This document shows, piece after piece, positions 1-64,000 of a stretch of DNA of 64,000 nucleotides (its first letter is position 1; each line of letters starts with the position of its first letter). This DNA is from Candidatus Muproteobacteria bacterium (lineage in GTDB: Bacteria > Pseudomonadota > Gammaproteobacteria > Acidiferrobacterales > Sulfurifustaceae). The DNA lies in NCBI GenBank assembly GCA_027449605.1, contig DAIDLH010000089.1, forward strand, positions 1 through 64,000. Direction: 5' to 3'. The position numbers and the translations under genes are program-made. The notes under the pieces are model-generated. The model did no database searches. It worked only from the letters and a program-made list of their open reading frames with translations, and was not told the DNA's origin.

Positions 1-444
1 GACCGCGGGTGACGGCGGGCTCGGCGGCGCTTCCGACGGACTGCGCCACCAGAGATAAACCAGGCCCAGCACCATCGCCGCGACGCCGACGGTCGCCGCC
101 TTGACCAGCCGGTGATCGCTGGTGATCTGCGGCGGCGGCGCCGACGGCGGCAACGACATGGGTCTGGACGGCGGGGTCAGGCCGTTGTACGAATCGAGCA
201 CCTTGTCCGGCGACAGGCCGAGCAGTTGGGCGTAGCTGCGCAGATACCCGCGCACATAAGTCGGTCCCGGCAGATTCTTATAATCATCCCGCTCGAGCGC
301 GATGATCTGCTTCGACGACAGATGCAGTATCTGCGCCACGTCCTCCGGCGCCAGGCGCAGATCCTTGCGCGCCTGGTGCAGCAACTTTCCCGGCCCGGAC
401 GCCGGCGCGGTATTGTCAGGGGACGCCTGATTGATATTTTCCAT
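1..444 (-). CDS. rodZ: RodZ-like cytoskeletal membrane protein (partial, C-terminus outside window)
   Basis: Rod-shape protein that in known cases links MreB filaments to the inner membrane. The visible 148 residues hold a Cro/C1-type helix-turn-helix domain (about residues 20-85, including the typical LERDDYKNLPGPTYVRGYLR stretch), a Pro/Ser-rich linker and one membrane segment (about 115-133) followed by WWR. This order, cytoplasmic HTH then a single TM, is the RodZ layout; the periplasmic C-terminal domain lies beyond position 1. The ATG at 444 follows the pilF stop by three bases, so the two genes are translationally close. The pilF-rodZ order is common in Gammaproteobacteria, usually followed by ispG and hisS. 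The family call is firm; only the truncation limits it. Confidence 0.9.
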   Translation of the reverse strand, partial: MENINQASPDNTAPASGPGKLLHQARKDLRLAPEDVAQILHLSSKQIIALERDDYKNLPGPTYVRGYLRSYAQLLGLSPDKVLDSYNGLTPPSRPMSLPPSAPPPQITSDHRLVKAATVGVAAMVLGLVYLWWRSPSEAPPSPPSPAV

Positions 445-447
445 CGC

Positions 448-1221
448 CTACTTCTTCCTTGTCTTCGATGCCGTCTGCAACTGGCCGGCCTCGGGTGAGT
501 CGGGAAATTTATTGCGCAAGCGCAGCGCGTAACTGGCTTCGGCGTTCTTGTTCCCCAGGGCATGTTCGATCCTGACCGCGAGCAGCAGCGCCTCCGGGGT
601 GTCCTCCGCGGATTGGAAATAACGCTCGATGAACGCGCGCGCGGACAGGTTCTTTCCCGTGTCCAGGCTCAGCCTGGCCATCTGGTAAAGCGCTCCGGGA
701 AGCCGGGGATTGATGCGCAACGCCTCGCGGAAATATTTTTCCGCGGCCGCCGGCGCGGGCTTCTTCATCAGGCAGACGCCGGCGTTCAGATTGACCTCGG
801 CCGTGTAGGGATAAAGCGCGTCACCGGCCGCGGCATTGAAATGCTTCACGCCTTCATCGAGCTTGCCGCGCTCGCAGAGAAAGGCGCCGTAATTGTGATG
901 CGCCGAGGAATTGCCGGCATCTTTGTTCAGCGCCTTGCGGAACAGGCGATCCGCCTCGTCATATTTTTTCAACCGCCACTGGAGCACGGCCATGATGTTG
1001 TTGGCCTGCGAATGATCCGGCGCCTCGCTCAGCGCCTTGTCCAGTTCCTCCTTGGCCACTTCCATCTGTCCGCGCTGCATATAACTGGCGCCGAGCATCA
1101 CGTGGGTCTCGGCGCGCTTGTCGCGCTTGTCCGCTTCCTCCCGACGCTCCGCGGAAGAAGCGCAGCCCACTAACACCAGAATCAACAGGACGACCGCGAC
1201 ATTGAGGAGACGATGCTTCAT
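448..1221 (-). CDS. pilF: PilF/PilW-type TPR lipoprotein (type IV pilus biogenesis)
   Basis: Outer-membrane pilotin-like lipoprotein that in the PilF family helps PilQ secretin multimers form and type IV pili stay stable. The 257-residue product begins with a hydrophobic signal ending in a lipobox (LVGC, Cys about residue 20). Tetratricopeptide repeats follow (for example [20 protein letters not shown] and the repeat near residue 155). Its ATG overlaps the rlmN stop by four bases and rodZ follows three bases after its own stop, so it sits in the rlmN-pilF-rodZ unit typical of Gammaproteobacteria. No other pilus gene is in this window. Confidence 0.9.
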
Positions 1222-2345
1222 GCCCGACCCGCTCCAGCCGAGAGCCGCTGACGGCGGCGCGTGCGGTCCTGCACCTGTCCCGCCAGTTGGCCGCAGGCGG
1301 CGTCGATGTCGTCACCGCGGGTCTTGCGCGTGATCGTGGTGAGTCCGGCCGCGATCAGCACGTCGCGAAACCGGTCGATGGCCGGTTTCGGGGAACGGCG
1401 GTACTGCGTCTGCGGGAACGGATTGAACGGAATCAGGTTCACCTTGGACGGCACGTCGCGCAGGATCCGCGCCAGTTCGTGCGCGTGTTCCACGCTGTCG
1501 TTCACGCCGTCCAGCATCACGTACTCGAACGTGACGCGGCTGCGCGGCGAGTCGGCGCAGTAACGGCGGCAGGCTTCGAGCAGCTCCCGAATGGGATATT
1601 TTTTATTCAGCGGCACCAGCTGGTCGCGCAGCGCGTCGTTCGGGGCGTGCAGCGACACCGCCAGGCTCACCGGGCATTCCGCGCGCAGCCGATCCAGCAT
1701 GGGAACCACGCCGGCCGTGGACAGCGTCACGCGCCGTCGCGACAGCCCGTACGCGTAATCGTCGAGCATGATGCGCATGGCCGGCACGACGTTGTCGAAA
1801 TTGAGCAGCGGTTCACCCATGCCCATGAGCACGACGTTGGTGATGATGCGCTCGCCCTTCGGATCGCGCCCGAGGGCGCGGTTGGCGACCAGCAGCTGCG
1901 AGACGATCTCGGCGACCGTGAGGCTGCGGTTGAATCCCTGGTGTCCGGTGGAACAGAACGAACAATTGAGCGTACAGCCGACCTGCGAGGACACGCACAG
2001 CGTGCCTCGATCTTCTTCAGGGATGAATACCGTCTCAATGGCGTTGCCGTCGTCCAGACGCAGCAGCCACTTGCGCGTGCCGTCGGCCGCGAGCTGGTCC
2101 TGCGCGATCTCCGGCGGGCGGATTTCGGCGACGGGCTTCAGGCGCGCGCGCAGTTCCTTGCTCAGGTTGGTCATGGCGTCGAAATCGTCCACGCCATACT
2201 GGTGTATCCACTGGATCAGCTGCGTGGCGCGGAACGGTTTTTCGCCGAGGCCGGCAAAAAACTCCTGCATCGCCTGACGATCCAGATTGAGCAGATTGGT
2301 TTTTTCAGCGACTGACAAGCTGTCCTCGGCTGCTTCGATGTTCAC
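1218..2345 (-). CDS. rlmN: 23S rRNA (adenine2503-C2)/tRNA (adenine37-C2)-methyltransferase RlmN
   Basis: Radical-SAM enzyme methylating C2 of A2503 in 23S rRNA and, in known homologues, A37 of some tRNAs. The cluster-binding motif CTLNCSFC (CxxxCxxC, Cys 124, 128 and 131) is visible, as are the GMGEPLLNF stretch and the SLHAPND stretch. The C-terminal catalytic Cys is in DAACGQL, about residue 351. At 375 residues the length is normal for the family. It overlaps pilF by four bases. The 169 bases between iscX and rlmN carry no gene; ndk, often found near here in other genomes, is absent. Confidence 0.96.
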
Positions 2346-2514
2346 GGACCCGCTACGGGGCCCGGTTTACTTCCGGTGGTTCACAAAAAGAACGACGCAA
2401 ACTCCCGAAACAACGGGACTTTTGCGTCCACCATGAAACTATAGTGTAGCGTCTGGCGCCGGCCCAGACAACGAAGAATCGGCCATTTTGCGTGAAAAAC
2501 GGGGGTTTGTGCGG

Positions 2515-2718
2515 CTAGCCGTCGTGCTCGTCCATCCAGGCCATCTGGATCGCCTCGAGGATTTTCTCGCCCGAGCGCTCGGGCTTGTCGTCGAAATCGG
2601 GCAACCCGAGCACCCATTGATGGAGATCGGTAAAACGGACGGACATCGGATTCACGTCCGGATATTTCTCGCTCAAGGCGATGGCCAGCTCGCGGGTATC
2701 GGTCCATTTCAGTCCCAT
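2515..2718 (-). CDS. iscX: IscX, Fe-S cluster assembly accessory protein
   Basis: Small acidic protein of 67 residues that in E. coli binds IscS and iron and modulates cluster assembly. The recognisable IscX pattern runs through the sequence: [19 protein letters not shown] at the start, then [13 protein letters not shown] and a closing [11 protein letters not shown] strong Shine-Dalgarno (AGGAG) sits seven bases before the ATG. It is the last gene of the isc operon, after fdx, with a 123-base gap holding an inverted repeat. Confidence 0.93.
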
Positions 2719-2744
2719 GGTCGGCTCCTTTTTATATGATTATC

Positions 2745-2830
2745 TGCCGCAAAGACGCGAAGAACGCAAAGAAAGGCTCAGGAGAATAAAACCCAAGAAA
2801 TCTTTGCGATCTTTGCGCTCTCTGCGGCAA
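2745..2830. repeat. Imperfect inverted repeat A (GCAAAGA-type) between fdx and iscX
   Basis: Two arms of about 30 bases: the left begins TGCCGCAAAGACGCGAAGAA and the right ends in its near reverse complement (CTTTGCGCTCTCTGCGGCA). They are separated by roughly 25 bases and could form a long hairpin in the isc mRNA. From memory, this motif (GCAAAGACGCAAAGAACGCAAAG) resembles dispersed intergenic palindromes seen in many environmental genomes. The base composition differs from the coding sequence around it. Confidence 0.8.
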
Positions 2831-2841
2831 AAACTCATAGT

Positions 2842-3180
2842 TCAATGCTGTTCGGAAACGAGATTGATCGTGTACTTGGGGATCTCGACCACCAGATCCC
2901 GGTCTCCGACCTTGGCCTGGCAGGAAAGCCGCGATTCCGGCTCCAGCCCCCAGGCCTTGTCGAGCAGGTCTTCTTCCTTTTCCTCGGCCGGTTCGAGGCT
3001 GGCAAAACCCTCGCGCACCACCACGTGACAGGTGGTGCAGGCGCAGGATTTCTCGCACGCGTGCTCGATCGGAATGCCGGCATTGAGCGCCGCGTCACAG
3101 ATGCTGATGCCCGGCTCCACCTCAACGGTCTTGCCCTCGGGGCAGATCTGCGGATGCGGCAGGAAAGTCAGGCGCGTCAT
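2842..3180 (-). CDS. fdx: Isc-type [2Fe-2S] ferredoxin
   Basis: Electron carrier of the Isc machinery, thought to supply electrons for sulfur reduction and cluster formation on IscU. In 112 residues the ligand set of the adrenodoxin-like family is visible: Cys 42, 48 and 51 within [12 protein letters not shown], and Cys 87 in LSCQAK. The extra Cys 46 is also conserved in E. coli Fdx. The ATG overlaps the hscA stop by four bases, so translation is coupled to the chaperone. Length and motif spacing match E. coli Fdx closely. Confidence 0.96.
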
Positions 3181-5072
3181 GACGCAGGCTTGCTTCCGGT
3201 GGCGCTGAACTCCTCGAGCTTGTGACCGGTGAGAGCGCGGCGGATATTGGCGTCCATGCGCCGCGCGGCAAACGTCTGGGTTGCGCCATCAAGCGTCTTG
3301 ATCGCCTGCTTGATGCGAGCGGCATCGTCGCCGCCGCGCGCGGCTTTCAGTCCTTCGATGCCGCGATCGATCTCCGCGCGTTCTTTCACGTTCAGTAACG
3401 CGCCGTCGGCGGCGAGAGCGCTCTCGACCGCCTCGATCAGGCGATCGGCGTCGACCTGTTGCTCGCGGAGCTTGCGCGACTCCTCGTCCTCGCGGGCGTG
3501 GGCGATGGAATCGCGCAGCATCTGTTCTATTTCATTGTCCGTCAGTCCATACGACGGCTTGACCGTCACGCTGCTCTCCACGCCGGTCGTCAGCTCCCGA
3601 GCGGACACGCTGAGCAGACCGTCGGCGTCGATCTGGAAACCGACGCGGATGCGGGCGGCGCCGGCCGCCATCGGCGGGATGCCGCGCAGTTCGAAGCGCG
3701 CCAGCGAGCGGCAATCGGTAACAAGCTCCCGTTCGCCCTGCAGAACATGCACCAGCAGCGCCGTCTGCCCGTCCTTGAAGGTGGTGAAGTCCTGGGCCTT
3801 GGCCACGGGAATGGTGGTATTGCGCGGAATGATCTTCTCCACCATGCCGCCCATGATTTCGAGACCGAGCGAAAGCGGTATCACGTCGAGCAGCAGCATC
3901 TCCTCGTCGCGCTTGTTGCCGATCAGGATGTCGGCCTGGAGTGCCGCGCCGATCGCCACCACCTTGTCCGGGTCGATGTCGGCCAGCGGCTCACGCCCGA
4001 AAAACTGCGAAACCTTTTCGCGCACGCGCGGGATGCGCGTCGCCCCGCCGACCAGCACCACGCCGTCGACCTCGCCGGCACGGATGCCGGCATCGCGCAG
4101 CACGCGCTTGCAGGGCGGAAGCGTGCGGTCGATCAACGGATCGATCAGAGCGTTCAGCTCGTCGCGCGTGAGTTCGCCCTGCCAGCTTTTTACATCGCCA
4201 AGATCGACGTGAAGCGACGCCCGCTCGGCACCGGTCAGCGCCTCTTTGGCGAGGCGCGCATCGCGCAACAGGCGGCGCATCTGCCGGTGATCGGCGTCGT
4301 CCTGGACGCCGGCCTCGCGCATGATCCATTCGGCGATCGCATGATCCATGTCGTCGCCGCCGAGGGCCGAGTCGCCCGCCGTCGCCATCACCTCGAACAC
4401 CCCGCGGTTGAGCCGCAGCAGAGAGATATCGAAGGTTCCGCCGCCGAGATCATATATCGCGTAAACGCCCTGAGGATTTTTGTCGAGGCCGTAAGCCACC
4501 GCGGCCGCGGTCGGTTCGCTCAACAGGCGCAATACATTGAGACCAGCCAGACGCGCGGCGTCCTTGGTCGCCTGGCGCTGGGCATCGTCGAAATACGCCG
4601 GCACGGTGATGACGGCGTCGCCGATCTCCACGCCGAGGGATTGCGCGGCGCGGGTTTTGAGCGCTTTCAGGATTTCGGCCGAAACCGCGACCGGGCTCCG
4701 GTCGCCGGCGACGGTGCGGATGCGCGGCATCGCCGAATCCCCGGAAGAAAATTCGTACGGCAGCGACTGGCCGAGCCTGCGCACGTCCTCGACGCCGCGC
4801 CCCATCAGTCGCTTCACCGACGCGATGGTGTTGAGCGGATCCTCGTGCGCCACGGCGATGGCGGCATGACCGACCACGGGGCCGCCGTCGGCGCGATAAC
4901 GCACCACCGAAGGCAGCAGATGGCGGCCGTGCTCGTCCGGCAGCGTTTCCGCCACGCCGCTGCGCACGCAGGCGACGAGTGAATTGGTGGTGCCGAGATC
5001 GATGCCGACCGCGTAGCGCCGCTCCTGCGGCGCCGGCGTTTGTCCCGGTTCGCTGATTTGAAACAGTGCCAT
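3177..5072 (-). CDS. hscA: HscA, Hsp70-family chaperone of Fe-S assembly
   Basis: Specialised Hsp70 (631 residues) that with HscB releases the cluster from IscU by binding its LPPVK motif. The ATPase signature DLGTTNS is at residues 25-31, [14 protein letters not shown] and [13 protein letters not shown] follow, and the substrate domain begins around residue 385. I chose the ATG at 5072 because E. coli HscA also begins MAL.QISEPG; a TTG three codons upstream is possible. No clear ribosome-binding site precedes either. The gene overlaps fdx by four bases and is separated from hscB by inverted repeat B. Confidence 0.96.
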
Positions 5073-5088
5073 GGCTATCAAAAAAAAT

Positions 5089-5187
5089 TAGACAGGATTC
5101 ACAGGATTAAAAACAAGATTAACAGGATTTCTTATCTATAAAATCTTTAATCCTGTGAATCCTGAAAAATCCTGTTAATCCTGTCTA
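5089..5187. repeat. Imperfect inverted repeat B (ACAGGATT-type) between hscB and hscA
   Basis: The left arm starts TAGACAGGATTCACAGGATT and the right arm ends AATCCTGTTAATCCTGTCTA. Internal units of ACAGGATT repeat in both arms, so the whole stretch could fold into a long AT-rich stem-loop. It lies within 17 bases of the hscA start codon and may explain why no ribosome-binding site is seen there. It is unrelated in sequence to repeats A and C. Confidence 0.8.
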
Positions 5188-5207
5188 TTTCATTTTACAG
5201 GAAACTT

Positions 5208-5747
5208 TTAAATCAGCTCTTCCTCGAGGTTGTCGATTTCCCGGCGCATCTTTTCCAGAAACTGCATTTCCCGCACCGCGTTGCGCGCCTTGCCGGTCCC
5301 TTCCGGCACGTCATCCGCGAATGCGCGCCGGAACTCGTCGATCTTGTCCTGCATGCGCCGCTCGATCCGGTTCGCCAGATCCGCCAGCCGCTTGGGCGGA
5401 TTGTCCGACTCCCTCACGCCCTCGAGTTCCTCGCGCAGTTCCATCTGCTCCATCAAGAATGCCGGGTCCATCGCCGTGTCGGTTTCACCGTCGAGATCGA
5501 CGCCGCGCAGATTCAACAGGTATCGTCCGCGCCGCACCGGGTCCTTGAGCGTCTGAAAACCCTCGTTGACCAGCGCCGTCATCTGCAGTGAAAGGCGGCG
5601 TTCCTGATCGGAGCCGCTGGCGAACTTGTCCGGATGAACGCGGCGCTGCAGCTCGCGATAGCGCGCCGCCAGTTCGTCGGTATCGATGTCGAATTTGACC
5701 GGGAACCCGAACAGCTCGAAGTGATTTTTACCCGGAGCGGGATCCAT
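5208..5747 (-). CDS. hscB: HscB, J-domain co-chaperone for HscA
   Basis: J-type co-chaperone that delivers IscU to HscA and stimulates its ATPase. In 179 residues the N-terminal J-domain carries the HPD triad at residues 38-40 (RVHPDKFA). The family-typical ALVNEGFQTLKDPVRRGRYL follows, then a C-terminal helical IscU-binding domain starting around LMEQMELREELEG. It starts 18 bases after the iscA stop, within the operon. Confidence 0.95.
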   Translation of the reverse strand: MDPAPGKNHFELFGFPVKFDIDTDELAARYRELQRRVHPDKFASGSDQERRLSLQMTALVNEGFQTLKDPVRRGRYLLNLRGVDLDGETDTAMDPAFLMEQMELREELEGVRESDNPPKRLADLANRIERRMQDKIDEFRRAFADDVPEGTGKARNAVREMQFLEKMRREIDNLEEELI

Positions 5748-5765
5748 GCCGGCAATGTCGCCGTC

Positions 5766-6089
5766 TCAGACGTTGAAACTTTCGCCGCAGCCGCAGCTGT
5801 CCTTGACGTTGGGATTGTTGAACTTGAAGCCCTCGTTCAGACCCTCGCGGGTGTAGTCGAGTTCGGTGCCGTCGAGATAGACGAGACTCTTCGCGTCGAC
5901 GATGACTTTCGCGCCATGACTTTCGTACACGTGATCATCCGGCTCGATCCTGTCCGCGTACTCGATCACGTAGGCCTTTCCGGAACAGCCGGACGAGCGC
6001 ACGCCGAGACGCAGGCCTTCGCCTTTGCCGCGTTTCTCGATGAACTTGCGCACGCGCTCGGCGGCGGCCTGGGTCATGGTGATTGCCAT
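5766..6089 (-). CDS. iscA: IscA, A-type Fe-S carrier
   Basis: A-type carrier of 107 residues that accepts and hands on iron or Fe-S clusters. The three ligand cysteines are at 35 (SSGCSG), 99 and 101 (SCGCGESF), the same numbers as in E. coli IscA. An upstream in-frame start at 6116 exists. I chose the ATG at 6089 because it fits the family N-terminus (MAIT) and has GGAGAG ten bases upstream. It lies between iscU and hscB in the standard operon order. Confidence 0.95.
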
Positions 6090-6126
6090 AGCTGTCACAC
6101 TCTCCGTACTGTTCAATCCGCCGCCA

Positions 6127-6534
6127 TCAGGCGGCGTCGGCCTTGGACCCCTTGGTCCCGGCCTTGGTCTGGTAATCCGCGATCGCCGCCTTGATGGCGT
6201 CCTCGGCCAGCACCGAACAGTGAATCTTCACCGGCGGCAAGGCCAGCTCCTCGGCGATCTGGGTGTTCTTGATCTTGCCCGCTTCCTCGATGGTCTTGCC
6301 CTTGACCCACTCGGTCAGCAGCGAGCTCGAGGCGATGGCGCTGCCGCAGCCGTAGGTCTTGAACTTGGCGTCCTCGATGACGCCCTGCTCGTTGACCCTG
6401 ATCTGCAACTTCATGACGTCGCCGCAGGCGGGCGCGCCGACCATGCCGGTGCCCACGTTCGGATCGCTTTTGTCCAGCACGCCGACGTTGCGCGGATTTT
6501 CGTAATGGTCCAATACCTTGTCACTGTAAGCCAT
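6127..6534 (-). CDS. iscU: IscU, Fe-S cluster scaffold
   Basis: Scaffold on which [2Fe-2S] clusters are built from IscS-derived sulfur. In 135 residues all expected ligands are present: Cys 37 and Asp 39 (PACGD), Cys 63 (YGCGSA) and Cys 106 (KIHCSV). The HscA-recognition motif LPPVK is at 99-103. Upstream of the ATG there is a purine-rich GGAGAGGG. A C-terminal tail rich in Lys/Ala ([13 protein letters not shown]) is slightly longer than in E. coli. The 110-base gap to iscS contains inverted repeat C. Confidence 0.97.
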
Positions 6535-6565
6535 ATCTTAACCCTCTCCGTATTTATTGGGGTTT

Positions 6566-6640
6566 GAGCAGCAAGTAGCAAGTTTCAAGCAGCAAGAAAA
6601 AATCAAATCCTTGTCGCTTGCTACTTGCCCCTTGCTGCTC
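6566..6640. repeat. Imperfect inverted repeat C (AGCAAGTAGCAAG-type) between iscS and iscU
   Basis: The left arm begins GAGCAGCAAGTAGCAAG and the right arm ends CTTGCTACTTGCCCCTTGCTGCTC in the opposite sense, about 30 bases each with an A-rich loop. Arms share near-perfect ends. It fills most of the iscS-iscU gap, the same gap that is targeted for mRNA cleavage by RyhB in E. coli. Sequence is unrelated to repeats A and B. Confidence 0.8.
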
Positions 6641-6644
6641 CGTT

Positions 6645-7859
6645 TCAATGCGCCGCCCACTGCACCTTGCTGAGGTCGACGCCTTCCTGGTGCATCTCCC
6701 ACAGCGGCGACAGTTCGCGCAGCTTCGCGACTTTTTCCTTCACCAGCGCGGCGGCGTAGTCGACTTCTTCCTGGGTGGTGAAACGCCCGAAGGTGAAACG
6801 GATCGAACTGTGCGCCAGCTCATCGTTGCGCCCGAGCGCCCGCAGCACGTAGGACGGTTCGAGGCTCGCCGAAGTGCAGGCCGAGCCCGAGGATACCGCG
6901 ATGTCCTTGAGCGCCATGATGAGCGATTCGCCCTCGACAAAATTGAAGCTCATGTTCAGATTGTGCGCCACCCGGCGTTCGAGGTCACCATTGACATAAA
7001 CCTCGGGCATGTCCTTGAGGGCATTGAGCATGCGGTCGCGCAGACCGCGTATGCGCTCGATCTCCGCGGCCATTTCCAGCTTGGCGTAACGGAAAGCCTC
7101 GCCCATGCCCACGCACTGATGCGGCGCCAGGGTGCCGGAACGCATGCCGCGCTCGTGGCCGCCGCCGTGCATCTGCGCCTCGAGACGCACCCGCGGCTTG
7201 CGCCGCACGTACAACGCGCCGATGCCCTTGGGGCCGTAGGTCTTGTGCGCCGACAGCGACATCAGGTCCACGTTCATGGCGTTCACGTCGATCGGCACCT
7301 TGCCGGTGCTCTGCGCCGCGTCGCAGTGGAACAGCGCGCCGCGCTCGCGCGCGATCTTGCCGATGGCGGCGATGTCCTGGATCACGCCGATCTCGTTGTT
7401 CACGTGCATCACCGACACCAGGATCGTCTCGGGACGGATGGCGGCCTTGAGCTTTTCCAGATCGAGCAATCCGTTCGGTTCCGGATCGAGATAGGTGACC
7501 TCGAAACCTTCGCGCTCGAGCTGGCGGCAGGTGTCCAGCACCGCCTTGTGTTCGGTCTTGCAGGTGACGATGTGCTTGCCTTTCTTGCCGTAAAAATTGG
7601 CCACGCCCTTGATCGCCAGGTTGTCGGATTCGGTCGCGCCCGAGGTCCAGACGATTTCCTTCGCGTCGGCGCCGATGAGCGCGGCGACGTGGGCGCGCGC
7701 CTCCTCGACCGCCTCCTCGGCGTGCCAGCCGAAAGGATGCGAACGCGAGGCAGGATTGCCGAAGTTTCCGTCCGGCGTCAGGTGCTGACACATTTTTTCC
7801 GCCACGCGCGGATCGACCGGCGTGGTCGCGGAATAGTCCAGATAAATCGGTTTTTTCAT
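6645..7859 (-). CDS. iscS: IscS, cysteine desulfurase
   Basis: PLP enzyme that takes sulfur from L-cysteine and passes the persulfide to IscU and other acceptors. The product is 404 residues, exactly the E. coli length, with the PLP Lys 206 (SLSAHKTYG) and catalytic Cys 328 ([10 protein letters not shown]) at canonical numbers. The reading frame stays open upstream, but the ATG at 7859 gives the family start [14 protein letters not shown]. It follows a second desulfurase gene by 29 bases. Confidence 0.97.
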
Positions 7860-7888
7860 GATGTTCCTATGCTCTCCAATCGCCGGCG

Positions 7889-9043
7889 TTACGCCTGGCC
7901 GACGGCCCGCCCCGTCATGCGCCGCAACTGGCGCCACTGCATCGTCAGCACGGTCATAAAATCCTCGATGTCCTGCCCGGTGCTGCCGAACCCCAAACTC
8001 ACCCGGATCGCGCCCAGCGCCAGGCCCGGCTCGATCCCCATTGCCCGCAGAACCGGGCTCGGTTCGCGATGACTGCTCGAACACGCCGATCCGCTCGAGA
8101 CCGCGATGCCGGCGCGATCGAGACCGAGCAGCAGCGTCTCGCCGTCGATGCCGGCCGCGCCGAAGCAAACCGTGTTCGGCAAGCGCTCGACTCGTGCTCC
8201 GAAAATTTCTATCCCGTCGAGCTCGCACAATTCCGACTCAAGCCGGTCGCGCAACGTCTTCAGACGCGCCCGGTAATCGGCAAGCCGGCTTTTCGCCAGG
8301 CCGGCGGCGGCGCCGAATCCGACGATGGCCGCCACGTTTTCGGTGCCGGAACGCCGGTTCTTTTCCTGTCCGCCGCCATGCAGCATCGGCCTGATTTCCA
8401 CGGACTTGTCCACGATCAGCGCGCCGACGCCCTTGGGTCCGTTGATCTTGTGCGCGGAAAGGCTCATGAGATTCACGCCACTGGCGGCGAAATCCACTTC
8501 GATCTTTCCCGCCGCCTGCACGGCGTCGGTATGCATCAGACCGCCATGCTCGCGCACTCTGGCGCTCAACGACGCGACATCCTGAACGACGCCGGTCTCG
8601 TTGTTCGCCCACATCACCGATACCAATGCCGGGCGAAGACTCAATGCCGGTTCTATTGCCGGTTCGACCAGACGACCGTCCCCATCCACCGGTAACGCAA
8701 CGACGCGCCAACCTTCCTCTCCGAGAGAGGCGGCCGACTCGGCGACCGAAGGATGTTCGGTTGCTCCGATGACCACATGTCCCGGCCTGTTCAGAGCCGC
8801 CACGCCCTTGATGGCGAGATTGTTGGCCTCGGTGCCGCCGCTGGTAAAAATCACCTGGCCGGGCTGGGCGCCGACAAGGCCGGCGACTTGTTCACGCGCC
8901 CTGTCCACGGCGCTGCGCGCCGTCCGCCCGAAACGGTGCACGCTCGAGGGATTGCCGTGATGTTCCGTCAGGAACGGCAACATCGCCTCCAGTGCTCGCG
9001 GATCGAGCGGCGTGGTGGCGTTGTAATCGAGATATACCGGCAT
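7889..9043 (-). CDS. Second NifS/IscS-type cysteine desulfurase
   Basis: A class V aminotransferase-fold cysteine desulfurase of 384 residues. The PLP Lys is 199 ([12 protein letters not shown]) and the active-site Cys is 321 within [15 protein letters not shown], the loop form of group I (NifS/IscS) enzymes. It begins [15 protein letters not shown]. It is clearly different from the adjacent IscS (shorter N- and C-terminal parts, ANNETGV instead of VNNEIGV), so it is an old paralogue and not a recent duplication. Placed between iscR and iscS it should be under the same IscR control. It may act in the same pathway with another acceptor; that is inference. Confidence 0.9.
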
Positions 9044-9070
9044 GCCGAAAAAAAATCTCCGGACTTAATC

Positions 9071-9529
9071 TTAATGATGCGCCGCCGCCTGCATCCGCCC
9101 TTCCAGACGCGAGGCCACTTCCTGCACATGCGGCTTCGTGACCAGATCGCCAAGGGTGATCCCGTTCAGGAACTCATGAATACGCGTGCTCAGATCTTCC
9201 CACAGCTGGTGCGTCAGACAGGTTTGGTCGCCGTGGCAGTTTTTTTCTCCGCCGCAGCGCGTGGCGTCAATGTTCTCGTTGATGGCCATGATGATCTCGG
9301 CCACGGAAATCTTGGCCGGTTCCATCGCCAGCGTGTAACCGCCGCCCGGGCCGCGAACGCTGTCCACGAGACCGCTGCGCCGCAGCTTGGCGAACAGCTG
9401 CTCAAGATAGGAAAGGGAAATCCCCTGCCGCTTGGCGATGTCCGCCAGGGTTACCGCACCCTTGTCATAGCGCAGGGCCAGATCCAGCATTGCCGTCACA
9501 GCATAACGACCTTTGGTTGTCAGTTTCAT
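9071..9529 (-). CDS. iscR: IscR, Rrf2-family [2Fe-2S] regulator of the isc operon
   Basis: Transcription factor that in the holo form represses isc when cluster supply is sufficient. In 152 residues the winged-helix part ([19 protein letters not shown], then [10 protein letters not shown]) is followed by the cluster motif with Cys 92, 98 and 104 and the His 107 ligand in CLTHQLW, identical in numbering to E. coli IscR. I chose the ATG at 9529 for the conserved start; the frame is open further upstream. First gene of the isc operon; the promoter-proximal site at 9572-9596 supports autoregulation. Confidence 0.96.
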
Positions 9530-9571
9530 AGGATATATTCCCACATGATTTATGTACCGATGTAGGATCAC

Positions 9572-9596
9572 ATACCTGATGGATTCAGTCAACTAT
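9572..9596 (-). promoter_or_regulatory. Probable type-1 IscR-binding site with -35 element
   Basis: Read on the minus strand this 25-mer starts ATAGTTGACTGAATC and ends CATCAGGTAT. It fits the E. coli type-1 consensus ATASYYGACTRWWWYAGTCRRSTAT in most positions of both halves. It contains a -35-like TTGACT (9592-9587). A convincing -10 is not obvious. The site ends 43 bases before the iscR ATG and overlaps the last codons of cysE. Confidence 0.7.
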
Positions 9597-10389
9597 TCTT
9601 TTTGGTATCGGTACTATCTCTTTGCGGATAGGAGCTTGGCGGGGACTCTTCCAGGTTATTGACATCAAGCTGTGGCATTTCAAGATTCACATTAATTCCG
9701 GCCTTTTCCAGAGCCGACGAGAGAATCTTCATTTTATTATCGACGACATGCATGTGATCCAGCATTAAATCGATCGCATGCGCCACCGGATCGGGCATCT
9801 CCGGGCTCTGTCCATAGGCTTCGAAGCCGAGCTTTTTTGCCATGGCTTCACGCGCCTGGGTTTTGGCGTCCTCTTTTTTGGGGCCGATGACCCGCCCCGG
9901 AATCCCGACCACCGTAGCGCCTGCCGGCACGTCTTTCACCACCACGGAATTGGAGCCGACGCGCGCATTATCGCCGATCGTGATCGGCCCCAGAATCTTG
10001 GCGCCAGCGCCTACGACCACGTTCTTCCCGAGCGTGGGATGACGTTTTTCCTTGTGCCAGGTGGTGCCGCCCAGCGTGACGCCGTGATACAGCGTGCAGT
10101 CGTCGCCAATCTCGGCGGTTTCGCCGATCACCACGCCCATGCCATGGTCAATAAAGAATCGCTTCCCGATCCTGGCCCCGGGATGGATCTCGATCCCGGT
10201 CAGCCAGCGTGCGAGCTGGGAAAACATACGGGCAAGCCAGCGCAGACGCCAACCCCACAAGCGATGCGAAACACGGTGGAACGCCAAGGCGTGCACGCCC
10301 GGATAGGCCGTCAGCACTTCGAGCACGGAACGCGCCGCCGGATCGCGCCGAAAAACGCTGCTCAGATATTCACGCAGATTTTTAAACAT
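9589..10389 (-). CDS. cysE: Serine O-acetyltransferase (short CysE/EpsC type)
   Basis: Makes O-acetylserine from serine and acetyl-CoA, the first committed step of cysteine synthesis. The left-handed beta-helix of hexapeptide repeats (about residues 65-165) contains [20 protein letters not shown] and the [11 protein letters not shown] loop with catalytic His residues. At 266 residues it has a shorter N-terminal helical part than E. coli CysE and a long polar C-tail (ending TKKNS) without the terminal Ile that docks CysK in enteric bacteria. Its position directly before iscR suggests cysteine supply is coordinated with the cysteine-consuming Isc system. Confidence 0.92.
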
Positions 10390-10415
10390 GCAGGATAATA
10401 ACCTGATTTAAAAGT

Positions 10416-10445
10416 ATTATCTTTATTTCTGAGTTTTTTTGTCAA
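10416..10445 (-). promoter_or_regulatory. Sigma70-like promoter for cysE
   Basis: On the minus strand a perfect TTGACA (10445-10440) is followed by an 18-base A-rich spacer and GATAAT (10421-10416). The -35 overlaps the last codons of trmJ and the -10 lies about 27 bases before the cysE ATG. It is the best sigma70-type promoter match I see in the window and could drive cysE plus the isc genes. Confidence 0.7.
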
Positions 10446-11172
10446 GTTTATCGTTGCGTTGCTGAACCGCCGTTAGTATGCCACGTAAAATGTTCAGTTC
10501 GTTATGATCCGGCGCAGCCCGGTTGAACAGCCGCATGAGCCGGCGCATCAGCAAGCGCGGATTGGCCGGGTCGAGAAATCCGATCTGCTGCAACACCTCC
10601 TCGAGGTGCTGATACAGGCGCTGCATATCCTCATCGCTGGCCGGACGGTTTTCGCGCACCTCCGTCGAACCCACCGAGACGCCGGGTTGTGCCGCGCGAT
10701 AAATCTCGTAGGCGAGAATCTGGACGGCGCAGGCCAGATTGAGCGAAGAAAAATCACGGTCGGCCGGAACCGTCACGACGAAGTGGCAGCGGTCCAGTTC
10801 CGCGTTGAGCAGGCCGGTTCGCTCCTGACCGAACAGCAACGCCACGGGACCTCGCTGCGCCCCCGCCACCAGCCGACGCGCGCAGGACTCGGGATCGAGG
10901 GCCGGCCATTCGATGCGACGCAGCCGCGCGCTCGTCCCGATAACCAGATGGCAATCCTTGAGCGCATCGTCGAGCGACCCGCAGACCATTGCACTTTTCA
11001 GCACGTCATCGGCGCCGGCGGCGCGATCGGTGGCGTCTGCGCTCGGAAAATCCTCGGGCGCAACCAGGCACAGGCTCTGCAGCGACATGTTCTTCATGGC
11101 GCGCGCGGTGGCGCCGATGTTTCCCGGATGGGTCGGGCGCACCAGCACGATGCGTATGTTCGAGAGGGTCAT
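10423..11172 (-). CDS. trmJ: TrmJ, tRNA (cytidine/uridine-32-2'-O)-methyltransferase
   Basis: SPOUT-class methyltransferase acting on position 32 of tRNA anticodon loops. Visible family motifs are IRIVLVRPTHPGNIGATARAM near the N-terminus (motif 1), VALLFGQERTGL (motif 2) and LNLACAVQILAYEIYRAA (motif 3), in that order. At 249 residues the length matches E. coli TrmJ. A trmJ-cysE-iscR order is found in several proteobacteria. The gene is divergent from suhB, 140 bases away. Confidence 0.93.
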   Translation of the reverse strand: MTLSNIRIVLVRPTHPGNIGATARAMKNMSLQSLCLVAPEDFPSADATDRAAGADDVLKSAMVCGSLDDALKDCHLVIGTSARLRRIEWPALDPESCARRLVAGAQRGPVALLFGQERTGLLNAELDRCHFVVTVPADRDFSSLNLACAVQILAYEIYRAAQPGVSVGSTEVRENRPASDEDMQRLYQHLEEVLQQIGFLDPANPRLLMRRLMRLFNRAAPDHNELNILRGILTAVQQRNDKLDKKTQK

Positions 11173-11229
11173 GAGCAGTCAGGTCTGGCGTCAGCGGTTA
11201 TTCTACCGTCTTCGCTCGCCGGTATCCGC

Positions 11230-11258
11230 TTTCATCCCGCGGCCGGGACCATTACAAT
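11230..11258 (+). promoter_or_regulatory. Candidate promoter for suhB
   Basis: TTTCAT (11230-11235), a 17-base spacer and TACAAT (11253-11258) lie 55 bases upstream of the suhB ATG in the divergent trmJ-suhB gap. The -10 is good; the -35 is weak. Confidence 0.4.
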
Positions 11259-11312
11259 GCACGCGCCACATCCGGCGCATCCTCGTAGAAACCAGTCCGT
11301 CAGGAAAACACC

Positions 11313-12110
11313 ATGCATCCCATGTTGAACATGGCGGTCAAGGCCGCACGCAGCGCCGGCAACATCATCATGCGCCATCTGAACCAGATCGAACGGCTGA
11401 CCGTCGAAAGCAAGGGGCGCAAGGACTACGTGAGCGAAGTGGACCGGATGGCGGAACAGGAAATCATCCGGATCCTGCGCGCCGCCTATCCGGATCACGG
11501 CTACCTGGCCGAGGAAACCGGAGCGCAGGCCGGCGACGAGTATGTCTGGGTGATCGACCCGCTCGACGGCACGACGAATTTCCTGCACGGCTTTCCCCAG
11601 TTCGCCGTGTCGATCGCGCTCAAATACAAGGACCGCCTCGAACAAGCGGTGGTGTTCGATCCGACGCGCAACGAACTTTTCACCGGCTCGCGCGGCAACG
11701 GCGCGCAACTCAACGACCGCCGCATCCGCGTCAGCCGCGTGACCGATCTGGAATATGCGCTGATCGGCGCCGGCTTTCCGTTCCGCTCGCATCAGTACAT
11801 GGAATCGTGGATCGACACACTGCGTGAATTCATGCTCGGCACGAGCGGCATCCGTCGCCCCGGCTCGGCATCGCTCGATCTGGCCTACGTCGCCTGCGGC
11901 CGGTACGACGGATTCTGGGAATTCGGATTGAGCCCCTGGGACATGGCGGCGGGCGCGCTCATCATTCAGGAGGCGGGCGGCATGGTCACCGACCTTTCCG
12001 GCGACCAGGCTTACCTGGAAAGCGGGAACATCGTCGCCGGCAATCCCAAGATACACGCGGAGATGCTGCGCCGCATCCAGCCGCATCTGCCGAAGGAACT
12101 GGCGCGCTAG
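11313..12110 (+). CDS. suhB: SuhB-type inositol-1-monophosphatase
   Basis: Mg-dependent sugar-phosphate phosphatase; in E. coli it also binds the rRNA antitermination complex. In 265 residues the metal-binding motifs are clear: LAEETG, WVIDPLDGTTNFLHG (about residues 80-94) and the C-terminal WDMAAGALIIQEAGG. An AGGA lies seven bases before the ATG. Its 3' end overlaps the convergent unknown gene by four bases, so no terminator fits between them. Confidence 0.94.
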   Translation: MHPMLNMAVKAARSAGNIIMRHLNQIERLTVESKGRKDYVSEVDRMAEQEIIRILRAAYPDHGYLAEETGAQAGDEYVWVIDPLDGTTNFLHGFPQFAVSIALKYKDRLEQAVVFDPTRNELFTGSRGNGAQLNDRRIRVSRVTDLEYALIGAGFPFRSHQYMESWIDTLREFMLGTSGIRRPGSASLDLAYVACGRYDGFWEFGLSPWDMAAGALIIQEAGGMVTDLSGDQAYLESGNIVAGNPKIHAEMLRRIQPHLPKELAR

Positions 12111-13846
12111 CGGCGCGGAAATTCGGTCAGCACGTCGGCGAAAACAAGCGCCTCGAAAACATGGGTGTACTCGAGGCACTTCAGCAGACGCACCGCGCGC
12201 GCTTCCTTGCCCTCCTCCACCAGCAGCAGATTGGTTCCCGGCGAAAAAGCCCCGCGCGGCAGCAGTAATGTTGCCGGACGACGCAGCGCCTCGATGGCCG
12301 GCAGGAGCAGGGCCGGCTGGTAGTCGCGCCCACTGGCGGCACGAACCGGCGCCACGGCAACCGGCATGACGTTGGACGCAAGCAATTCCACTCCCATTTC
12401 GAGCTCGTCAGCCCGGGGGCTCTTCATCCACCGAACCACGCCGGCGCTCCAGCGCCCGATCTCCTCGATCTGCTGGATGCCGACCAGGTCGCCCACGCGC
12501 AGAAACGTGCGTGCGCTGCCGTGTCGCGCCAGTTGCAGTCCTTTGGGCGCCGCGTCCTTGATCTGCCAGCGGTCGACGCGGAAAATTCCGCCGAAGCCGG
12601 GAGCGGTTTCCGCCGTGTCTGCGCGCGCGGAGGGCGGATTTTTTTCCACCGGCTGATCGAGTGAAATGAAGTCTTCGTTCCGGTCGGGTTCGCGTTCGGT
12701 CTCCCGTTCGATGTGCGCGGGTAAATTGAATTTCTCGTCGAGAACGTCGCTTCGGACTTCCGTCGCCGGCGGCGAGAACGGTTTCTGGCCGCTGGCGAAG
12801 AAATGCAGCGCCGGAATTCCGGCGCACAGGAACGTCGGACCGCTGCGCGGAATCCGGGAGAAGCGTCGCCGCGGCACTTGGCCCCAGGAACGCTGCATGC
12901 GCTGCAATATCTCGAGACATACCTTGTCGAGAGCATCCAGACCGACGGAAAGCGAACGGGCGCTGTCGCCCTTTTGCAGACGCTGGATGAAAAAATGAAT
13001 CGTGCGCAGCAATTCGACCGCGTCGAGCAGGCGCAGGGCCTGGCCCGGCTGGAACTGCACGTCGCGCGGGAACGGCGCCGGCGGCGAGTCGGTCGCGAGG
13101 TCTATGAGAAAGTGCCCGGCGGGATGCGGTACTTCGAGATTTTCGCGCAGCGCGGCTTTGGCGCCCCAGTGAAGCAGGAAGCGCTGGACGTGACGGCATT
13201 CGTTCTGCGGCAACTGGTAGGGATTGCTCAGCCCGAGCAGGAGGATACGCGCGTAGTCATGCTCCAGCGTGGTTTTGGCGCCGGCGGGCGCCGCCGCTTC
13301 CACCACTTCCGTCGCCAGATCGTGCTCGCCGGCATGGCGATAGATCGCATGGATCTCACGCCAGACTTCCGGGGGATGCGGCATGTAAACCTGATAGGAA
13401 TGCAGCAGCACTTCGCCGAGATAGTGCATGGCGCGCTCGAACGCGCCCGCGCGCAAGGACTTGCGACCCCAGCGCATCCGTTGCCGTTCCAGGTCCTGAA
13501 GACAGGCCTTGTAACCGTAGGCCATCTCCATGTGCAGCTGACGGATGAATTCCGCCAGTTGCCGCTTCTTTGGCGTCAGCGGCAGCGCGGCGCGGACGAA
13601 ATACGGCTCAAGCGCGGCGGTGACGGTCGCCACCGGACCGGTGTACAGTTCCATCAGTTCGAAACGACGCGTGGCGTCGAGTTCCTGGCGATTCAGGGTG
13701 TACAGCGCTTGATAGATTTCACGCGCCGATTCGGCGCTGTCGGAAAACGGGAGCGAGGCGAGCCAGGCGCGCGCGTACTTCGGATCGGTTTCCGTCATCC
13801 AGGCCGAAACCCGTTTCGCCGGCAATGATAAGCTGAGCCCCGTCAC
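12107..13846 (-). CDS. Conserved protein of unknown function (579 aa), possible C-terminal beta-barrel
   Basis: I cannot name this family. The N-terminal 300 or so residues look alpha-helical, a disordered charged stretch lies around residues 365-430, and a C-terminal part carries FLRVGDLVGI, GVVRWMK and MGVELLAS, which loosely recalls a PilZ-like or other small beta-barrel. No signal peptide or TM segment is seen. The GTG at 13846 has GGAG seven bases upstream, so I prefer it to the ATG at 13798. It is convergent with suhB (4-base overlap) and divergent from fdxA. Long soluble proteins like this are annotated only as hypothetical in related genomes as far as I recall. Confidence 0.75.
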   Translation of the reverse strand: MTGLSLSLPAKRVSAWMTETDPKYARAWLASLPFSDSAESAREIYQALYTLNRQELDATRRFELMELYTGPVATVTAALEPYFVRAALPLTPKKRQLAEFIRQLHMEMAYGYKACLQDLERQRMRWGRKSLRAGAFERAMHYLGEVLLHSYQVYMPHPPEVWREIHAIYRHAGEHDLATEVVEAAAPAGAKTTLEHDYARILLLGLSNPYQLPQNECRHVQRFLLHWGAKAALRENLEVPHPAGHFLIDLATDSPPAPFPRDVQFQPGQALRLLDAVELLRTIHFFIQRLQKGDSARSLSVGLDALDKVCLEILQRMQRSWGQVPRRRFSRIPRSGPTFLCAGIPALHFFASGQKPFSPPATEVRSDVLDEKFNLPAHIERETEREPDRNEDFISLDQPVEKNPPSARADTAETAPGFGGIFRVDRWQIKDAAPKGLQLARHGSARTFLRVGDLVGIQQIEEIGRWSAGVVRWMKSPRADELEMGVELLASNVMPVAVAPVRAASGRDYQPALLLPAIEALRRPATLLLPRGAFSPGTNLLLVEEGKEARAVRLLKCLEYTHVFEALVFADVLTEFPRR

Positions 13847-13896
13847 TGACTGACTCCGTGTCGCAGAGGTTGGCTAATTCCGAATACTATCAAGTG

Positions 13897-13908
13897 ATTA
13901 TATAGCAT
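13897..13908 (-). promoter_or_regulatory. Candidate extended -10 for the 579-aa gene
   Basis: Read on the minus strand, ATGCTATATAAT includes a perfect TATAAT (13902-13897) and an overlapping TGC-TATATA extended -10. It lies about 50 bases upstream of the GTG at 13846. There is no good -35 at 17 bases, which fits an extended -10 promoter. Confidence 0.35.
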
Positions 13909-14064
13909 ATGCCCGCCGACCCCAGACACCGGCAACGGCCGCGGCCTGAAAGAATCCCGTTTATTTAACCACTTACACGCCGCCGGATACCCTCCCGCTT
14001 ATTCCCCGCCCGCAGCGGCGCGTGTATCATTCGGCGCGATTCAAATTTTCCCTGGAGACGGTTG

Positions 14065-14388
14065 ATGACTTACGTGGTTACCGAGAATTGCATCCGTTGC
14101 AAGTACACGGATTGCGTGGAAGTTTGCCCGGTGGATTGCTTCCATGAAGGGCCCAATTTCCTGGTCATCGACCCCGATGAGTGCATCGACTGCACCCTTT
14201 GCGTTCCGGAATGTCCGGTAAACGCCATCTACGCGGAAGACGACCTGCCGGAAGATCAAAAGCAGTTCATCCCGATCAACGCCGAGCTTGCGAAAAAATG
14301 GCCGGTGCTCACCGAGAAAAAACCCGAGCCGGCGGACGCCGCCGAATGGGAAGGCAAGCCCGACAAGCTCAAGTACCTTGAGCGCTGA
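14065..14388 (+). CDS. fdxA: 7Fe-type ferredoxin FdxA
   Basis: Soluble electron carrier of 107 residues with [3Fe-4S] and [4Fe-4S] clusters. The first motif is [18 protein letters not shown] and the second [16 protein letters not shown], the FdxA arrangement in which the second Cys set is complete. The C-terminal half ([11 protein letters not shown] and following) matches the family tail. GGAGA lies six bases before the ATG at 14065; the frame extends one codon further to a TTG. Its electron partner cannot be deduced from the neighbours. Confidence 0.94.
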
Positions 14389-14415
14389 CACGGCGGTCCG
14401 GCAAATTCGGCGTCC

Positions 14416-17400
14416 TCACCGGCTCGCCGCAGCGGGCGCCCATTCGCGCCAACCACCCAGCAGCGGAAAATACAGCCCCAGGCGGATTGGCCGGGCGTCG
14501 ATCCTGCTCATCAGCGTCGCGTAACGTTCAAGCTGCGCCGCGTAGCGTTCGCGCTCACGGTCGAGAAATTCATCCAGTCCCCCACCCTCGTGGGAGCTCG
14601 CCTTGTAGTCGATGATCCAGCGTACGCCCTTATCGTCAACGAACGTTCGATCAAGAATCACATTCACAAACTTTCCGTCAACAATACCACTCAGCGCATA
14701 CTCACCGTGCGCGTCTGAATGCGCCCGATCCAGAATCCAGCGTCCGCGTTCGTCCGACAGCGTCCGCGTCAGCGCCGCCTCGGCGCGTGTAACAGCCGCC
14801 TCGAGTTGCGCCGGCGGCACGCCTTCCTCCGCCAGGCGCTTGGCGAGTACCGGCCGCCATTTTTCCAAACGTTCCCAGTCACTGTTTTCCAGGCCCTCGC
14901 GTCCGATGTGCTGCAGGGCCCGGTGGACCACGGTGCCCACGTGACGGATGACTTCCCGCGCCCATTCGAATTCCACGCGCGGCAGAGCCTCCCTCGCCTC
15001 CATCACCGCTTCGCTCTCATTCCACGCTACAGGCGCCGGGACGGCGGGTAATCGCCAACTTACCGGCAACCGCTTGAGCAACGCCTGCGATGGATCCGCC
15101 AAAACGCCGGCAGCGGCGTTTCTACGTTCATCCGCCGGCAATTCATTCAGCGCCTTGTCAAACTCCGGCCGCACTTCTTCCCAGAGATGGTACAGGAGCG
15201 AACTGCGCGGCGGCGGCGTCGCTTGCCGCGCTCCGTTCTTCTCGCTCACGGCAACGTGCCCGAGGAGATGCAGCCGGTCGATGGCGCGCGTCGCGGCGAC
15301 ATACAGTACGCGCCCATCCTCGTAATGGCCCTTGGCGCCGTCGAATTGCCTGAGAAAATTGAAAATCGGTTCGGCGTCCCTTCCGCTCTCCCGGATCGGC
15401 GCGAGCAGGAGATCGACTTCGCGGGCACGCGGGTTCGGTCGCTCCGCCCAGGCAAGCAGCGGGTGTTCGCCGCGTTGCGGTATTCGCCCAAGCCCCGGGA
15501 CGATCACGGTATGAAACTGCAACCCCTTGGCCTTGTGTATGGTCATGAGCTGAAGCCGCTCCGTCGCCTCGACATCGGGCAGGGCGAACAGCTCCTCCAC
15601 CCGCTCCGCCAGCACATCGAGTTCCGCGAGATCGCCGCCCGCCTCGAGTTCCTCGACCAAATCGAGATAAGCCATCGCGTCCGCGAGATCCGTCGCATCC
15701 GCCGCGCAGGCCGGACCGCCCAGCGCGATCCAGGCTCCTTCGACGAGCCGACGCAGTGACCGGCGGCGGGCGAAGCAATCCGCCATCACGATCCGGACGC
15801 GCTCGAGCCGCGCCCGGCCGTCCGCGCTCAGGCGCGCAACGCGCCCGGCATCCTGCATCAATTCCCATAGCGCCGCCTTCTGATTATCGCCTGCCAGCGT
15901 CTCCAGATCGGCAAGTGTGAGCCCGCACCACGGGGCGCGCAGCACCGCGAGCCACGAAAGCCGGTCGCCCGGGTGGACCAGCGCGCGCGTCAGCGCCAAC
16001 AGATCCTGCACGATGCTGCGGTGGCCCAATGTCTCGATCTCGACCGCGCGGAAGCGCAAGCCCGCGCGCCGCAGACGCGGCGCAATCTCTCGCAAATGTC
16101 CCTTCGAGCGCACGAGAATGGCGATGGTTTTCTGCGCCGGATCCGCCAGCGCCTGCTTCACCAGCGAAACCGCCTGCTCGGCCTCCTGCTCGTCATCGCG
16201 ACGCAATATTGGATGCAGCGTCACCGCCGGTTCCGCGCGCGCCGGGTGACGGGCCACCGCGGACGAATACGTCACCGCCCCGGCCGCCACGTCTTCTACC
16301 GTCGGAAACGCCCGCGCGAACGTGCGATTCACCCATTCCACGATCCCTCCCTGGGAGCGGAAGTTCACCTTGAGACTGAGCGGCTCAAGCCGGATATCGC
16401 CGATGCCCTGGCGCCAGGCGCGAAGGAACAGGCCGACCTCCGCCTGGCGGAAGCGGTAAATGGACTGCATCGGATCGCCCACGACGAACAGGCTGCGTCC
16501 GTCTCCGGGGGTCCAGCCCGCCGTGAGCAGATCCAGAAGTTCGTACTGGCTGAGCGAAGTATCCTGGAACTCGTCGACCAGCAGGTGCCGGATCCGGTAA
16601 TCGAGCGTGAGGGCGAGATCCGTCGGCTCGTCGCGCGTGCCCAGCGCGCGCAACGCGCTCCACGACACCTGCGTGAAATCCACCTGGCTGCGATTCTGGA
16701 ATACCACCCAGAGCTCCGCGACCGCCAGCGGCAGCAGCCGGTACAGCGCCTCCACCACCTCCCACTGGCTGTCGTCGTACCGCGGCGGCGGTAAATCGGG
16801 CAGTCCGGCCAGGCGCTCCATTAACCCGGAGCGAGCGCTGAGTTTCTCGATCAGAACCTTGAAGCGATCTTTCGCGTCCTCGAACCGCGCCTTTTCCGAG
16901 ACATTGGACGCCTCGCTCGGCGCGGGAAAGCCGGTTTTCGCGTTGACGGTCTTGCGCCATTCGCGTTTCGACGTGAGCAGCAGCGACCCCAGCCCGCGCC
17001 ACGCGGCGAGATCCGCCGTCGTCGCGCCCGGAAGCTGCGTCATGTCGAGGCAGGCCAGAATCTCCGATGACGCGCCGGCGACGCGCAGGTTCTCCGCGGC
17101 GAAACGCGCGAGCGCGAGCAGCTCCGGCGCCTCGGCCGGCGGCATCGCCGGGCGCAGTTCGGCGAGCGCGTCCTCGATGACATGCGCGAGCGCGGCTTCG
17201 AGGCTCTCCCGCGACGGCGGCCGTTCGCCGCTGCCAAGGTGCCGCATCCACTGGTCACGCCGCGCCAGCATCCCGGCGATCAACGTCTCGACCTGGGGCA
17301 GGTCATTGTCGAGATGCTGCAAGAGCCGCACGATCGCGGGACTCACCTTCTCGTCCGACTCGAGTCGCGCGATCAGTTCGCGCGCGGCTTCCCGGTACAA

Positions 17401-17850
17401 CACCTCGGCGTCCTCGACAATCGCCGGGGGCGCGCCGAGGCGCGAGAGCATGGGCATCTGCCGCGTCAGCGCGGCGCAGAAGGAATCGATGGTGCTCACG
17501 CGCAGCCGCTCAGGGCTGGCGATCACGTTCCAGCCCATGGCCTCATCGCGCGCCAGCGCGGCTCGCGCCAGTTCCCAGGTCGCCGCCTCGTTGGGCCTTT
17601 CCGGGCACGGACCCTTGGCCTTCTCGAGTGCCTCGAGAACGCGGTTGCGCATTTCGTTCGCGGCCTTGCGCGTGAAGGTGATCGCCACGATTTCTTCGGG
17701 TTGTTCCACGCACGACAGCAGGCGCAGGTAGCGCTGCGTCAGCAGCTCGGTCTTGCCGGAACCCGCCGGCGCCTGCACGATGAATGACCTGTCCGGCGTG
17801 AGCGCGCGTGCGCGCGCGGCGGCATCGGCGATGGGCTCGTCGTGGCTCAT
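14416..17850 (-). CDS. AddA-like UvrD-family helicase/nuclease (double-strand break repair)
   Basis: Superfamily 1A helicase fused to a PD-(D/E)XK nuclease, expected to process double-strand breaks with its partner at 17847-20552. In 1144 residues Walker A is APAGSGKTELL (about 27-37), the DEXX motif is LLVDEFQDTSLSQYE, and motif VI-like RVLYVAATRAIDRLHL is followed at the C-terminus by the nuclease core WIIDYKAS and a QLERYA motif. I chose the ATG at 17850, which overlaps the partner stop by four bases; the open frame upstream of it is not family-like. It corresponds to AddA-type proteins rather than RecB. No recBCD gene is in the window. Confidence 0.88.
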   Translation of the reverse strand: MSHDEPIADAAARARALTPDRSFIVQAPAGSGKTELLTQRYLRLLSCVEQPEEIVAITFTRKAANEMRNRVLEALEKAKGPCPERPNEAATWELARAALARDEAMGWNVIASPERLRVSTIDSFCAALTRQMPMLSRLGAPPAIVEDAEVLYREAARELIARLESDEKVSPAIVRLLQHLDNDLPQVETLIAGMLARRDQWMRHLGSGERPPSRESLEAALAHVIEDALAELRPAMPPAEAPELLALARFAAENLRVAGASSEILACLDMTQLPGATTADLAAWRGLGSLLLTSKREWRKTVNAKTGFPAPSEASNVSEKARFEDAKDRFKVLIEKLSARSGLMERLAGLPDLPPPRYDDSQWEVVEALYRLLPLAVAELWVVFQNRSQVDFTQVSWSALRALGTRDEPTDLALTLDYRIRHLLVDEFQDTSLSQYELLDLLTAGWTPGDGRSLFVVGDPMQSIYRFRQAEVGLFLRAWRQGIGDIRLEPLSLKVNFRSQGGIVEWVNRTFARAFPTVEDVAAGAVTYSSAVARHPARAEPAVTLHPILRRDDEQEAEQAVSLVKQALADPAQKTIAILVRSKGHLREIAPRLRRAGLRFRAVEIETLGHRSIVQDLLALTRALVHPGDRLSWLAVLRAPWCGLTLADLETLAGDNQKAALWELMQDAGRVARLSADGRARLERVRIVMADCFARRRSLRRLVEGAWIALGGPACAADATDLADAMAYLDLVEELEAGGDLAELDVLAERVEELFALPDVEATERLQLMTIHKAKGLQFHTVIVPGLGRIPQRGEHPLLAWAERPNPRAREVDLLLAPIRESGRDAEPIFNFLRQFDGAKGHYEDGRVLYVAATRAIDRLHLLGHVAVSEKNGARQATPPPRSSLLYHLWEEVRPEFDKALNELPADERRNAAAGVLADPSQALLKRLPVSWRLPAVPAPVAWNESEAVMEAREALPRVEFEWAREVIRHVGTVVHRALQHIGREGLENSDWERLEKWRPVLAKRLAEEGVPPAQLEAAVTRAEAALTRTLSDERGRWILDRAHSDAHGEYALSGIVDGKFVNVILDRTFVDDKGVRWIIDYKASSHEGGGLDEFLDRERERYAAQLERYATLMSRIDARPIRLGLYFPLLGGWREWAPAAASR

Positions 17851-20552
17851 GTTTCGTCCGCCGGACCGATCTGCAAGGTTTCCTCCTGCTCCCGTATCCG
17901 GCACAGAGGTCCCACGTCGCAATGCTCGCAGGTCCTGGCGCCCTCCTTCGGTGCGACGCGCGCATCGCCCGCGCGAAACGCCTCGCCCAGCGCCTCGATG
18001 ACGCGGCGCCACTCCGCGAGCAATCCATTCCACGATCCCAGCGCCGCCGCTTCTTTTGTTCCGGTAAGCGGTTCCACGCCCGGCGCCAACCCGGCCTCCG
18101 CCGCGATGCCGAGAAAGCGCGCGTCATCCTTGCGGAGTTGCGCGAAGGCCACGGCCGCGACATTGTTCTGGCTCAGCGCATAGATCGGGAGTTGCGGTTC
18201 ATCCGGGCGATCGCCGAACCACTGGTTGATCTTCGGAGTCCCAGTTTTGTAATCGATGACGACGCACGCGCCGTCTTCGATCTCATCGACACGGTCCGGG
18301 ACGATCCGGATCGTCAGCCCGCCATGACTGGCCGTCTGCTCCTTTTCGGGAAACACCACGGTAAATGGCGCGCGCTGCTTCTCGATTTCGAGCCAGCCGA
18401 GCACCAGCCGCTCAAGCCGCGCCTGTTCCAGCGCGATGAAGCGTGCCGTAAACGTCTGCGGTCGTTCACGGGCCATTTCGACAACAGCGCCGGCCACGGC
18501 TTCCCGAACCGCAAGGCGCAGCGCATCTTCCGTCAAGGCGCACAGTTGCGAGTGGGACTTCAGATTGCGCCAAATCCGTTCCATCGCGCTGTGCAGGAGA
18601 ATGCCGCGCCCGAGCGCATCGAGTCCGGGCTCCGGCTTGTCGAGCGCGCGCGCACCGAGGCGCGCATGCGCGAACGCGCGGAACGGACAGGCCGCCTGAT
18701 CCTTGAAAACGCCGGTTCCGAGGCGTGTCGCGGTTCCGGCCGCCAGCGGTGCGGCGCGTTCGTCCGGGATCTGCTCCAAGGGCGGGCGCGATTCATGAAC
18801 CAACCGATGCAACGCGCCGATGACGCCCGGCGTTTCGGGTTCCTCGACGGACAGATGAGCGATGAGCGGACTGGGTCGCCGGTTCTCGTCGCCGCTGCGC
18901 CGCGCGTGGCTGACGACGACTTCCGGTGCGCTCGCCAGGAGCCATCCCGTCAGGCGGCGGGCGAACTCGAGTTCCCGGGCCGCCGAGGCGTGCGGCAAGT
19001 TGTACCGGCGTTGCAGGTCGATGGGGATAAAGGGATTCGGGCGCGGATGATCCGGCCAAGCCGCATCGTGCAGCCCCGTGATCCACAAGCCGTCGAACTC
19101 GAGGCCCGCGGCTTCGAGCAATCCCATGACCTGAACCGGCGCCTCCGGCGTTTTCGGCTGGAAGATGCGCTCACCGGCCATGCGCTTGAGTGTCGAGAAC
19201 GCCTCGGTATAGCTCATCCGATCCGCGACCTCGTCGAGGGACGAGAGCGCGGAAAGCAGCTCGCGCCACGCCTCGACGGTTTGATATTCCTCGCTGTCGA
19301 GCGGGCGATCGCCCGGCCATCCCAGCGCCAGGAGCCCGCGGGCAAAGTCCTCTGCCCAGGCGCTCGGCAGCTGTTTTTTCGGGAAGCTGTCGAGAAGCGC
19401 GCGCCAGTTCTTGAGTCGCGCCGCGAGCAGCGGCGCGCTGTGTGCGCGCCAGCTTCCCTCCCTGTCCCGATCCTGAGCCAGGCGCAGCAGATTATTGATT
19501 CGCACCAGCGGCTCGCCCTGACGGCAGGCGACATCGAGGAGCGCGCGACGACTCCATTCCACGGAGGCTCCGCCGAGGAACGGGGAGCGCAACAGGCTCC
19601 CGGTTTCCTCGCAGGCCATCTCGCCTTTGCCGAGTTCAAGGAACTGAAGCGCCGTGTGGACGATCGGATATTGCGAAAGCGCCCGGCCCAGGGAAAGGTT
19701 GTAGGGACGAGCGGCGTTCGCGGAACCCGGCAGCACGGCGCCCGGCGCGAACGTGTCATCGAAAATTCTGACCGCCTGCGGACGCATCGCGCCGAGATCC
19801 GGCACGATGATCCCGATGCGGGACGCTCCCGCCTCCAGCCGCCGTCGCGCCCATTGCGCGGCGGCGGCGATTTCTTCCAGCGGACCGGCAAACTCATGGC
19901 GCACGCCGGTATTCGGGAGGGAGGATGGCCCGACCGGCTCCACCGCCACGCCGACGCGACGCAGACCCTCGATCAACCGCGCCTGCTGGGACGTATATTC
20001 TTCGAATCCGAAAAGCAGCAGCCGCTTCGGCGCGTTCAGACCTCCGCCGGCAAGCGCCTCGACGAGCATATCCGCCAGGCGGGCGCGATCCTGCCAGCCC
20101 CTGGCGCGGCACCGTTCATCGAAGTCACGCGACCAGATTGCAAAAGTCCGCGTATCCTCATTGGGCGCGGCGTCCGGCGACGTGAACGGAACAGCCCACT
20201 CCCGGCTGATCCGCCATGCTTCCTGGACCACGCGCGCCGTGGCGCGGGACTGCAACAGCTCATTGCCGAAGGCCGAGCGCCGAATCACGGCCTCCCAGAG
20301 CATGGTCTCCTGAACCGGACTGAGCAAGGCACGGGAAACCAACTTCTCATTTACCGACAACGGCGCCGAGAGCTCGTCCCAGCACCGCTCAAGCCAGGCA
20401 TTCCACGTCAGGAGATCCGGACTCGGCCAGGCCAGTTTTCCTTCTTGCTGCATCCGCCGGCCATACGCGATTTGCAGCGTGCGCGCCTGGCGCTGGCTCG
20501 CCACGAGCAACGTGGCCCCGGATCTTAATGCCTCAAAAATCGAATCGCGCAA
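17847..20552 (-). CDS. AddB-like PD-(D/E)XK nuclease with Fe-S cysteines
   Basis: About 900-residue partner nuclease resembling the 'probable DNA repair protein' family that is homologous to AddB. The C-terminal nuclease core CVVIDYKTG and the QLPIYAL motif are present. The Fe-S ligands of AddB nucleases fit: one Cys before the core (AACPFRAFAHARLG) and CxxCx5C near the end (CEHCDVGPLC). The N-terminus (SGATLLVASQRQ) lacks a Walker A lysine, so the helicase part is probably inactive. Start: TTG at 20552 with AGAGG upstream; a TTG at 20597 is less likely. It is cotranslated with the AddA-like gene. Confidence 0.85.
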   Translation of the reverse strand: MRDSIFEALRSGATLLVASQRQARTLQIAYGRRMQQEGKLAWPSPDLLTWNAWLERCWDELSAPLSVNEKLVSRALLSPVQETMLWEAVIRRSAFGNELLQSRATARVVQEAWRISREWAVPFTSPDAAPNEDTRTFAIWSRDFDERCRARGWQDRARLADMLVEALAGGGLNAPKRLLLFGFEEYTSQQARLIEGLRRVGVAVEPVGPSSLPNTGVRHEFAGPLEEIAAAAQWARRRLEAGASRIGIIVPDLGAMRPQAVRIFDDTFAPGAVLPGSANAARPYNLSLGRALSQYPIVHTALQFLELGKGEMACEETGSLLRSPFLGGASVEWSRRALLDVACRQGEPLVRINNLLRLAQDRDREGSWRAHSAPLLAARLKNWRALLDSFPKKQLPSAWAEDFARGLLALGWPGDRPLDSEEYQTVEAWRELLSALSSLDEVADRMSYTEAFSTLKRMAGERIFQPKTPEAPVQVMGLLEAAGLEFDGLWITGLHDAAWPDHPRPNPFIPIDLQRRYNLPHASAARELEFARRLTGWLLASAPEVVVSHARRSGDENRRPSPLIAHLSVEEPETPGVIGALHRLVHESRPPLEQIPDERAAPLAAGTATRLGTGVFKDQAACPFRAFAHARLGARALDKPEPGLDALGRGILLHSAMERIWRNLKSHSQLCALTEDALRLAVREAVAGAVVEMARERPQTFTARFIALEQARLERLVLGWLEIEKQRAPFTVVFPEKEQTASHGGLTIRIVPDRVDEIEDGACVVIDYKTGTPKINQWFGDRPDEPQLPIYALSQNNVAAVAFAQLRKDDARFLGIAAEAGLAPGVEPLTGTKEAAALGSWNGLLAEWRRVIEALGEAFRAGDARVAPKEGARTCEHCDVGPLCRIREQEETLQIGPADET

Positions 20553-20905
20553 TATTTTCCTCTTAGCTCTCTGTCCTTGACCCAGCCTTCCCTGCAAACG
20601 GACGCTTGGTCTTCTTCATGCAGCGGTTCGCACCGACTCGGTCTGCGGCGACGGTTACGGCGCGTGTACTCCGCAAGAAAGGGCGACGCTCGACGCTTGC
20701 CCAGATTGGCGACTGCTCTGCCGCCTGTTTTTATCGTATCAGGCGCGCAGCTTCCGGCGAAAGCCGCTTCTTTCCGCGTCGTGCCCGGCGATACGTTAAG
20801 ATTGTTTTGGCGGCTTCGCGCCCCGTTGATTGCCGACACGATAATTGACGCCCTGTCGTTTCAGCACCGGATAGGATCGGGATGAACGTCGAATTCACGA
20901 CCAAT
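20553..20905. other. Non-coding stretch upstream of the AddB-like gene
   Basis: No open frame here has a family-like sequence or a good ribosome-binding site. It must hold the promoter of the AddB-AddA pair on the minus strand, but I cannot point to a convincing -35/-10. Confidence 0.4.
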
Positions 20906-20938
20906 AAAAAAGGCGGCCATTCATGGCCGCCTTTTGGA
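20906..20938. terminator. Bidirectional rho-independent terminator
   Basis: AAAAAAGGCGGCCAT and ATGGCCGCCTTTT form a stem of about twelve pairs with a very short loop. The A-tract on one side and T-tract on the other allow use on both strands. It lies between the 3' end of the diguanylate cyclase gene and the upstream region of the AddB-like gene. Confidence 0.75.
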
Positions 20939-21199
20939 TACACGCTACGAATTTCCTGCTTACCCGGGACACATCCTTGCATCCCTGGAGACATCCCTGC
21001 ACTTCCGTGTTGGCAGTTAAAACATATTTCCCTATGTACGTCCCTGCCTCCCTTGAATATAGGCCGGGGCGAGCAACATGCAAGGAACGGCGTTTATCCT
21101 GCTTGCCAAGGGCTTTTGGTTAGATTACATGCACTTATAGAGTCGGATGCCGCTGCGCCGTAAGTTCCAGCGGCGGCATGGTGGAAGCGACGCTGCAAA
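20939..21199. other. Non-coding stretch downstream of the diguanylate cyclase gene
   Basis: Contains a degenerate direct repeat around 20970-21006 (ACATCCTTGCATCCCTGG, then ACATCCCTGCACTTCC). No gene, tRNA or clear promoter is seen. Confidence 0.35.
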
Positions 21200-22285
21200 T
21201 TACCGGGGCGGGGCCTGGACGACACGGTTGCGCCCCGTCTGCTTGGCTTCGTACAACGCCGCATCCACCTGCTGGAACAAACGCGCGGCCGGATCGGCGC
21301 CGTAGGCTTCCGCTCCCGCCTCGAGACAGGCGAGCCCGATGCTGACGGTCACGTCCAGGTCGACGCCTTCCGGAATGACGAACGCGCTGTGCTCGATGCT
21401 GGAGCGCAGCCGTTCGGCGATCGCCATCCCCTGGTTGCACGTGGTTCCCGGCAGCAGCAGCACGAATTCCTCGCCGCCGTAACGCGCCAGCACGTCGCTG
21501 CCGCGCAGGTCCTGCCCGAGAATGCTGGCGATCTGGCGCAGCACGCGATCGCCGACCTGATGACCGTACCGGTCGTTGACTTGTTTGAAGAAATCCACGT
21601 CCGCCAGCATGCACACGAGCGGTCCGGTCTGCCGGGTCCAGCGCTCGATTTCCTCGGCCAGACGCCGTTCGAAGAAGCGCCGGTTGGAAACGCCCGTGAG
21701 CGGATCGGTCAGGCCGTCAAGCTTGAGACGCTCGTGATTGACGGCGTTGTCGATGCACAGGGCCGCCACCGCCGCCAGGTGTTCGAGCAGATCGGTCGCG
21801 ATGCCGGATAAGAAATGTTTCGGATCGCGACTGCCTTGATTGAGACTGCCGATCAGCTCCCCGCGGCGCACGAGCGGCGCCAGCGCCACCGATCCCGAAG
21901 CGCAGGGATCGTCGGCAAAAAGAAGCGAATGGACATGTTCATCCGCCGGCCCGAGGCGCGGGCGCCAGGGGCGGGTGAACAATTCGTTCAGCTTTTCGCG
22001 CGGGATGGCGGTAAAACAACGCGGCTTCAGGCCGGACTCGACGCCGGCATCGATCAGGCGCGTCATTTCGTATTCCGGATCGACGCACGCGATCGTGACA
22101 CAGTCGATTCCTGAGAAGGTTTCGGGTATGCCTTCGGTGATGACGCCGACGAGATCGACGAGGGAATGCGAACCGATCATCCGGACTTCGATATGACGGA
22201 AACCGGACCAGATGCGCTCGTTGTCGCGCAATTGGTCACGAAGTATGGTCCATTCCCGCTCCCGAGTTATCTCGCCTTGCTCCAT
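21200..22285 (-). CDS. Diguanylate cyclase with N-terminal GAF/DUF484-like domain
   Basis: Makes c-di-GMP from GTP. In 361 residues the first part (about 25-185) looks like a soluble GAF/DUF484-type sensor (WSGFRHIEVRMIGSHSL, ALAPLVRRGELIGSL). The GGDEF domain starts at DGLTDPLTGVSNRRFFE. The active-site motif is GGEEF (270-274) and a product-inhibition RxxD (RGSD, 261-264) stands five residues before it, so feedback control is likely. No TM segment is present, so the protein is cytoplasmic. It follows dsbC by 16 bases and is probably its operon partner, although the functional link is not obvious. Confidence 0.92.
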   Translation of the reverse strand: MEQGEITREREWTILRDQLRDNERIWSGFRHIEVRMIGSHSLVDLVGVITEGIPETFSGIDCVTIACVDPEYEMTRLIDAGVESGLKPRCFTAIPREKLNELFTRPWRPRLGPADEHVHSLLFADDPCASGSVALAPLVRRGELIGSLNQGSRDPKHFLSGIATDLLEHLAAVAALCIDNAVNHERLKLDGLTDPLTGVSNRRFFERRLAEEIERWTRQTGPLVCMLADVDFFKQVNDRYGHQVGDRVLRQIASILGQDLRGSDVLARYGGEEFVLLLPGTTCNQGMAIAERLRSSIEHSAFVIPEGVDLDVTVSIGLACLEAGAEAYGADPAARLFQQVDAALYEAKQTGRNRVVQAPPR

Positions 22286-22301
22286 TCCCTCGTCTCGCCG
22301 G

Positions 22302-23042
22302 TTACCGCACCGCCGTTCCCGATGGTTCGTTTTTGATTCCGAGCATGCTCAGGAGTCTTGGCGCGGGCATGTAACCCGGAAATACTTTTCCGTTGTCGAC
22401 GAAAATGGTCGGCGTGCCGTTGACGTCCAGGCGCCCGCCGAGACGATAGTGTTTTTCCACCGGATTCGGACAAGTCTTCATGTCCAGCTTGCCGCCGGCC
22501 TTGGCGATGCCGATCGCCTTGACGCGATCGCTGGCGCACCACACGGCGACCGCGCGCTTGTAGCTTTCGGACTGAAGACCGGCGCGCGGATAAAAAAGAT
22601 ATCGCACTTTCACGCCCTGCTTGTTGAGCTCGGGCACTTCGAGATGGAACTTGGCGCAATAGGGGCAATCGACGTCGGTAAACACGGTCAGGGTGCGCTT
22701 GGCCTTCGCCGGACCCATGACGATCATGTTTTCCTCGCCGACTTCATCGAGCAGGCGCGAACGAACCGCTGCGCGTCGTTCCTCGGTCAGATTCGTGCGC
22801 GTGCCCATGTCCACCAGGTCGCCCATCATCAGATACTTGCCGTCGCTGGTCACGTAGAAAACCCTGGCGTCGAATTCGACTTCATAAAGTCCGGATGCCG
22901 AGCTTGGCTTGACGCTGGCGGCGGACAGTTCCGGAAAAGCGCGAACCAGGTTCGACTTCACCTGTTTGATGTCCTGTTCGCCGGCGTGAACGGCGCAGGA
23001 AAAGACGAGACTGAAAAAACATGGAAGAAGATGACGCAACAT
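22302..23042 (-). CDS. dsbC: DsbC-type periplasmic disulfide isomerase
   Basis: Thioredoxin-fold protein that reshuffles wrong disulfides in the periplasm. In 246 residues there is a signal peptide (MLRHLLPCFFSLVFSCAVHA), an N-terminal dimerisation domain (about 22-85) and a catalytic domain with CPYC at 126-129 (FTDVDCPYC). The cis-Pro region is NGTPTIFVDNG. I chose the ATG at 23042 because the signal peptide starts there; an upstream in-frame extension is not signal-like. It lies 117 bases after ppsA and before a diguanylate cyclase gene. Confidence 0.93.
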   Translation of the reverse strand: MLRHLLPCFFSLVFSCAVHAGEQDIKQVKSNLVRAFPELSAASVKPSSASGLYEVEFDARVFYVTSDGKYLMMGDLVDMGTRTNLTEERRAAVRSRLLDEVGEENMIVMGPAKAKRTLTVFTDVDCPYCAKFHLEVPELNKQGVKVRYLFYPRAGLQSESYKRAVAVWCASDRVKAIGIAKAGGKLDMKTCPNPVEKHYRLGGRLDVNGTPTIFVDNGKVFPGYMPAPRLLSMLGIKNEPSGTAVR

Positions 23043-23084
23043 GACGATGGTTCTCTCGGATCGGAAATAATGCGGTCTTACCGA

Positions 23085-23098
23085 ATCATGTACATGAT
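23085..23098. promoter_or_regulatory. Perfect 14-bp palindrome upstream of dsbC
   Basis: ATCATGTACATGAT is its own reverse complement and lies 43-56 bases before the dsbC ATG in the ppsA-dsbC gap. It has the size and position of an operator half-site pair, but I know of no regulator for it. Confidence 0.3.
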
Positions 23099-23159
23099 CA
23101 TAGTCATTGCCGGCTCGACGCGCCAGCATTAGACCGCGCTTTCAGGTCCACGTTCGGCA

Positions 23160-25553
23160 TCACTTCAGCGCCCGTTCGGCTTCGAGCACTACGCGCGTCA
23201 TCGGAATCACGCTGTCCGGGTTGAGCGAAATCGAGCCGATGCCCTGCCGCACCAGCCAGGCGGTGATTTCGGGATAATCCGAAGGCGCCTGGCCGCAGAT
23301 GCCCACGTATTTGTCGAGCTTGCGGGCGGCCTGAATCGCCGCTTCCATGAGCTTGAGCACCGCCGGGTTGCGCTCGTCGAATCCGCCCAGCAGTCCCGAG
23401 TCGCGGTCCACACCCAGGGTCAACTGGGTCAGGTCGTTGGAGCCGATGGAAAATCCGTCCAGGTGCTGCAAGAACTCCTCCGCCAGGAGCGCGTTCGCCG
23501 GAATTTCGCACATGAGATATATCTTGAGCCCCGCCTTCCCGCGTTCGAGCCCGTGCGAACGCATCGTCGCCAGCACACGTTGCGCCTCTTCCACGCTGCG
23601 CACGAACGGGATCATCAACGCCACGTTGTCCAGGCCCATGTCCTCGCGCACGTACTTGAGCGCCGCGCATTCCAGGGCGAAACTTTCCTGAAAAGAGTCG
23701 GAGTAATAGCGCGATGCCCCGCGCAGGCCCAGCATCGGGTTTTCCTCCCTGGGCTCGAACCGCGCGCCGCCGAACAGCGAGGCATATTCGTTCGACTTGA
23801 AATCGCTCAACCGCACGATCACCGGCTTGGGATGAAACGCGGCCGCGATCGTGCTCACGCCCTCGGCCAGGCGCTTGACGAAATAGGTCCGCCGGTCGCC
23901 GTACGCGACGGTGAGCCGGTCGACGTATTGCTGCTCATCCTTGCCGAGTTTCCCGTATTCCAGCAGCGCCCGCGGATGCGCCTGAATGCTGTGATTGATG
24001 ATGAATTCCAGGCGCGCGAGGCCCACGCCGTCGTTCGGCAGGAAGGAATGTTCGAACGCCTGATCGGGATTGCCGATGTTCATCATCATTTTCGTGCGCG
24101 GGCGCTGTTCCGGGTCGATGGAGATTTTTTCGACGCGATAATCCAGCGCGCCGTCGTAAACGTGGCCGGTGTCGCCCTCGGCGCAACTCACCGTCACCGG
24201 CTTGCCCGTGCCGATGGATTCGGTGGCGCCGCCGCAGCCCACGATCGCCGGAATGCCGAGCTCGCGCGCGATGATCGCGGCGTGACAGGTGCGGCCGCCG
24301 CGATTGGTGACGATCGCCGCCGCGGTTTTCATGACCGGCTCCCAATCCGGATCGGTCATGTCGGTCACCAGCACCTCTCCGGGCTGCAAACGCGACATGT
24401 CGGTCACATCGCGTATCACGCGCGCCAGGCCGCTTGCGATGCGTCGCCCGACGCTCTTGCCCGACGCGAGCGGCTTGCCGCGCGCGGCAAGATAATAGAC
24501 CTCGTATTCGTTGCGCGACTCCCGCGAGCGCACCGTCTCCGGCCGCGCCTGCACGACATAAAGTTTTCCGTCCACGCCGTCCCTGGCCCATTCGATATCC
24601 ATGGGCATGCCGCGCCCGGCGCCCTTGGAATAATGCTGTTCGATTTTCACGGCATAACGCGCGAGCTCCGTCACGTCGTCATCCGTCAGTGAAAAAAGCC
24701 GGCGCTCCGACTCCGCCACCTCGACATTGCGCGTGGAAAATCCGCGTGCCGCGTCTTGCGCATAAACCATCTTGATCGCCTTGGCGCCCAATTGGCGCTT
24801 CAGAATCGGCTGTTTTCCGGCGGCCAGCGTCGGCTTGAAAACGTAGAATTCGTCGGGATTCACGGCGCCCTGGACCACGTTCTCGCCCAGGCCGTAGGCG
24901 GCGGTGATGAACACGACGTCGCGAAATCCGGTCTCGGTATCGAGCGTGAACATCACGCCCGAAGCGCCGACGTAGGCGCGGACCATTTTCTGGATGCCGA
25001 TGGAGAGCGCCACGTCCTCATGCGAAAAGCCCTGGTGCACGCGGTAGGAAATGGCGCGGTCGTTGAAAAGCGATGCGTACACGCGGCGACAGGCATGAAG
25101 CAGGTCCGCGGCGCCGCGTATATTAAGGTATGTATCCTGCTGTCCCGCGAACGAGGCGTTGGGCAGATCCTCGGCGGTCGCCGAGCTGCGAACGGCGACA
25201 TCGGGATCGACTCCGTACTCTTTCGCCAGGGTCTGGTAAGCCGCGGCGATTTCCTGCGACAGATCGGCCGGAATTTCCGCTTCCATCACCCAGCGACGGA
25301 TGTCGGCGCCGGTCTGTTCCAGCCGTGAAAGCTCGCGGGTATCGAGATCTTTCAGGCGCTCGCGGATGCGTTCCACGAGACGATTGTGCTCCAGAAAATG
25401 CCAATAGGCCTCGGCGGTGGTGGCAAATCCGTTAGGAACCCGCACGCCCTCCGCGCTCAGGTGGCGATACATCTCGCCCAAGGAAGCGTTTTTGCCCCCG
25501 ACAACGGGAATATCCCCGATCCCCAGTTCGGAAAATGTGCGGATGTAGCGCAT
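23160..25553 (-). CDS. ppsA: Phosphoenolpyruvate synthase
   Basis: Converts pyruvate and ATP to phosphoenolpyruvate, AMP and phosphate in gluconeogenesis. At 797 residues it has the N-terminal ATP-grasp domain (VVGGKNASLGEM; VRSSATAEDLP). The phosphohistidine domain has His 424 in GGRTCHAAIIARELG. The C-terminal PEP-binding barrel has the catalytic Cys in GICGQAPSDYPE. The ATG gives the family start MRYIRTFSELGI.DI. Divergent from the PAS-GGDEF-EAL gene across a 309-base gap. Confidence 0.97.
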   Translation of the reverse strand: MRYIRTFSELGIGDIPVVGGKNASLGEMYRHLSAEGVRVPNGFATTAEAYWHFLEHNRLVERIRERLKDLDTRELSRLEQTGADIRRWVMEAEIPADLSQEIAAAYQTLAKEYGVDPDVAVRSSATAEDLPNASFAGQQDTYLNIRGAADLLHACRRVYASLFNDRAISYRVHQGFSHEDVALSIGIQKMVRAYVGASGVMFTLDTETGFRDVVFITAAYGLGENVVQGAVNPDEFYVFKPTLAAGKQPILKRQLGAKAIKMVYAQDAARGFSTRNVEVAESERRLFSLTDDDVTELARYAVKIEQHYSKGAGRGMPMDIEWARDGVDGKLYVVQARPETVRSRESRNEYEVYYLAARGKPLASGKSVGRRIASGLARVIRDVTDMSRLQPGEVLVTDMTDPDWEPVMKTAAAIVTNRGGRTCHAAIIARELGIPAIVGCGGATESIGTGKPVTVSCAEGDTGHVYDGALDYRVEKISIDPEQRPRTKMMMNIGNPDQAFEHSFLPNDGVGLARLEFIINHSIQAHPRALLEYGKLGKDEQQYVDRLTVAYGDRRTYFVKRLAEGVSTIAAAFHPKPVIVRLSDFKSNEYASLFGGARFEPREENPMLGLRGASRYYSDSFQESFALECAALKYVREDMGLDNVALMIPFVRSVEEAQRVLATMRSHGLERGKAGLKIYLMCEIPANALLAEEFLQHLDGFSIGSNDLTQLTLGVDRDSGLLGGFDERNPAVLKLMEAAIQAARKLDKYVGICGQAPSDYPEITAWLVRQGIGSISLNPDSVIPMTRVVLEAERALK

Positions 25554-25862
25554 GCCTCGGGCGCAAAATAACGCAAGCCGCGCTGTTTTCCAATTGCACC
25601 AGACTGTGTGCAGCGCCTTTTTCCGCCCGGAGAAACCGATATCTGCATGGTAATCATGGCCTTACAACCTGGCATGAGTTTGTCTGGCCTGATTTCAGGC
25701 ATGAACTATGCTTCACTCATTAAAAAAGTCTTGTACTTGTGCAACCATGACCTACGCCGTTCTTCTATTCGCATGTCACGCGCGAAGCGACGCTGTCACC
25801 CTGCGTCTATCGTGCGTCATGTATGCAAGCTCCTCGCCTGACGGCGTCGATCGGAAATCGGC
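25554..25862. other. Divergent intergenic region ppsA / GGDEF-EAL gene
   Basis: This 309-base gap should hold promoters in both directions. I see a small hairpin (GCCTGA-TT-TCAGGC, 25687-25700) but no convincing promoter pair and no gene. Confidence 0.4.
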
Positions 25863-27896
25863 GTGAAGTTCCCCCTGATTACCTATTTAGCGTCGGCGGG
25901 AACGATCATGCTGCTGGGCGCGCTGCATTTCACCCGCAAGATCATCCGCGAACTGCCCGCCTCGGACGACCGTTGGCGGATCATGTACCTGTTGATCGTG
26001 TTTTTCATCGTCGGTTACCTCGTATTCACTATCGCCACCTTCGGCGAACCGTTCGACTTCATCACGTTCGCGGTCGCGCTTATCTTCTGCGGCGGCGCCG
26101 GGCTCGTGACGACCGTGACGTTTCTCAGCGCCCGCACCATCGATGATGTAAAGCGCCTCACCCGCCTGGAGCTTGAAAACAACCGCATCCTGGCCATGCA
26201 GCGCAGGATGGAGACCATCCTCGACAACGCCGCCGAGGGAATCATCACCTTCGATCAGCTCGGCAAAATCGAAAGCATCAACAAGGCCACCGAAAAACTT
26301 TTCGGTTATGCCGAAACCGAAGTCATCGGCCACGACATCAGTCTGCTGATTCCGCCGCCGGAATCATACGACAAACGCGCCGGTTACCTCGAACACTTCA
26401 TGCGCAACGAGATCCGGCGCCTGATCGGTCACGAGGGAGAGGCGATCGGCCGGCACAAGGACGGCGCGCGCTTCCATCTGGCGCTCAAGATCAGCGAAAT
26501 CGTCGTGGACGGCATGCCGCTTTACACAGCGCTCGCCGCCGACATCAGCGAACGCAAGGCGATGCTGGATCATCTCAAGATCATGGCCGAGCACGACGGC
26601 CTGACCGGCCTGCACAACCGCTCCTATTTTCAGAACGAAATGGAGCGTTATCTCGAACAGGTCCGGCGCACCGGGCAGACCTGCGCCCTGCTTTATCTCG
26701 ATCTCGACAATTTCAAGTTCGTCAACGACACCCTGGGCCATGCGGCGGGCGATCGCCTGCTGATCGAAGTCGCTTCGATCCTGAGCAAGCGGGCCCGCAA
26801 GACCGACGTCATCGCGCGCATGGGCGGAGACGAATTCACCGTGCTGCTGTATAACGTCACGCACGAGCAGGCGCTGAACACGGCCGAATCCTTCCGCAAA
26901 AAACTCGCGAACTACCGATTCCGGCAGGCGGGTGAAAGCGTGGAGATGGGTTGCTCCATCGGCATCGCTCACATCACGCCCCAGTCCCGGGACATATCCG
27001 AAATCATGTCGCAGGCGGACCTGTCCTGCCACCTGGCCAAACGGGCGGGCCGCAACCGGATCCACATGTTCCGGCCGGCGGACGCGGACAAAGTCACCGC
27101 CATGTCGCTGGACATGGGCTGGTCGCACCGCATCAAGGAGGCGATCGAACGCAACCGGTTCGCGCTTGCCTGCCAGCCGATCGTCAACGCCCGGACGCGG
27201 CGTGTCGATTCCTACGAAGTGCTGATCCGGATGCTGGACGAACAGAACGAACTGATCATGCCCAACGGCTTCCTTCCGACCGCGGAACGTTTCGGCCTGG
27301 CCGTGGACATCGACAAATGGGTGATCGTCAACGCGATTGAAACCCTGGCGAAGCAGCGCGTTGAAAACCGCAACCTGCGTTATTCGATAAACCTCTCCGG
27401 CCAGACCCTGTCCGATCCGACCGTCAGCGACCTGATCCTGGCCAGGCTCAATGCCACGGGCCTGGACGCCGCCGCGCTCACTTTCGAGGTAACGGAAACG
27501 GTGGCGATCGCCGACATGGCCGCGGCCGAGTCGTTTCTTTCGCGGCTTCAGCGCATCGGCTGCAAGACCGCGCTCGACGATTTCGGGTCCGGCATGGCGT
27601 CGTTCGCCTACCTCAAGGACCTGCCGGTCGACTACGTCAAGATCGACGGGCGCTTCGTGAAGAATCTCGCCAGCAGCCCGGTGGACCAGGCCATGGTCAA
27701 AGCCATGAACGAGATCGCTCACGCGCTGGGCAAAAAAACCATCGCCGAATTCGTGGAAAACGAGGAAAGTTTCCGGCTGCTCGGCAAGATCGGCGTGGAT
27801 TACGGACAGGGCTACCATCTGGGGCGACCCGATCTTACGGTGCCATGTCAGGCGATCGTCGGCAACGCCGGTGTCGCCATGTCCTGCCGCATCTAG
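25863..27896 (+). CDS. Membrane PAS-GGDEF-EAL c-di-GMP turnover protein
   Basis: Bifunctional-type signalling protein of 677 residues. There are two to three N-terminal membrane segments (about 4-22, 40-60 and 66-88), a PAS domain (about 115-230, ILDNAAEGIITFDQLGKIE), then GGDEF (MGGDEF, 321-325, with I-site RKTD at 312-315) and EAL. The EAL motif reads EVL (452-454). The other catalytic signatures (INLSGQTL, FEVTET, ALDDFGSG, DYVKIDGRFV, AEFVE, GQGYHLGRP) are intact, so phosphodiesterase activity is plausible. GTG start at 25863. Confidence 0.92.
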   Translation: MKFPLITYLASAGTIMLLGALHFTRKIIRELPASDDRWRIMYLLIVFFIVGYLVFTIATFGEPFDFITFAVALIFCGGAGLVTTVTFLSARTIDDVKRLTRLELENNRILAMQRRMETILDNAAEGIITFDQLGKIESINKATEKLFGYAETEVIGHDISLLIPPPESYDKRAGYLEHFMRNEIRRLIGHEGEAIGRHKDGARFHLALKISEIVVDGMPLYTALAADISERKAMLDHLKIMAEHDGLTGLHNRSYFQNEMERYLEQVRRTGQTCALLYLDLDNFKFVNDTLGHAAGDRLLIEVASILSKRARKTDVIARMGGDEFTVLLYNVTHEQALNTAESFRKKLANYRFRQAGESVEMGCSIGIAHITPQSRDISEIMSQADLSCHLAKRAGRNRIHMFRPADADKVTAMSLDMGWSHRIKEAIERNRFALACQPIVNARTRRVDSYEVLIRMLDEQNELIMPNGFLPTAERFGLAVDIDKWVIVNAIETLAKQRVENRNLRYSINLSGQTLSDPTVSDLILARLNATGLDAAALTFEVTETVAIADMAAAESFLSRLQRIGCKTALDDFGSGMASFAYLKDLPVDYVKIDGRFVKNLASSPVDQAMVKAMNEIAHALGKKTIAEFVENEESFRLLGKIGVDYGQGYHLGRPDLTVPCQAIVGNAGVAMSCRI

Positions 27897-28082
27897 AGAC
27901 ACCGCACGGAACCGGTGCGGTTCATCCCCTCGCGAGCCGACGCTGTCTTGAAAATTTACTACCGATGATCCCCCGCCGCCAGACAGGCCGAGACGCGCGC
28001 CTGCCGGACGAGCGCATCGCGCCAATCGCTCGTCGGCGTCGACAGTTCCGTTTGAATTCCATGCGCGCTGCTGCGACAATAC

Positions 28083-28107
28083 CGGGGCCTGAGATGCTCA
28101 GGTCCCG
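28083..28107. terminator. GC-rich hairpin between GGDEF-EAL gene and DUF3187 gene
   Basis: CGGGGCCTGAG and CTCAGGTCCCG pair over eleven bases around an ATG loop. There is no T-run after it (only GATTT), so a rho-independent terminator is only a possibility; it is 187 bases after the upstream stop codon. Confidence 0.35.
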
Positions 28108-28137
28108 ATTTCCATAGATAAAACCGCTCCAGAATCT

Positions 28138-29151
28138 TTGCGCTCCACGAATCTACCCCGAATCGGGTCCCTGCTGTATTTTTTTCTGGCGTCCGGCACC
28201 GTTCTGGCCGGCGCCGTTTATTCCGGCGATGTCCGGCCGCTGTACAGTTTCAATCAAAGTCCGCTGATTCAGATCTACGGCCTGCCGTCCCTGGGCGAAG
28301 CACGGGTGCTGGCGCAGGACGAGTCCGATCTGGCGCTGCGATTGCAGATTTCCAACAACTTCACCGGCGCGCGAACCGCCGACGAATACCTCAATCTCGA
28401 CGGCGAACTGCATCGCCTGACCATCGCCTGGCGACAGGGGTTGTCCGGTGGTCGCGAATGGGGAATGGAGCTGCCGTATCTCTGGCATACGGGCGGGTTT
28501 CTGGATACATACATCGAACGCTTTCACGATTCGTCCAACCTGCCGCAGGGAGGACGGACGGACGTGCCGCTGAACCGCGTGAATTACCAGTACACTCGAA
28601 ATGGCGCGGATCTCATCCATGTCACGCACCCCGTCAACGGCCCGGGCGATCTGCGCCTGCTCGGGGCGAGACAGATTGGAAATCCGGAAACCTCCGGGTT
28701 GAAAACGGCGCTGCGCGCCAGCCTGAAACTTCCGACCGGCAAGGAAGCGGAACTGCTGGGAAGCGGCAGCACCGATCTGGCGTTGTGGCTGAGCCTGGCG
28801 ACGACGCGCCCGCGCGATCAATGGAATGTTTTCGGCGGCGGCGGGATCCTGTACATGACCGAGGGAAGGGTTCTGCCGCGACAGCAGCGTAACCATGTCG
28901 CCTTCGGCAGCTTCGGGCTCAGCCGGATGATTTATCCCCGCCTCACCGTCATCGGCCAACTGGACGCCCAGACGCCTTTCTACGACTACACGCATTTCCG
29001 CCAGCTCAACAGCTACCCGATACAGGGCCTGGTGGGCGCGAGATGGGAATTGGCGCCGCGAAGATTTCTGGAGTTCTCCGTCGCCGAGGACCTGATCGTC
29101 GATACCTCCACCGACGTGGCCTTTTCGCTCTCGCTGATTCTGCCGTTCTGA
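28138..29151 (+). CDS. DUF3187-family outer-membrane-type protein
   Basis: A 337-residue exported protein of unknown role. A hydrophobic signal-like segment is near the N-terminus (SLLYFFLASGTVLAGAVYSG). The rest has alternating beta-strand character with many aromatic residues and ends in LILPF, a C-terminal aromatic as in beta-barrels. Features recalled from DUF3187 proteins are the NQSP start, GREWGMELP and TGxEAELLGSGSTDL. The start is uncertain: TTG at 28138 is the only in-frame start before the signal segment. It is not clearly cotranscribed with its neighbours. Confidence 0.75.
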   Translation: MRSTNLPRIGSLLYFFLASGTVLAGAVYSGDVRPLYSFNQSPLIQIYGLPSLGEARVLAQDESDLALRLQISNNFTGARTADEYLNLDGELHRLTIAWRQGLSGGREWGMELPYLWHTGGFLDTYIERFHDSSNLPQGGRTDVPLNRVNYQYTRNGADLIHVTHPVNGPGDLRLLGARQIGNPETSGLKTALRASLKLPTGKEAELLGSGSTDLALWLSLATTRPRDQWNVFGGGGILYMTEGRVLPRQQRNHVAFGSFGLSRMIYPRLTVIGQLDAQTPFYDYTHFRQLNSYPIQGLVGARWELAPRRFLEFSVAEDLIVDTSTDVAFSLSLILPF

Positions 29152-29163
29152 CGCCCGAACCGG

Positions 29164-30087
29164 TCAGTCGCCGAGCGACTCGAGCAATTTTTCGAGTCCC
29201 TGCTCGAAAGGCGTGGACGGCGCGCCCCCGAAAACCTCACTCAACCGGCCGACATCGGCGCAGGAATGCTCGATATCGCCGAGACGCGCCGGTTCATGCC
29301 GGCGCGCGATTTTCTTCCCTGACAGCTTTTCAAGGTGGTCCAGCAACTGCAGCAGGGAACGACGGCTGCCGGTGCCGACGTTGAATATTCCGCCGACGCC
29401 CTCCGGGCCGCGTGCCGCGCGCGCCAGCAGTTCCGCCAGGTCGGCCACGTAAACGAAATCGCGCGTTTGCGCGCCGTCGCCGAAAACCGTGACCGGCTGA
29501 TTCCGCCGCAGGCGATCGACAAAAATGCTGATCACGCCCGAATAGGGCGAGGACGGGTCCTGGCGCGGCCCGTATATATTGAAGAAACGAAATGAAGTCG
29601 CCGCGAGCCGGTATTTGCGGAAATAATGCAACAGATAATATTCGCCGCTCAGCTTGTCCACGGCGTAGGGCGAGAGCGGGTTCGGCGTCGTCCGTTCGGA
29701 GACCGGGATACTGGCCGCATCGCCATAAACGGCGGCCGAACAGGCATACAAAAAACGCCCGGTCCGCGCGCGACGCGCGGCCTCGAGCAGGTTCAAGGTT
29801 CCGTCGAAATTGACTTGATGCGTCCTGATCGGGTCGTCGATGCTCGCCTGCACCGAAGCGACGGCGGCGAGATGCACCACCGTATCGGTCCCCGCCACGC
29901 AACGATTGACCAGTTCCGCGTCGCGGATATCGCCCCGGATGAATTCCAGGGCCTCGTGACGAGGCAGGTTTTCCCGCTTGCCGGTGGAGAGATCGTCCAG
30001 CACCCGCACCCGGTCGCCGTCCGAGAGCAGTTTTTCCGCCAGATGGGAACCGATGAAGCCGGCGCCGCCGGTTACCAATACGTTCAT
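29164..30087 (-). CDS. NAD-dependent epimerase/dehydratase (UDP-sugar 4-epimerase type)
   Basis: Extended short-chain dehydrogenase of 307 residues, probably supplying a nucleotide sugar for the polysaccharide locus. The NAD-binding motif is GGAGFIGSH (7-15), the catalytic Ser region is YACSAAVYGD, and the Tyr-Lys pair is in LSPYAVDKLSGE. SFRFFNIYGPRQDP is typical of UDP-glucose/UDP-GalNAc(A) 4-epimerases, so an epimerase is more likely than a dehydratase; the sugar cannot be read. It is the first gene of the surface-polysaccharide region and convergent with the DUF3187 gene. Confidence 0.85.
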   Translation of the reverse strand: MNVLVTGGAGFIGSHLAEKLLSDGDRVRVLDDLSTGKRENLPRHEALEFIRGDIRDAELVNRCVAGTDTVVHLAAVASVQASIDDPIRTHQVNFDGTLNLLEAARRARTGRFLYACSAAVYGDAASIPVSERTTPNPLSPYAVDKLSGEYYLLHYFRKYRLAATSFRFFNIYGPRQDPSSPYSGVISIFVDRLRRNQPVTVFGDGAQTRDFVYVADLAELLARAARGPEGVGGIFNVGTGSRRSLLQLLDHLEKLSGKKIARRHEPARLGDIEHSCADVGRLSEVFGGAPSTPFEQGLEKLLESLGD

Positions 30088-30458
30088 TTATTTTTCAGTT
30101 TCTCAGACACCCGGTTTGCCGCCATCCTAACGGGAGTGCCGCGCGATGTACACCCGCATCCCGACGGCGGGAACGGGTTGCCGTTCGTGACATATTGGTT
30201 ACTTTGGCCTCTCTGCGAGACGGCAAAATTAGTATAAAATGCCGCAATTGTTAACCTGCTTTTTCAGCAACTAAAATAATAACCAAATGCGTATTCTTGC
30301 CCGCCCACCGTCATCGGTGTCGATCGGCCGTGCCGATCATTTGTCATTGAACCCGGCCGGTAAACCGGCAACGGCTGCTTTTTCATGAATGTCTCGCCCG
30401 TCATGCATCATGCGGAACGGCGAACGGTCGCGGCGCTTTCCCTGTCCGACGGAAATCC
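30088..30458. promoter_or_regulatory. Divergent promoter region epimerase / glycosyltransferase
   Basis: The AT-rich centre (30226-30285) holds candidate sigma70 elements. On plus, TTGTTA (30248-30253), 18 bases, TAAAAT (30272-30277). A second -10-like TATAAA is at 30233-30238. On minus, TATACT (30236-30231) may serve the epimerase. A short GCCGG-TAAA-CCGGC hairpin lies further downstream. There is no gene here. Confidence 0.4.
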
Positions 30459-31511
30459 ATGACGCATTCCATTCTCATGGACACGTTCGCCATCTCCATA
30501 GTGATTCCCACCTACAACCGCGCCGCTCTTGTCGTGCGCGCCGTCTCCAGCGCCCTGCAGGCGATGGGGCCGGACGATGAAATCGTGGTGATCGACGACG
30601 ATTCGACGGATGACACCGCGCAGGTAATCGCGCGCTTCGGAGACAGGGTCCGCTATATCAAGGCGCCGCACGGCGGCGCCGGCGCGGCGCGCAACCTTGG
30701 CATCGCGGCGGCGAAGCACCGGCTGGTCGCGTTTCTCGATTCGGATGACGAATGGTTCGCGGACAAGCTCGAACTGCAACGCCATGTCATGCGCCACCGT
30801 CCTGACATCGCCTTTTGCTTCAGCGATTTCGCCGTGCGCGATCGTTCCGGGCGGGCATTGTCGCATTACCTGAGGAACTGGCACAACGATCCCCGGCCCT
30901 GGGATCAGATACTGGGGCCGGGCTTTCGCTATTCCTCGATCGCGAACCTTCCATCCGGCCGGAAGGATTTCCCGGTATACGTCGGCAGCCTGTACCTGCC
31001 GTTGATGACCCGGCTTTACATCGGCACGTTCACGCTGCTTTTTCGCAAGGACCTGCCGGGCGGAACGCCTTCCTTTCCCGTCGACTTGCCCACGTATGAA
31101 GACTGGCAGTTTTTCGGCGAGCTGGCCAGACGCGGCCCCGGCGCCTATCTCGATTGCGAAACCGCCATCCAGCACGGGCACAACATGCCGCGATTGACCG
31201 ACGCCGACGCTCTCATCCAGGCCATGACGCGGATAAAACTGCTCGAGCGGGTGTGGGGCTCGGACTCCGGATTTCTCGCGCGCCACGGCAATGCTTACCG
31301 CGAGGTGATCGACGACCAGCAACAGCGACGGCAGTTCCACGCCGCCAAGAAACTTCTCAAGGCTGGAAGAATGCGCGAAGCCAGAGCGGCATTTGCCGAC
31401 ATCGGCGAGTATCCCCTCCACTACCGCGTGCTTTTATGCGCGCCGGGGAGCGTGGTGCGCATGCTGGTATGGCTTGTCGGCAAACTGCGTGAGTTCGTTC
31501 CCGCCAGCTAG
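30459..31511 (+). CDS. Family 2 glycosyltransferase
   Basis: GT-A fold enzyme of 350 residues expected to add one sugar to the polysaccharide repeat. The nucleotide-binding start SIVIPTYNRAALVVRAVSS, the DDDSTDDT stretch, GGAGAARNLGIAAAKH and the DSDDEW metal motif are visible. No TM segments are seen, so it is a soluble or peripheral enzyme. Start ATG at 30459; an internal Met seven codons later (MDTFAIS) is an alternative. Donor and acceptor are unknown. Confidence 0.88.
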   Translation: MTHSILMDTFAISIVIPTYNRAALVVRAVSSALQAMGPDDEIVVIDDDSTDDTAQVIARFGDRVRYIKAPHGGAGAARNLGIAAAKHRLVAFLDSDDEWFADKLELQRHVMRHRPDIAFCFSDFAVRDRSGRALSHYLRNWHNDPRPWDQILGPGFRYSSIANLPSGRKDFPVYVGSLYLPLMTRLYIGTFTLLFRKDLPGGTPSFPVDLPTYEDWQFFGELARRGPGAYLDCETAIQHGHNMPRLTDADALIQAMTRIKLLERVWGSDSGFLARHGNAYREVIDDQQQRRQFHAAKKLLKAGRMREARAAFADIGEYPLHYRVLLCAPGSVVRMLVWLVGKLREFVPAS

Positions 31512-31545
31512 CCGGCCAATCCGGTTCGCGGAACTTCCTGAATGC

Positions 31546-32703
31546 TCATTCGACGTCAGTCACGCGCGGTTTCGCCGGGTCTTGATTGCGCTTCAAATAT
31601 TTACGATAGTAAGGCTTCAACCACTGCCTGGCCTTCATGGCGCCGAACAACGCCAGTCCCGCCGGCGTTCCATTGAATAACCAGATGTTGTAAACATTCT
31701 GGCTCTCCGGTCGCCAATCCCTGAACCAGGGAGGATCGCCCACCAGGTTGACGTACTGGAAGCTCCTGTCCCGGATCCCCTTCTCGATCACGCGCTCCAG
31801 CAACATGTTGCCCGGCGCAACACGCGACCAATCCTCGTCGTAGGCAAGCTTGAGCACGTAAAGCGTGTCGTCGTCCTTGACGCAAAACTGGCTGGCAATG
31901 GTGTTGTCGCCAACCCTCAGGCTGTTGATCATGACCGCGCCGCTCGGGCCGAGCTCGCCGATGAGCGACTCATAGAAACGCGTGAGCTCGGGATGCAGTT
32001 TGATGGCCGTACCGGCTCCATTGATTCCTTTCCAGCCGGACGCTTCGATGTCGAGAAACTCCGCGAAACCGCCGGCGAGCTCCGGCTGGTCGGTCACCGA
32101 TCGGAATTCCACATCTTTTTCCCGCGCCAGCTTGTTCCGGGCCTTGTTCATGTTCGATCGGAAGTTGCGCGAAAACTTCGCCACGATGTCCTCATAAGCG
32201 CCCCGGCAATCGAGGGTGTCGCATGTCTTCAGCAGGCCGGTCACGACGCGGTTCCGCGCGCTCATGGCGAACTCCGCCAGCGGCGACTCCTCGAGCACAC
32301 CCGTAAAACTCAGAACATTCCAGCTTCCGGTTGCTTTCTCGCGCAAGGCGCGCTTGAGCGAAGCGACGATTTCAGCGACGCCGACGCTGCTGTCGCAGAG
32401 GACATCATTGAGGGGTAAATGCAGGTGCTCGGGCAACATCCACTGCGCCACATTCAGCCCGAACCAGCGACGCACGCAGCGCTTCAGGGGAATGATCGCC
32501 ACCGGCTGGCCGGCACGTCGCACCACGAAGACCGAGACCGTGTCCGGCTCCGCATCCAGCGAGGCGAGGTAACTCTTCCACCATCCGTAATAATGAAAAA
32601 ACCGTTTCCGCCGCAGATTTTCCTGAAGCTGGCGCCAATCCTCGGACACCGCCGCCAGACCGGCCAGGCCCCGATACACGTCTACATGCAACATATTGTT
32701 CAT
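31546..32703 (-). CDS. CelD/FemAB-like GNAT-fold acyltransferase
   Basis: A 385-residue protein of the GNAT-6/CelD (BcsL) type often found in exopolysaccharide clusters. The typical N-terminal half contains FFHYYGWWKSYLAS and VAIIPLKR. The C-terminal half contains SRNFRSNMNKARNKL, ASGWKG and YVLKLAYDEDWSRVAPGNML. Members are thought to acylate or aminoacylate sugars or peptides, but the substrate is not known. A second member of the type is at 43935-45113. It is convergent with the family 2 glycosyltransferase. Confidence 0.8.
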   Translation of the reverse strand: MNNMLHVDVYRGLAGLAAVSEDWRQLQENLRRKRFFHYYGWWKSYLASLDAEPDTVSVFVVRRAGQPVAIIPLKRCVRRWFGLNVAQWMLPEHLHLPLNDVLCDSSVGVAEIVASLKRALREKATGSWNVLSFTGVLEESPLAEFAMSARNRVVTGLLKTCDTLDCRGAYEDIVAKFSRNFRSNMNKARNKLAREKDVEFRSVTDQPELAGGFAEFLDIEASGWKGINGAGTAIKLHPELTRFYESLIGELGPSGAVMINSLRVGDNTIASQFCVKDDDTLYVLKLAYDEDWSRVAPGNMLLERVIEKGIRDRSFQYVNLVGDPPWFRDWRPESQNVYNIWLFNGTPAGLALFGAMKARQWLKPYYRKYLKRNQDPAKPRVTDVE

Positions 32704-32967
32704 TTCCCCGGCGCTTCATTTGGATCCAGCGCCCGTTCCGTTATTCGTGCCGCCGGACAGTTTATATTGTCCTGTTATCCCGGCATTATTCGCATGCGCG
32801 GAAGACCATCCGGTCATTATCTTATAGCACTTTTCCCGGTATTATGATGCAATATCCGGGCCGACACGACACACGCCATCGACAAGATTTCTGGTGTCGA
32901 TTTATTCAGTGTGAAAAACGAAGCGAGCTTCACTCGCCTGACCCGATCCTCTGGAGAGCCCTGGACC

Positions 32968-33705
32968 ATGCGCCTTATCCGCGCCGTCGCCAACATTGCC
33001 GGAGCTTTGATGCGACGTTATCGCCTCACCGGCTACGACGATTTCACCATCGCCGGCTATTTCCGCGAGCAGGGCGCGCGCGTGGGGGAAAATTGCCGCA
33101 TACTGATTCGCGACCTGGGCAGCGAACCGTATCTGATTCGCATCGGCGATCATTGCACGATTGCCGGGGACGTCGTATTCGTCACCCACGACGGCGCCGC
33201 GTGGGTATTCACCGAGGAGATGCCCAGCCTGCAGAAATTCGGCGTCATTGAAATCCTCGACAATTGTTTCATCGGCCACGGCGCCATCCTCATGCCGAAT
33301 GTCCGCATCGGGCCCAATTCCATTGTCGGCGCCGGCGCGGTGGTGACCGGGGACGTGCCGCCCGACACGGTCGTGGCCGGCAATCCGGCGAAGCCCATCC
33401 GCACGATCGATGAATACAAGCACAAGGCGCTTGCGACATGGCGCCTGCAAAAACCGGCGGGCTACCTGGCCGATCTGCATGACAGTCAACGATACGCACC
33501 CGCTGACATCCAGAAAAAAAAGGAACGCTCCGCAGAGCTGCTGCAAAACCATTTGCAAAAACTGTTGTGGGATACATCGTCGCACCATGCCCACAGCACG
33601 GGGCAAGCGCCGCCTCCGTCGTCCGCCAAGGTGCTGATGCACAACCGGCGTCACTCCGACCCGATGCATGGCCGCGTCACCGGCAGGAGTCAGTCTTCCG
33701 AGTGA
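32968..33705 (+). CDS. Hexapeptide-repeat O-acyltransferase (WbbJ/maa type)
   Basis: Left-handed beta-helix acyltransferase of 245 residues, probably O-acetylating the polysaccharide. Hexapeptide turns run from about residue 35 to 145 (VGENCRILIRDLGS, IGDHCTIAGDVVFVTHDGA, NSIVGAGAVVTGDVPP) with the catalytic His in VTHDG. I chose the ATG at 32968 (GGAG upstream) because it aligns with the start of the paralogue at 45951-46547; a GTG at 32911 also opens the frame. A C-terminal tail of about 80 residues, ending His/Ser-rich, is longer than in the paralogue. Confidence 0.83.
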   Translation: MRLIRAVANIAGALMRRYRLTGYDDFTIAGYFREQGARVGENCRILIRDLGSEPYLIRIGDHCTIAGDVVFVTHDGAAWVFTEEMPSLQKFGVIEILDNCFIGHGAILMPNVRIGPNSIVGAGAVVTGDVPPDTVVAGNPAKPIRTIDEYKHKALATWRLQKPAGYLADLHDSQRYAPADIQKKKERSAELLQNHLQKLLWDTSSHHAHSTGQAPPPSSAKVLMHNRRHSDPMHGRVTGRSQSSE

Positions 33706-33892
33706 TGCGTCTTCCGTTACTTCCGCAAGCGCGCGGAAATGCATATGACCGGAACGACGGGCCTGCTTCGAAACGCGCCCGTCCGTTCCCGCATCCACCG
33801 CAACATCAAAAAAGATATGGCTCCATGTTAATCATGGCGTCAGCGGGTAATCGCTTGTCCTGCCGCCCGATACTCGCGCCGACAGCCAATCC

Positions 33893-35368
33893 GTGACCGC
33901 CCTCCGCCGCGCATTCACTCAAGGTTCGCTATACACGCTGTTCCAGGGACTGGGGATGGCGGTATCGCTGATTTCGTTCCCGATCCTCACGAGAATCCTG
34001 TCGGTGGAGGAATACGGCAACCTAGCGCTTTTCAACGCGACCGTTTCGATCCTGATGTCGGTGGCCAAGTGCGGGATCACGACGTCGTTCATCCGCGCTT
34101 ACGCGGGCGTCGAAACGGCGGATGACGATCGCCGCCGGCGACTTTATTCGAGCGCGATCGGGGCCAGTCTCGCCCTGGGGCTCGGCATAGCCGTCGTCTA
34201 CACCATCGTCATTTTCTTCCTGGGCGATTATTTCGGCCGCGCACTGACGGCGGTACTGCTCATCGCCGGCCTGCCGATTCTCATCGGCGACGCGCGTGAT
34301 CTGTTCTTTGCCTTTCTCCGCGCGGAAGAAAGAGTTCTGACACTGAGCCTGGTGGGACTGGTGATGCGCGTCGGTTCCGTGACCACGGGCATTCTCGCCT
34401 GCGTGCTTCTGCTGAGCGGCCTCACCGGATACATCGTGGGGGTCATCGTTTTCGAGGCCGTGATCATGCTGTTGCTCGGCCTGCATTTCCTGCGTCGCGG
34501 TTTATTCAGCTTCCGGCTGGTTTCGCCGCCGGTGGCCCGCCAGCTCCTGATCTTCGGGGCGCCGCTGCTTCTGTTCGAGCTGTCATCGCTCGTCAACGAC
34601 TACGCCGACCGGTTCCTGATCAGCCATTTCCTCGGCTCGGCGCAGGTCGGCATCTACTCGGTCGGATACAACCTGGCCATGTACGTGCAGGGCATGATTA
34701 CCGCCCCGCTGTGGATGGCCATCTTTCCGATCTACACGAAAATCTGGGAGTCGGAAGGTCCCGCCAAGACCTCCGAGTTTCTCGACGTGTTCCTGAATTA
34801 TTATCTCGCGCTGGCCGTTCTCATCGTCGTCGGAGTCGCGGTGACGAGCCGGGAGCTGATCACCCTGCTGGCCACGCCCAAGTTTGCCGCGGCGGCGTCG
34901 ATAACCCCGTTCGTGATCGCCAGCGTCATGTTGTACGGCACGACCCACATCACCGCCGCCGGCTTTTATCTCGCCAAGCGGACGAAAACCATCGCCCTGT
35001 TGACGCTGGGCTGCGCGACGCTAAACATCCTGATGAACCTGTTCCTGATTCCGGCCTACGGCATCCTCGGTGCGGCGTATGCGACCGTGGCTTCCTATCT
35101 GGTCCTGACCGTGCTGGTCACCGGCTTCTCGCGCGGCCTGTTGCGCGTGAAATGGCCGCTTCGCTCCCTGGCGATTTACCTCGGTGCCGCCGTGGTGTCG
35201 GCATACCTGACGATCCATATCGAACACCAAAATCTGCTGATCTCGTTGCTTCTCAAGTCTTTCGTGACGGTCGCAAGCTATTCGACGATCGTGCTCGTCC
35301 TGGACAGCCGGCTGCGCGATGCCGCCCTGCGTCTGGGAACGGGGATATACAAGAAGCTTCGCGCATGA
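33893..35368 (+). CDS. Wzx-type polysaccharide flippase (MOP superfamily)
   Basis: Integral membrane protein of 491 residues with about twelve to fourteen hydrophobic segments, expected to flip lipid-linked repeat units across the inner membrane. The N-terminus FPILTRILSVEEYGNLALFN is the family signature (RxLxxxEYG). Other hallmarks are DYADRFLISHFLGSAQVGIYSVGYNL and a C-terminal LILALxGxxGAAYATVASYL-like stretch. GTG start. It lies 84 bases before the next glycosyltransferase on the same strand. Confidence 0.88.
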   Translation: MTALRRAFTQGSLYTLFQGLGMAVSLISFPILTRILSVEEYGNLALFNATVSILMSVAKCGITTSFIRAYAGVETADDDRRRRLYSSAIGASLALGLGIAVVYTIVIFFLGDYFGRALTAVLLIAGLPILIGDARDLFFAFLRAEERVLTLSLVGLVMRVGSVTTGILACVLLLSGLTGYIVGVIVFEAVIMLLLGLHFLRRGLFSFRLVSPPVARQLLIFGAPLLLFELSSLVNDYADRFLISHFLGSAQVGIYSVGYNLAMYVQGMITAPLWMAIFPIYTKIWESEGPAKTSEFLDVFLNYYLALAVLIVVGVAVTSRELITLLATPKFAAAASITPFVIASVMLYGTTHITAAGFYLAKRTKTIALLTLGCATLNILMNLFLIPAYGILGAAYATVASYLVLTVLVTGFSRGLLRVKWPLRSLAIYLGAAVVSAYLTIHIEHQNLLISLLLKSFVTVASYSTIVLVLDSRLRDAALRLGTGIYKKLRA

Positions 35369-35452
35369 AGCTTCGCGCCGTGAAGAAAGCGTTTAGTCAC
35401 GCCTCCTCCATCGATTATATTCCGCCATCCACCGACGGGTTTTCGCGCATCA

Positions 35453-36652
35453 ATGCCATCGAGAATTAAAATCGCCGCGGTCGTCCGCCAGTTGCCGATA
35501 CCGGTTCACGCGGGCCTGCATCTCGTCATCCACCACATCCTGCGCGGCCTGCTGGAACGCCACGAAGTCAAGGCATTCGTGCTCGACAGCGATTACGGGC
35601 CGGAGCTGTCCGGCTACTTTCTTCCGTTTCGCTGTTATGCCGCCAACGCGGCAAACTCGGCGCAACCGGTTTCCGCCGTTTCTCCGCCGCGGCGCCTGCC
35701 GCACGTCGCCCGGTATTACCGGTCCGCGCCGGAAAAACTCGCCTGGCTGCGGCAGGCCATCGACGATGAAAAGCCGGACGTGGTCATCGGGTTCGGTTAC
35801 GACCTGGCTCCGTATTTCGGATTGCTGTCGGCGCAAATTCCGAAAGTGCTCGACATCGTCGACTCGGAGATCCTGTTCCTGTGGCGTCAGATACGGTCCG
35901 GAGAGATCACCGCCGCCATGGCGAAACATCTCGTCGCCGCCCTCGTCGTCGCGCGGCGATACCTGCCGCGGTGCGATGCCCTGGTCACGGTGAGCGACGA
36001 AGACAGCGACAACATCCGGCGTTTCTCCGGCAACCCTCATGCCTGCACCGTCAGTAACGGGGTCGATTGCGATTATTTCCGGCCGACCGGCGCCACGCGA
36101 AAGATCGGCGGCCGGATCATCTTCACCGGCAGTCTCAACTGGCCTCCCAATCAGGCCGCCGTGAGCTGGTTTTTACAGCACTGCTGGGAACGCATCCAGC
36201 AACAGCGCCCCGATGCCAGCCTGGCGGTGATCGGAAAACTGCTCACGGATGATCTGCGACGCGCGTGGGAGCGATATCGAAACGTCCAGGTCATCGGCTT
36301 TGTGCCCGACATCCGCGAGCACATTCTGGCGGCGGAGGTTTCGATTGCGCCGATGGTGTCCGGTTCGGGCATCAAGAACAAGGTGCTCGAAGCCTGGGCC
36401 CTGGGTCAGGCCGTCGTGGCCACGCCGCTGGCGGCGCGCGGACTCCAATGCGAACACGAAACCAACATATTGATCGCCGAAACACCCGGCGACTATTCCG
36501 CGCAAGTGCTGCGCCTGCTGAATGACGGCGCCTTGCAACAACGCCTCGGCGCCAACGGCCGGCAAAACGTCCTGGCGCATTACTCCTGGGCCGGCGCGGT
36601 CGCGCAGTTCGAGCAGGTCATCCGTTCGGTGCTTCGCCGGAAGGGCGCATGA
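35453..36652 (+). CDS. Family 4-type glycosyltransferase
   Basis: GT-B fold glycosyltransferase of 399 residues. The C-terminal domain shows IIFTGSLNWPPNQAAVSWFL, VIGFVPDIREHI and the donor-site stretch IAPMVSGSGIKNKVLEAWA (E-x7-E region) followed by VVATPLAARGL. The pattern resembles glycosyltransferases linked to exosortase-A loci (similar to that at 51570-52823), but that link is inference. It shares the plus strand with the flippase and may be cotranscribed. Confidence 0.85.
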   Translation: MPSRIKIAAVVRQLPIPVHAGLHLVIHHILRGLLERHEVKAFVLDSDYGPELSGYFLPFRCYAANAANSAQPVSAVSPPRRLPHVARYYRSAPEKLAWLRQAIDDEKPDVVIGFGYDLAPYFGLLSAQIPKVLDIVDSEILFLWRQIRSGEITAAMAKHLVAALVVARRYLPRCDALVTVSDEDSDNIRRFSGNPHACTVSNGVDCDYFRPTGATRKIGGRIIFTGSLNWPPNQAAVSWFLQHCWERIQQQRPDASLAVIGKLLTDDLRRAWERYRNVQVIGFVPDIREHILAAEVSIAPMVSGSGIKNKVLEAWALGQAVVATPLAARGLQCEHETNILIAETPGDYSAQVLRLLNDGALQQRLGANGRQNVLAHYSWAGAVAQFEQVIRSVLRRKGA

Positions 36653-36718
36653 ACCCGGGTCCGGCCGTCGTGCGGCTCGACGCCCTGCCGATGGATCGTC
36701 CGGGCGACGGCGCTGTCA

Positions 36719-37768
36719 TCAAACGTCCTTGTCCCCCGCCGTCACAAACCACATGTCTTCTCCGGAAGGAAACAGCGGGTAACGGTCGCCCTGAGGCAGG
36801 CTGACCATCACGCGCTGAAAATCGCGCCGGCGAAAAAACCCGAATCGCCCCCAGGGCATGCCGAGAAAACTGCCGGTGCTGTAGCGAACATGGATGTCCG
36901 CGGCCAATCTTTCGCGTCGAACATGATCCAGAAATTCTCCGATCAGTCGTGCGCCAACCGTCGCATCCCCGGCCAGAAAGTCATCGACCACCACGACATT
37001 GTCGGCCACGTGAAACACGACATAGCCGCGCAGCCGGTCCTCGAGACGCAACTCGATTTTCCGATAACGCACCGTGGGATGCGCCTGGTAACGCCACTGA
37101 AGATGGCTGCGGTCCCGCAGCGCCAGAACCCTGCCGTGCTTGGGTATCTCGTTCCATAATTCATCGAAGCCCCGGTCGAACACATCGCCTGCCACCGCAC
37201 GACAGGGCCCATGGCGCGGCTGCCAGCCATCCAGGGAGGTGAATCTCGAGAGCGAGTTGATGGCGCGTGAAAACGCGTTAACCGGCCGGTTGTTCCCAAG
37301 CCATGCCCGACATCGCGGCCCGGCATCGACTATTTTCACCAGCCGCGCGATGGACGTGACCTGACGCCATCCGGCCCGTTCCAGCGAACCGGTGGCCTCG
37401 TCGTTGGGCAGCACCAGGCACGCACGCAACGCCTGCATTGCCGGATCCTGCCGCAAGAAGCGGAGCATCTGCGTCGCGACGCCGCGGCCGCGAGCCTCGG
37501 GGGCGACCGAAATATCTCCCAGCAGCCCCACCGGATATACGCCGTCCATGACGTAAAAATCATGCGGAATGACTGACGCCGCCGCCAGCTTGCGGCCCTG
37601 ACTGTCGGTCCCCCAGACGATCATGGCCTTCTCCCGGCAAGGCCGGCGCTGGTAGCGCCATTCGAAGTAACGCAGATCGCGCACCAGTTCGCGGTTGGCG
37701 TTGCGAAAAGCAACGACCTCCTCGACGCAGGTCTCGTAGGGAACGACGCTGAAACGTATGTCACTCAT
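36719..37768 (-). CDS. GNAT N-acetyltransferase
   Basis: A 349-residue protein whose first half is a recognisable GNAT domain: GLLGDISVAPEARGRGVATQML (the acetyl-CoA-binding R/QxxGxG/A) around residues 80-102, then CLVLPNDEATGSLERAGW. The second half resembles a further GNAT-like lobe. It may N-acetylate an amino sugar precursor, but no sugar aminotransferase is in the window. ATG start. The minus-strand methyltransferase gene is upstream (135-base gap). Confidence 0.78.
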   Translation of the reverse strand: MSDIRFSVVPYETCVEEVVAFRNANRELVRDLRYFEWRYQRRPCREKAMIVWGTDSQGRKLAAASVIPHDFYVMDGVYPVGLLGDISVAPEARGRGVATQMLRFLRQDPAMQALRACLVLPNDEATGSLERAGWRQVTSIARLVKIVDAGPRCRAWLGNNRPVNAFSRAINSLSRFTSLDGWQPRHGPCRAVAGDVFDRGFDELWNEIPKHGRVLALRDRSHLQWRYQAHPTVRYRKIELRLEDRLRGYVVFHVADNVVVVDDFLAGDATVGARLIGEFLDHVRRERLAADIHVRYSTGSFLGMPWGRFGFFRRRDFQRVMVSLPQGDRYPLFPSGEDMWFVTAGDKDV

Positions 37769-37903
37769 CGTGAATCAGCAGTGGTATGAGCGAGTGTCCG
37801 GAAAAAACGATTCGCATTCTGTATACGCCGGCCTCGCCGTGAGCGTCCGCGTGACACGATTTCCGGTCAGCGCGCGTGACCGCAACCCGCCGGGATCACC
37901 TCA

Positions 37904-38683
37904 TCATGGCATGGAGAGCGTGGCGGTAACGTGATTGATGAACAGTTCGCGCAGAATTGGCAATTTGGCGAGAAAATCGAGGCCCTTGATGCAATCGTGG
38001 CGGTAATTTTCCACCTTGAGTCCGCTGGCCGCAATGATGCGCTCGAACTTGGCGACGCTCATTTTATTCAGGCCCGACTCACAGTCCTCGTAGCGCATCG
38101 CCCCGTCGGAACGAAAGCGCGCGCGCACCGCCATCACGGTTCTCTCGGTAAACAGCAGATTGAGCCAGGGAACCCGGCAGAAAAAATGCATGTGACTGCC
38201 GTAAGGCGCGAACCACGGCGGGCCGAAGGTGATCAGGAGCTTCCCTCCGGGCTTCAGAAGCAGCTTCATCTCCTCCAGCGTGGCGGCCGGTTCCGGATAA
38301 TGCTCCATCGCGTCCTTGGATATCACAACGTCGAACGTTCCCCGCATGTCAGGGGCTATTCGTTCACGGAATGTCAGGCGTTCCTTCGGCAGCGACTGAC
38401 TCTCGGCATGCTGTACCGCCTTGTCCAGCGTCTTGCGATTCGTGTCCAGGCCGCATACCTCGCACTCTTCGGCGCGCACCAGAGCCACCGACTGTCGGCC
38501 GGTGCCGCAACCGAAGTCGACGACGCGCTTGCGCCATACCAGATGATGGAAATCAGGATATTTGTCGCGCAGCATGGCCAGGTGATCCTCCGGCTCATCC
38601 CCATGCGCCGCCGGCCCGGAGGAAAAATCGGAGCCGCCCGGCTGGCGTGACAAGGCCAGCAATATTTTTTCATCTATTCTCAT
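37904..38683 (-). CDS. Class I SAM-dependent methyltransferase
   Basis: Rossmann-fold methyltransferase of 259 residues. Motif I VVDFGCGTGRQSVAL, the acidic end of strand 2 (VCGLDTN) and the FDVVISKDAMEHYPEP motif with a post-motif LLKPGGKLLIT are typical of Methyltransf_11-like sugar or small-molecule methyltransferases. It may cap or decorate the polysaccharide; the substrate is unknown. I chose the ATG at 38683, preceded by GAGGGG; the frame is open eleven codons upstream. Confidence 0.82.
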   Translation of the reverse strand: MRIDEKILLALSRQPGGSDFSSGPAAHGDEPEDHLAMLRDKYPDFHHLVWRKRVVDFGCGTGRQSVALVRAEECEVCGLDTNRKTLDKAVQHAESQSLPKERLTFRERIAPDMRGTFDVVISKDAMEHYPEPAATLEEMKLLLKPGGKLLITFGPPWFAPYGSHMHFFCRVPWLNLLFTERTVMAVRARFRSDGAMRYEDCESGLNKMSVAKFERIIAASGLKVENYRHDCIKGLDFLAKLPILRELFINHVTATLSMP

Positions 38684-38807
38684 GACCCCTCGCTGCAAGC
38701 CGACTGCGCATATCATTATAAGGTCCCACGCGGCTCACGACCACGCCGCCGGACCCGGCGGGCAGCGGGTGACGGCGCGCTACGACCCTGTTCGCCATGC
38801 CGCGAAT

Positions 38808-39962
38808 CTAGTTCGGCGCCCCGGCGTCCCGAACGCCGTTTTTTACCGTGAACCGGTAAAACCGGTCGAAATTTCCGACCATCGCTTCCAGGCTCATCTC
38901 ATTGCGCAGCTTCTCTTTTGCGCTGCTAACGAACCGGCGACGGGCGGACTCGTCGTCGATGATGCGCAGGATATTCCGCGCGAGCGCGTGATGGTCGCCG
39001 ACGTTGAACGTATAGCCGTTGACGTTGTCCGTGATCAGATCGGGATTACCGCCGCTGTTCGAGACCACGCAGGGAATCTCCGCCGCCATGTATTCCATGA
39101 TCGCGTTGGAAAGTCCCTCGCCTTCCGAGCAGTTCACGCCGACGTCGAGGATCGACAGGAAATCCAGAACGTTACCGTTCGCGTGGGCGAAATGCACGCG
39201 TCGCGATATGCCCAGCGACGCCACCATCTGTTGAATCGCCTTTTTGGGCTCGCCCGGCACCGAGTCGCATCCCACCAACAGGAAGTCGATATCGTCGCGT
39301 TCCTGCGCGATTTCATTGGCCGCGAGCACGAACGTCTCGTGCCGCTTCATCGGCCGGTAATTGGCGATCAGGCCGACCACCTTTTTGCCGGCGGGGATTG
39401 GCAGGGACTGTTTGAGTTCATCGGCGGGCGCGCCGCGCTGGAAGGAATCCACGGGAATGCCGTTGTAGATCACGACGATTTTCTCCGCGGGAACACGTTC
39501 GACACGCTCGGTAAGCCGCTTGACCTGGTTCGAATTGGTGACGATCCGGCTCACGAAGCGGTTTGCCAGTCGCGTCATGCGCAGGTAACGCCGGCTCATC
39601 CATTCGCCGTAATCGCGCCGGCTCGAGACGATCGCGCGAACACCCGCCAGGCGCGCGGCGAAAACACCGATGATATTGGCCACGGGGAAAAACGTATGCA
39701 CGACGTCCGGCTTCGTGGTCCGAAGATGACCCGTCATCCTGAAAAAATTGCGATAGGTATAGGCGCGCCGGAAATTATCGACTTGAAACACACTGACGCG
39801 GCAGCCGAGATCGAGGCCGCGGGTCGCAAGCCATTCGCTCGGCCGCAGGGAAATCAGCTCGATGTCGAAACGATTCGACAGCCCCAGAATCATTTTCTCG
39901 AGCTGGTTTTCGGTGCCGCCCTGCGCGTGGGCGTAATGATCGATGATGAAGGTAATTCGCAT
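38808..39962 (-). CDS. Family 4 glycosyltransferase
   Basis: GT-B enzyme of 384 residues. MRITFIIDHYAHAQGGTENQLEKM is the standard GT4 N-terminus (GGTE). VVIYNGIPVDSFQRG, KVVGLIANYRPMKRH and the C-terminal CSEGEGLSNAIMEYMAAEIP (E-x7-E) complete the signature. I chose the ATG at 39962 over an upstream in-frame start that would overlap the deacetylase gene by more. Even so it begins only 26 bases before the deacetylase stop is passed, implying tight coupling with 39988-40824. Confidence 0.88.
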   Translation of the reverse strand: MRITFIIDHYAHAQGGTENQLEKMILGLSNRFDIELISLRPSEWLATRGLDLGCRVSVFQVDNFRRAYTYRNFFRMTGHLRTTKPDVVHTFFPVANIIGVFAARLAGVRAIVSSRRDYGEWMSRRYLRMTRLANRFVSRIVTNSNQVKRLTERVERVPAEKIVVIYNGIPVDSFQRGAPADELKQSLPIPAGKKVVGLIANYRPMKRHETFVLAANEIAQERDDIDFLLVGCDSVPGEPKKAIQQMVASLGISRRVHFAHANGNVLDFLSILDVGVNCSEGEGLSNAIMEYMAAEIPCVVSNSGGNPDLITDNVNGYTFNVGDHHALARNILRIIDDESARRRFVSSAKEKLRNEMSLEAMVGNFDRFYRFTVKNGVRDAGAPN

Positions 39963-39987
39963 GGGGTGCCGCGCGTCCTCCGGCTGG

Positions 39988-40824
39988 TTACACGCCTGTT
40001 GTTCCGGGGACGCCGTACGCGACCGCGATGCGCTCAAAGGCGAAATCGGCGAGCAATCGCGCCAAACCTTTCTCGGTCTTGTGCAGGTTCACATAATGGC
40101 GAAAACGGTAGAGCGCCGGCACCGGCATTCTCGGCTGCCCCGGATCGAGCTCCCATGGGTGCAGGTAGAACGTGAATCGCTGCTGCCGGGCGTTCAGGCG
40201 CCGCAGGAGAAACCTGAAATATGCATAGGGAAACAACCGGAAGTAACCGCCGCCGGCGACCGGCAGGCCGAGGTTGCGGATCTTGTACACCGCCAGGGGT
40301 ATCTCCATCAGGCCGTTCGGCCAGCGGAACGGAAGCGTGCCGCGCTCGGCGAAGCCGTAACGATCGTGCAGGGACGTCGGGAAAACGCTCGAGTCGTAGG
40401 CGAATCCCTCCTCCTTCAACACATCGATGGCCCACATCGTGTCACTCACGATCGAAAAACTCGGCGCCCGATATCCCCATACCGGCTTGCCGGTCAGGTC
40501 CTCCAGCAACTGTTTCGAGCGACGGAGGTCGGCACGGAAAGTTTCTTCCGTCATGTTGTAAACGAGATCGTGCCCGTAACCGTGCGAGGCCACCTCATGA
40601 CCCTCGCGATCGACATCCTTGACGAGTTGCGGGCAGCGCGCGGCGACCCAGCCGAGGAAAAAGAACGTTGCCTTGGTCTCGCTGGCGCGCAGCAGCGCCA
40701 GGATCCGGCGCGTATTGGCTTCCACCCGTAACGGCAGCGATTCCCACTGTTCGCGCGGCACCGCCGAACGCAGGTTTTCCACCTGGAACCAGTCTTCAAC
40801 GTCGAATGAAAGGCCGTTCTTCAT
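39988..40824 (-). CDS. Polysaccharide deacetylase, XrtA/PEP-CTERM-associated type (NodB fold plus DUF3473-like tail)
   Basis: A 278-residue carbohydrate esterase-4 protein close to the deacetylases of exosortase-A exopolysaccharide loci. The family start is LSFDVEDWFQVENL, with the metal Asp in VED. KATFFFLGWVAARCPQLVK, HEVASHGYGH (HxxxH-type ligands) and GYRAPSFSI follow. The C-terminal DUF3473-like part has GGGYFRLFPYAYFRFLLRR, FYLHPWELDPGQPRMP and FRHYVNL. No signal peptide is seen. It is expected to deacetylate N-acetyl sugars during polymer assembly. No exosortase gene is in the window. Confidence 0.88.
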   Translation of the reverse strand: MKNGLSFDVEDWFQVENLRSAVPREQWESLPLRVEANTRRILALLRASETKATFFFLGWVAARCPQLVKDVDREGHEVASHGYGHDLVYNMTEETFRADLRRSKQLLEDLTGKPVWGYRAPSFSIVSDTMWAIDVLKEEGFAYDSSVFPTSLHDRYGFAERGTLPFRWPNGLMEIPLAVYKIRNLGLPVAGGGYFRLFPYAYFRFLLRRLNARQQRFTFYLHPWELDPGQPRMPVPALYRFRHYVNLHKTEKGLARLLADFAFERIAVAYGVPGTTGV

Positions 40825-40894
40825 TCCGGTCTGTTGCCTCGCTGCCTCGAATTTTCCGCTCGCCGGAACGGCGAGATGAATTCGCCTTTTATGC

Positions 40895-41905
40895 CTAGTT
40901 CAGAAATTGCCCGATTCCGCCGACCAGCCCCAGTTTGAACACGTCGATCGAATCGTAACGCCCGACCCCGATGCGTGGCAATGCGAACAACGGCTCACCC
41001 CTGCCCCACGGACGCGGGACGGTTGACAGGGCCGCTTCGAATCCCGCCTCGACCACCGCGGAAGCGACGGCGTCATTGAAGTCGCCGTTCGGATAGGCAA
41101 AATAGTTCACGCGGCGTCCGGTCCACGATTCCAGCAGTTCCTTGGAGCGAACCGCGCTTTCGAGCGCCGCCCGGCGATCGATCTGGGTCAGGATGTTGTG
41201 GCAATGGGAATGCGCCCCGATCGTCACCAGCGGACAATCGGCCAATTCCCTCACATCGCTTATGGAAAGCGGTGCGATGCCGCGGTAACGCGGCTCTTGG
41301 GGTCCGATGCGCTTTATCATGTCGTCGACCACCTGCTCGCGCCTCGCCGGTTCCAGTTTCTTGAGTGACGACAAAAGTTCCTGAATCCTGATCCAGTTTG
41401 CGGCGCCCCGGGTTTCGTTGATCGTATACGCGGCCGACGAACCCGACGGGAGAGAAACGGTGACCGGTGCGTCGACCTGAAGCGCGTTGACCAGACGATC
41501 GAACCAGTATGGAGTCCGGTCCTGCACCTGGCCGGTCGCGACGAATATCGTCGCCGGCAGATCCAGGGCTTCGATGATCGGCAGCAGGATATCCCGATTC
41601 CCGCGGTCGCCATCGTCGAAGGTCACGACCGCCACGGGTCGGTCCGGTCCATTGGGCTGCGTCATGCGCGCGATCGCCTGTGCCAGGCTCAGGACATCGA
41701 ACTTGGAACGCAGATAGTCCATCTGCCTCAAAAAATCGGTGCGCTTGACGACCGTCCACGCCTCGATGTCGTCACCGTCTTCGGCCAGCTCGTGGTACAT
41801 CAAAACCACGGCCTTGCCGCCGAGCCGTCGCCGGCGCGCCGGTCCGAACAGCGGCTCCCACGCGGCCAGCCGGTACATCGCCGATTTTGCAAGCTGCCTG
41901 AGCAT
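40895..41905 (-). CDS. Polysaccharide deacetylase (NodB fold)
   Basis: Carbohydrate esterase-4 family protein of 336 residues. VVLMYHELAEDG, the catalytic VAVVTFDDGDRGN and the metal ligands in IGAHSHCHNIL are present. A later YFAYPNGDFND stretch completes the family pattern, and a segment around residues 120-190 is an insertion. The ATG at 41905 starts MLRQLAKSAMYRLAAW; a TTG 11 codons upstream is possible. Another family member is at 52820-53656. Confidence 0.87.
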   Translation of the reverse strand: MLRQLAKSAMYRLAAWEPLFGPARRRRLGGKAVVLMYHELAEDGDDIEAWTVVKRTDFLRQMDYLRSKFDVLSLAQAIARMTQPNGPDRPVAVVTFDDGDRGNRDILLPIIEALDLPATIFVATGQVQDRTPYWFDRLVNALQVDAPVTVSLPSGSSAAYTINETRGAANWIRIQELLSSLKKLEPARREQVVDDMIKRIGPQEPRYRGIAPLSISDVRELADCPLVTIGAHSHCHNILTQIDRRAALESAVRSKELLESWTGRRVNYFAYPNGDFNDAVASAVVEAGFEAALSTVPRPWGRGEPLFALPRIGVGRYDSIDVFKLGLVGGIGQFLN

Positions 41906-41944
41906 GTCGTGTGATGAATCCTTACGGTGACGCAGCAAATGTAT

Positions 41945-42739
41945 TCACAACAACCGATAACCCTTCGCCCTGAACTCGCGTACTTGTTCGCTCGTCGGAA
42001 AACTGAAGTAGGTCGCTTCGGCCGAATCGTTCGGCACGGGCTGGAGTCGGGCCTCGCGAATGCCCTGCACCGCTTCGATCATCAGGCGCGCGCCGAAACG
42101 CTTGGTGCGCCGTATCAGCGCCTCCAGGCTTTCGCCCGGCTCGATGGGGCTCTCGCGCTGCAACAGGATGTCGCCGTCGTCCAGCCTGGCATTGATCCGG
42201 TGCACGGTCGTGCCCACCGCCTTTTCGCCGTGATACATCTGCCAGAAGTTGGGCAGCATGCCGCGATATTTGGGAAGCTTGGCGTTGTGAATGTTGATGC
42301 AGCCATGCTTCGGGACGGCCAGCAGCGGTTCCCGGAAAATCTGCGGCGCGGCCACCGAGATGATCAGGTCGAGCCCCATGGAGCGGAGCGACTCCAGGAA
42401 AGCCGGTTCGTTGACGTTCGCCACCTCCAGCACCGGCACCCGGTAATGCTCGCAGACCTGCCGGATGGAATAGAACCGGCGCGTGCGCCATACGTTTCGC
42501 AGCCGGATCATCAATTTGTAATAGACGTAGCGCAGCCCCATCCGCACGAAGTCGACGGGCCCGTAGAAGCCGTACATCTGGCGCACGAGCCCGGACAGAC
42601 TCTTCTTGCCCATGGTCGGAGCGATCACCACGCCGGCGATCTCGTCCCGGCGAGGGTAATGCGCCAGGAACTCCTCGAAAAACAAGCGGACATAGAACGG
42701 GTCCTCCTGGGTAATGAACAGGATCCTGAATGCCGTCAT
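41945..42739 (-). CDS. Formyltransferase-family protein (possible sugar N-formyltransferase)
   Basis: A 264-residue protein with the formyltetrahydrofolate-dependent formyltransferase fold of Fmt, PurN and ArnA. The catalytic Asn-His-Asp set is visible: NIHNAKLPKYRG (Asn and His) and LDDGDILLQ (Asp). The length suits small sugar N-formyltransferases such as VioF/WlaRD-type enzymes, which modify dTDP-aminosugars. No aminotransferase for such a sugar is in this window. The ATG at 42739 overlaps the upstream glycosyltransferase stop by four bases; the longer open frame is not family-like. Confidence 0.82.
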   Translation of the reverse strand: MTAFRILFITQEDPFYVRLFFEEFLAHYPRRDEIAGVVIAPTMGKKSLSGLVRQMYGFYGPVDFVRMGLRYVYYKLMIRLRNVWRTRRFYSIRQVCEHYRVPVLEVANVNEPAFLESLRSMGLDLIISVAAPQIFREPLLAVPKHGCINIHNAKLPKYRGMLPNFWQMYHGEKAVGTTVHRINARLDDGDILLQRESPIEPGESLEALIRRTKRFGARLMIEAVQGIREARLQPVPNDSAEATYFSFPTSEQVREFRAKGYRLL

Positions 42740-43875
42740 TTCCTCACCGTTTCCCAGGTGACGGCCTTGTGGCCCCGCCAGATCCGGTACATGGCAACCA
42801 CCGCGGCCAGATTGACGGTCACGAAATAGAGCGGAATCGTCAACGGCTTGGCCAGCAGGTTGCGCGGCTCCGCGACATACCCGATCAGCGCCAGCGCGTA
42901 AAACGCCAGTTGCAGCGCCAGCGCCGCGTTGTAGAACGGAACCCCCAGCAGGAACAGATTGGAAACCAGCGCGATCGCCATGAACACGGGGATGAACCAG
43001 CGCAGCACCTTGTGCGAAAGCAGCTGGAACGCCACGAAACCGTGGCGCAACGGATTGAACAGCGTTTTCATGTAAAGCAGTCCGCGCATGCCGCGGGTGA
43101 TGACGCGCACGCGCATGCGGAACTCCTCCTGGCTTTTTTCGGTGGTCTCCTCGTAGGCGATGGCATCGGGCTCGAACACGATGCGGTATCCCTTTTCCAG
43201 GACCTTCAACGGCTCGACCAGATCGCTGATGATGTCCGCCGGCAGCGGCGCATACGCGTCGCGTCGCACCGAGTAGATGCAGCCGCAACATCCGGTGACC
43301 GTCTTGATGTCGGTCTGCATCGTCTTGATCGCATTTTCGTACCTCCAGAACAGGATGCTGCCCAGGCCGATGGCCGCTCCCGTGGGATTGCAGTATTCAT
43401 AGCGCCCGCTCACGGCGCCGACCGAGGGATCGGCGTAATTGCGCACCAGGTTGCGGATCGCCGAACGCTCGTAGCGGGTCGTGGCGTCGGAGAAGATGAC
43501 GATGTCGCCGCTCGCCTGCCTGACGGCCTGGTTCTGCGTCTCCGTCTTGCCGACGCGTCCTTCCACGCGAATCAGCCTCACCCCGCGGTCGGAAAATCCC
43601 TTGACGATCTGATCGGTGCGATCGGTCGATCCGTCGGAAGCCACGATGATTTCCAGCCTGTCCGCCGGATAGTCGAGCGTCAGCACCTGCTCGAGCTTCG
43701 CCGCGATGTTCTTCTCCTCGTTGTAGGCCGTGATCAGGTAAGTGACCCTGGGCTCGATGGGGCTCCGCCGGACGGGATTGTGCACGAGGCGCGACAGCAC
43801 CAGGATCACCAGCGAATATCCGACGTAGGTGAAGGCGATCAATCCGATCGCGAACCAGAACGCTATTTCAGCCAC
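42736..43875 (-). CDS. Membrane family 2 glycosyltransferase
   Basis: A 379-residue GT2 enzyme with an N-terminal membrane anchor (FWFAIGLIAFTYVGYSLVIL), a catalytic domain (TYLITAYNEEKNIAAKLEQV, ASDGSTDRT, GKTETQNQAV, VIFSDATT) and three to four C-terminal membrane segments (about 280-365). This layout resembles processive or repeat-unit polysaccharide synthases; the usual QxxRW is not clear here. Its stop overlaps the formyltransferase start by four bases, so the two products are probably made together. Confidence 0.86.
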   Translation of the reverse strand: MAEIAFWFAIGLIAFTYVGYSLVILVLSRLVHNPVRRSPIEPRVTYLITAYNEEKNIAAKLEQVLTLDYPADRLEIIVASDGSTDRTDQIVKGFSDRGVRLIRVEGRVGKTETQNQAVRQASGDIVIFSDATTRYERSAIRNLVRNYADPSVGAVSGRYEYCNPTGAAIGLGSILFWRYENAIKTMQTDIKTVTGCCGCIYSVRRDAYAPLPADIISDLVEPLKVLEKGYRIVFEPDAIAYEETTEKSQEEFRMRVRVITRGMRGLLYMKTLFNPLRHGFVAFQLLSHKVLRWFIPVFMAIALVSNLFLLGVPFYNAALALQLAFYALALIGYVAEPRNLLAKPLTIPLYFVTVNLAAVVAMYRIWRGHKAVTWETVRK

Positions 43876-43934
43876 TGATCGTCATCCTCGTGCGCTTGCC
43901 TGGAGTCCGGAGACGTTCCGTCCCGATGTTCGGG

Positions 43935-45113
43935 TCAAGCCGTTCCATGCGATCCCGCTTGCGGCGCCTCGGCGGCGCCGCGGACGGTGGCTTTGAGACG
44001 TTCGCGCAACGCGAAGGCGCCGCGGGCCAACCGACCGGAAAACGTCGCGTTATACAGATGGCAGTCGAACAAAGCCCGGGCCTCGCGGGTAAATGTGTGT
44101 TTATAGGGCTCATCGCCCTGGAGAAAATTGAATTCCGTGCAACCCGTCGCGAACGCTTCCCGGATGGCCTCGCCGATGATGACGACCCCGGGCGAGGCCG
44201 ATGACCAGTCGGGATTGTATCCGAGCTGATAGAAGAAAATGCGGCCGCCGCAACGCAACCCGTAAAGCACGGCGACGATCCCGGCTTCGTCTTTCAGACA
44301 TCTGAGCATGACGTCCTCCGGATGCAGGCGCCGGAGCAAAGCGCGGTGAAATTCGAATATCGGTGAACGGTCGAAGGTGCTCGTGATTCCCTTCACTTCC
44401 GCCCGTCTGGCATGAAGCTCGAACAGCGTACGCAACGCGGTTTCGAACTCGGCCGGTTCGAAAGCCGCGTACCGCAGCTTTCCCTCCTCGATCATTTTCT
44501 TTCGCGGACTCTTTATCTTGTAACGGTCCTTCTTCGGCAGCCTGGCCAGATAATCGTCGAAACTGCCGGCCAGCTCGACATACGGCGCCACCGAAACCTG
44601 GCGAAGCGCGAATTGCAGCTTTCCGCGGGAAAGCGGCAGGTGGCGGAGCAGATCGCTGTCCTGCGCGAGCGCAGGCAAACGCGCCCATGTCCACCCGGGG
44701 AAATCCGCCGAAAGAAAATCCAGAGCCGCCGCCACGCAGGCCGGCGCATCCGCCGGAGCGCAGATGATATCCAGATGATCCGGGTACACCTCGGTGGCGC
44801 CGCAATAATCCAGCGTCGCGCCGGTCAGCCATTGACCGGCCGCGGAACCGCGGCGCCTGAAAAGCGGGAGAATGCCGCGCAGCTCGCCGCCGTCGCGGAT
44901 GAACATTGGAACGAGTTCGTGTTCGGCGCCGAATTGCTCCCACCACGTGAAGATCCACTCCCAGGTGCAGAAGGGTGAGGCGAATCGCATGGTCGAAACC
45001 AGCCGGTTCCAGGAAGTCCGGCTCTCCCGAAACTCCTCGATCGTGGCCCGGTGCACGGTGTAACGCCCGGCCGTCGTTGTCACGGCCCGGTCGTGTGCGG
45101 CTACGGAATTCAC
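43935..45113 (-). CDS. CelD/FemAB-like GNAT-fold acyltransferase
   Basis: A 392-residue member of the same family as 31546-32703. Family features are FCTWEWIFTWWEQFG, GILPLFRRR, LPKKDRYKIKSPRKKMIEE and FFYQLGYNPDWSSASPGVVI, followed by FNFLQGDEPYKH. In exosortase-linked loci such proteins are annotated FemAB-like; the real substrate is unknown. GTG start with GGGGGC upstream. Two copies in one locus suggest two different N-acylations, which is inference. Confidence 0.8.
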   Translation of the reverse strand: MNSVAAHDRAVTTTAGRYTVHRATIEEFRESRTSWNRLVSTMRFASPFCTWEWIFTWWEQFGAEHELVPMFIRDGGELRGILPLFRRRGSAAGQWLTGATLDYCGATEVYPDHLDIICAPADAPACVAAALDFLSADFPGWTWARLPALAQDSDLLRHLPLSRGKLQFALRQVSVAPYVELAGSFDDYLARLPKKDRYKIKSPRKKMIEEGKLRYAAFEPAEFETALRTLFELHARRAEVKGITSTFDRSPIFEFHRALLRRLHPEDVMLRCLKDEAGIVAVLYGLRCGGRIFFYQLGYNPDWSSASPGVVIIGEAIREAFATGCTEFNFLQGDEPYKHTFTREARALFDCHLYNATFSGRLARGAFALRERLKATVRGAAEAPQAGSHGTA

Positions 45114-45131
45114 TTGTGCCCCCGAACCATG

Positions 45132-45854
45132 TCAGCGTGTCGCCGATTGCACCGAAAGGGACTGGATCAGCAGATGATCGAGGATCGCATACGCCTTGCC
45201 GTTCAGATGCGAACCGTCGCCGCTGGTCAGCTCGTCCCGGAGATACCGATCCTGGTCGTCGGCTCTCAGCGCCTGTTCCAGGTCGAGCAACGGCAAGCCC
45301 TGCTGCTGCGCGTAGGCGCGCAGCCAGTCGTTGAACTCGCGGATGCCTTCCTGTTTCCCGGGATTGGTCCGGGACCGCTCTCTCGTCACAGGCACGACGG
45401 TGGTCAACATGACGGCGATGTTCTTCTGTCTGATCTCCCGCACCCATTGCTGCATCAGCTCTTTATGGCGCTGCATGTCGCCCGGAAAATAGGACGAACA
45501 CTCCTTCAGGATGACCAAATCCGGCGGCTGCGGAGAAGGCTTGAAAAAACCTTTCAGGTAGCCCGGCGTCAGGCGAAACTTGCGCGCGGGTCGCATCAGC
45601 GTTTCCTCGACGAGCTCCGATTTGTCGTATTGCCACGCCTGCAACGCCTCGAAGGTGTAATGCCTGTCGTTCACGCGCCTGGGGAGGTCGGGCAAATTCC
45701 ACTCCATGCCGATGGACGCCCCGATCAGCACCACGCGCCGCGGGATTTCAGCTGATGTTTTTTCGGTCGACTGGTTCACGGTCTCACCCTGTACAGTGGA
45801 AATTGACAGGCCGAAGCAGGCCCACAGAATCATATTGAAGAAAATCTTGTTCAT
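45132..45854 (-). CDS. Exported SGNH-hydrolase-like protein
   Basis: A 240-residue secreted protein. A signal peptide (MNKIFFNMILWACFGLSIST) precedes an SGNH-like core: the nucleophile block reads LIGASIG (Ser 47) and the C-terminal catalytic pair DGSH (Asp 213, His 216) is present in SGDGSHLNG. This is consistent with removing or adding O-acyl groups on extracellular polymer. The middle blocks (Gly, Asn) are not obvious, so it could be a divergent member. GGAG lies before the ATG at 45854. It is close to the CelD-like gene, 18 bases away. Confidence 0.72.
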   Translation of the reverse strand: MNKIFFNMILWACFGLSISTVQGETVNQSTEKTSAEIPRRVVLIGASIGMEWNLPDLPRRVNDRHYTFEALQAWQYDKSELVEETLMRPARKFRLTPGYLKGFFKPSPQPPDLVILKECSSYFPGDMQRHKELMQQWVREIRQKNIAVMLTTVVPVTRERSRTNPGKQEGIREFNDWLRAYAQQQGLPLLDLEQALRADDQDRYLRDELTSGDGSHLNGKAYAILDHLLIQSLSVQSATR

Positions 45855-45950
45855 GATCCAATCTCCTGTTTCTTGGAAAACCAACCGCGGTTCCGGCGGA
45901 CGCGGTATTCCCGGCGGCCCGGAATGCCGGCGGTTACCACCTGCCCGGCT

Positions 45951-46547
45951 TCACTGAAGTTGCTCGCGAAACAATTGTTGCAGATGCCGTTTCAGTTTTT
46001 CGCGATTTTCCATGAAGTGTTTCGAATTCCACCAGGTCTCTCCCGGATCCAATATCGCGTCCGGCGGCCGCTGCACCTTCCAGCGCTCGATGCACTTCTC
46101 CCGGTACTTGTCGACCGATCCCAGCGGCCTGGCCGGCACTCCCACGACGACGGAATTGGGCGGCACGTCGCTGATCACCACCGACCCGGCGCCCACGACC
46201 GAGTTCCTTCCGATACGGATGTTGGGCAGGAGTATCGCGTTATTGCCGATGATGCAGTTGTCCTCGATCACGATCGGACCGAAAACCTGGGTGTCAGGCA
46301 CCTCGTCACGAAATATCCAGGCGGCCCCGTCGTGGGTGCTGAATATCACGCCGTGCGCGATGGCCACGTGATTGCCGATCTTCACCAGATAAGGTTCGGT
46401 GCCCAGATTCGTCGGAACGATGAAACAGTTCTCTCCGATCTGCGCGCCCTGGCGCCGGTGATATTCGGCAATCGTGGTGGGGGAATACTTGCGCAACTCG
46501 CGCGACGCGCGCAGGCGCGCAAACAGATTTCTTAATTGGCGAAACAC
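45951..46547 (-). CDS. Hexapeptide-repeat acyltransferase (paralogue of 32968-33705)
   Basis: A 198-residue left-handed beta-helix acyltransferase. HRRQGAQIGENCFIVPTNLG, IGNHVAIAHGVIFSTHDGAAW and VGAGSVVISDVPPNSVVVGV are the hexapeptide core, and they match the paralogue at 32968 almost block for block, including the catalytic His in STHDG. I chose the GTG at 46547 because GGGG precedes it; a TTG two codons upstream is possible. Likely O-acetylates the polysaccharide or a sugar precursor. Confidence 0.82.
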   Translation of the reverse strand: MFRQLRNLFARLRASRELRKYSPTTIAEYHRRQGAQIGENCFIVPTNLGTEPYLVKIGNHVAIAHGVIFSTHDGAAWIFRDEVPDTQVFGPIVIEDNCIIGNNAILLPNIRIGRNSVVGAGSVVISDVPPNSVVVGVPARPLGSVDKYREKCIERWKVQRPPDAILDPGETWWNSKHFMENREKLKRHLQQLFREQLQ

Positions 46548-46553
46548 GTTCAA

Positions 46554-46811
46554 CCCCGCTTCTTATTTATTTCAGGCAGTGAAATGGGTCTGCTCCAGAC
46601 GCTCAATTGCGGCGCCTACCCATGCCCCAACTCCCCCACGACCCGGGGATGCGATCATCATCCCTAACAACGAACAACGATGGATCGATCTCCGGTCTCC
46701 GGCTCTGCCGAGCACCACACACAGGTGAGAACGCCTTCCACTATTTCGCTGCACGTGTGCACAGTATAAACTCGATACCGTTGCAGCACATCTAAAAAAT
46801 GGGGGGAGAAT
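46554..46811. other. Non-coding stretch with a TATAAA box
   Basis: Divergent gap of lower coding character. On the plus strand TATAAA is at 46765-46770 next to an imperfect TGCACGTGTGCAC palindrome, with GGGGGGAG at 46801-46808. No gene is seen before 46812. Confidence 0.35.
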
Positions 46812-46970
46812 ATGGTAACTGTTTGTTTAGACTTGCCTTTTGGCAAGCGATGTCCACCGCCGGGCTCACTGCCGCAGCCCATCATTATTATCCATCCGGC
46901 CGGCCATGGCATACTGAGCCAGCGTCCGGTGACGGCCTTGACGAGCGCTGTCGCAGCGGATGACCGCTAA
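46812..46970 (+). CDS. Candidate small protein ORF (52 aa)
   Basis: An open frame of 52 codons plus stop, starting ATG at 46812 straight after a very strong Shine-Dalgarno (GGGGGGAGAAT). The product starts MVTVCLDLPFGKRCPPPG and then PQPIIIIHPAGHG. There is no TM segment and no family I recognise. The strong ribosome-binding site and the upstream TATAAA are the only support; the codon composition does not decide it. It could be a leader peptide for the O-antigen ligase gene 103 bases further on. Confidence 0.28.
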   Translation: MVTVCLDLPFGKRCPPPGSLPQPIIIIHPAGHGILSQRPVTALTSAVAADDR

Positions 46971-47073
46971 TCCTGTCATCGCCGCGCCGATCACCACCGA
47001 ACGTGACAATCCGCGAACCGGACATCCGCAGAACATGCTGAAACTCCGTGTCGTCATCCCCTGATCACGACCC

Positions 47074-48423
47074 ATGCTGACCGCACTGAAAGAATTCCTT
47101 CGTGGACTGCTGGCGCCGACCCTGTATGCCACGGTGTTCGTCACGTTCTTCGCGAGCGTGGTCAGACGCGCCGAGTGGGCGCTGTACCTGCTCGCCATCC
47201 TCGCGCCATTGCCGGTGCTCTGGTACCAACTGCATCAGTTTCCCATGGGCAAGGACACCATGGACATTCTGATTCTCGGCGCGATGCTCGGGATCATGGT
47301 GAACAAGGGCGGTTTCGAACGGGCGCCGGGAACGTTCCTCATCGTCGTCTTCATGGTAGTGAGCTATGTCGCGGTATGGAATACCACGCTTCGCTTCCAG
47401 TTGCCCGCACCGTTCACCACGGACAATCCGGTTCTGCCGGACTGGAAAAACTACGTCGAGATGATACTCCTGTATTTTCTCGCCTACAGCGCCATCAAGA
47501 CCGAAGAGCAGCAGAAAACCCTGCTCGTCATCGTGGCGACCGTGGTGCTGCTCATCGCCGTGCGCGAGTTTCGCAACTTTACCGCGGGCGATGCGTTCGA
47601 TTACGACAAGCGCGCCGAAGGTCCTTTCTGGATCGTCGGGTTGGGCGCCAACCATCTCGGCGCCTTCATCGCCGACTACACCGGCCTGTTGCTGGGGATG
47701 TTCCTGATCGACAAGCACAAGTATCGCAGGTGGCTGTACCTCGCGGCGGTGCTGTTTTCCATCCACCCCCTGTTTTTTTCCTACTCCCGCGGAGCCTATG
47801 TCGCGATGCTGGCGGTCGTCATCGTTTACGGCCTGCTCAAGAAACGCTCGCTGCTCGTCCTCGTGGCGGCGCTCATCTTTGCGTGGCAGGTGGTGTTGCC
47901 GCCGAGCGTCGTCGACCGGATTACCATGACCGAAACCCCGACCGGCGAGCTGGAAGAATCGGCCGCCGACCGGGTACTGCTGTGGGAACATGCCAAACAG
48001 ATATTCGAAGAACACCCCGTTTTCGGCATCGGCTTCAGCGGATTTGCCTATTCGCTGCAAGGCCAGCGTCTGACGGACACTCATAATTTCTACATGAAGG
48101 TCGCCGCCGAACAGGGCATGATCGGCATCGTCCTGCTCGGACTCATCCTGCTCAGGGCTCTTTCGAGCGGCTGGCGGCTTTACCGGGGCGGTCAATCCAC
48201 CTTCCATCAGGCCCTGGGCCTCGGGTTCATCGGCTGCGTGACGGCACTGGCCGTCTCCAATATATTCGGCGACCGGTTCTCGTACTTCGCGTTGGGATGT
48301 TATTTCTGGATGCTCTGGGGAGTGGTGGAACGCGCCATCCTGCTGTCACACGAGGCGACCGTTCCCGCCACCGACGGCGAAGCGGATACCGCCCCACCCC
48401 CGGAAATCGTCTCCGAACAGTAG
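47074..48423 (+). CDS. O-antigen ligase/polymerase-family membrane protein (Wzy/WaaL type)
   Basis: A 449-residue protein with ten or more hydrophobic segments. The conserved Wzy_C-type periplasmic region is around VLLWEHAKQIFEEHPVFGIGFSGF and TDTHNFYMKVAAEQGMIG, the H-N-x-Y stretch used to recognise the family. Expected to polymerise or ligate repeat units in the periplasm. ATG at 47074. It is followed by a glycosyltransferase gene after 7 bases on the same strand. Confidence 0.86.
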   Translation: MLTALKEFLRGLLAPTLYATVFVTFFASVVRRAEWALYLLAILAPLPVLWYQLHQFPMGKDTMDILILGAMLGIMVNKGGFERAPGTFLIVVFMVVSYVAVWNTTLRFQLPAPFTTDNPVLPDWKNYVEMILLYFLAYSAIKTEEQQKTLLVIVATVVLLIAVREFRNFTAGDAFDYDKRAEGPFWIVGLGANHLGAFIADYTGLLLGMFLIDKHKYRRWLYLAAVLFSIHPLFFSYSRGAYVAMLAVVIVYGLLKKRSLLVLVAALIFAWQVVLPPSVVDRITMTETPTGELEESAADRVLLWEHAKQIFEEHPVFGIGFSGFAYSLQGQRLTDTHNFYMKVAAEQGMIGIVLLGLILLRALSSGWRLYRGGQSTFHQALGLGFIGCVTALAVSNIFGDRFSYFALGCYFWMLWGVVERAILLSHEATVPATDGEADTAPPPEIVSEQ

Positions 48424-48430
48424 ACCCAAC

Positions 48431-49567
48431 GTGCGCGTCTTGCAGTTACTGAGCAGCACCGGCTTCCACGGCGCCGAAACCATGACGGCCGAACTCGTGC
48501 GCCAGCTGCATACGTTGGGAGTCACGATCGATATCGGCGTGTTCGACAACGACGGCCGCGCCAACCGGGAAATCCTCGACGTCGCCGCGCCCTATATCGG
48601 CGACACCCTGATCATCCCGTGCCGGCGCCCGTTCGACTGGTCCGCCGCGCGCATCCTGCACGAATACCTGAACGAGCGGCGACCCGACGTGGTTCACAGT
48701 CACAAGTACAAAACCACCTTCTACGCGCTGCTGTCCAGAAGAAACACGTCCTGCCGTCTGGTGGCTACGTATCACAACTGGCTCTACGATACCCTGCCGC
48801 TCCGATTCTATGCCGCGCTCGACAAACGCCTGGCGCGCTACTGCGACGCCGTCATCGGCGTTTCCGGGCCGGTGACGCAGGAGTTGCGCCGTCATGTGCC
48901 CGCGTACAAGGTTAGTCACATAGGAAACGGCATCGATACCGGAATTTATCGTCCCCTGATGCCGCGCGCCGATGCCAAACGGGACCTGGGACTCTCCGGA
49001 AAAACCCTGGTGGGGTTCGTCGGCCGGTTGTCGGCCGACAAGGGAATATCGCACCTGCTGCAAGCGCTCGCGGCCATGCCGGCATCGCACGCCGCGCCCG
49101 TCCACGCCGTCATCGTCGGCGACGGGGAACATCGTGGCGCGATCGAGTCGGAAGCGCGCGCGCTGGGACTGATCGACCGCGTCCATTTCCTGGGGAACCG
49201 TCGCGACACGCCCTTGCTCTACACGGCTTTCGACGTTTTCGTGCTGCCGTCACGGCGTGAGGGATTTCCCATGGTCCTGCTCGAAGCCATGGCATGCGGC
49301 TTGCCCGTGATCGCAACACGCGTCGGCGACATCGATCGCATCATCGAACATGGGGTTTCGGGGCTCGTGGTCGAACCCGCCGACACAGCAGCGCTGCAAC
49401 AGGCGCTGCAAACGGTGCTCGCCGAGCCCGATCGCGCACAACGCATGGGGACCGCGGCGCGCGAACGCGTCGAGCGGCGGTTTTCCTCGGCGCGAATGGC
49501 GCGTGAATATCTGGCGATCTACCAGAGCGTCACGGGTGGAAACGTCCGGAAGAAACAAGAAGAATAA
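48431..49567 (+). CDS. Family 4 glycosyltransferase
   Basis: GT-B enzyme of 378 residues. MRVLQLLSSTGFHGAETMTAEL is the GT4 N-terminus. Also visible are SHIGNGIDTGIYRP, KTLVGFVGRLSADKGISHLL and the C-terminal VLPSRREGFPMVLLEAMACG (E-x7-E). GTG start at 48431. It is coupled to the O-antigen ligase gene 7 bases upstream. Convergent with the asparagine synthase gene. Confidence 0.9.
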   Translation: MRVLQLLSSTGFHGAETMTAELVRQLHTLGVTIDIGVFDNDGRANREILDVAAPYIGDTLIIPCRRPFDWSAARILHEYLNERRPDVVHSHKYKTTFYALLSRRNTSCRLVATYHNWLYDTLPLRFYAALDKRLARYCDAVIGVSGPVTQELRRHVPAYKVSHIGNGIDTGIYRPLMPRADAKRDLGLSGKTLVGFVGRLSADKGISHLLQALAAMPASHAAPVHAVIVGDGEHRGAIESEARALGLIDRVHFLGNRRDTPLLYTAFDVFVLPSRREGFPMVLLEAMACGLPVIATRVGDIDRIIEHGVSGLVVEPADTAALQQALQTVLAEPDRAQRMGTAARERVERRFSSARMAREYLAIYQSVTGGNVRKKQEE

Positions 49568-49603
49568 TTTTCTCGGCCGCGGGCCGCCCGGGACGTCACC
49601 CGG

Positions 49604-51493
49604 TCAGCCGGGCTGATAGGCCTCGTGCCACAGCATGAACATCAGCAGCGCCCAGATGCGGCTGTGATGATTCTCTCGGCGGCTCATGTGTTCCTCGAGC
49701 ATGCGTTCGACCGCCGGCCAGCGGAACAAGCCCATGCCCTCGATCCGTTCCTTCGACAGAACCCTCCTGATCAGCGGGTTCAGCTCGTTGCGGAACCATA
49801 CCGTCAGCGGAACCGTGAAACCCTGCTTGCGCCGATACAGGATTTCCTTCGGCAGGGTTCCGGCAAACGCGCGCTTCAATAAATATTTCTTGTCGAAGCC
49901 CCGGATCTTGAGTTCCGGCGGCACCGTGGCCATGAACTCCATCAGCTCGTGGTCCACGAACGGGGCGCGCGCCTCGATCGAATGGGCCATGCTCATGCGG
50001 TCGGTGAGCGGGAGCAGATCCCCGGGCAGATACATCATGACGTCCGTGTACAGCGCGCGGTTGAGCACGTCGTCGATGCCGTCGCGATTGAAGAATCGGC
50101 CGAACATCTCCCGGGACGCGTCGAGACGGACCGATTGAGCCAGCCCGTCGCTGTAAAGCTCGCGGCGCCATCCGGCATCGAACGCCGACACATAGCGTTG
50201 ATAAGCCTGATCCGCGGGCAAGGCGCCGGTTCGCACAAAGCGCTTGACCCGCTCGATGAGGCGGCCGCCCTTCCTGGAATCGGGCAGCCGATTGACCACC
50301 CGTTCCACCACGCCCTCGCGCAACCAGCGCGGCACGTCCCGGTAATGCTTCTGCCAACGGATGCCGAGATGCCGCTCGTAGCCCGCCGCGACCTCGTCGC
50401 CTCCCAGGCCCGACAACACCACCTTCACGTGCTTGCGCGTTTCGCGAAAAACGTAGTAATTCGCAATGGCCGAGGAATCGGCGAACGGCTGGTCGAAGGC
50501 GCGCACGATTTCCGGGAGGATTTCCACGATGTGCGGCTCGACCACGAATTCGCGGTGCTGCGTACCGAACCGGTCGGCCACCATTTTGGCGTAGCGGCGC
50601 TCGTCGTAATACGCTCCTTCGTCCCCGTAGCCGATGCAAAATGTTCTGACCGGTTCCGACGTGAATTCGCTCATCGCCGCCACCACCGCGCTGGAGTCGA
50701 TGCCGCCGCTCAGCAACGCGCCGAGCGGCACATCGCTTACCAGCCGGCTGCGCACCGAATGGCGGAACCGCTCGGCGAAGGCATCCACGAAATGCTGCGC
50801 GTCGTTTTTACGATCGATTCGGAATTCGAGATCCCAATAGCGGCGGATCCGCGGTCCGTCGCCGTCCATGACCAGCAGGTGCGCGGCCGGCAGTTCGCGT
50901 ACGTCGCGAAAAATCGTGGCCGGCGCCGGAACATAGAGATAGGTCAGGTAGGCGTCCAGGGCGCCGTGGTCGATGTCCTTCGACACCACGTCGCTCTGCA
51001 GCAGACATTTGATCTCCGACCCGAAGATGAACTTCCCGTTCCTGAACGCATAGTAGATCTGCTTCTCGCCCGCGCGATCGCGCGCGATCAGCAGCTTCTT
51101 GCGACGGTCGTCCCACAGGGCAAAACCGAACATGCCGTTGAGATGCTGCACGCAGTCTTCGCCGTATTCTTCGTAGAGATGCGCGATGGTCTCGGTGTCC
51201 GACTTGGTATAAAAACGGTGCCCCCTGGCTTCCAGCCGGTCGCGTAATTCGCGATAGTTGTAGATCTCGCCGTTCAACACCACCCAGACGCTCTTGTCCT
51301 CGTTATGAATCGGCTGATGTCCGGAGGCGAGGTCGATGATGCTCAGGCGGCGCATGCCGATCCCCACCGGGCCGGCCACGTAACTGCCCTCATCGTCCGG
51401 TCCACGATGTTGCATCACGTCGCACATGCGCTTCAGCTCGGCGCTGTCGACGCTGCCTGAGGACTGGTACAAGATTCCGGTAATTCCGCACAT
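49604..51493 (-). CDS. Asparagine synthase (glutamine-hydrolysing)-like amidotransferase
   Basis: A 629-residue two-domain protein. The N-terminal class II glutaminase has the catalytic Cys 2 (MCGITGILY), RRLSIIDLASGHQPI and GEIYNYRELRD. The C-terminal ATP-pyrophosphatase has LLSGGIDSSAVVAAM. The length and layout fit both AsnB/AsnO and the amidotransferases of exosortase-A loci. In O-antigen clusters such proteins can amidate uronic acids, which fits its position among glycosyltransferases better than free asparagine synthesis; this is inference. A second, divergent copy is at 62440-64000. Confidence 0.88.
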   Translation of the reverse strand: MCGITGILYQSSGSVDSAELKRMCDVMQHRGPDDEGSYVAGPVGIGMRRLSIIDLASGHQPIHNEDKSVWVVLNGEIYNYRELRDRLEARGHRFYTKSDTETIAHLYEEYGEDCVQHLNGMFGFALWDDRRKKLLIARDRAGEKQIYYAFRNGKFIFGSEIKCLLQSDVVSKDIDHGALDAYLTYLYVPAPATIFRDVRELPAAHLLVMDGDGPRIRRYWDLEFRIDRKNDAQHFVDAFAERFRHSVRSRLVSDVPLGALLSGGIDSSAVVAAMSEFTSEPVRTFCIGYGDEGAYYDERRYAKMVADRFGTQHREFVVEPHIVEILPEIVRAFDQPFADSSAIANYYVFRETRKHVKVVLSGLGGDEVAAGYERHLGIRWQKHYRDVPRWLREGVVERVVNRLPDSRKGGRLIERVKRFVRTGALPADQAYQRYVSAFDAGWRRELYSDGLAQSVRLDASREMFGRFFNRDGIDDVLNRALYTDVMMYLPGDLLPLTDRMSMAHSIEARAPFVDHELMEFMATVPPELKIRGFDKKYLLKRAFAGTLPKEILYRRKQGFTVPLTVWFRNELNPLIRRVLSKERIEGMGLFRWPAVERMLEEHMSRRENHHSRIWALLMFMLWHEAYQPG

Positions 51494-51569
51494 TGCAATG
51501 GCTCAAGATGAGTAACGGTGGTTACAACGACGCATCAGAAAACGACGGTCACATTCTCGCCGTTATTGT

Positions 51570-52823
51570 CTACCGCGTCGGTTCGCCGCCGACCGCATAA
51601 GGCCGGTTCGCGGCGTGATTCATCCGGACACGACAGTCTTCATACACGCGGTCGAGTTCCTTGGCGATGATCTCCCATTCGTATTTCTGTTGCACGAGCC
51701 GCCGGCCGGCCTCGCCGAGCCGCCGCGCCCGCTCGCGGTCGCGCAGCACGCCGACGACCTCGCGCGCGAAGGCTTCCGGATCGTCGGCGACCAGCAGGTG
51801 TTGTCCGGGCACGACGTCCAGACCTTCACAGCCCACCGAGGTCGAGACAATCGCCTTGCCCATGGACAAGGCGTCGAGGATTTTCAGCCGCGTGCCGCCG
51901 CCGATGCGCAACGGCACCACGTAGGCATCGGCCTCCGAAATGGCGGAACGCACGTCGTCCACCAGCCCCGTCAGTCGCACGCGCGGATTGCCGGTGATAT
52001 CGCGCATTTTCCTGTCATCCGGGCTCTTGCCGACGACGGTCAGCGTCACGTCGGGGATTTCAGCGGCCACGCGCGGCAGCACCTCGGCGCAGAAATAGCG
52101 GATCGCATCGTAGTTGGGAAACCAGCCCAGTCCGCCGACGAAAACGAGGCCATGGGCGCGTCGCGGCGCGCCGGTGTCCTGGAAATATCCGGTATCCACG
52201 CCGTTCGGGATCGGGGTAATGCCCGTGGCGCCGGACAGATTCCGCAACAGCTCGGCGTCGATTTCCGACACCGTGACCACGTGGTCCGCGCGGCGGCAAA
52301 TGCGCGCCTCGTAACGGCGCAGCTTGAGGTATTGATAATACAGATAGGCCTTGCGGAACAGGTTGGACTCGTTCTCCACCCGGCGGCGCAACAGCACCGA
52401 TTCGACATTATGTTCCACCATCACCACCGGCTGGTTCCGGCAAACATCAAGATAATCGCCGAGATGCAGCATGTCGAGATGAACGAGATCGATCTCCCCG
52501 CCGGACAAGAGGGTCTGTATCTTTTTCCGCATGCTGCGTGACCGGTACTTCACCGCCAGCAGCGGCGATACACTGAACAGCTCGCGCACCAGATCCGGCA
52601 GGATCTTCCACCTTCCGGCGCCGAGATACAGGGGCTCCGCTTCCACCTGCGCGCAAATCGTGCGCATATGCTCGACGCCGCTTGCTTCTTCGGGCGTCTG
52701 CACGAAGGTGAAAAGATGGATTTCGTGTTTTTTGGAAACCTGCTTGATCAGGTTGTATGTACGCAGCGCCCGCCCTTCATGCAACGGGAAAGGGCTCTTC
52801 GTGGTCAGGACGAGTATCTTCAC
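51570..52823 (-). CDS. Family 4 glycosyltransferase (exosortase-locus-like)
   Basis: GT-B enzyme of 417 residues starting MKILVLTTKSPFPLHEGRAL. It resembles the glycosyltransferases annotated near XrtA exosortases. PIPNGVDTGYFQDTG, LVFVGGLGWFPNYDAIRYFC, VRLTGLVDDVRSAISEAD and VPLRIGGGTRLKILDALSMG (donor site) are visible. The start overlaps the upstream deacetylase stop by four bases (ATGA), so both are translated together. Confidence 0.87.
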   Translation of the reverse strand: MKILVLTTKSPFPLHEGRALRTYNLIKQVSKKHEIHLFTFVQTPEEASGVEHMRTICAQVEAEPLYLGAGRWKILPDLVRELFSVSPLLAVKYRSRSMRKKIQTLLSGGEIDLVHLDMLHLGDYLDVCRNQPVVMVEHNVESVLLRRRVENESNLFRKAYLYYQYLKLRRYEARICRRADHVVTVSEIDAELLRNLSGATGITPIPNGVDTGYFQDTGAPRRAHGLVFVGGLGWFPNYDAIRYFCAEVLPRVAAEIPDVTLTVVGKSPDDRKMRDITGNPRVRLTGLVDDVRSAISEADAYVVPLRIGGGTRLKILDALSMGKAIVSTSVGCEGLDVVPGQHLLVADDPEAFAREVVGVLRDRERARRLGEAGRRLVQQKYEWEIIAKELDRVYEDCRVRMNHAANRPYAVGGEPTR

Positions 52824-53656
52824 GGGCGCGCGCTCTTCTCCTGATCTTCCACGCCGAAGACGAGGTTATAGAGCCGGTCATAGTTTTTCTTGCCGAGCAA
52901 CCGCGAGGCCGCGGCCTTGGCGGCGGCCGTGGTTCGCAGGATGGCCAGGGTTCGCGGGTCCTGGCGCACGATGGCCTCGAAATTTCTCAACGGCGTTTGA
53001 TGCTTCACGGCGATGCGGCGCCAGAAAAACGGATCGGTGCTCCGATTGTTGAACCCGAACCGCGAACAACATCCTCCAAGGTAGCCGCTCTCCTGCGCTA
53101 CCTGGACGTAATACGGGTTGCTGTCGCCATTCGGCAGCGAGAGAAAATTGACGGAGGCGCCGAGTTTGTCTTCTATCGTTTGCTTCGACACAACCAGCTC
53201 TTCCCGCGTGCGAGCCTGCGTCAATGTCGAGAGCAAGGGGTGATTCGCCGTGTGCGACTGGATCGACATGCCGTGGCGGTTCATCTCCGACAGATCGGTC
53301 CAGCTGAGCATGGCCGGATCGCCGATCTTGTTGGTGACGACAAAGAAGGTCGCGGTGAAGCCGAATCTGGCCAGGACCGGCAACGCATGGCGGAAATTTC
53401 CGGCGAAACCGTCATCGAAGGTAATGACGATCGGCTTGGGCGGCAACGTCGACCGGGCGCGGGACCAGCCCAGGAGATTGGAAAGCGAAACCGGATGAAA
53501 TCCGGCGGTCGCGAGCAGTTCCATCTCCCGCTCGAAATCGTCACGGGCAAGAATATAGCCGCGCTGGGTTTTGCGCGTGAGCGCGTCGATCTCGGAGCGC
53601 TCGGCAACCTCGTGATACATCAGGATTGGAATCCCGGCGTCTGCTCGCTGTGTCAC
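52820..53656 (-). CDS. Polysaccharide deacetylase (NodB fold)
   Basis: Carbohydrate esterase-4 protein of 278 residues. IPILMYHEVAERSEI, the catalytic PIVITFDDGFAGNF and the metal ligands in QSHTANHPLLS (HxxxH) are present, then a later LPNGDSN block. No signal peptide is seen. GTG start at 53656. It is cotranslated with the downstream glycosyltransferase (4-base overlap). A TATAAT on the minus strand at 53773-53768 is a candidate promoter. Confidence 0.87.
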   Translation of the reverse strand: MTQRADAGIPILMYHEVAERSEIDALTRKTQRGYILARDDFEREMELLATAGFHPVSLSNLLGWSRARSTLPPKPIVITFDDGFAGNFRHALPVLARFGFTATFFVVTNKIGDPAMLSWTDLSEMNRHGMSIQSHTANHPLLSTLTQARTREELVVSKQTIEDKLGASVNFLSLPNGDSNPYYVQVAQESGYLGGCCSRFGFNNRSTDPFFWRRIAVKHQTPLRNFEAIVRQDPRTLAILRTTAAAKAAASRLLGKKNYDRLYNLVFGVEDQEKSARP

Positions 53657-54042
53657 AATTCAACGGCTCACTGGTTCTTTTCGGGATTGTCGACGGTTAT
53701 CGTGGGTACGACCGTTTAATAACGCGCCATTGATTGTTCGTACTGACACTGGAAAACTGCATTACGAATTATATTACAACTTGACCTGTCCTCCCCCACC
53801 GCCTCGGGCCTGCTGTCGCGGATTCCGGGTTCAGCGCGCCTTACCGTTAATCATTTGGTTCACTGCGTCCATCTGATAAACGGCCGTTCATCCACCAAAT
53901 CAACCATTTACGTTTGATCGGCGATTTTGATTTCGCTATGTTCAGCTTGCCAAGGCGAGCAAACAAACGCCGGCTCTCTGCGACGGATTCAAGCGCTTTC
54001 AAAAGCGAACCTGTACATGGAATGGGAAGGGGTACACAAGAT
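53657..54042. promoter_or_regulatory. Divergent intergenic region with TATAAT on the minus strand
   Basis: AT-rich stretch (53735-53785) between the deacetylase operon and the beta-helix lipoprotein gene. A perfect TATAAT on minus at 53773-53768 lacks a good -35. On plus no clear promoter is seen, only the purine-rich GGGAAGGGG ten bases before the lipoprotein ATG. A sigma54-like -24/-12 pair was looked for and not found. Confidence 0.4.
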
Positions 54043-56019
54043 ATGACGACTTTCAAGGCTGTGGGACGCGCGATATTTTTTCTGCCCATCATTATCAGTT
54101 TTTTCTTGATGACAGCCTGCGGCGGTGGAGGAGACACGGGCTCAACCACTACCACCAGCACCAATTCCAGCACCGGCACAAATACCGGCACGGGCACCGG
54201 TACCGGGACCGGCACGAGCGGTACGTATACCTTGAGCATTATGTCTTCCGGCTCCGGCACCGTCACCTCCGCTCCGGGCGGCATCAACTGCGGCAACACT
54301 TGCAGCGCCGGTTACACGAGCGGCACGAGCGTGACCCTTACCGCTACCGCCGCTGCCGGCTATACCTTCTCCGGCTGGAGCGGAGCATGCACGGGAACAG
54401 CGTCAACCTGCTCGGTATCGATGAGTGTGAACCGCAGTGTCGGCGCCACCTTCGCGATGACAGGCGCGGCGGCGGGTGCGCCGGTGATCGCCTTCTCCGA
54501 CCTCGACAGCGGTCCCAATACGGGAGGCCAGAACAACAACGGCGTGTTCGTTACCATCTGGGGCAACAACTTCGGCGCCACGCGCGGCAGCGGTTTCGTC
54601 ACCGTCGGCGGCGGTCAGGTCAACAACTACCCGCTGTGGTCGAACAACAAGATCATCTTCCAGCTGGGCGCGGCTGTGGCCAGCGGTAACGTCAACATCG
54701 TCGTCACCGCCGCCAACGCACAATCATCCAACGGCCTGCCCTTCACCGTTCGGGCGGGCAGCATTTATTTTGTAACTCCCAACGGCACCGGCAATGGCGA
54801 TTTCGCGACGCCCATGTCACCGACCGCCGCGTACGCCGCCATGGGTCCCGGAAAGACCTTTTATTTCCGCGCCGGCACCTATTCGGGAGGCTACGGCGAT
54901 GGCGGGGTCTACGGCGATCGAAATTATTCTCTCGGGCAGGCCAAAGGCGGCACCGCCGGCAACCCGCTGGCTCTCGTCGGATATCCCAACGAAGTAGCGC
55001 AGTTCGTCTCGCCGCTGGCGACCGACCGGGAAAACATTTCGTTCGCGGACAACAGCGGCCAACCGGCCAGCTACGTCACGGTCGCCAACCTGACCCTCGT
55101 CGGCGGCGCGGCCTGCATCAGCGACGGCGGGTGGTATCTCACGCCGAAGTCGGGCGGCACCAACAACCGCATCGTCGGCAACATCATGTCGGCGCGCTAC
55201 GGCGGCAGCAACACGATGACCGGCATGCTCCTCATCCAGAACGATCACTGGCGCGTGTACGGGAACGAATTCAAGGATACGGGCACCGGCGCTCCGATCA
55301 ACAACAACCACGGCATCTACAACCAGGCCGCGGCGAGCGATACCGAGATCGCCTGGAACTATTTCCACGACTTGCGCATGGGACACGTGATCCAGGTGCA
55401 CACCGATCCCTACTACGTGTACACCAACGTGCGTATCCACGACAACGTGCTCACCCAGGGCGCCAACGGCGATTCCCGCGGCATCAACGTGGGCAACGCG
55501 CTTGCCGGCACTTACGGCTCGATTTACAACAATATCCTTTACAACCTGGGCCAGAATTTCAGCGGCATCATGCTGTATTCCGGGGACTGGAAGGTCTACA
55601 ACAACACGCTGTACAACGTGTATGCGACCGGCGGCATCATCTCGCTCAGCAACCTTCCGCGGCAACTGGGCGGAGCGCCGGCCAACTGGAGCCCGCCGAC
55701 CGCGGACATCAGGAACAACATCATCTACTCCGACGGCCAGTCGGTCTACATCGGCGCCGAAAGCGGCGCTTCCCTGTTGCAGACAACCCTGTCGAACAAC
55801 ATTTACTACAACTTCGGAGCCGCGCCAGTCCAGGACATCACGGCAATCACCGGCAATCCGTTGTTTGTAAACGCCGCGGCCGGGAACTTCCATCTGCAGA
55901 GTGGCAGTCCCGCCATCAACACCGGCAATACCGGCGTTGGCACGGTGGTAAGCATGGATCACGACGGGGTCAACCGCCCGCAAGGCGGCGGTTATGACGT
56001 GGGGGCGTACGAGCAGTAG
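54043..56019 (+). CDS. Exported lipoprotein: InlB-like repeat, TIG domain and parallel beta-helix
   Basis: A 658-residue surface protein of unknown role. A lipobox (MTAC, Cys 26) ends the signal, followed by a Thr/Gly linker (about 34-60, TGTGTGTGTG), a bacterial InlB-type repeat (SGSGTVTSAPGG ... GYTFSGWSGAC), a TIG/IPT-like domain (FSDLDSGPNTGGQNNNGVFV) and a long right-handed beta-helix domain (about 240-650) with recurring N-N and G-N turns. It shares conserved blocks with the next gene: MGHVIQVHTD, DSRGINVG and SGDWKVYNNTLYN. It ends DVGAYEQ. It could bind or cleave the polysaccharide. I chose the ATG at 54043 because the lipobox follows at the right distance. Confidence 0.8.
   Translation: MTTFKAVGRAIFFLPIIISFFLMTACGGGGDTGSTTTTSTNSSTGTNTGTGTGTGTGTSGTYTLSIMSSGSGTVTSAPGGINCGNTCSAGYTSGTSVTLTATAAAGYTFSGWSGACTGTASTCSVSMSVNRSVGATFAMTGAAAGAPVIAFSDLDSGPNTGGQNNNGVFVTIWGNNFGATRGSGFVTVGGGQVNNYPLWSNNKIIFQLGAAVASGNVNIVVTAANAQSSNGLPFTVRAGSIYFVTPNGTGNGDFATPMSPTAAYAAMGPGKTFYFRAGTYSGGYGDGGVYGDRNYSLGQAKGGTAGNPLALVGYPNEVAQFVSPLATDRENISFADNSGQPASYVTVANLTLVGGAACISDGGWYLTPKSGGTNNRIVGNIMSARYGGSNTMTGMLLIQNDHWRVYGNEFKDTGTGAPINNNHGIYNQAAASDTEIAWNYFHDLRMGHVIQVHTDPYYVYTNVRIHDNVLTQGANGDSRGINVGNALAGTYGSIYNNILYNLGQNFSGIMLYSGDWKVYNNTLYNVYATGGIISLSNLPRQLGGAPANWSPPTADIRNNIIYSDGQSVYIGAESGASLLQTTLSNNIYYNFGAAPVQDITAITGNPLFVNAAAGNFHLQSGSPAINTGNTGVGTVVSMDHDGVNRPQGGGYDVGAYEQ
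54168..54222 (+). repeat. Short tandem ACCGGCACGGGC-type repeat encoding the Thr-Gly linker
   Basis: Degenerate six-base units (ACCGGC, ACGGGC, ACCGGT, ACCGGG) run through this stretch and encode TGTGTGTGTG. Simple in-frame repeats of this kind can change length by slippage without breaking the frame. Confidence 0.6.
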
Positions 56020-56090
56020 TATTTCTGCTTGCCGTTGTAATCAAGCCACTTACGACCGGACTCCTCGCTTTTCTCCGGCGCATCGACAAA

Positions 56091-56123
56091 ACCCGCGGTC
56101 TTCCGGACCGCGGGTCTTTTTTT
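56091..56123 (+). terminator. Rho-independent terminator after the beta-helix lipoprotein gene
   Basis: ACCCGCGGTC and GACCGCGGGT form a ten-base stem with a five-base loop (TTCCG), followed by CTTTTTTT. It lies 72 bases after the stop codon and separates this gene from the next, which is therefore transcribed on its own or by read-through. Confidence 0.88.
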
Positions 56124-56253
56124 GCCACGATACAAAATTTCATGACGCCCCGAAGATGGGCGTCAGGAGCGCCGCCATGAAAAACATGCGCTGACAGCTT
56201 CGACAATGCGTTGTTATACTGCGACATCGCCCCAAACCAACAAGCAAAACACC

Positions 56254-57864
56254 ATGACCCTTTTCTCCCCGACACGCCTGTTACGCCTCGTTTGTCTTGT
56301 GCTCGCGCTGCTGGCCAGCCCCGGGCTCGCATGGTCGGCCATGCCGCCGGTGATTTTTTATTCCGACCTGGACAGCGGACCCAACAGCGGCGGCCAGGAT
56401 GACAATGGTGTATATGTCACGGTGCGGGGAAAGAACTTCGGTGCGACGCCGGGTACGGTCACCATAGGCGGTGGGCGCGCCAAGAACTATTTAACATGGA
56501 ATGACACAAAGCTCATCTTCCAGTTGGGTCCCGAAGCCAAAACCGGCGACATCGTCGTCACGACGGCGGACAATCAGCCGTCCAACTCCATTCCGTTCAC
56601 CGTCAGGCCCGGCAGAATCTTCTTCGTTTCCGCCAAGCACTCGAGTCGCGGATCCGGAACCCATGATAACCCGTGGCGCTCGCCGGGATCCTTCTACGGC
56701 AAGATGCGGCCCGGCGACACGGTTTATATCCGGGAAGGCGTTTATTCCGAGCAATACTCGGAGACCAATTGGGGTTCATATAACTTCACGCTCGGCCGCG
56801 CGGCCGGCGGCGCTCCCGACAAACCCATCGCCTTCGTCGGCTATCCCGGCGAGACCGCGGGTTTCAAGGCGCCGTCCCGCTCTTACGGCAATTTCACCTT
56901 CGCCGACAGCACCGAGACCCGGGCCGATTACATGACCATCGCCAACCTCACGTTTCAGGGCGCCGATTTCTGCATCGGCGGAGGCGGCTTCTGGCAGAGG
57001 GAAAAAGGCGGCGCCGCGCATATCCGGATCGTCGGCAATCGGCTGTCGGCAAAATACGACGGCAACACCATGACGGGGCTGATTTCGGTGATGGGCGATT
57101 CATGGCGGATTTTCGGCAATGAATTCGCCGACACCGGCACCACGCCGCCGATCAACAACAACCATGCGCTTTATATCATGACCGGCGCCAGCGACATCGA
57201 CGTCGGCTGGAACCGGTTCAGCAACCTGCGCATGGGGCACGTGATCCAGGTGCACACGGACATCCCCTATCGCTACCAGGATATCCGCATTCACGACAAC
57301 GTCATCACCGCCGCGAGCGTCAACGACTCCCGCGGCATCAACGTCGGGCGCGCGCTTCCGGGGACCTTCGGGGCGATTTACAACAACGTGCTGTACAACA
57401 TCGGCCAGAATTTCAGCGCCATCGCCATCTATTCCGGTGATTGGAAGGTGTACAACAACACGCTTTACAACATCCGGGCGACCGACGGCATGATCTGGAT
57501 AAGCGGCCAGGCGGGCCAGACGCCGACCGCCAGGATCGTCAACAACATACTCTACTCGGACGGCCAATCGCCCTATGTCACCACTCTGCATGGAGCGAAG
57601 TCCGGTCAATTGACGCAGTCGAACAACCTCTACCTCGGTTATTCCAGGCCGGACGCGCCCGAGACAAAGAATGGAACGAAGGCGAATCTGCTGTTTCAGG
57701 ATCCGGCGGCGGGCGACTTCCACCTGCGACCCGGCAGTCCGGCGATCGATGAAGGGTCGGAAACGGTTGCGCCGGTCGTCACCCGCGATCACGATGGAAC
57801 GCCGCGCCCCCAAGGCAAGCGTTTTGACGTCGGCGCATTCGAGGCCGTGGCGCCTGCGCGTTAA
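56254..57864 (+). CDS. Secreted TIG plus parallel beta-helix protein, paralogue of 54043-56019
   Basis: A 536-residue exported protein. An ordinary signal peptide (LLRLVCLVLALLASPGLAWSA) replaces the lipobox and Thr-Gly linker of its neighbour. It keeps the TIG-like part (FYSDLDSGPNSGGQDDNGVY, FGATPGTVTIGGGR) and the beta-helix with RMGHVIQVHTD, NDSRGINVG and SGDWKVYNNTLYN, all conserved with the lipoprotein. The end FDVGAFEAVAPAR is similar too. The InlB-type repeat is missing. So it is a soluble or cleaved form next to an anchored form. The start at 56254 is the ATG before the signal; a frame opens at 56206. It ends 19 bases from the convergent NadE-like gene. Confidence 0.8.
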   Translation: MTLFSPTRLLRLVCLVLALLASPGLAWSAMPPVIFYSDLDSGPNSGGQDDNGVYVTVRGKNFGATPGTVTIGGGRAKNYLTWNDTKLIFQLGPEAKTGDIVVTTADNQPSNSIPFTVRPGRIFFVSAKHSSRGSGTHDNPWRSPGSFYGKMRPGDTVYIREGVYSEQYSETNWGSYNFTLGRAAGGAPDKPIAFVGYPGETAGFKAPSRSYGNFTFADSTETRADYMTIANLTFQGADFCIGGGGFWQREKGGAAHIRIVGNRLSAKYDGNTMTGLISVMGDSWRIFGNEFADTGTTPPINNNHALYIMTGASDIDVGWNRFSNLRMGHVIQVHTDIPYRYQDIRIHDNVITAASVNDSRGINVGRALPGTFGAIYNNVLYNIGQNFSAIAIYSGDWKVYNNTLYNIRATDGMIWISGQAGQTPTARIVNNILYSDGQSPYVTTLHGAKSGQLTQSNNLYLGYSRPDAPETKNGTKANLLFQDPAAGDFHLRPGSPAIDEGSETVAPVVTRDHDGTPRPQGKRFDVGAFEAVAPAR

Positions 57865-57883
57865 GCGCCGGCCCGACAAAAAA

Positions 57884-58900
57884 TCAGCCGCCCAGCTCCG
57901 ACACGGCCTCCACCAGAACCGGCTTGGCGTGCAAAAACGCCGTGGTGCGCCGCTTGGTTTCTATGTCGCGATAAATAAAAGCGGCCTGTTCGCTCGACAC
58001 GCCGAGACAATTCGCGAGTTCTTCCGCGGACCGGGCGTGATTATGCGCCCAAAGCGACAGGTCCATCTTTTCGTACGGCAGGGCAAAATAAAATTCGTCC
58101 TGGCCTTGCGGCAAGCTGTAGGTATCCGTCGTGGGTTTCGATTTGCATATCGCATCCGGCAATCCCAGATGGCGCGCCATGGCATACACCTGGGTCTTGT
58201 ACAGGTGGGCGATCGGCTTCACGTCGGCCGATCCGTCCCCGTTTTTGACGAAAAAACCCTGGTCGTACTCGAGCCGGTTCGGCGTGCCGACCACGGAATA
58301 GTGCAGCCGGTCGGCGTGGAAATACTCGATCGTCTTGCGTATGCGCTGCTTGTAATTGGTCGCGGCGACGATCTGGAGATACTGCTTGTGGTCCAGTCGC
58401 TTTTCGTGGCGGGCGCCGTCCGGCGCCTGGACAACGAGCTTGAAGTAGTTGAACCGGCCATCGACGCCGCCGCCGATGACGATCTTGTTTTTCCAGTCTT
58501 TCTGATAGTCCGGGAACACGGTTTTGATGGCTTCGTCGCGCCAGCGGTAACAACCGATCGCCTCCAGCGTCGGGGCGATGTCCTGTTTGAGGTATTCGAT
58601 TTTCAGGTGCTCGGCGAGCAGCCGTCCCAGATCCTCGCTGGCCGAGGAGGAGTCTTTTTCCGGAAGCAGCAGTCCGAAAACCCTGCCCGGGCCCAATGCC
58701 CGCACCGAAAGCGCCGCGCACACGGAGCTGTCTATACCGCCGGAAATCGCCACGACCACGCCACGCCGATGCTGCTCTTTGACGACGATCTCGACCAGAC
58801 GCCGGCAGACATGGTCGGTCACGGCCACTGGATCGATATCCAAAACACCCGATGTCAATTTAGCTGCTGCCACACGCTTCTCCCGCTCGTTATCGAGCAT
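57884..58900 (-). CDS. NAD-synthase-like ATP pyrophosphatase (amidotransferase domain absent)
   Basis: A 338-residue N-type ATP-PPase of the NadE family, lacking the nitrilase-like glutaminase domain. The P-loop is VVVAISGGIDSSVCAALS; the second signature is VVGTPNRLEYDQGFFVKNGDGS followed by HLYKTQVYAMARHLGLP, and KSKPTTDTYSLPQGQDEFYF completes it. In known NadE, ammonia reacts with an adenylated substrate. Here, at the end of an acyl-ligase/ACP operon, it may amidate a different carboxylate; that is inference. Start ATG at 58900, 3 bases after the ACP stop. Confidence 0.8.
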   Translation of the reverse strand: MLDNEREKRVAAAKLTSGVLDIDPVAVTDHVCRRLVEIVVKEQHRRGVVVAISGGIDSSVCAALSVRALGPGRVFGLLLPEKDSSSASEDLGRLLAEHLKIEYLKQDIAPTLEAIGCYRWRDEAIKTVFPDYQKDWKNKIVIGGGVDGRFNYFKLVVQAPDGARHEKRLDHKQYLQIVAATNYKQRIRKTIEYFHADRLHYSVVGTPNRLEYDQGFFVKNGDGSADVKPIAHLYKTQVYAMARHLGLPDAICKSKPTTDTYSLPQGQDEFYFALPYEKMDLSLWAHNHARSAEELANCLGVSSEQAAFIYRDIETKRRTTAFLHAKPVLVEAVSELGG

Positions 58901-58903
58901 CAA

Positions 58904-59161
58904 TTATCCCGCCGACGCCAGTTTCCCGCGCACATACTTCTCGATCTTTTCCAGGCTGTCGAGATTGTCGGGAACCATCTCGGCGTCCTCGACGCGGAAC
59001 TTGTACGTCTCCTGTATGAAGGACACGAGTTCCAACACACCGGTGGAGTCGATGATGCCTTTTTCGATGAACGAAACGCTGTCCGTGATTTTCTCCGGTT
59101 CGCCGCCCATCAAAAAGTTATCGAGGATGTATTGTTTGACCTGTATTTTAATGTCACTCAT
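58904..59161 (-). CDS. Acyl carrier protein
   Basis: An 85-residue carrier protein. The phosphopantetheine site is the Ser in GIIDSTGVLELVSFIQ, a D-S-x pattern as in ACPs and peptidyl carriers, and the sequence is acidic and helical. The start is the ATG at 59161, with GGGAG six bases upstream. It sits between two AMP-forming ligases and the NadE-like gene in one co-oriented group. The carrier may hold an activated acyl or hydroxy-acyl group. Confidence 0.9.
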   Translation of the reverse strand: MSDIKIQVKQYILDNFLMGGEPEKITDSVSFIEKGIIDSTGVLELVSFIQETYKFRVEDAEMVPDNLDSLEKIEKYVRGKLASAG

Positions 59162-59238
59162 GCATGCTCCCACCTGTCAATTTCTGTTGTTTCTCTTTCA
59201 ATATTTCCGGCAACGAATCGATTATAGACGGTTTTCCG

Positions 59239-60765
59239 TCAGTTCTTTGCCGCCAGGAGAAACCGCCTCACCTTCCCCGAGGCGGTGCGCGGCAGGCTGG
59301 CATTGAACTCGATATGCCTGGGCATCTTGTAGGCCGGCAACCGGCGCAGGCAGTGCGCCTTGATGTCCATCTCGGAAAGATCGGCCCCCGGCCCGGGAAC
59401 GACGACGGCCTTGATCGTCTGGCCCAGAATCTCGTCATCCACGCCGACCACCGCCACCTCGCTGACGCCCGCGATTTCCGCGATGGCTTCCTCGATGTCG
59501 GCCGGGTTGATGCGGTGACCGCCGCTCTTGATGATGTCGCTCTCCCGGCCCTGGATAAAAATATATCCGTCCTCGTCCATGTAGGCGATATCGCCGGTCT
59601 TGAGCCAGCCGTTCCTGATCACCTCGCCCGTCGCCGCGGGATCGTTCCAGTAGCCGGCCATGATATTCGGCCCGGCAGCATGGATTTCGCCGACGGTTCC
59701 CCGCGGCACCGGGTTGCCCCATTCGTCGCGGATCTCCAGCCGCACGTTCGGGATCGCCATCCCTGCGGAGCCGAGTTTTTGTTCGAGTTTTTCGGGCGGC
59801 AAATAGGCCAGTCGCGCGGTCGCTTCGGTCTGTCCGTACATGACGAAAAATCGTACGTGCGGCGCCTCCGCCTTCAATTTTTTGATGTGCGTCGGCGTCA
59901 TCGCGCCCCCTGCCTGGGTCATATACCGGAGGCGGCGCAGATCGTAGTTATTAAGCTGGACACGACTCAGGATAAGCGCGTACGTGGAAGGCACGCCGGA
60001 AAATCCCGTAATGCGCTCGGATTGCATCCTGGCGATCACGTTATGCACGTAAACCAGGCTGTTTTCCAATACCAGCGCGCCGCCGACCGCGAGATGCGTG
60101 TGCAGAATCGAAGCGCCGTAAGAATAGTAAAAGGGCAGCACGTTCAGGCAGCGGTCGTCTGACGCAAGCCCGAGATAGGAAAGAATCGACTCGACATTGC
60201 TCGCGAGGTTGCCGTGGCTGAGCGTCACTCCCTTCGGCCGCCCCGTGGTGCCCGACGTATAAATGATCGCCGCCAACTGGTCGGGGTCGGGGGCGCTGAA
60301 TGGAACCTCGCGGCCATCCACGGCAGCCATGACGGCGTCCCAACGGCTGGCGCCCTTGATCATGGATTCGGCGCCGCCCACGCAGATCAACTGCAATTTC
60401 GGATCGACGGCGTTCATCACCTCGCTAAGTTCCGGATGCCGGACATCGGCGATGAGCCAGCGGGCCTCGCAGTGTCTCAGCCAGTTGACCAGGTCTCTGG
60501 CTTTCGCCGCGGTATTCAGCCCCACGGCGATCCCGCCTCCCAGCAGCGTGCCGTAGTAGGCCGCGATGTACTCGGGTGAATTCTCCAGAAGGATGGCGAC
60601 ACGGTCTTCGCGCCGGAGTCCCCGGGTTTTCATGAACTCGCCCAGGGCACAAACGTCGTGCCACAGCTGGCCGTAGGTCACTCTTCTGTCGCGATGAACA
60701 ACCGCCTCGGCGTCGGAATGCCGTTCGACGCTGCGTCGCAGATTATCGATCAGGGAATGAGACAT
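59239..60765 (-). CDS. AMP-forming acyl ligase (ANL superfamily)
   Basis: A 508-residue adenylating enzyme. The P-loop-like AIIYTSGTTGRPKGVTLSHGN is near residue 165, with GQTEATARLAYLPP and the hinge DGYIFIQGRESDIIKSGGHR. The C-terminal catalytic Lys region is RTASGKVRRF. It may activate a carboxylic acid and load it on the adjacent ACP (78 bases downstream). Substrate unknown. Confidence 0.88.
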   Translation of the reverse strand: MSHSLIDNLRRSVERHSDAEAVVHRDRRVTYGQLWHDVCALGEFMKTRGLRREDRVAILLENSPEYIAAYYGTLLGGGIAVGLNTAAKARDLVNWLRHCEARWLIADVRHPELSEVMNAVDPKLQLICVGGAESMIKGASRWDAVMAAVDGREVPFSAPDPDQLAAIIYTSGTTGRPKGVTLSHGNLASNVESILSYLGLASDDRCLNVLPFYYSYGASILHTHLAVGGALVLENSLVYVHNVIARMQSERITGFSGVPSTYALILSRVQLNNYDLRRLRYMTQAGGAMTPTHIKKLKAEAPHVRFFVMYGQTEATARLAYLPPEKLEQKLGSAGMAIPNVRLEIRDEWGNPVPRGTVGEIHAAGPNIMAGYWNDPAATGEVIRNGWLKTGDIAYMDEDGYIFIQGRESDIIKSGGHRINPADIEEAIAEIAGVSEVAVVGVDDEILGQTIKAVVVPGPGADLSEMDIKAHCLRRLPAYKMPRHIEFNASLPRTASGKVRRFLLAAKN

Positions 60766-60821
60766 GAGTCAGCGATTCCCGGACCGGCCGCGAGGCAACG
60801 AAGAAACGAGAAGCGCGCTGA

Positions 60822-62438
60822 CTAACATAGAACGCCGGTGGCCGCCCATATGGAAAACAGATCGGTGATCTCGAAACACGTTTCAAGCGCGACGAAATCG
60901 AAAGCCACGTGGCACAAACTGCTCTTGCTGATTTTTCCGGTATTGGTTTTCGGCAGGGCCTGGATGAACACCACGTGTTTCGGCGCCATGAAATTTTCGA
61001 GGTGCGCGAGACAATGCCGGATGACGTCCTTCTCGGTGTAGTGATATCCCGGTTTCTGCACCACGTACGCCTTGACCGCCTGCCCCAGCACCGGATCCGG
61101 CACGCCGACCACGGCGCACTCCTGTACTCCCTCCAGGCTGTCGATCACGTTTTCCACTTCCCGCGGGCTCACCTTCTCGCCGCGGCTCTTGATGATGTCG
61201 TCCATGCGGCCGACGAAATACAAATAACCCTCCTCGTCGGTACGAAAAATATCCCCGGAGTACAGGATATTCTCACCGGGATAGGGACCCGGTTTCAGGC
61301 ATTTGGCGGTTTCTTCGGGTTTCCCCCAATATCCCCGCATGACGTGGCTGCCGCGGATCACCAGCTGGCCGGTCTGCCCGTGCGGCAGGCGTTTGCCTTC
61401 CTCGTCGATCAGATACACCTCCTGATTGGGCATGCCGCGTCCCACGCTCAAGGGCCGGATATCGAGCTGCTCCGGAGGCAGGTAGGTGACGCGCTTGCAT
61501 TCCGTCAGGCCATACATGGAAAACAGCCGTGCCTGGGGAAACAGGCGACGGATGTCGCGAATCTGTTTTTCCGTCAGGGCGGCGGCGGTGTTGGTGATCA
61601 GGCGCAGCGACCGGAGGTCATAGCGGGAAAGATCCAGATTCGACAAAAGCGCGAACATCGTCGGCACACCCGGAAACACGGTCACCTTTTCCCTCGCCAT
61701 CAGCTCCAGGACCTGCACCGGGAAAACGAAAGACCGCTCCAAAACGACGCAGGCGCCCAGCATGAAGCCCATCAGGATCTGATACAGGCCGTAGTCGAAC
61801 GCCATCGGCATCGCGCACAGGATGATGTCATCCTCGCGAAGTTCGAGATAGGAGGAAACCGAATCCTGGGCCGTGAGCATGTTTCGATGGCTCAACATGA
61901 TGCCCTTGGGTTCGCCGGTCGACCCGGAAGTGTAGATGATGGCCGCCAGGTCCTGGTCGATCGTCTTCGGATGATCGGCCGGGTTTCCGTCGCGAGCCAG
62001 CGCCTCGTCCCAGGAAATACCGATGGGAGATTCCCCGGTCAGGATGCAGGTCTGAATGCTCGATCCCGACCCCAGAACGGGCTCAAAGGTCTCCCGCAGA
62101 TGGGCGTGGCTGATGAGAGCGCTGGGCTGGGTCTCCTTGACGATATACGCGAACTTATCCTGCTTGGTGAGCGGATTGATCGGAATGAAAACCGCCCCGA
62201 CCGCGAGCGTGGCATAGATTGCCGTTACCGCTTCGGGCGAGTTGTCGAGGAACAGCGCGACCCGGTCGCCACGCTGTACCCCGCGATGCTGCAGGAACGA
62301 GGCAAGCCGCCGGACATCGCGCGCGAGCTGTTCGTAGGTGCAGCGTCCTTCCTTGCAGACGAGCGCGACTCGATCCGGCGAACGCCGCACGGTATGTTCG
62401 AACGTATGATGCAGCAAGCTTGGACGCGACCGAAGCAT
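60822..62438 (-). CDS. AMP-forming acyl ligase (exosortase-A-locus-like)
   Basis: A 538-residue ANL enzyme. AIIYTSGSTGEPKGIMLSHRN, YGLTECKRVTYLPP, the hinge GRMDDIIKSRGEKVSPREVE and LPKTNTGKISK are visible. The N-terminus (LLHHTFEHTVRRSPDRVALV) and IPINPLTKQDKFAYIV recall acyl ligases recorded near exosortase A. It differs from the ligase at 59239, so two acids or two steps are likely. Start ATG at 62438, directly after the upstream stop codon. Confidence 0.86.
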   Translation of the reverse strand: MLRSRPSLLHHTFEHTVRRSPDRVALVCKEGRCTYEQLARDVRRLASFLQHRGVQRGDRVALFLDNSPEAVTAIYATLAVGAVFIPINPLTKQDKFAYIVKETQPSALISHAHLRETFEPVLGSGSSIQTCILTGESPIGISWDEALARDGNPADHPKTIDQDLAAIIYTSGSTGEPKGIMLSHRNMLTAQDSVSSYLELREDDIILCAMPMAFDYGLYQILMGFMLGACVVLERSFVFPVQVLELMAREKVTVFPGVPTMFALLSNLDLSRYDLRSLRLITNTAAALTEKQIRDIRRLFPQARLFSMYGLTECKRVTYLPPEQLDIRPLSVGRGMPNQEVYLIDEEGKRLPHGQTGQLVIRGSHVMRGYWGKPEETAKCLKPGPYPGENILYSGDIFRTDEEGYLYFVGRMDDIIKSRGEKVSPREVENVIDSLEGVQECAVVGVPDPVLGQAVKAYVVQKPGYHYTEKDVIRHCLAHLENFMAPKHVVFIQALPKTNTGKISKSSLCHVAFDFVALETCFEITDLFSIWAATGVLC

Positions 62439-62439
62439 G

Positions 62440-64000
62440 TCAAACCGCCTTTGCCAGCTGCGAGAACCTCGTGTCGGCGAAGGACGTCGCCACCCGGGAG
62501 GAACGGATGAACATATCATCGACGAGCATGGCGGAGAGAATGCCGACGAAGGCCATGTTGTCGCCGAACCCGATGGCGCGGCCGGCGCGGCATTTTTCCA
62601 CGAGCTTGGCCACGGATTTAGGGTCGAAATAGCCCGACGCGCGCAGACGTGACTCGCTCAACAGCTCCGCCACGTAGGGAAGCGGCACGCCCTTATGAAA
62701 GAAGCTCTGGCTGTCGGGAGCGCGGTACGGCTGCTTGGTGCGGGTGCGGATGCTCTCGGGCAGCAGTCCTTTCATGGTTCGCTTGAGCAGGTATTTTTCG
62801 GTGAGCCCCATGAGCTTGTAGCGCGGCGGCAAGCGGTTCGCGAACTCGATCAGGCGATGGTCGAGAAACGGAAACCGTCCCTCGATGGAATTGGCCATGG
62901 CCACGCGATCGCCCTGGGAACTGAGCAAATAGCCGGACATGAGCGTATGCGCCTCGATATATTGATCGCGGCCGAGGGGCAGCCAACGCGCGATTCCGGC
63001 CGGCAAGGTGCGTTCGATGGCGGCGTACGGATCGAAGCCGCTCAGGGCCGCGCGCAGTTCGGGACTGAAGAACTGCCAGATGCGCCGCGTCGTGGTCCAG
63101 CGCGGGATGTGGCCGAAGAACGGCTTGTCCTTGTGCTCCATGCCCTCGCTGAAGAATTTCTGGGTGAAAACCCGGCCCGCGGCCGGCGAATGCTTGAGGT
63201 ACGGATAGAGACGCTCGAATATCCGCGGACGGAATTCGGATTGCGGCACGCGCGCGCAAAAGCGCCTGATTTTGGCTTCCTTGAAGATGTCGTAACCGCC
63301 GAATACCTCGTCCGCGCCCTCGCCCGTCAGCACCACCTTATACCCTTCCGCGCGCACGCGCGCCGAAAGCAGCATCAGGGGAGTGGGCGCGGTGCGCACG
63401 ACCGGCGTCTCGGCGTGCCAGACGGTGCGCGGGAAAGCCGCGCCGATGTCGGACGCCGTGCAACGAACGTCGGAATGACGGGTGCCGAGATACCCGACCA
63501 GATCCTGCTGATGCCGGCTCTCGTCGAACTCGGCATCCTCGAACGTCACCGAGAAGGTGCGCAATGGCGTGTCGGTGAAGTTCTTGATGATGGTGGTCAC
63601 GATGGAGGAATCGAGCCCTCCGCTCAGGTACGCTCCCACCGGCACGTCGGCGCGCAGCTGCAGTCGCACCGCGTCGATCAGCAACTCGCGCAACTCTTCG
63701 GCATACGATTCGCCGCTGCGGGAATCCGGCGGTATCGCGTCCGGAAAGGTCCAATCCCAGTAGCAGCGCACCCGGATCTGCCCGCCTTCCACCGTCATCA
63801 GATGGCCCGGCGGCAGCGCCTCGATGTTCTCGTACACGGTCGCGGGAGCCAGAGGCGACCAATAAGTGAAAATTTCTCCCAGGGTAACCGGATTGAGCCG
63901 GCGCGTGACCTCGGGCAGCACGAACAGCGCCTTGACCTCGGAGGCAAACAGCAGGCGGCCGTGCGTCTGCGTGTAAAACAGCGGCCGGATGCCGGTGCGG
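62440..64000 (-). CDS. Asparagine-synthase-like amidotransferase (partial, N-terminus outside window)
   Basis: The frame stays open to position 64000 and reads RTGIRPLFYTQTHGR then LLFASEVKALF at its visible start, which is the end of the class II glutaminase domain. The synthase domain has YLSGGLDSSIVTTII and VVLTGEGADEVFGG. A GTG inside this frame would give a shorter protein, but the glutaminase remnant shows that the true start lies beyond the window. It is a distant paralogue of 49604-51493 and first of the acyl-ligase/ACP/NadE-like gene series. Confidence 0.88.
   Translation of the reverse strand, partial: RTGIRPLFYTQTHGRLLFASEVKALFVLPEVTRRLNPVTLGEIFTYWSPLAPATVYENIEALPPGHLMTVEGGQIRVRCYWDWTFPDAIPPDSRSGESYAEELRELLIDAVRLQLRADVPVGAYLSGGLDSSIVTTIIKNFTDTPLRTFSVTFEDAEFDESRHQQDLVGYLGTRHSDVRCTASDIGAAFPRTVWHAETPVVRTAPTPLMLLSARVRAEGYKVVLTGEGADEVFGGYDIFKEAKIRRFCARVPQSEFRPRIFERLYPYLKHSPAAGRVFTQKFFSEGMEHKDKPFFGHIPRWTTTRRIWQFFSPELRAALSGFDPYAAIERTLPAGIARWLPLGRDQYIEAHTLMSGYLLSSQGDRVAMANSIEGRFPFLDHRLIEFANRLPPRYKLMGLTEKYLLKRTMKGLLPESIRTRTKQPYRAPDSQSFFHKGVPLPYVAELLSESRLRASGYFDPKSVAKLVEKCRAGRAIGFGDNMAFVGILSAMLVDDMFIRSSRVATSFADTRFSQLAKAV

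Follow-up and report, generated by a model that had tools for sequence, protein, structure and literature searches.

An NAD-synthase-like protein in a conserved cassette with asparagine-synthase-like, acyl ligase and carrier genes beside an exopolysaccharide locus

What is a gene annotated as an NAD synthase doing beside an acyl carrier gene, in one group with adenylating ligases and a glutamine amidotransferase? The question is raised by a contig of Candidatus Muproteobacteria bacterium (DAIDLH010000089.1), of which we analysed the first 64,000 nucleotides (hereafter the window). ORF calls place five minus-strand genes at 57884-64000, encoding an AsnB-like protein, two ANL ligases, a carrier and a NadE-like protein (Table 1). 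Their positions and family matches confirmed what a preliminary description of this DNA had stated, namely five co-oriented and tightly spaced genes of these families. The gap between the amidotransferase and ligase 1 is 1 base, that between the two ligases 56 bases, and that from ligase 2 to the carrier ATG 77 bases, while the carrier stop is separated from the NadE-like ATG by 3 bases (TAA TTG ATG).

Table 1. Genes of the cassette at the end of the window
Feature	Position	Strand	Remarks
NadE-like N-type ATP pyrophosphatase, no glutaminase domain, NF002048/PRK00876	57884..58900	-	338 aa from ATG; TTG at 58903 gives 339 aa
Carrier protein, GIIDST phosphopantetheine site	58904..59161	-	GTG start at 59173 possible
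ANL ligase 2, subtype B	59239..60765	-	A4 motif YYSYGASILHTH, A5 YGQTEATAR
ANL ligase 1, subtype A-D	60822..62438	-	A4 AFDYGLYQ, A5 YGLTECKRV; longer ORF start 62519
AsnB-like glutamine amidotransferase	62440..64000	-	cut by window end; complete 659 aa to contig base 64419

Surroundings of the cassette

The contig extends past the window to position 73797, and the inspection beyond 64 kb proposed in the preliminary description both completed the AsnB-like gene, which runs 419 bases over the window end, and revealed exopolysaccharide (EPS) chain-length, export and priming genes upstream of it. On the same strand come a TIGR03016-like outer-membrane protein, scoring below the TIGR03016 cut-off, and then a TIGR03007 chain-length determinant, a TIGR03027 export protein and a TIGR03013 glycosyltransferase, all three over cut-off. 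Judged by these predicted genes, the region beyond the window is an XrtA-type (exosortase-A) EPS locus next to the cassette. No XrtA exosortase over the curated cut-off was found in the genome; its one exosortase, on another contig, scores 166.9 against 208 bits.

Within the window, two tandem paralogs (53914-57864, plus strand), 51% identical over 498 aa, are convergent to the cassette. Near its N-terminus the first carries a Thr-Gly repeat, and the second combines a TIG domain with a choice-of-anchor-Q region. A second AsnB-like protein is encoded at 49604-51493 (minus strand); at 654 bits against the TIGR03108 cut-off of 817, it is nearer to TIGR03108 than the cassette member, and the EPS region therefore holds two different amidotransferases. 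Beside glycosyltransferase and polysaccharide deacetylase genes, a 448-aa ORF (41945-43291, minus strand) contains a formyltransferase domain at about residues 275-436, which may modify a sugar of the same polysaccharide in another way.

Four genes found together across phyla

Similarity to the NadE-like protein was the sole criterion by which we chose loci, and the other genes were looked for afterwards. An ANL ligase lies within 1.5 kb in 91 of 97 NadE-like loci, as against none of 30 canonical NadE loci, which served as a control and whose 1.5 kb flanks also lack the carrier and the AsnB-like gene. Same-strand partners were counted in the 80 loci whose flanks extend for 4.5 kb or more (1.5 kb for the canonical control). 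Within 4.5 kb, the ligase was found at 77 of these loci, the carrier at 76 and the AsnB-like gene at 68, and 66 loci have the full set of three. With the canonical loci as control, we rejected a chance neighbourhood, and the counts uphold the earlier proposal that the genes form one cassette; the co-occurrence of the NadE-like family with the carrier, which the preliminary description had suggested as a check, is borne out. At 12 of the 80 loci a same-strand AsnB-like gene is lacking nearby, which counts against the function that we propose below.

The family is present in 15 of 398 sampled genomes of the phylum, host included (about 4%). A ligase or AsnB-like gene lies within 1.5 kb in all 14 others, and all four genes were found in each of the six that were inspected more widely. 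Cassettes occur in Proteobacteria, Chloroflexota, Gemmatimonadota and Krumholzibacteriota, with the gene orders AsnB-ACP-ANL-NadE, AsnB-ANL-ACP-NadE and NadE-AsnB-ANL-ACP; in another genome of the host's genus (G004), AsnB-NadE and ACP-ANL are on two contigs, with all four genes present. That the order is shuffled and the set constant makes a good case for a common pathway. The window conforms to this four-gene type, its AsnB-like, ANL ligase, carrier and NF002048 NadE-like genes being co-oriented within a few kb. A NadE-like gene beside an ACP is the rule, and what is unusual here is the presence of both ligase subtypes in one cassette. Our literature search found no description of a combined NAD synthase, asparagine synthase and ACP cassette.

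One of these operons, on the pSymB megaplasmid of Sinorhizobium meliloti (L140), has the same four families in tight spacing and in AsnB-ACP-ANL-NadE order. PMC7232532, citing Ramos-Vega 2009, reports that the pSymB ligase gene SMb20650, transcribed together with that of the carrier SMb20651, led to an acylated form of this carrier in E. coli, and that SMb20650 does not complement fadD. Going by gene content and replicon rather than locus tags, the L140 operon is very probably the SMb20650/SMb20651 operon. Its ligase would then acylate its carrier. The S. meliloti operon also has one ligase and no EPS genes around it, in contrast to the two ligases and EPS locus of the window.

We propose, with moderate confidence, that the genes constitute a conserved four-function cassette that builds a carrier-bound carboxamide, with the NadE-like protein as a recruited amide synthetase and not an NAD synthase. 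The acid activation, carrier loading and amide chemistry suggested in the preliminary description are retained as the best reading. The ANL ligase would adenylate a carboxylic or amino acid and attach it through a thioester bond to the carrier's phosphopantetheine, the AsnB-like enzyme would hydrolyse glutamine, and the NadE-like ATP pyrophosphatase would adenylate and aminate a carboxylate, giving a unit with one or more carboxamides that a lineage-specific transferase may pass on. We infer the order of these steps, and which enzyme uses carrier-bound material. In this genome, the acceptor would most likely be the exosortase-A exopolysaccharide of the surrounding genes. The genes downstream of the cassette vary by lineage (GNAT, SGNH, hexapeptide, KASIII-like and FemAB families, and thioesterase domains in alphaproteobacteria), which suggests a common carrier-bound unit and different acceptors, and these accessory genes fit transfer of such a unit.

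Alternatively, the cassette could make a small secreted metabolite, a lipid or an osmolyte, its EPS neighbourhood here being incidental. We regard this as unlikely, although it has some evidence in its favour: stand-alone four-gene units are found on the S. meliloti megaplasmid and a Nitratireductor plasmid, the stand-alone cassette of Thiodiazotropha lies beside unrelated oxidoreductase genes, and thioesterase domains adjoin the alphaproteobacterial copies. In the host's taxonomic order, however, the cassette occupies a constant position after wza, wzc and the tyrosine kinase, outer-membrane and ATPase genes. There it is embedded, across many genera, on the same strand and at the same position in the XrtA EPS operon, and is followed by glycosyltransferase, sugar O-acyltransferase-like and FemAB genes. 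The earlier remark that a NadE-like gene is not usual in exosortase-A loci thus holds in general, but not in this order, where it is a regular member. Likewise, the proposed decoration of the exopolysaccharide fits this genome, but the stand-alone occurrences indicate that it is not what defines the cassette.

A possible pointer to an amino-acid substrate comes from a deltaproteobacterial cassette (L082), which has an alanine racemase gene (5829-6998) 18 bases downstream from its NadE-like gene. In an alphaproteobacterial cassette (L202), an NRPS-like protein with AMP-binding and thioesterase domains (2359-5115) is encoded directly upstream of the NadE-like gene.

The NadE-like protein and its partners

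The NadE-like protein scores 480.7 bits in the family search against the NF002048 cut-off of 313, over positions 6-327 of the 330 in the profile. Its SGGxDS P-loop is complete, and in the alignment the ATP/Mg residues are kept at E. coli NadE S48-S53, T160, E165, D176, K189 and K261-R262. The predicted structure (pLDDT 86) has the NAD synthase fold, with 2e18 as best match (TM 0.84 by target). It therefore has the fold and the ATP/Mg residues of the NH3-dependent NadE of E. coli, B. subtilis and P. horikoshii (2e18). It differs from canonical NadE in having only about 25% identity to it, in its cassette context, in being an extra copy beside a canonical NadE, and in the longer stretch before the conserved Asn183, predicted as three strands in this family and containing the invariant residues P131, W137, K140 and Y175. 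In a control search, NF002048 was also over cut-off in Methanosarcina acetivorans. Two candidate traits were set aside. A replaced nicotinate-stacking Phe in the family was dropped, the alignment of the nicotinate pocket being ambiguous, and an apparent fusion to other domains in G226 is a 1581-residue open frame only, the genes there being separate.

The NadE-like gene is a paralog, since a 594-residue open frame on another contig of the host genome encodes a canonical glutamine-dependent NAD synthase, distinct from the cassette protein. All 24 relatives that are at least 90% complete have canonical NadE, as does every well-assembled cassette-bearing genome tested; the sole exception was G004 (82% complete), in which we found none. 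The NadE-like protein as the only NAD synthase of the genome, part of the case that the preliminary description had named as fatal to the cassette idea, was therefore rejected. The protein could still be an additional, ammonia-dependent NAD synthase that supplements the supply of NAD, the neighbours forming a separate acyl-carrier pathway. This is in keeping with the NCBIfam subfamily name, NAD(+) synthase, and with the fold and ATP-site residues, but we consider it quite improbable, because the NadE-like gene is almost never found away from the ligase, carrier and AsnB-like genes, canonical NadE accompanies it in the complete genomes tested, and the family-specific stretch has its invariant residues. 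The presence of the same four genes together across many phyla indicates that the database label is probably wrong, and that the name of NF002048 is probably a misannotation for the cassette members.

The sequence of the carrier is closest, among solved ones, to the stand-alone peptidyl carrier protein 2my5 (4e-8), with weak ACP matches that include the OlsHI and AmcB carrier models. Ligase 1 has TIGR03098 as its best family but scores 491 bits against a cut-off of 592, and ligase 2 scores 375 bits against the same cut-off. The closest solved protein to ligase 1 is the LgrA adenylation domain (NRPS), and to ligase 2 the feruloyl/fatty-acyl-CoA synthetases. Cassette ligases are of two subtypes, A (A4 F[D/S/G/N]YGL, A5 TECKR-like) and B (A4 FYYSYGNS, A5 TEATAR). 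On the tree of the NadE-like proteins, the ligase subtype switches about nine times, so that different acids may be loaded, and the amide may arise on another molecule. The window cassette has one ligase of each subtype, and the same pair is present at 92% identity in a second species of the genus, so it is no assembly error; the two-ligase form is a rare variant of the cassette, common to both species. An amino-acid specificity of ligase 1 read from its A4 Asp was kept as a lead only, close homologues having Ser, Gly or Asn there.

The AsnB-like protein has intact motifs (N-terminal Cys in MCGI, HRGPD, NGEIFN, SGGLDSS and GEGADE) and scores 512 bits against the TIGR01536 cut-off of 267, but 455 against the 817 of TIGR03108. 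In the TIGR03108 group, the AsnB-like enzymes WbpS, WbqG and PGN_1234 make the uronamide of a cell-surface sugar (PMC7468200), which supports amide chemistry for the cassette member, although they act with the Wbp pathway and without a carrier, ligase or NadE-like gene.

Exosortase-A (XrtA/PEP-CTERM) EPS loci contain a ligase (TIGR03098), an amidotransferase (TIGR03108), a FemAB protein (TIGR03019) and hydrolases (TIGR03100/03101). With them the window has in common the flanking EPS export and chain-length genes, and its ligase and amidotransferase are divergent members of these families. It differs from them in the added NadE-like enzyme and in a ligase and amidotransferase that fall under the family cut-offs. 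The founding description of exosortase-A (PMC1569441) mentions neither NAD synthase nor ligase nor acyl carrier. An ordinary exosortase-A module of ligase, ACP and amidotransferase with the NadE-like gene as an accidental neighbour, to which the TIGR03098-like ligase 1 and TIGR03108-like amidotransferase could be ascribed, is very improbable indeed, since both proteins stay under the curated cut-offs and loci picked by the NadE-like protein alone still bring the other three genes, also outside exosortase loci.

A methyltransferase lead and the meaning of the cassette

At many cassettes we found a subfamily of PrmC/HemK-like methyltransferases that separates from housekeeping PrmC. Of 29 cassettes with an FDYGL ligase, 18 have its gene next to the NadE-like gene, as against none of 59 others, and three alphaproteobacterial loci added later agree with this association. 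It comprises only two to four phylogenetically independent pairs, too few for more than a lead. Cassettes adjoined by the methyltransferase span Proteobacteria, Chloroflexota, Gemmatimonadota and Krumholzibacteriota (L064, L067, L071, L076, L080, L081, L102, L104, L107, L110, L111, L122, L127, L129, L130, L131, L135 and L202-L204). G036 has none beside its cassette, and a related gene is present at another place in its genome (L201). In the window genome, no methyltransferase of the cassette type was among those found, and none is in the window's cassette. PrmC and PrmB methylate the amide nitrogen of glutamine side chains, which hints at methylation of the amide that the cassette would form. 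More tentatively than for the cassette itself, we suggest that the whole NF002048/PRK00876 family might act as amide synthetases on carrier-bound acids with an AsnB-like partner, and that in some lineages the PrmC-like methyltransferase might N-methylate the amide.

If the proposed carboxamide function is correct, NF002048/PRK00876 represents a carrier-dependent use of the NAD-synthase fold. What annotation pipelines call an essential NAD synthase appears to be a pathway enzyme. It occurs in several phyla besides that of the host, in which about 4% of the sampled genomes have it, and metabolic models in which an NF002048 member counts as NAD synthase would be in error. By their linkage, the genes define a compact four-enzyme module, likely for an amide-bearing building block of cell-surface polysaccharides and other products, and this module would offer a route into the chemistry of exosortase-A polysaccharides.
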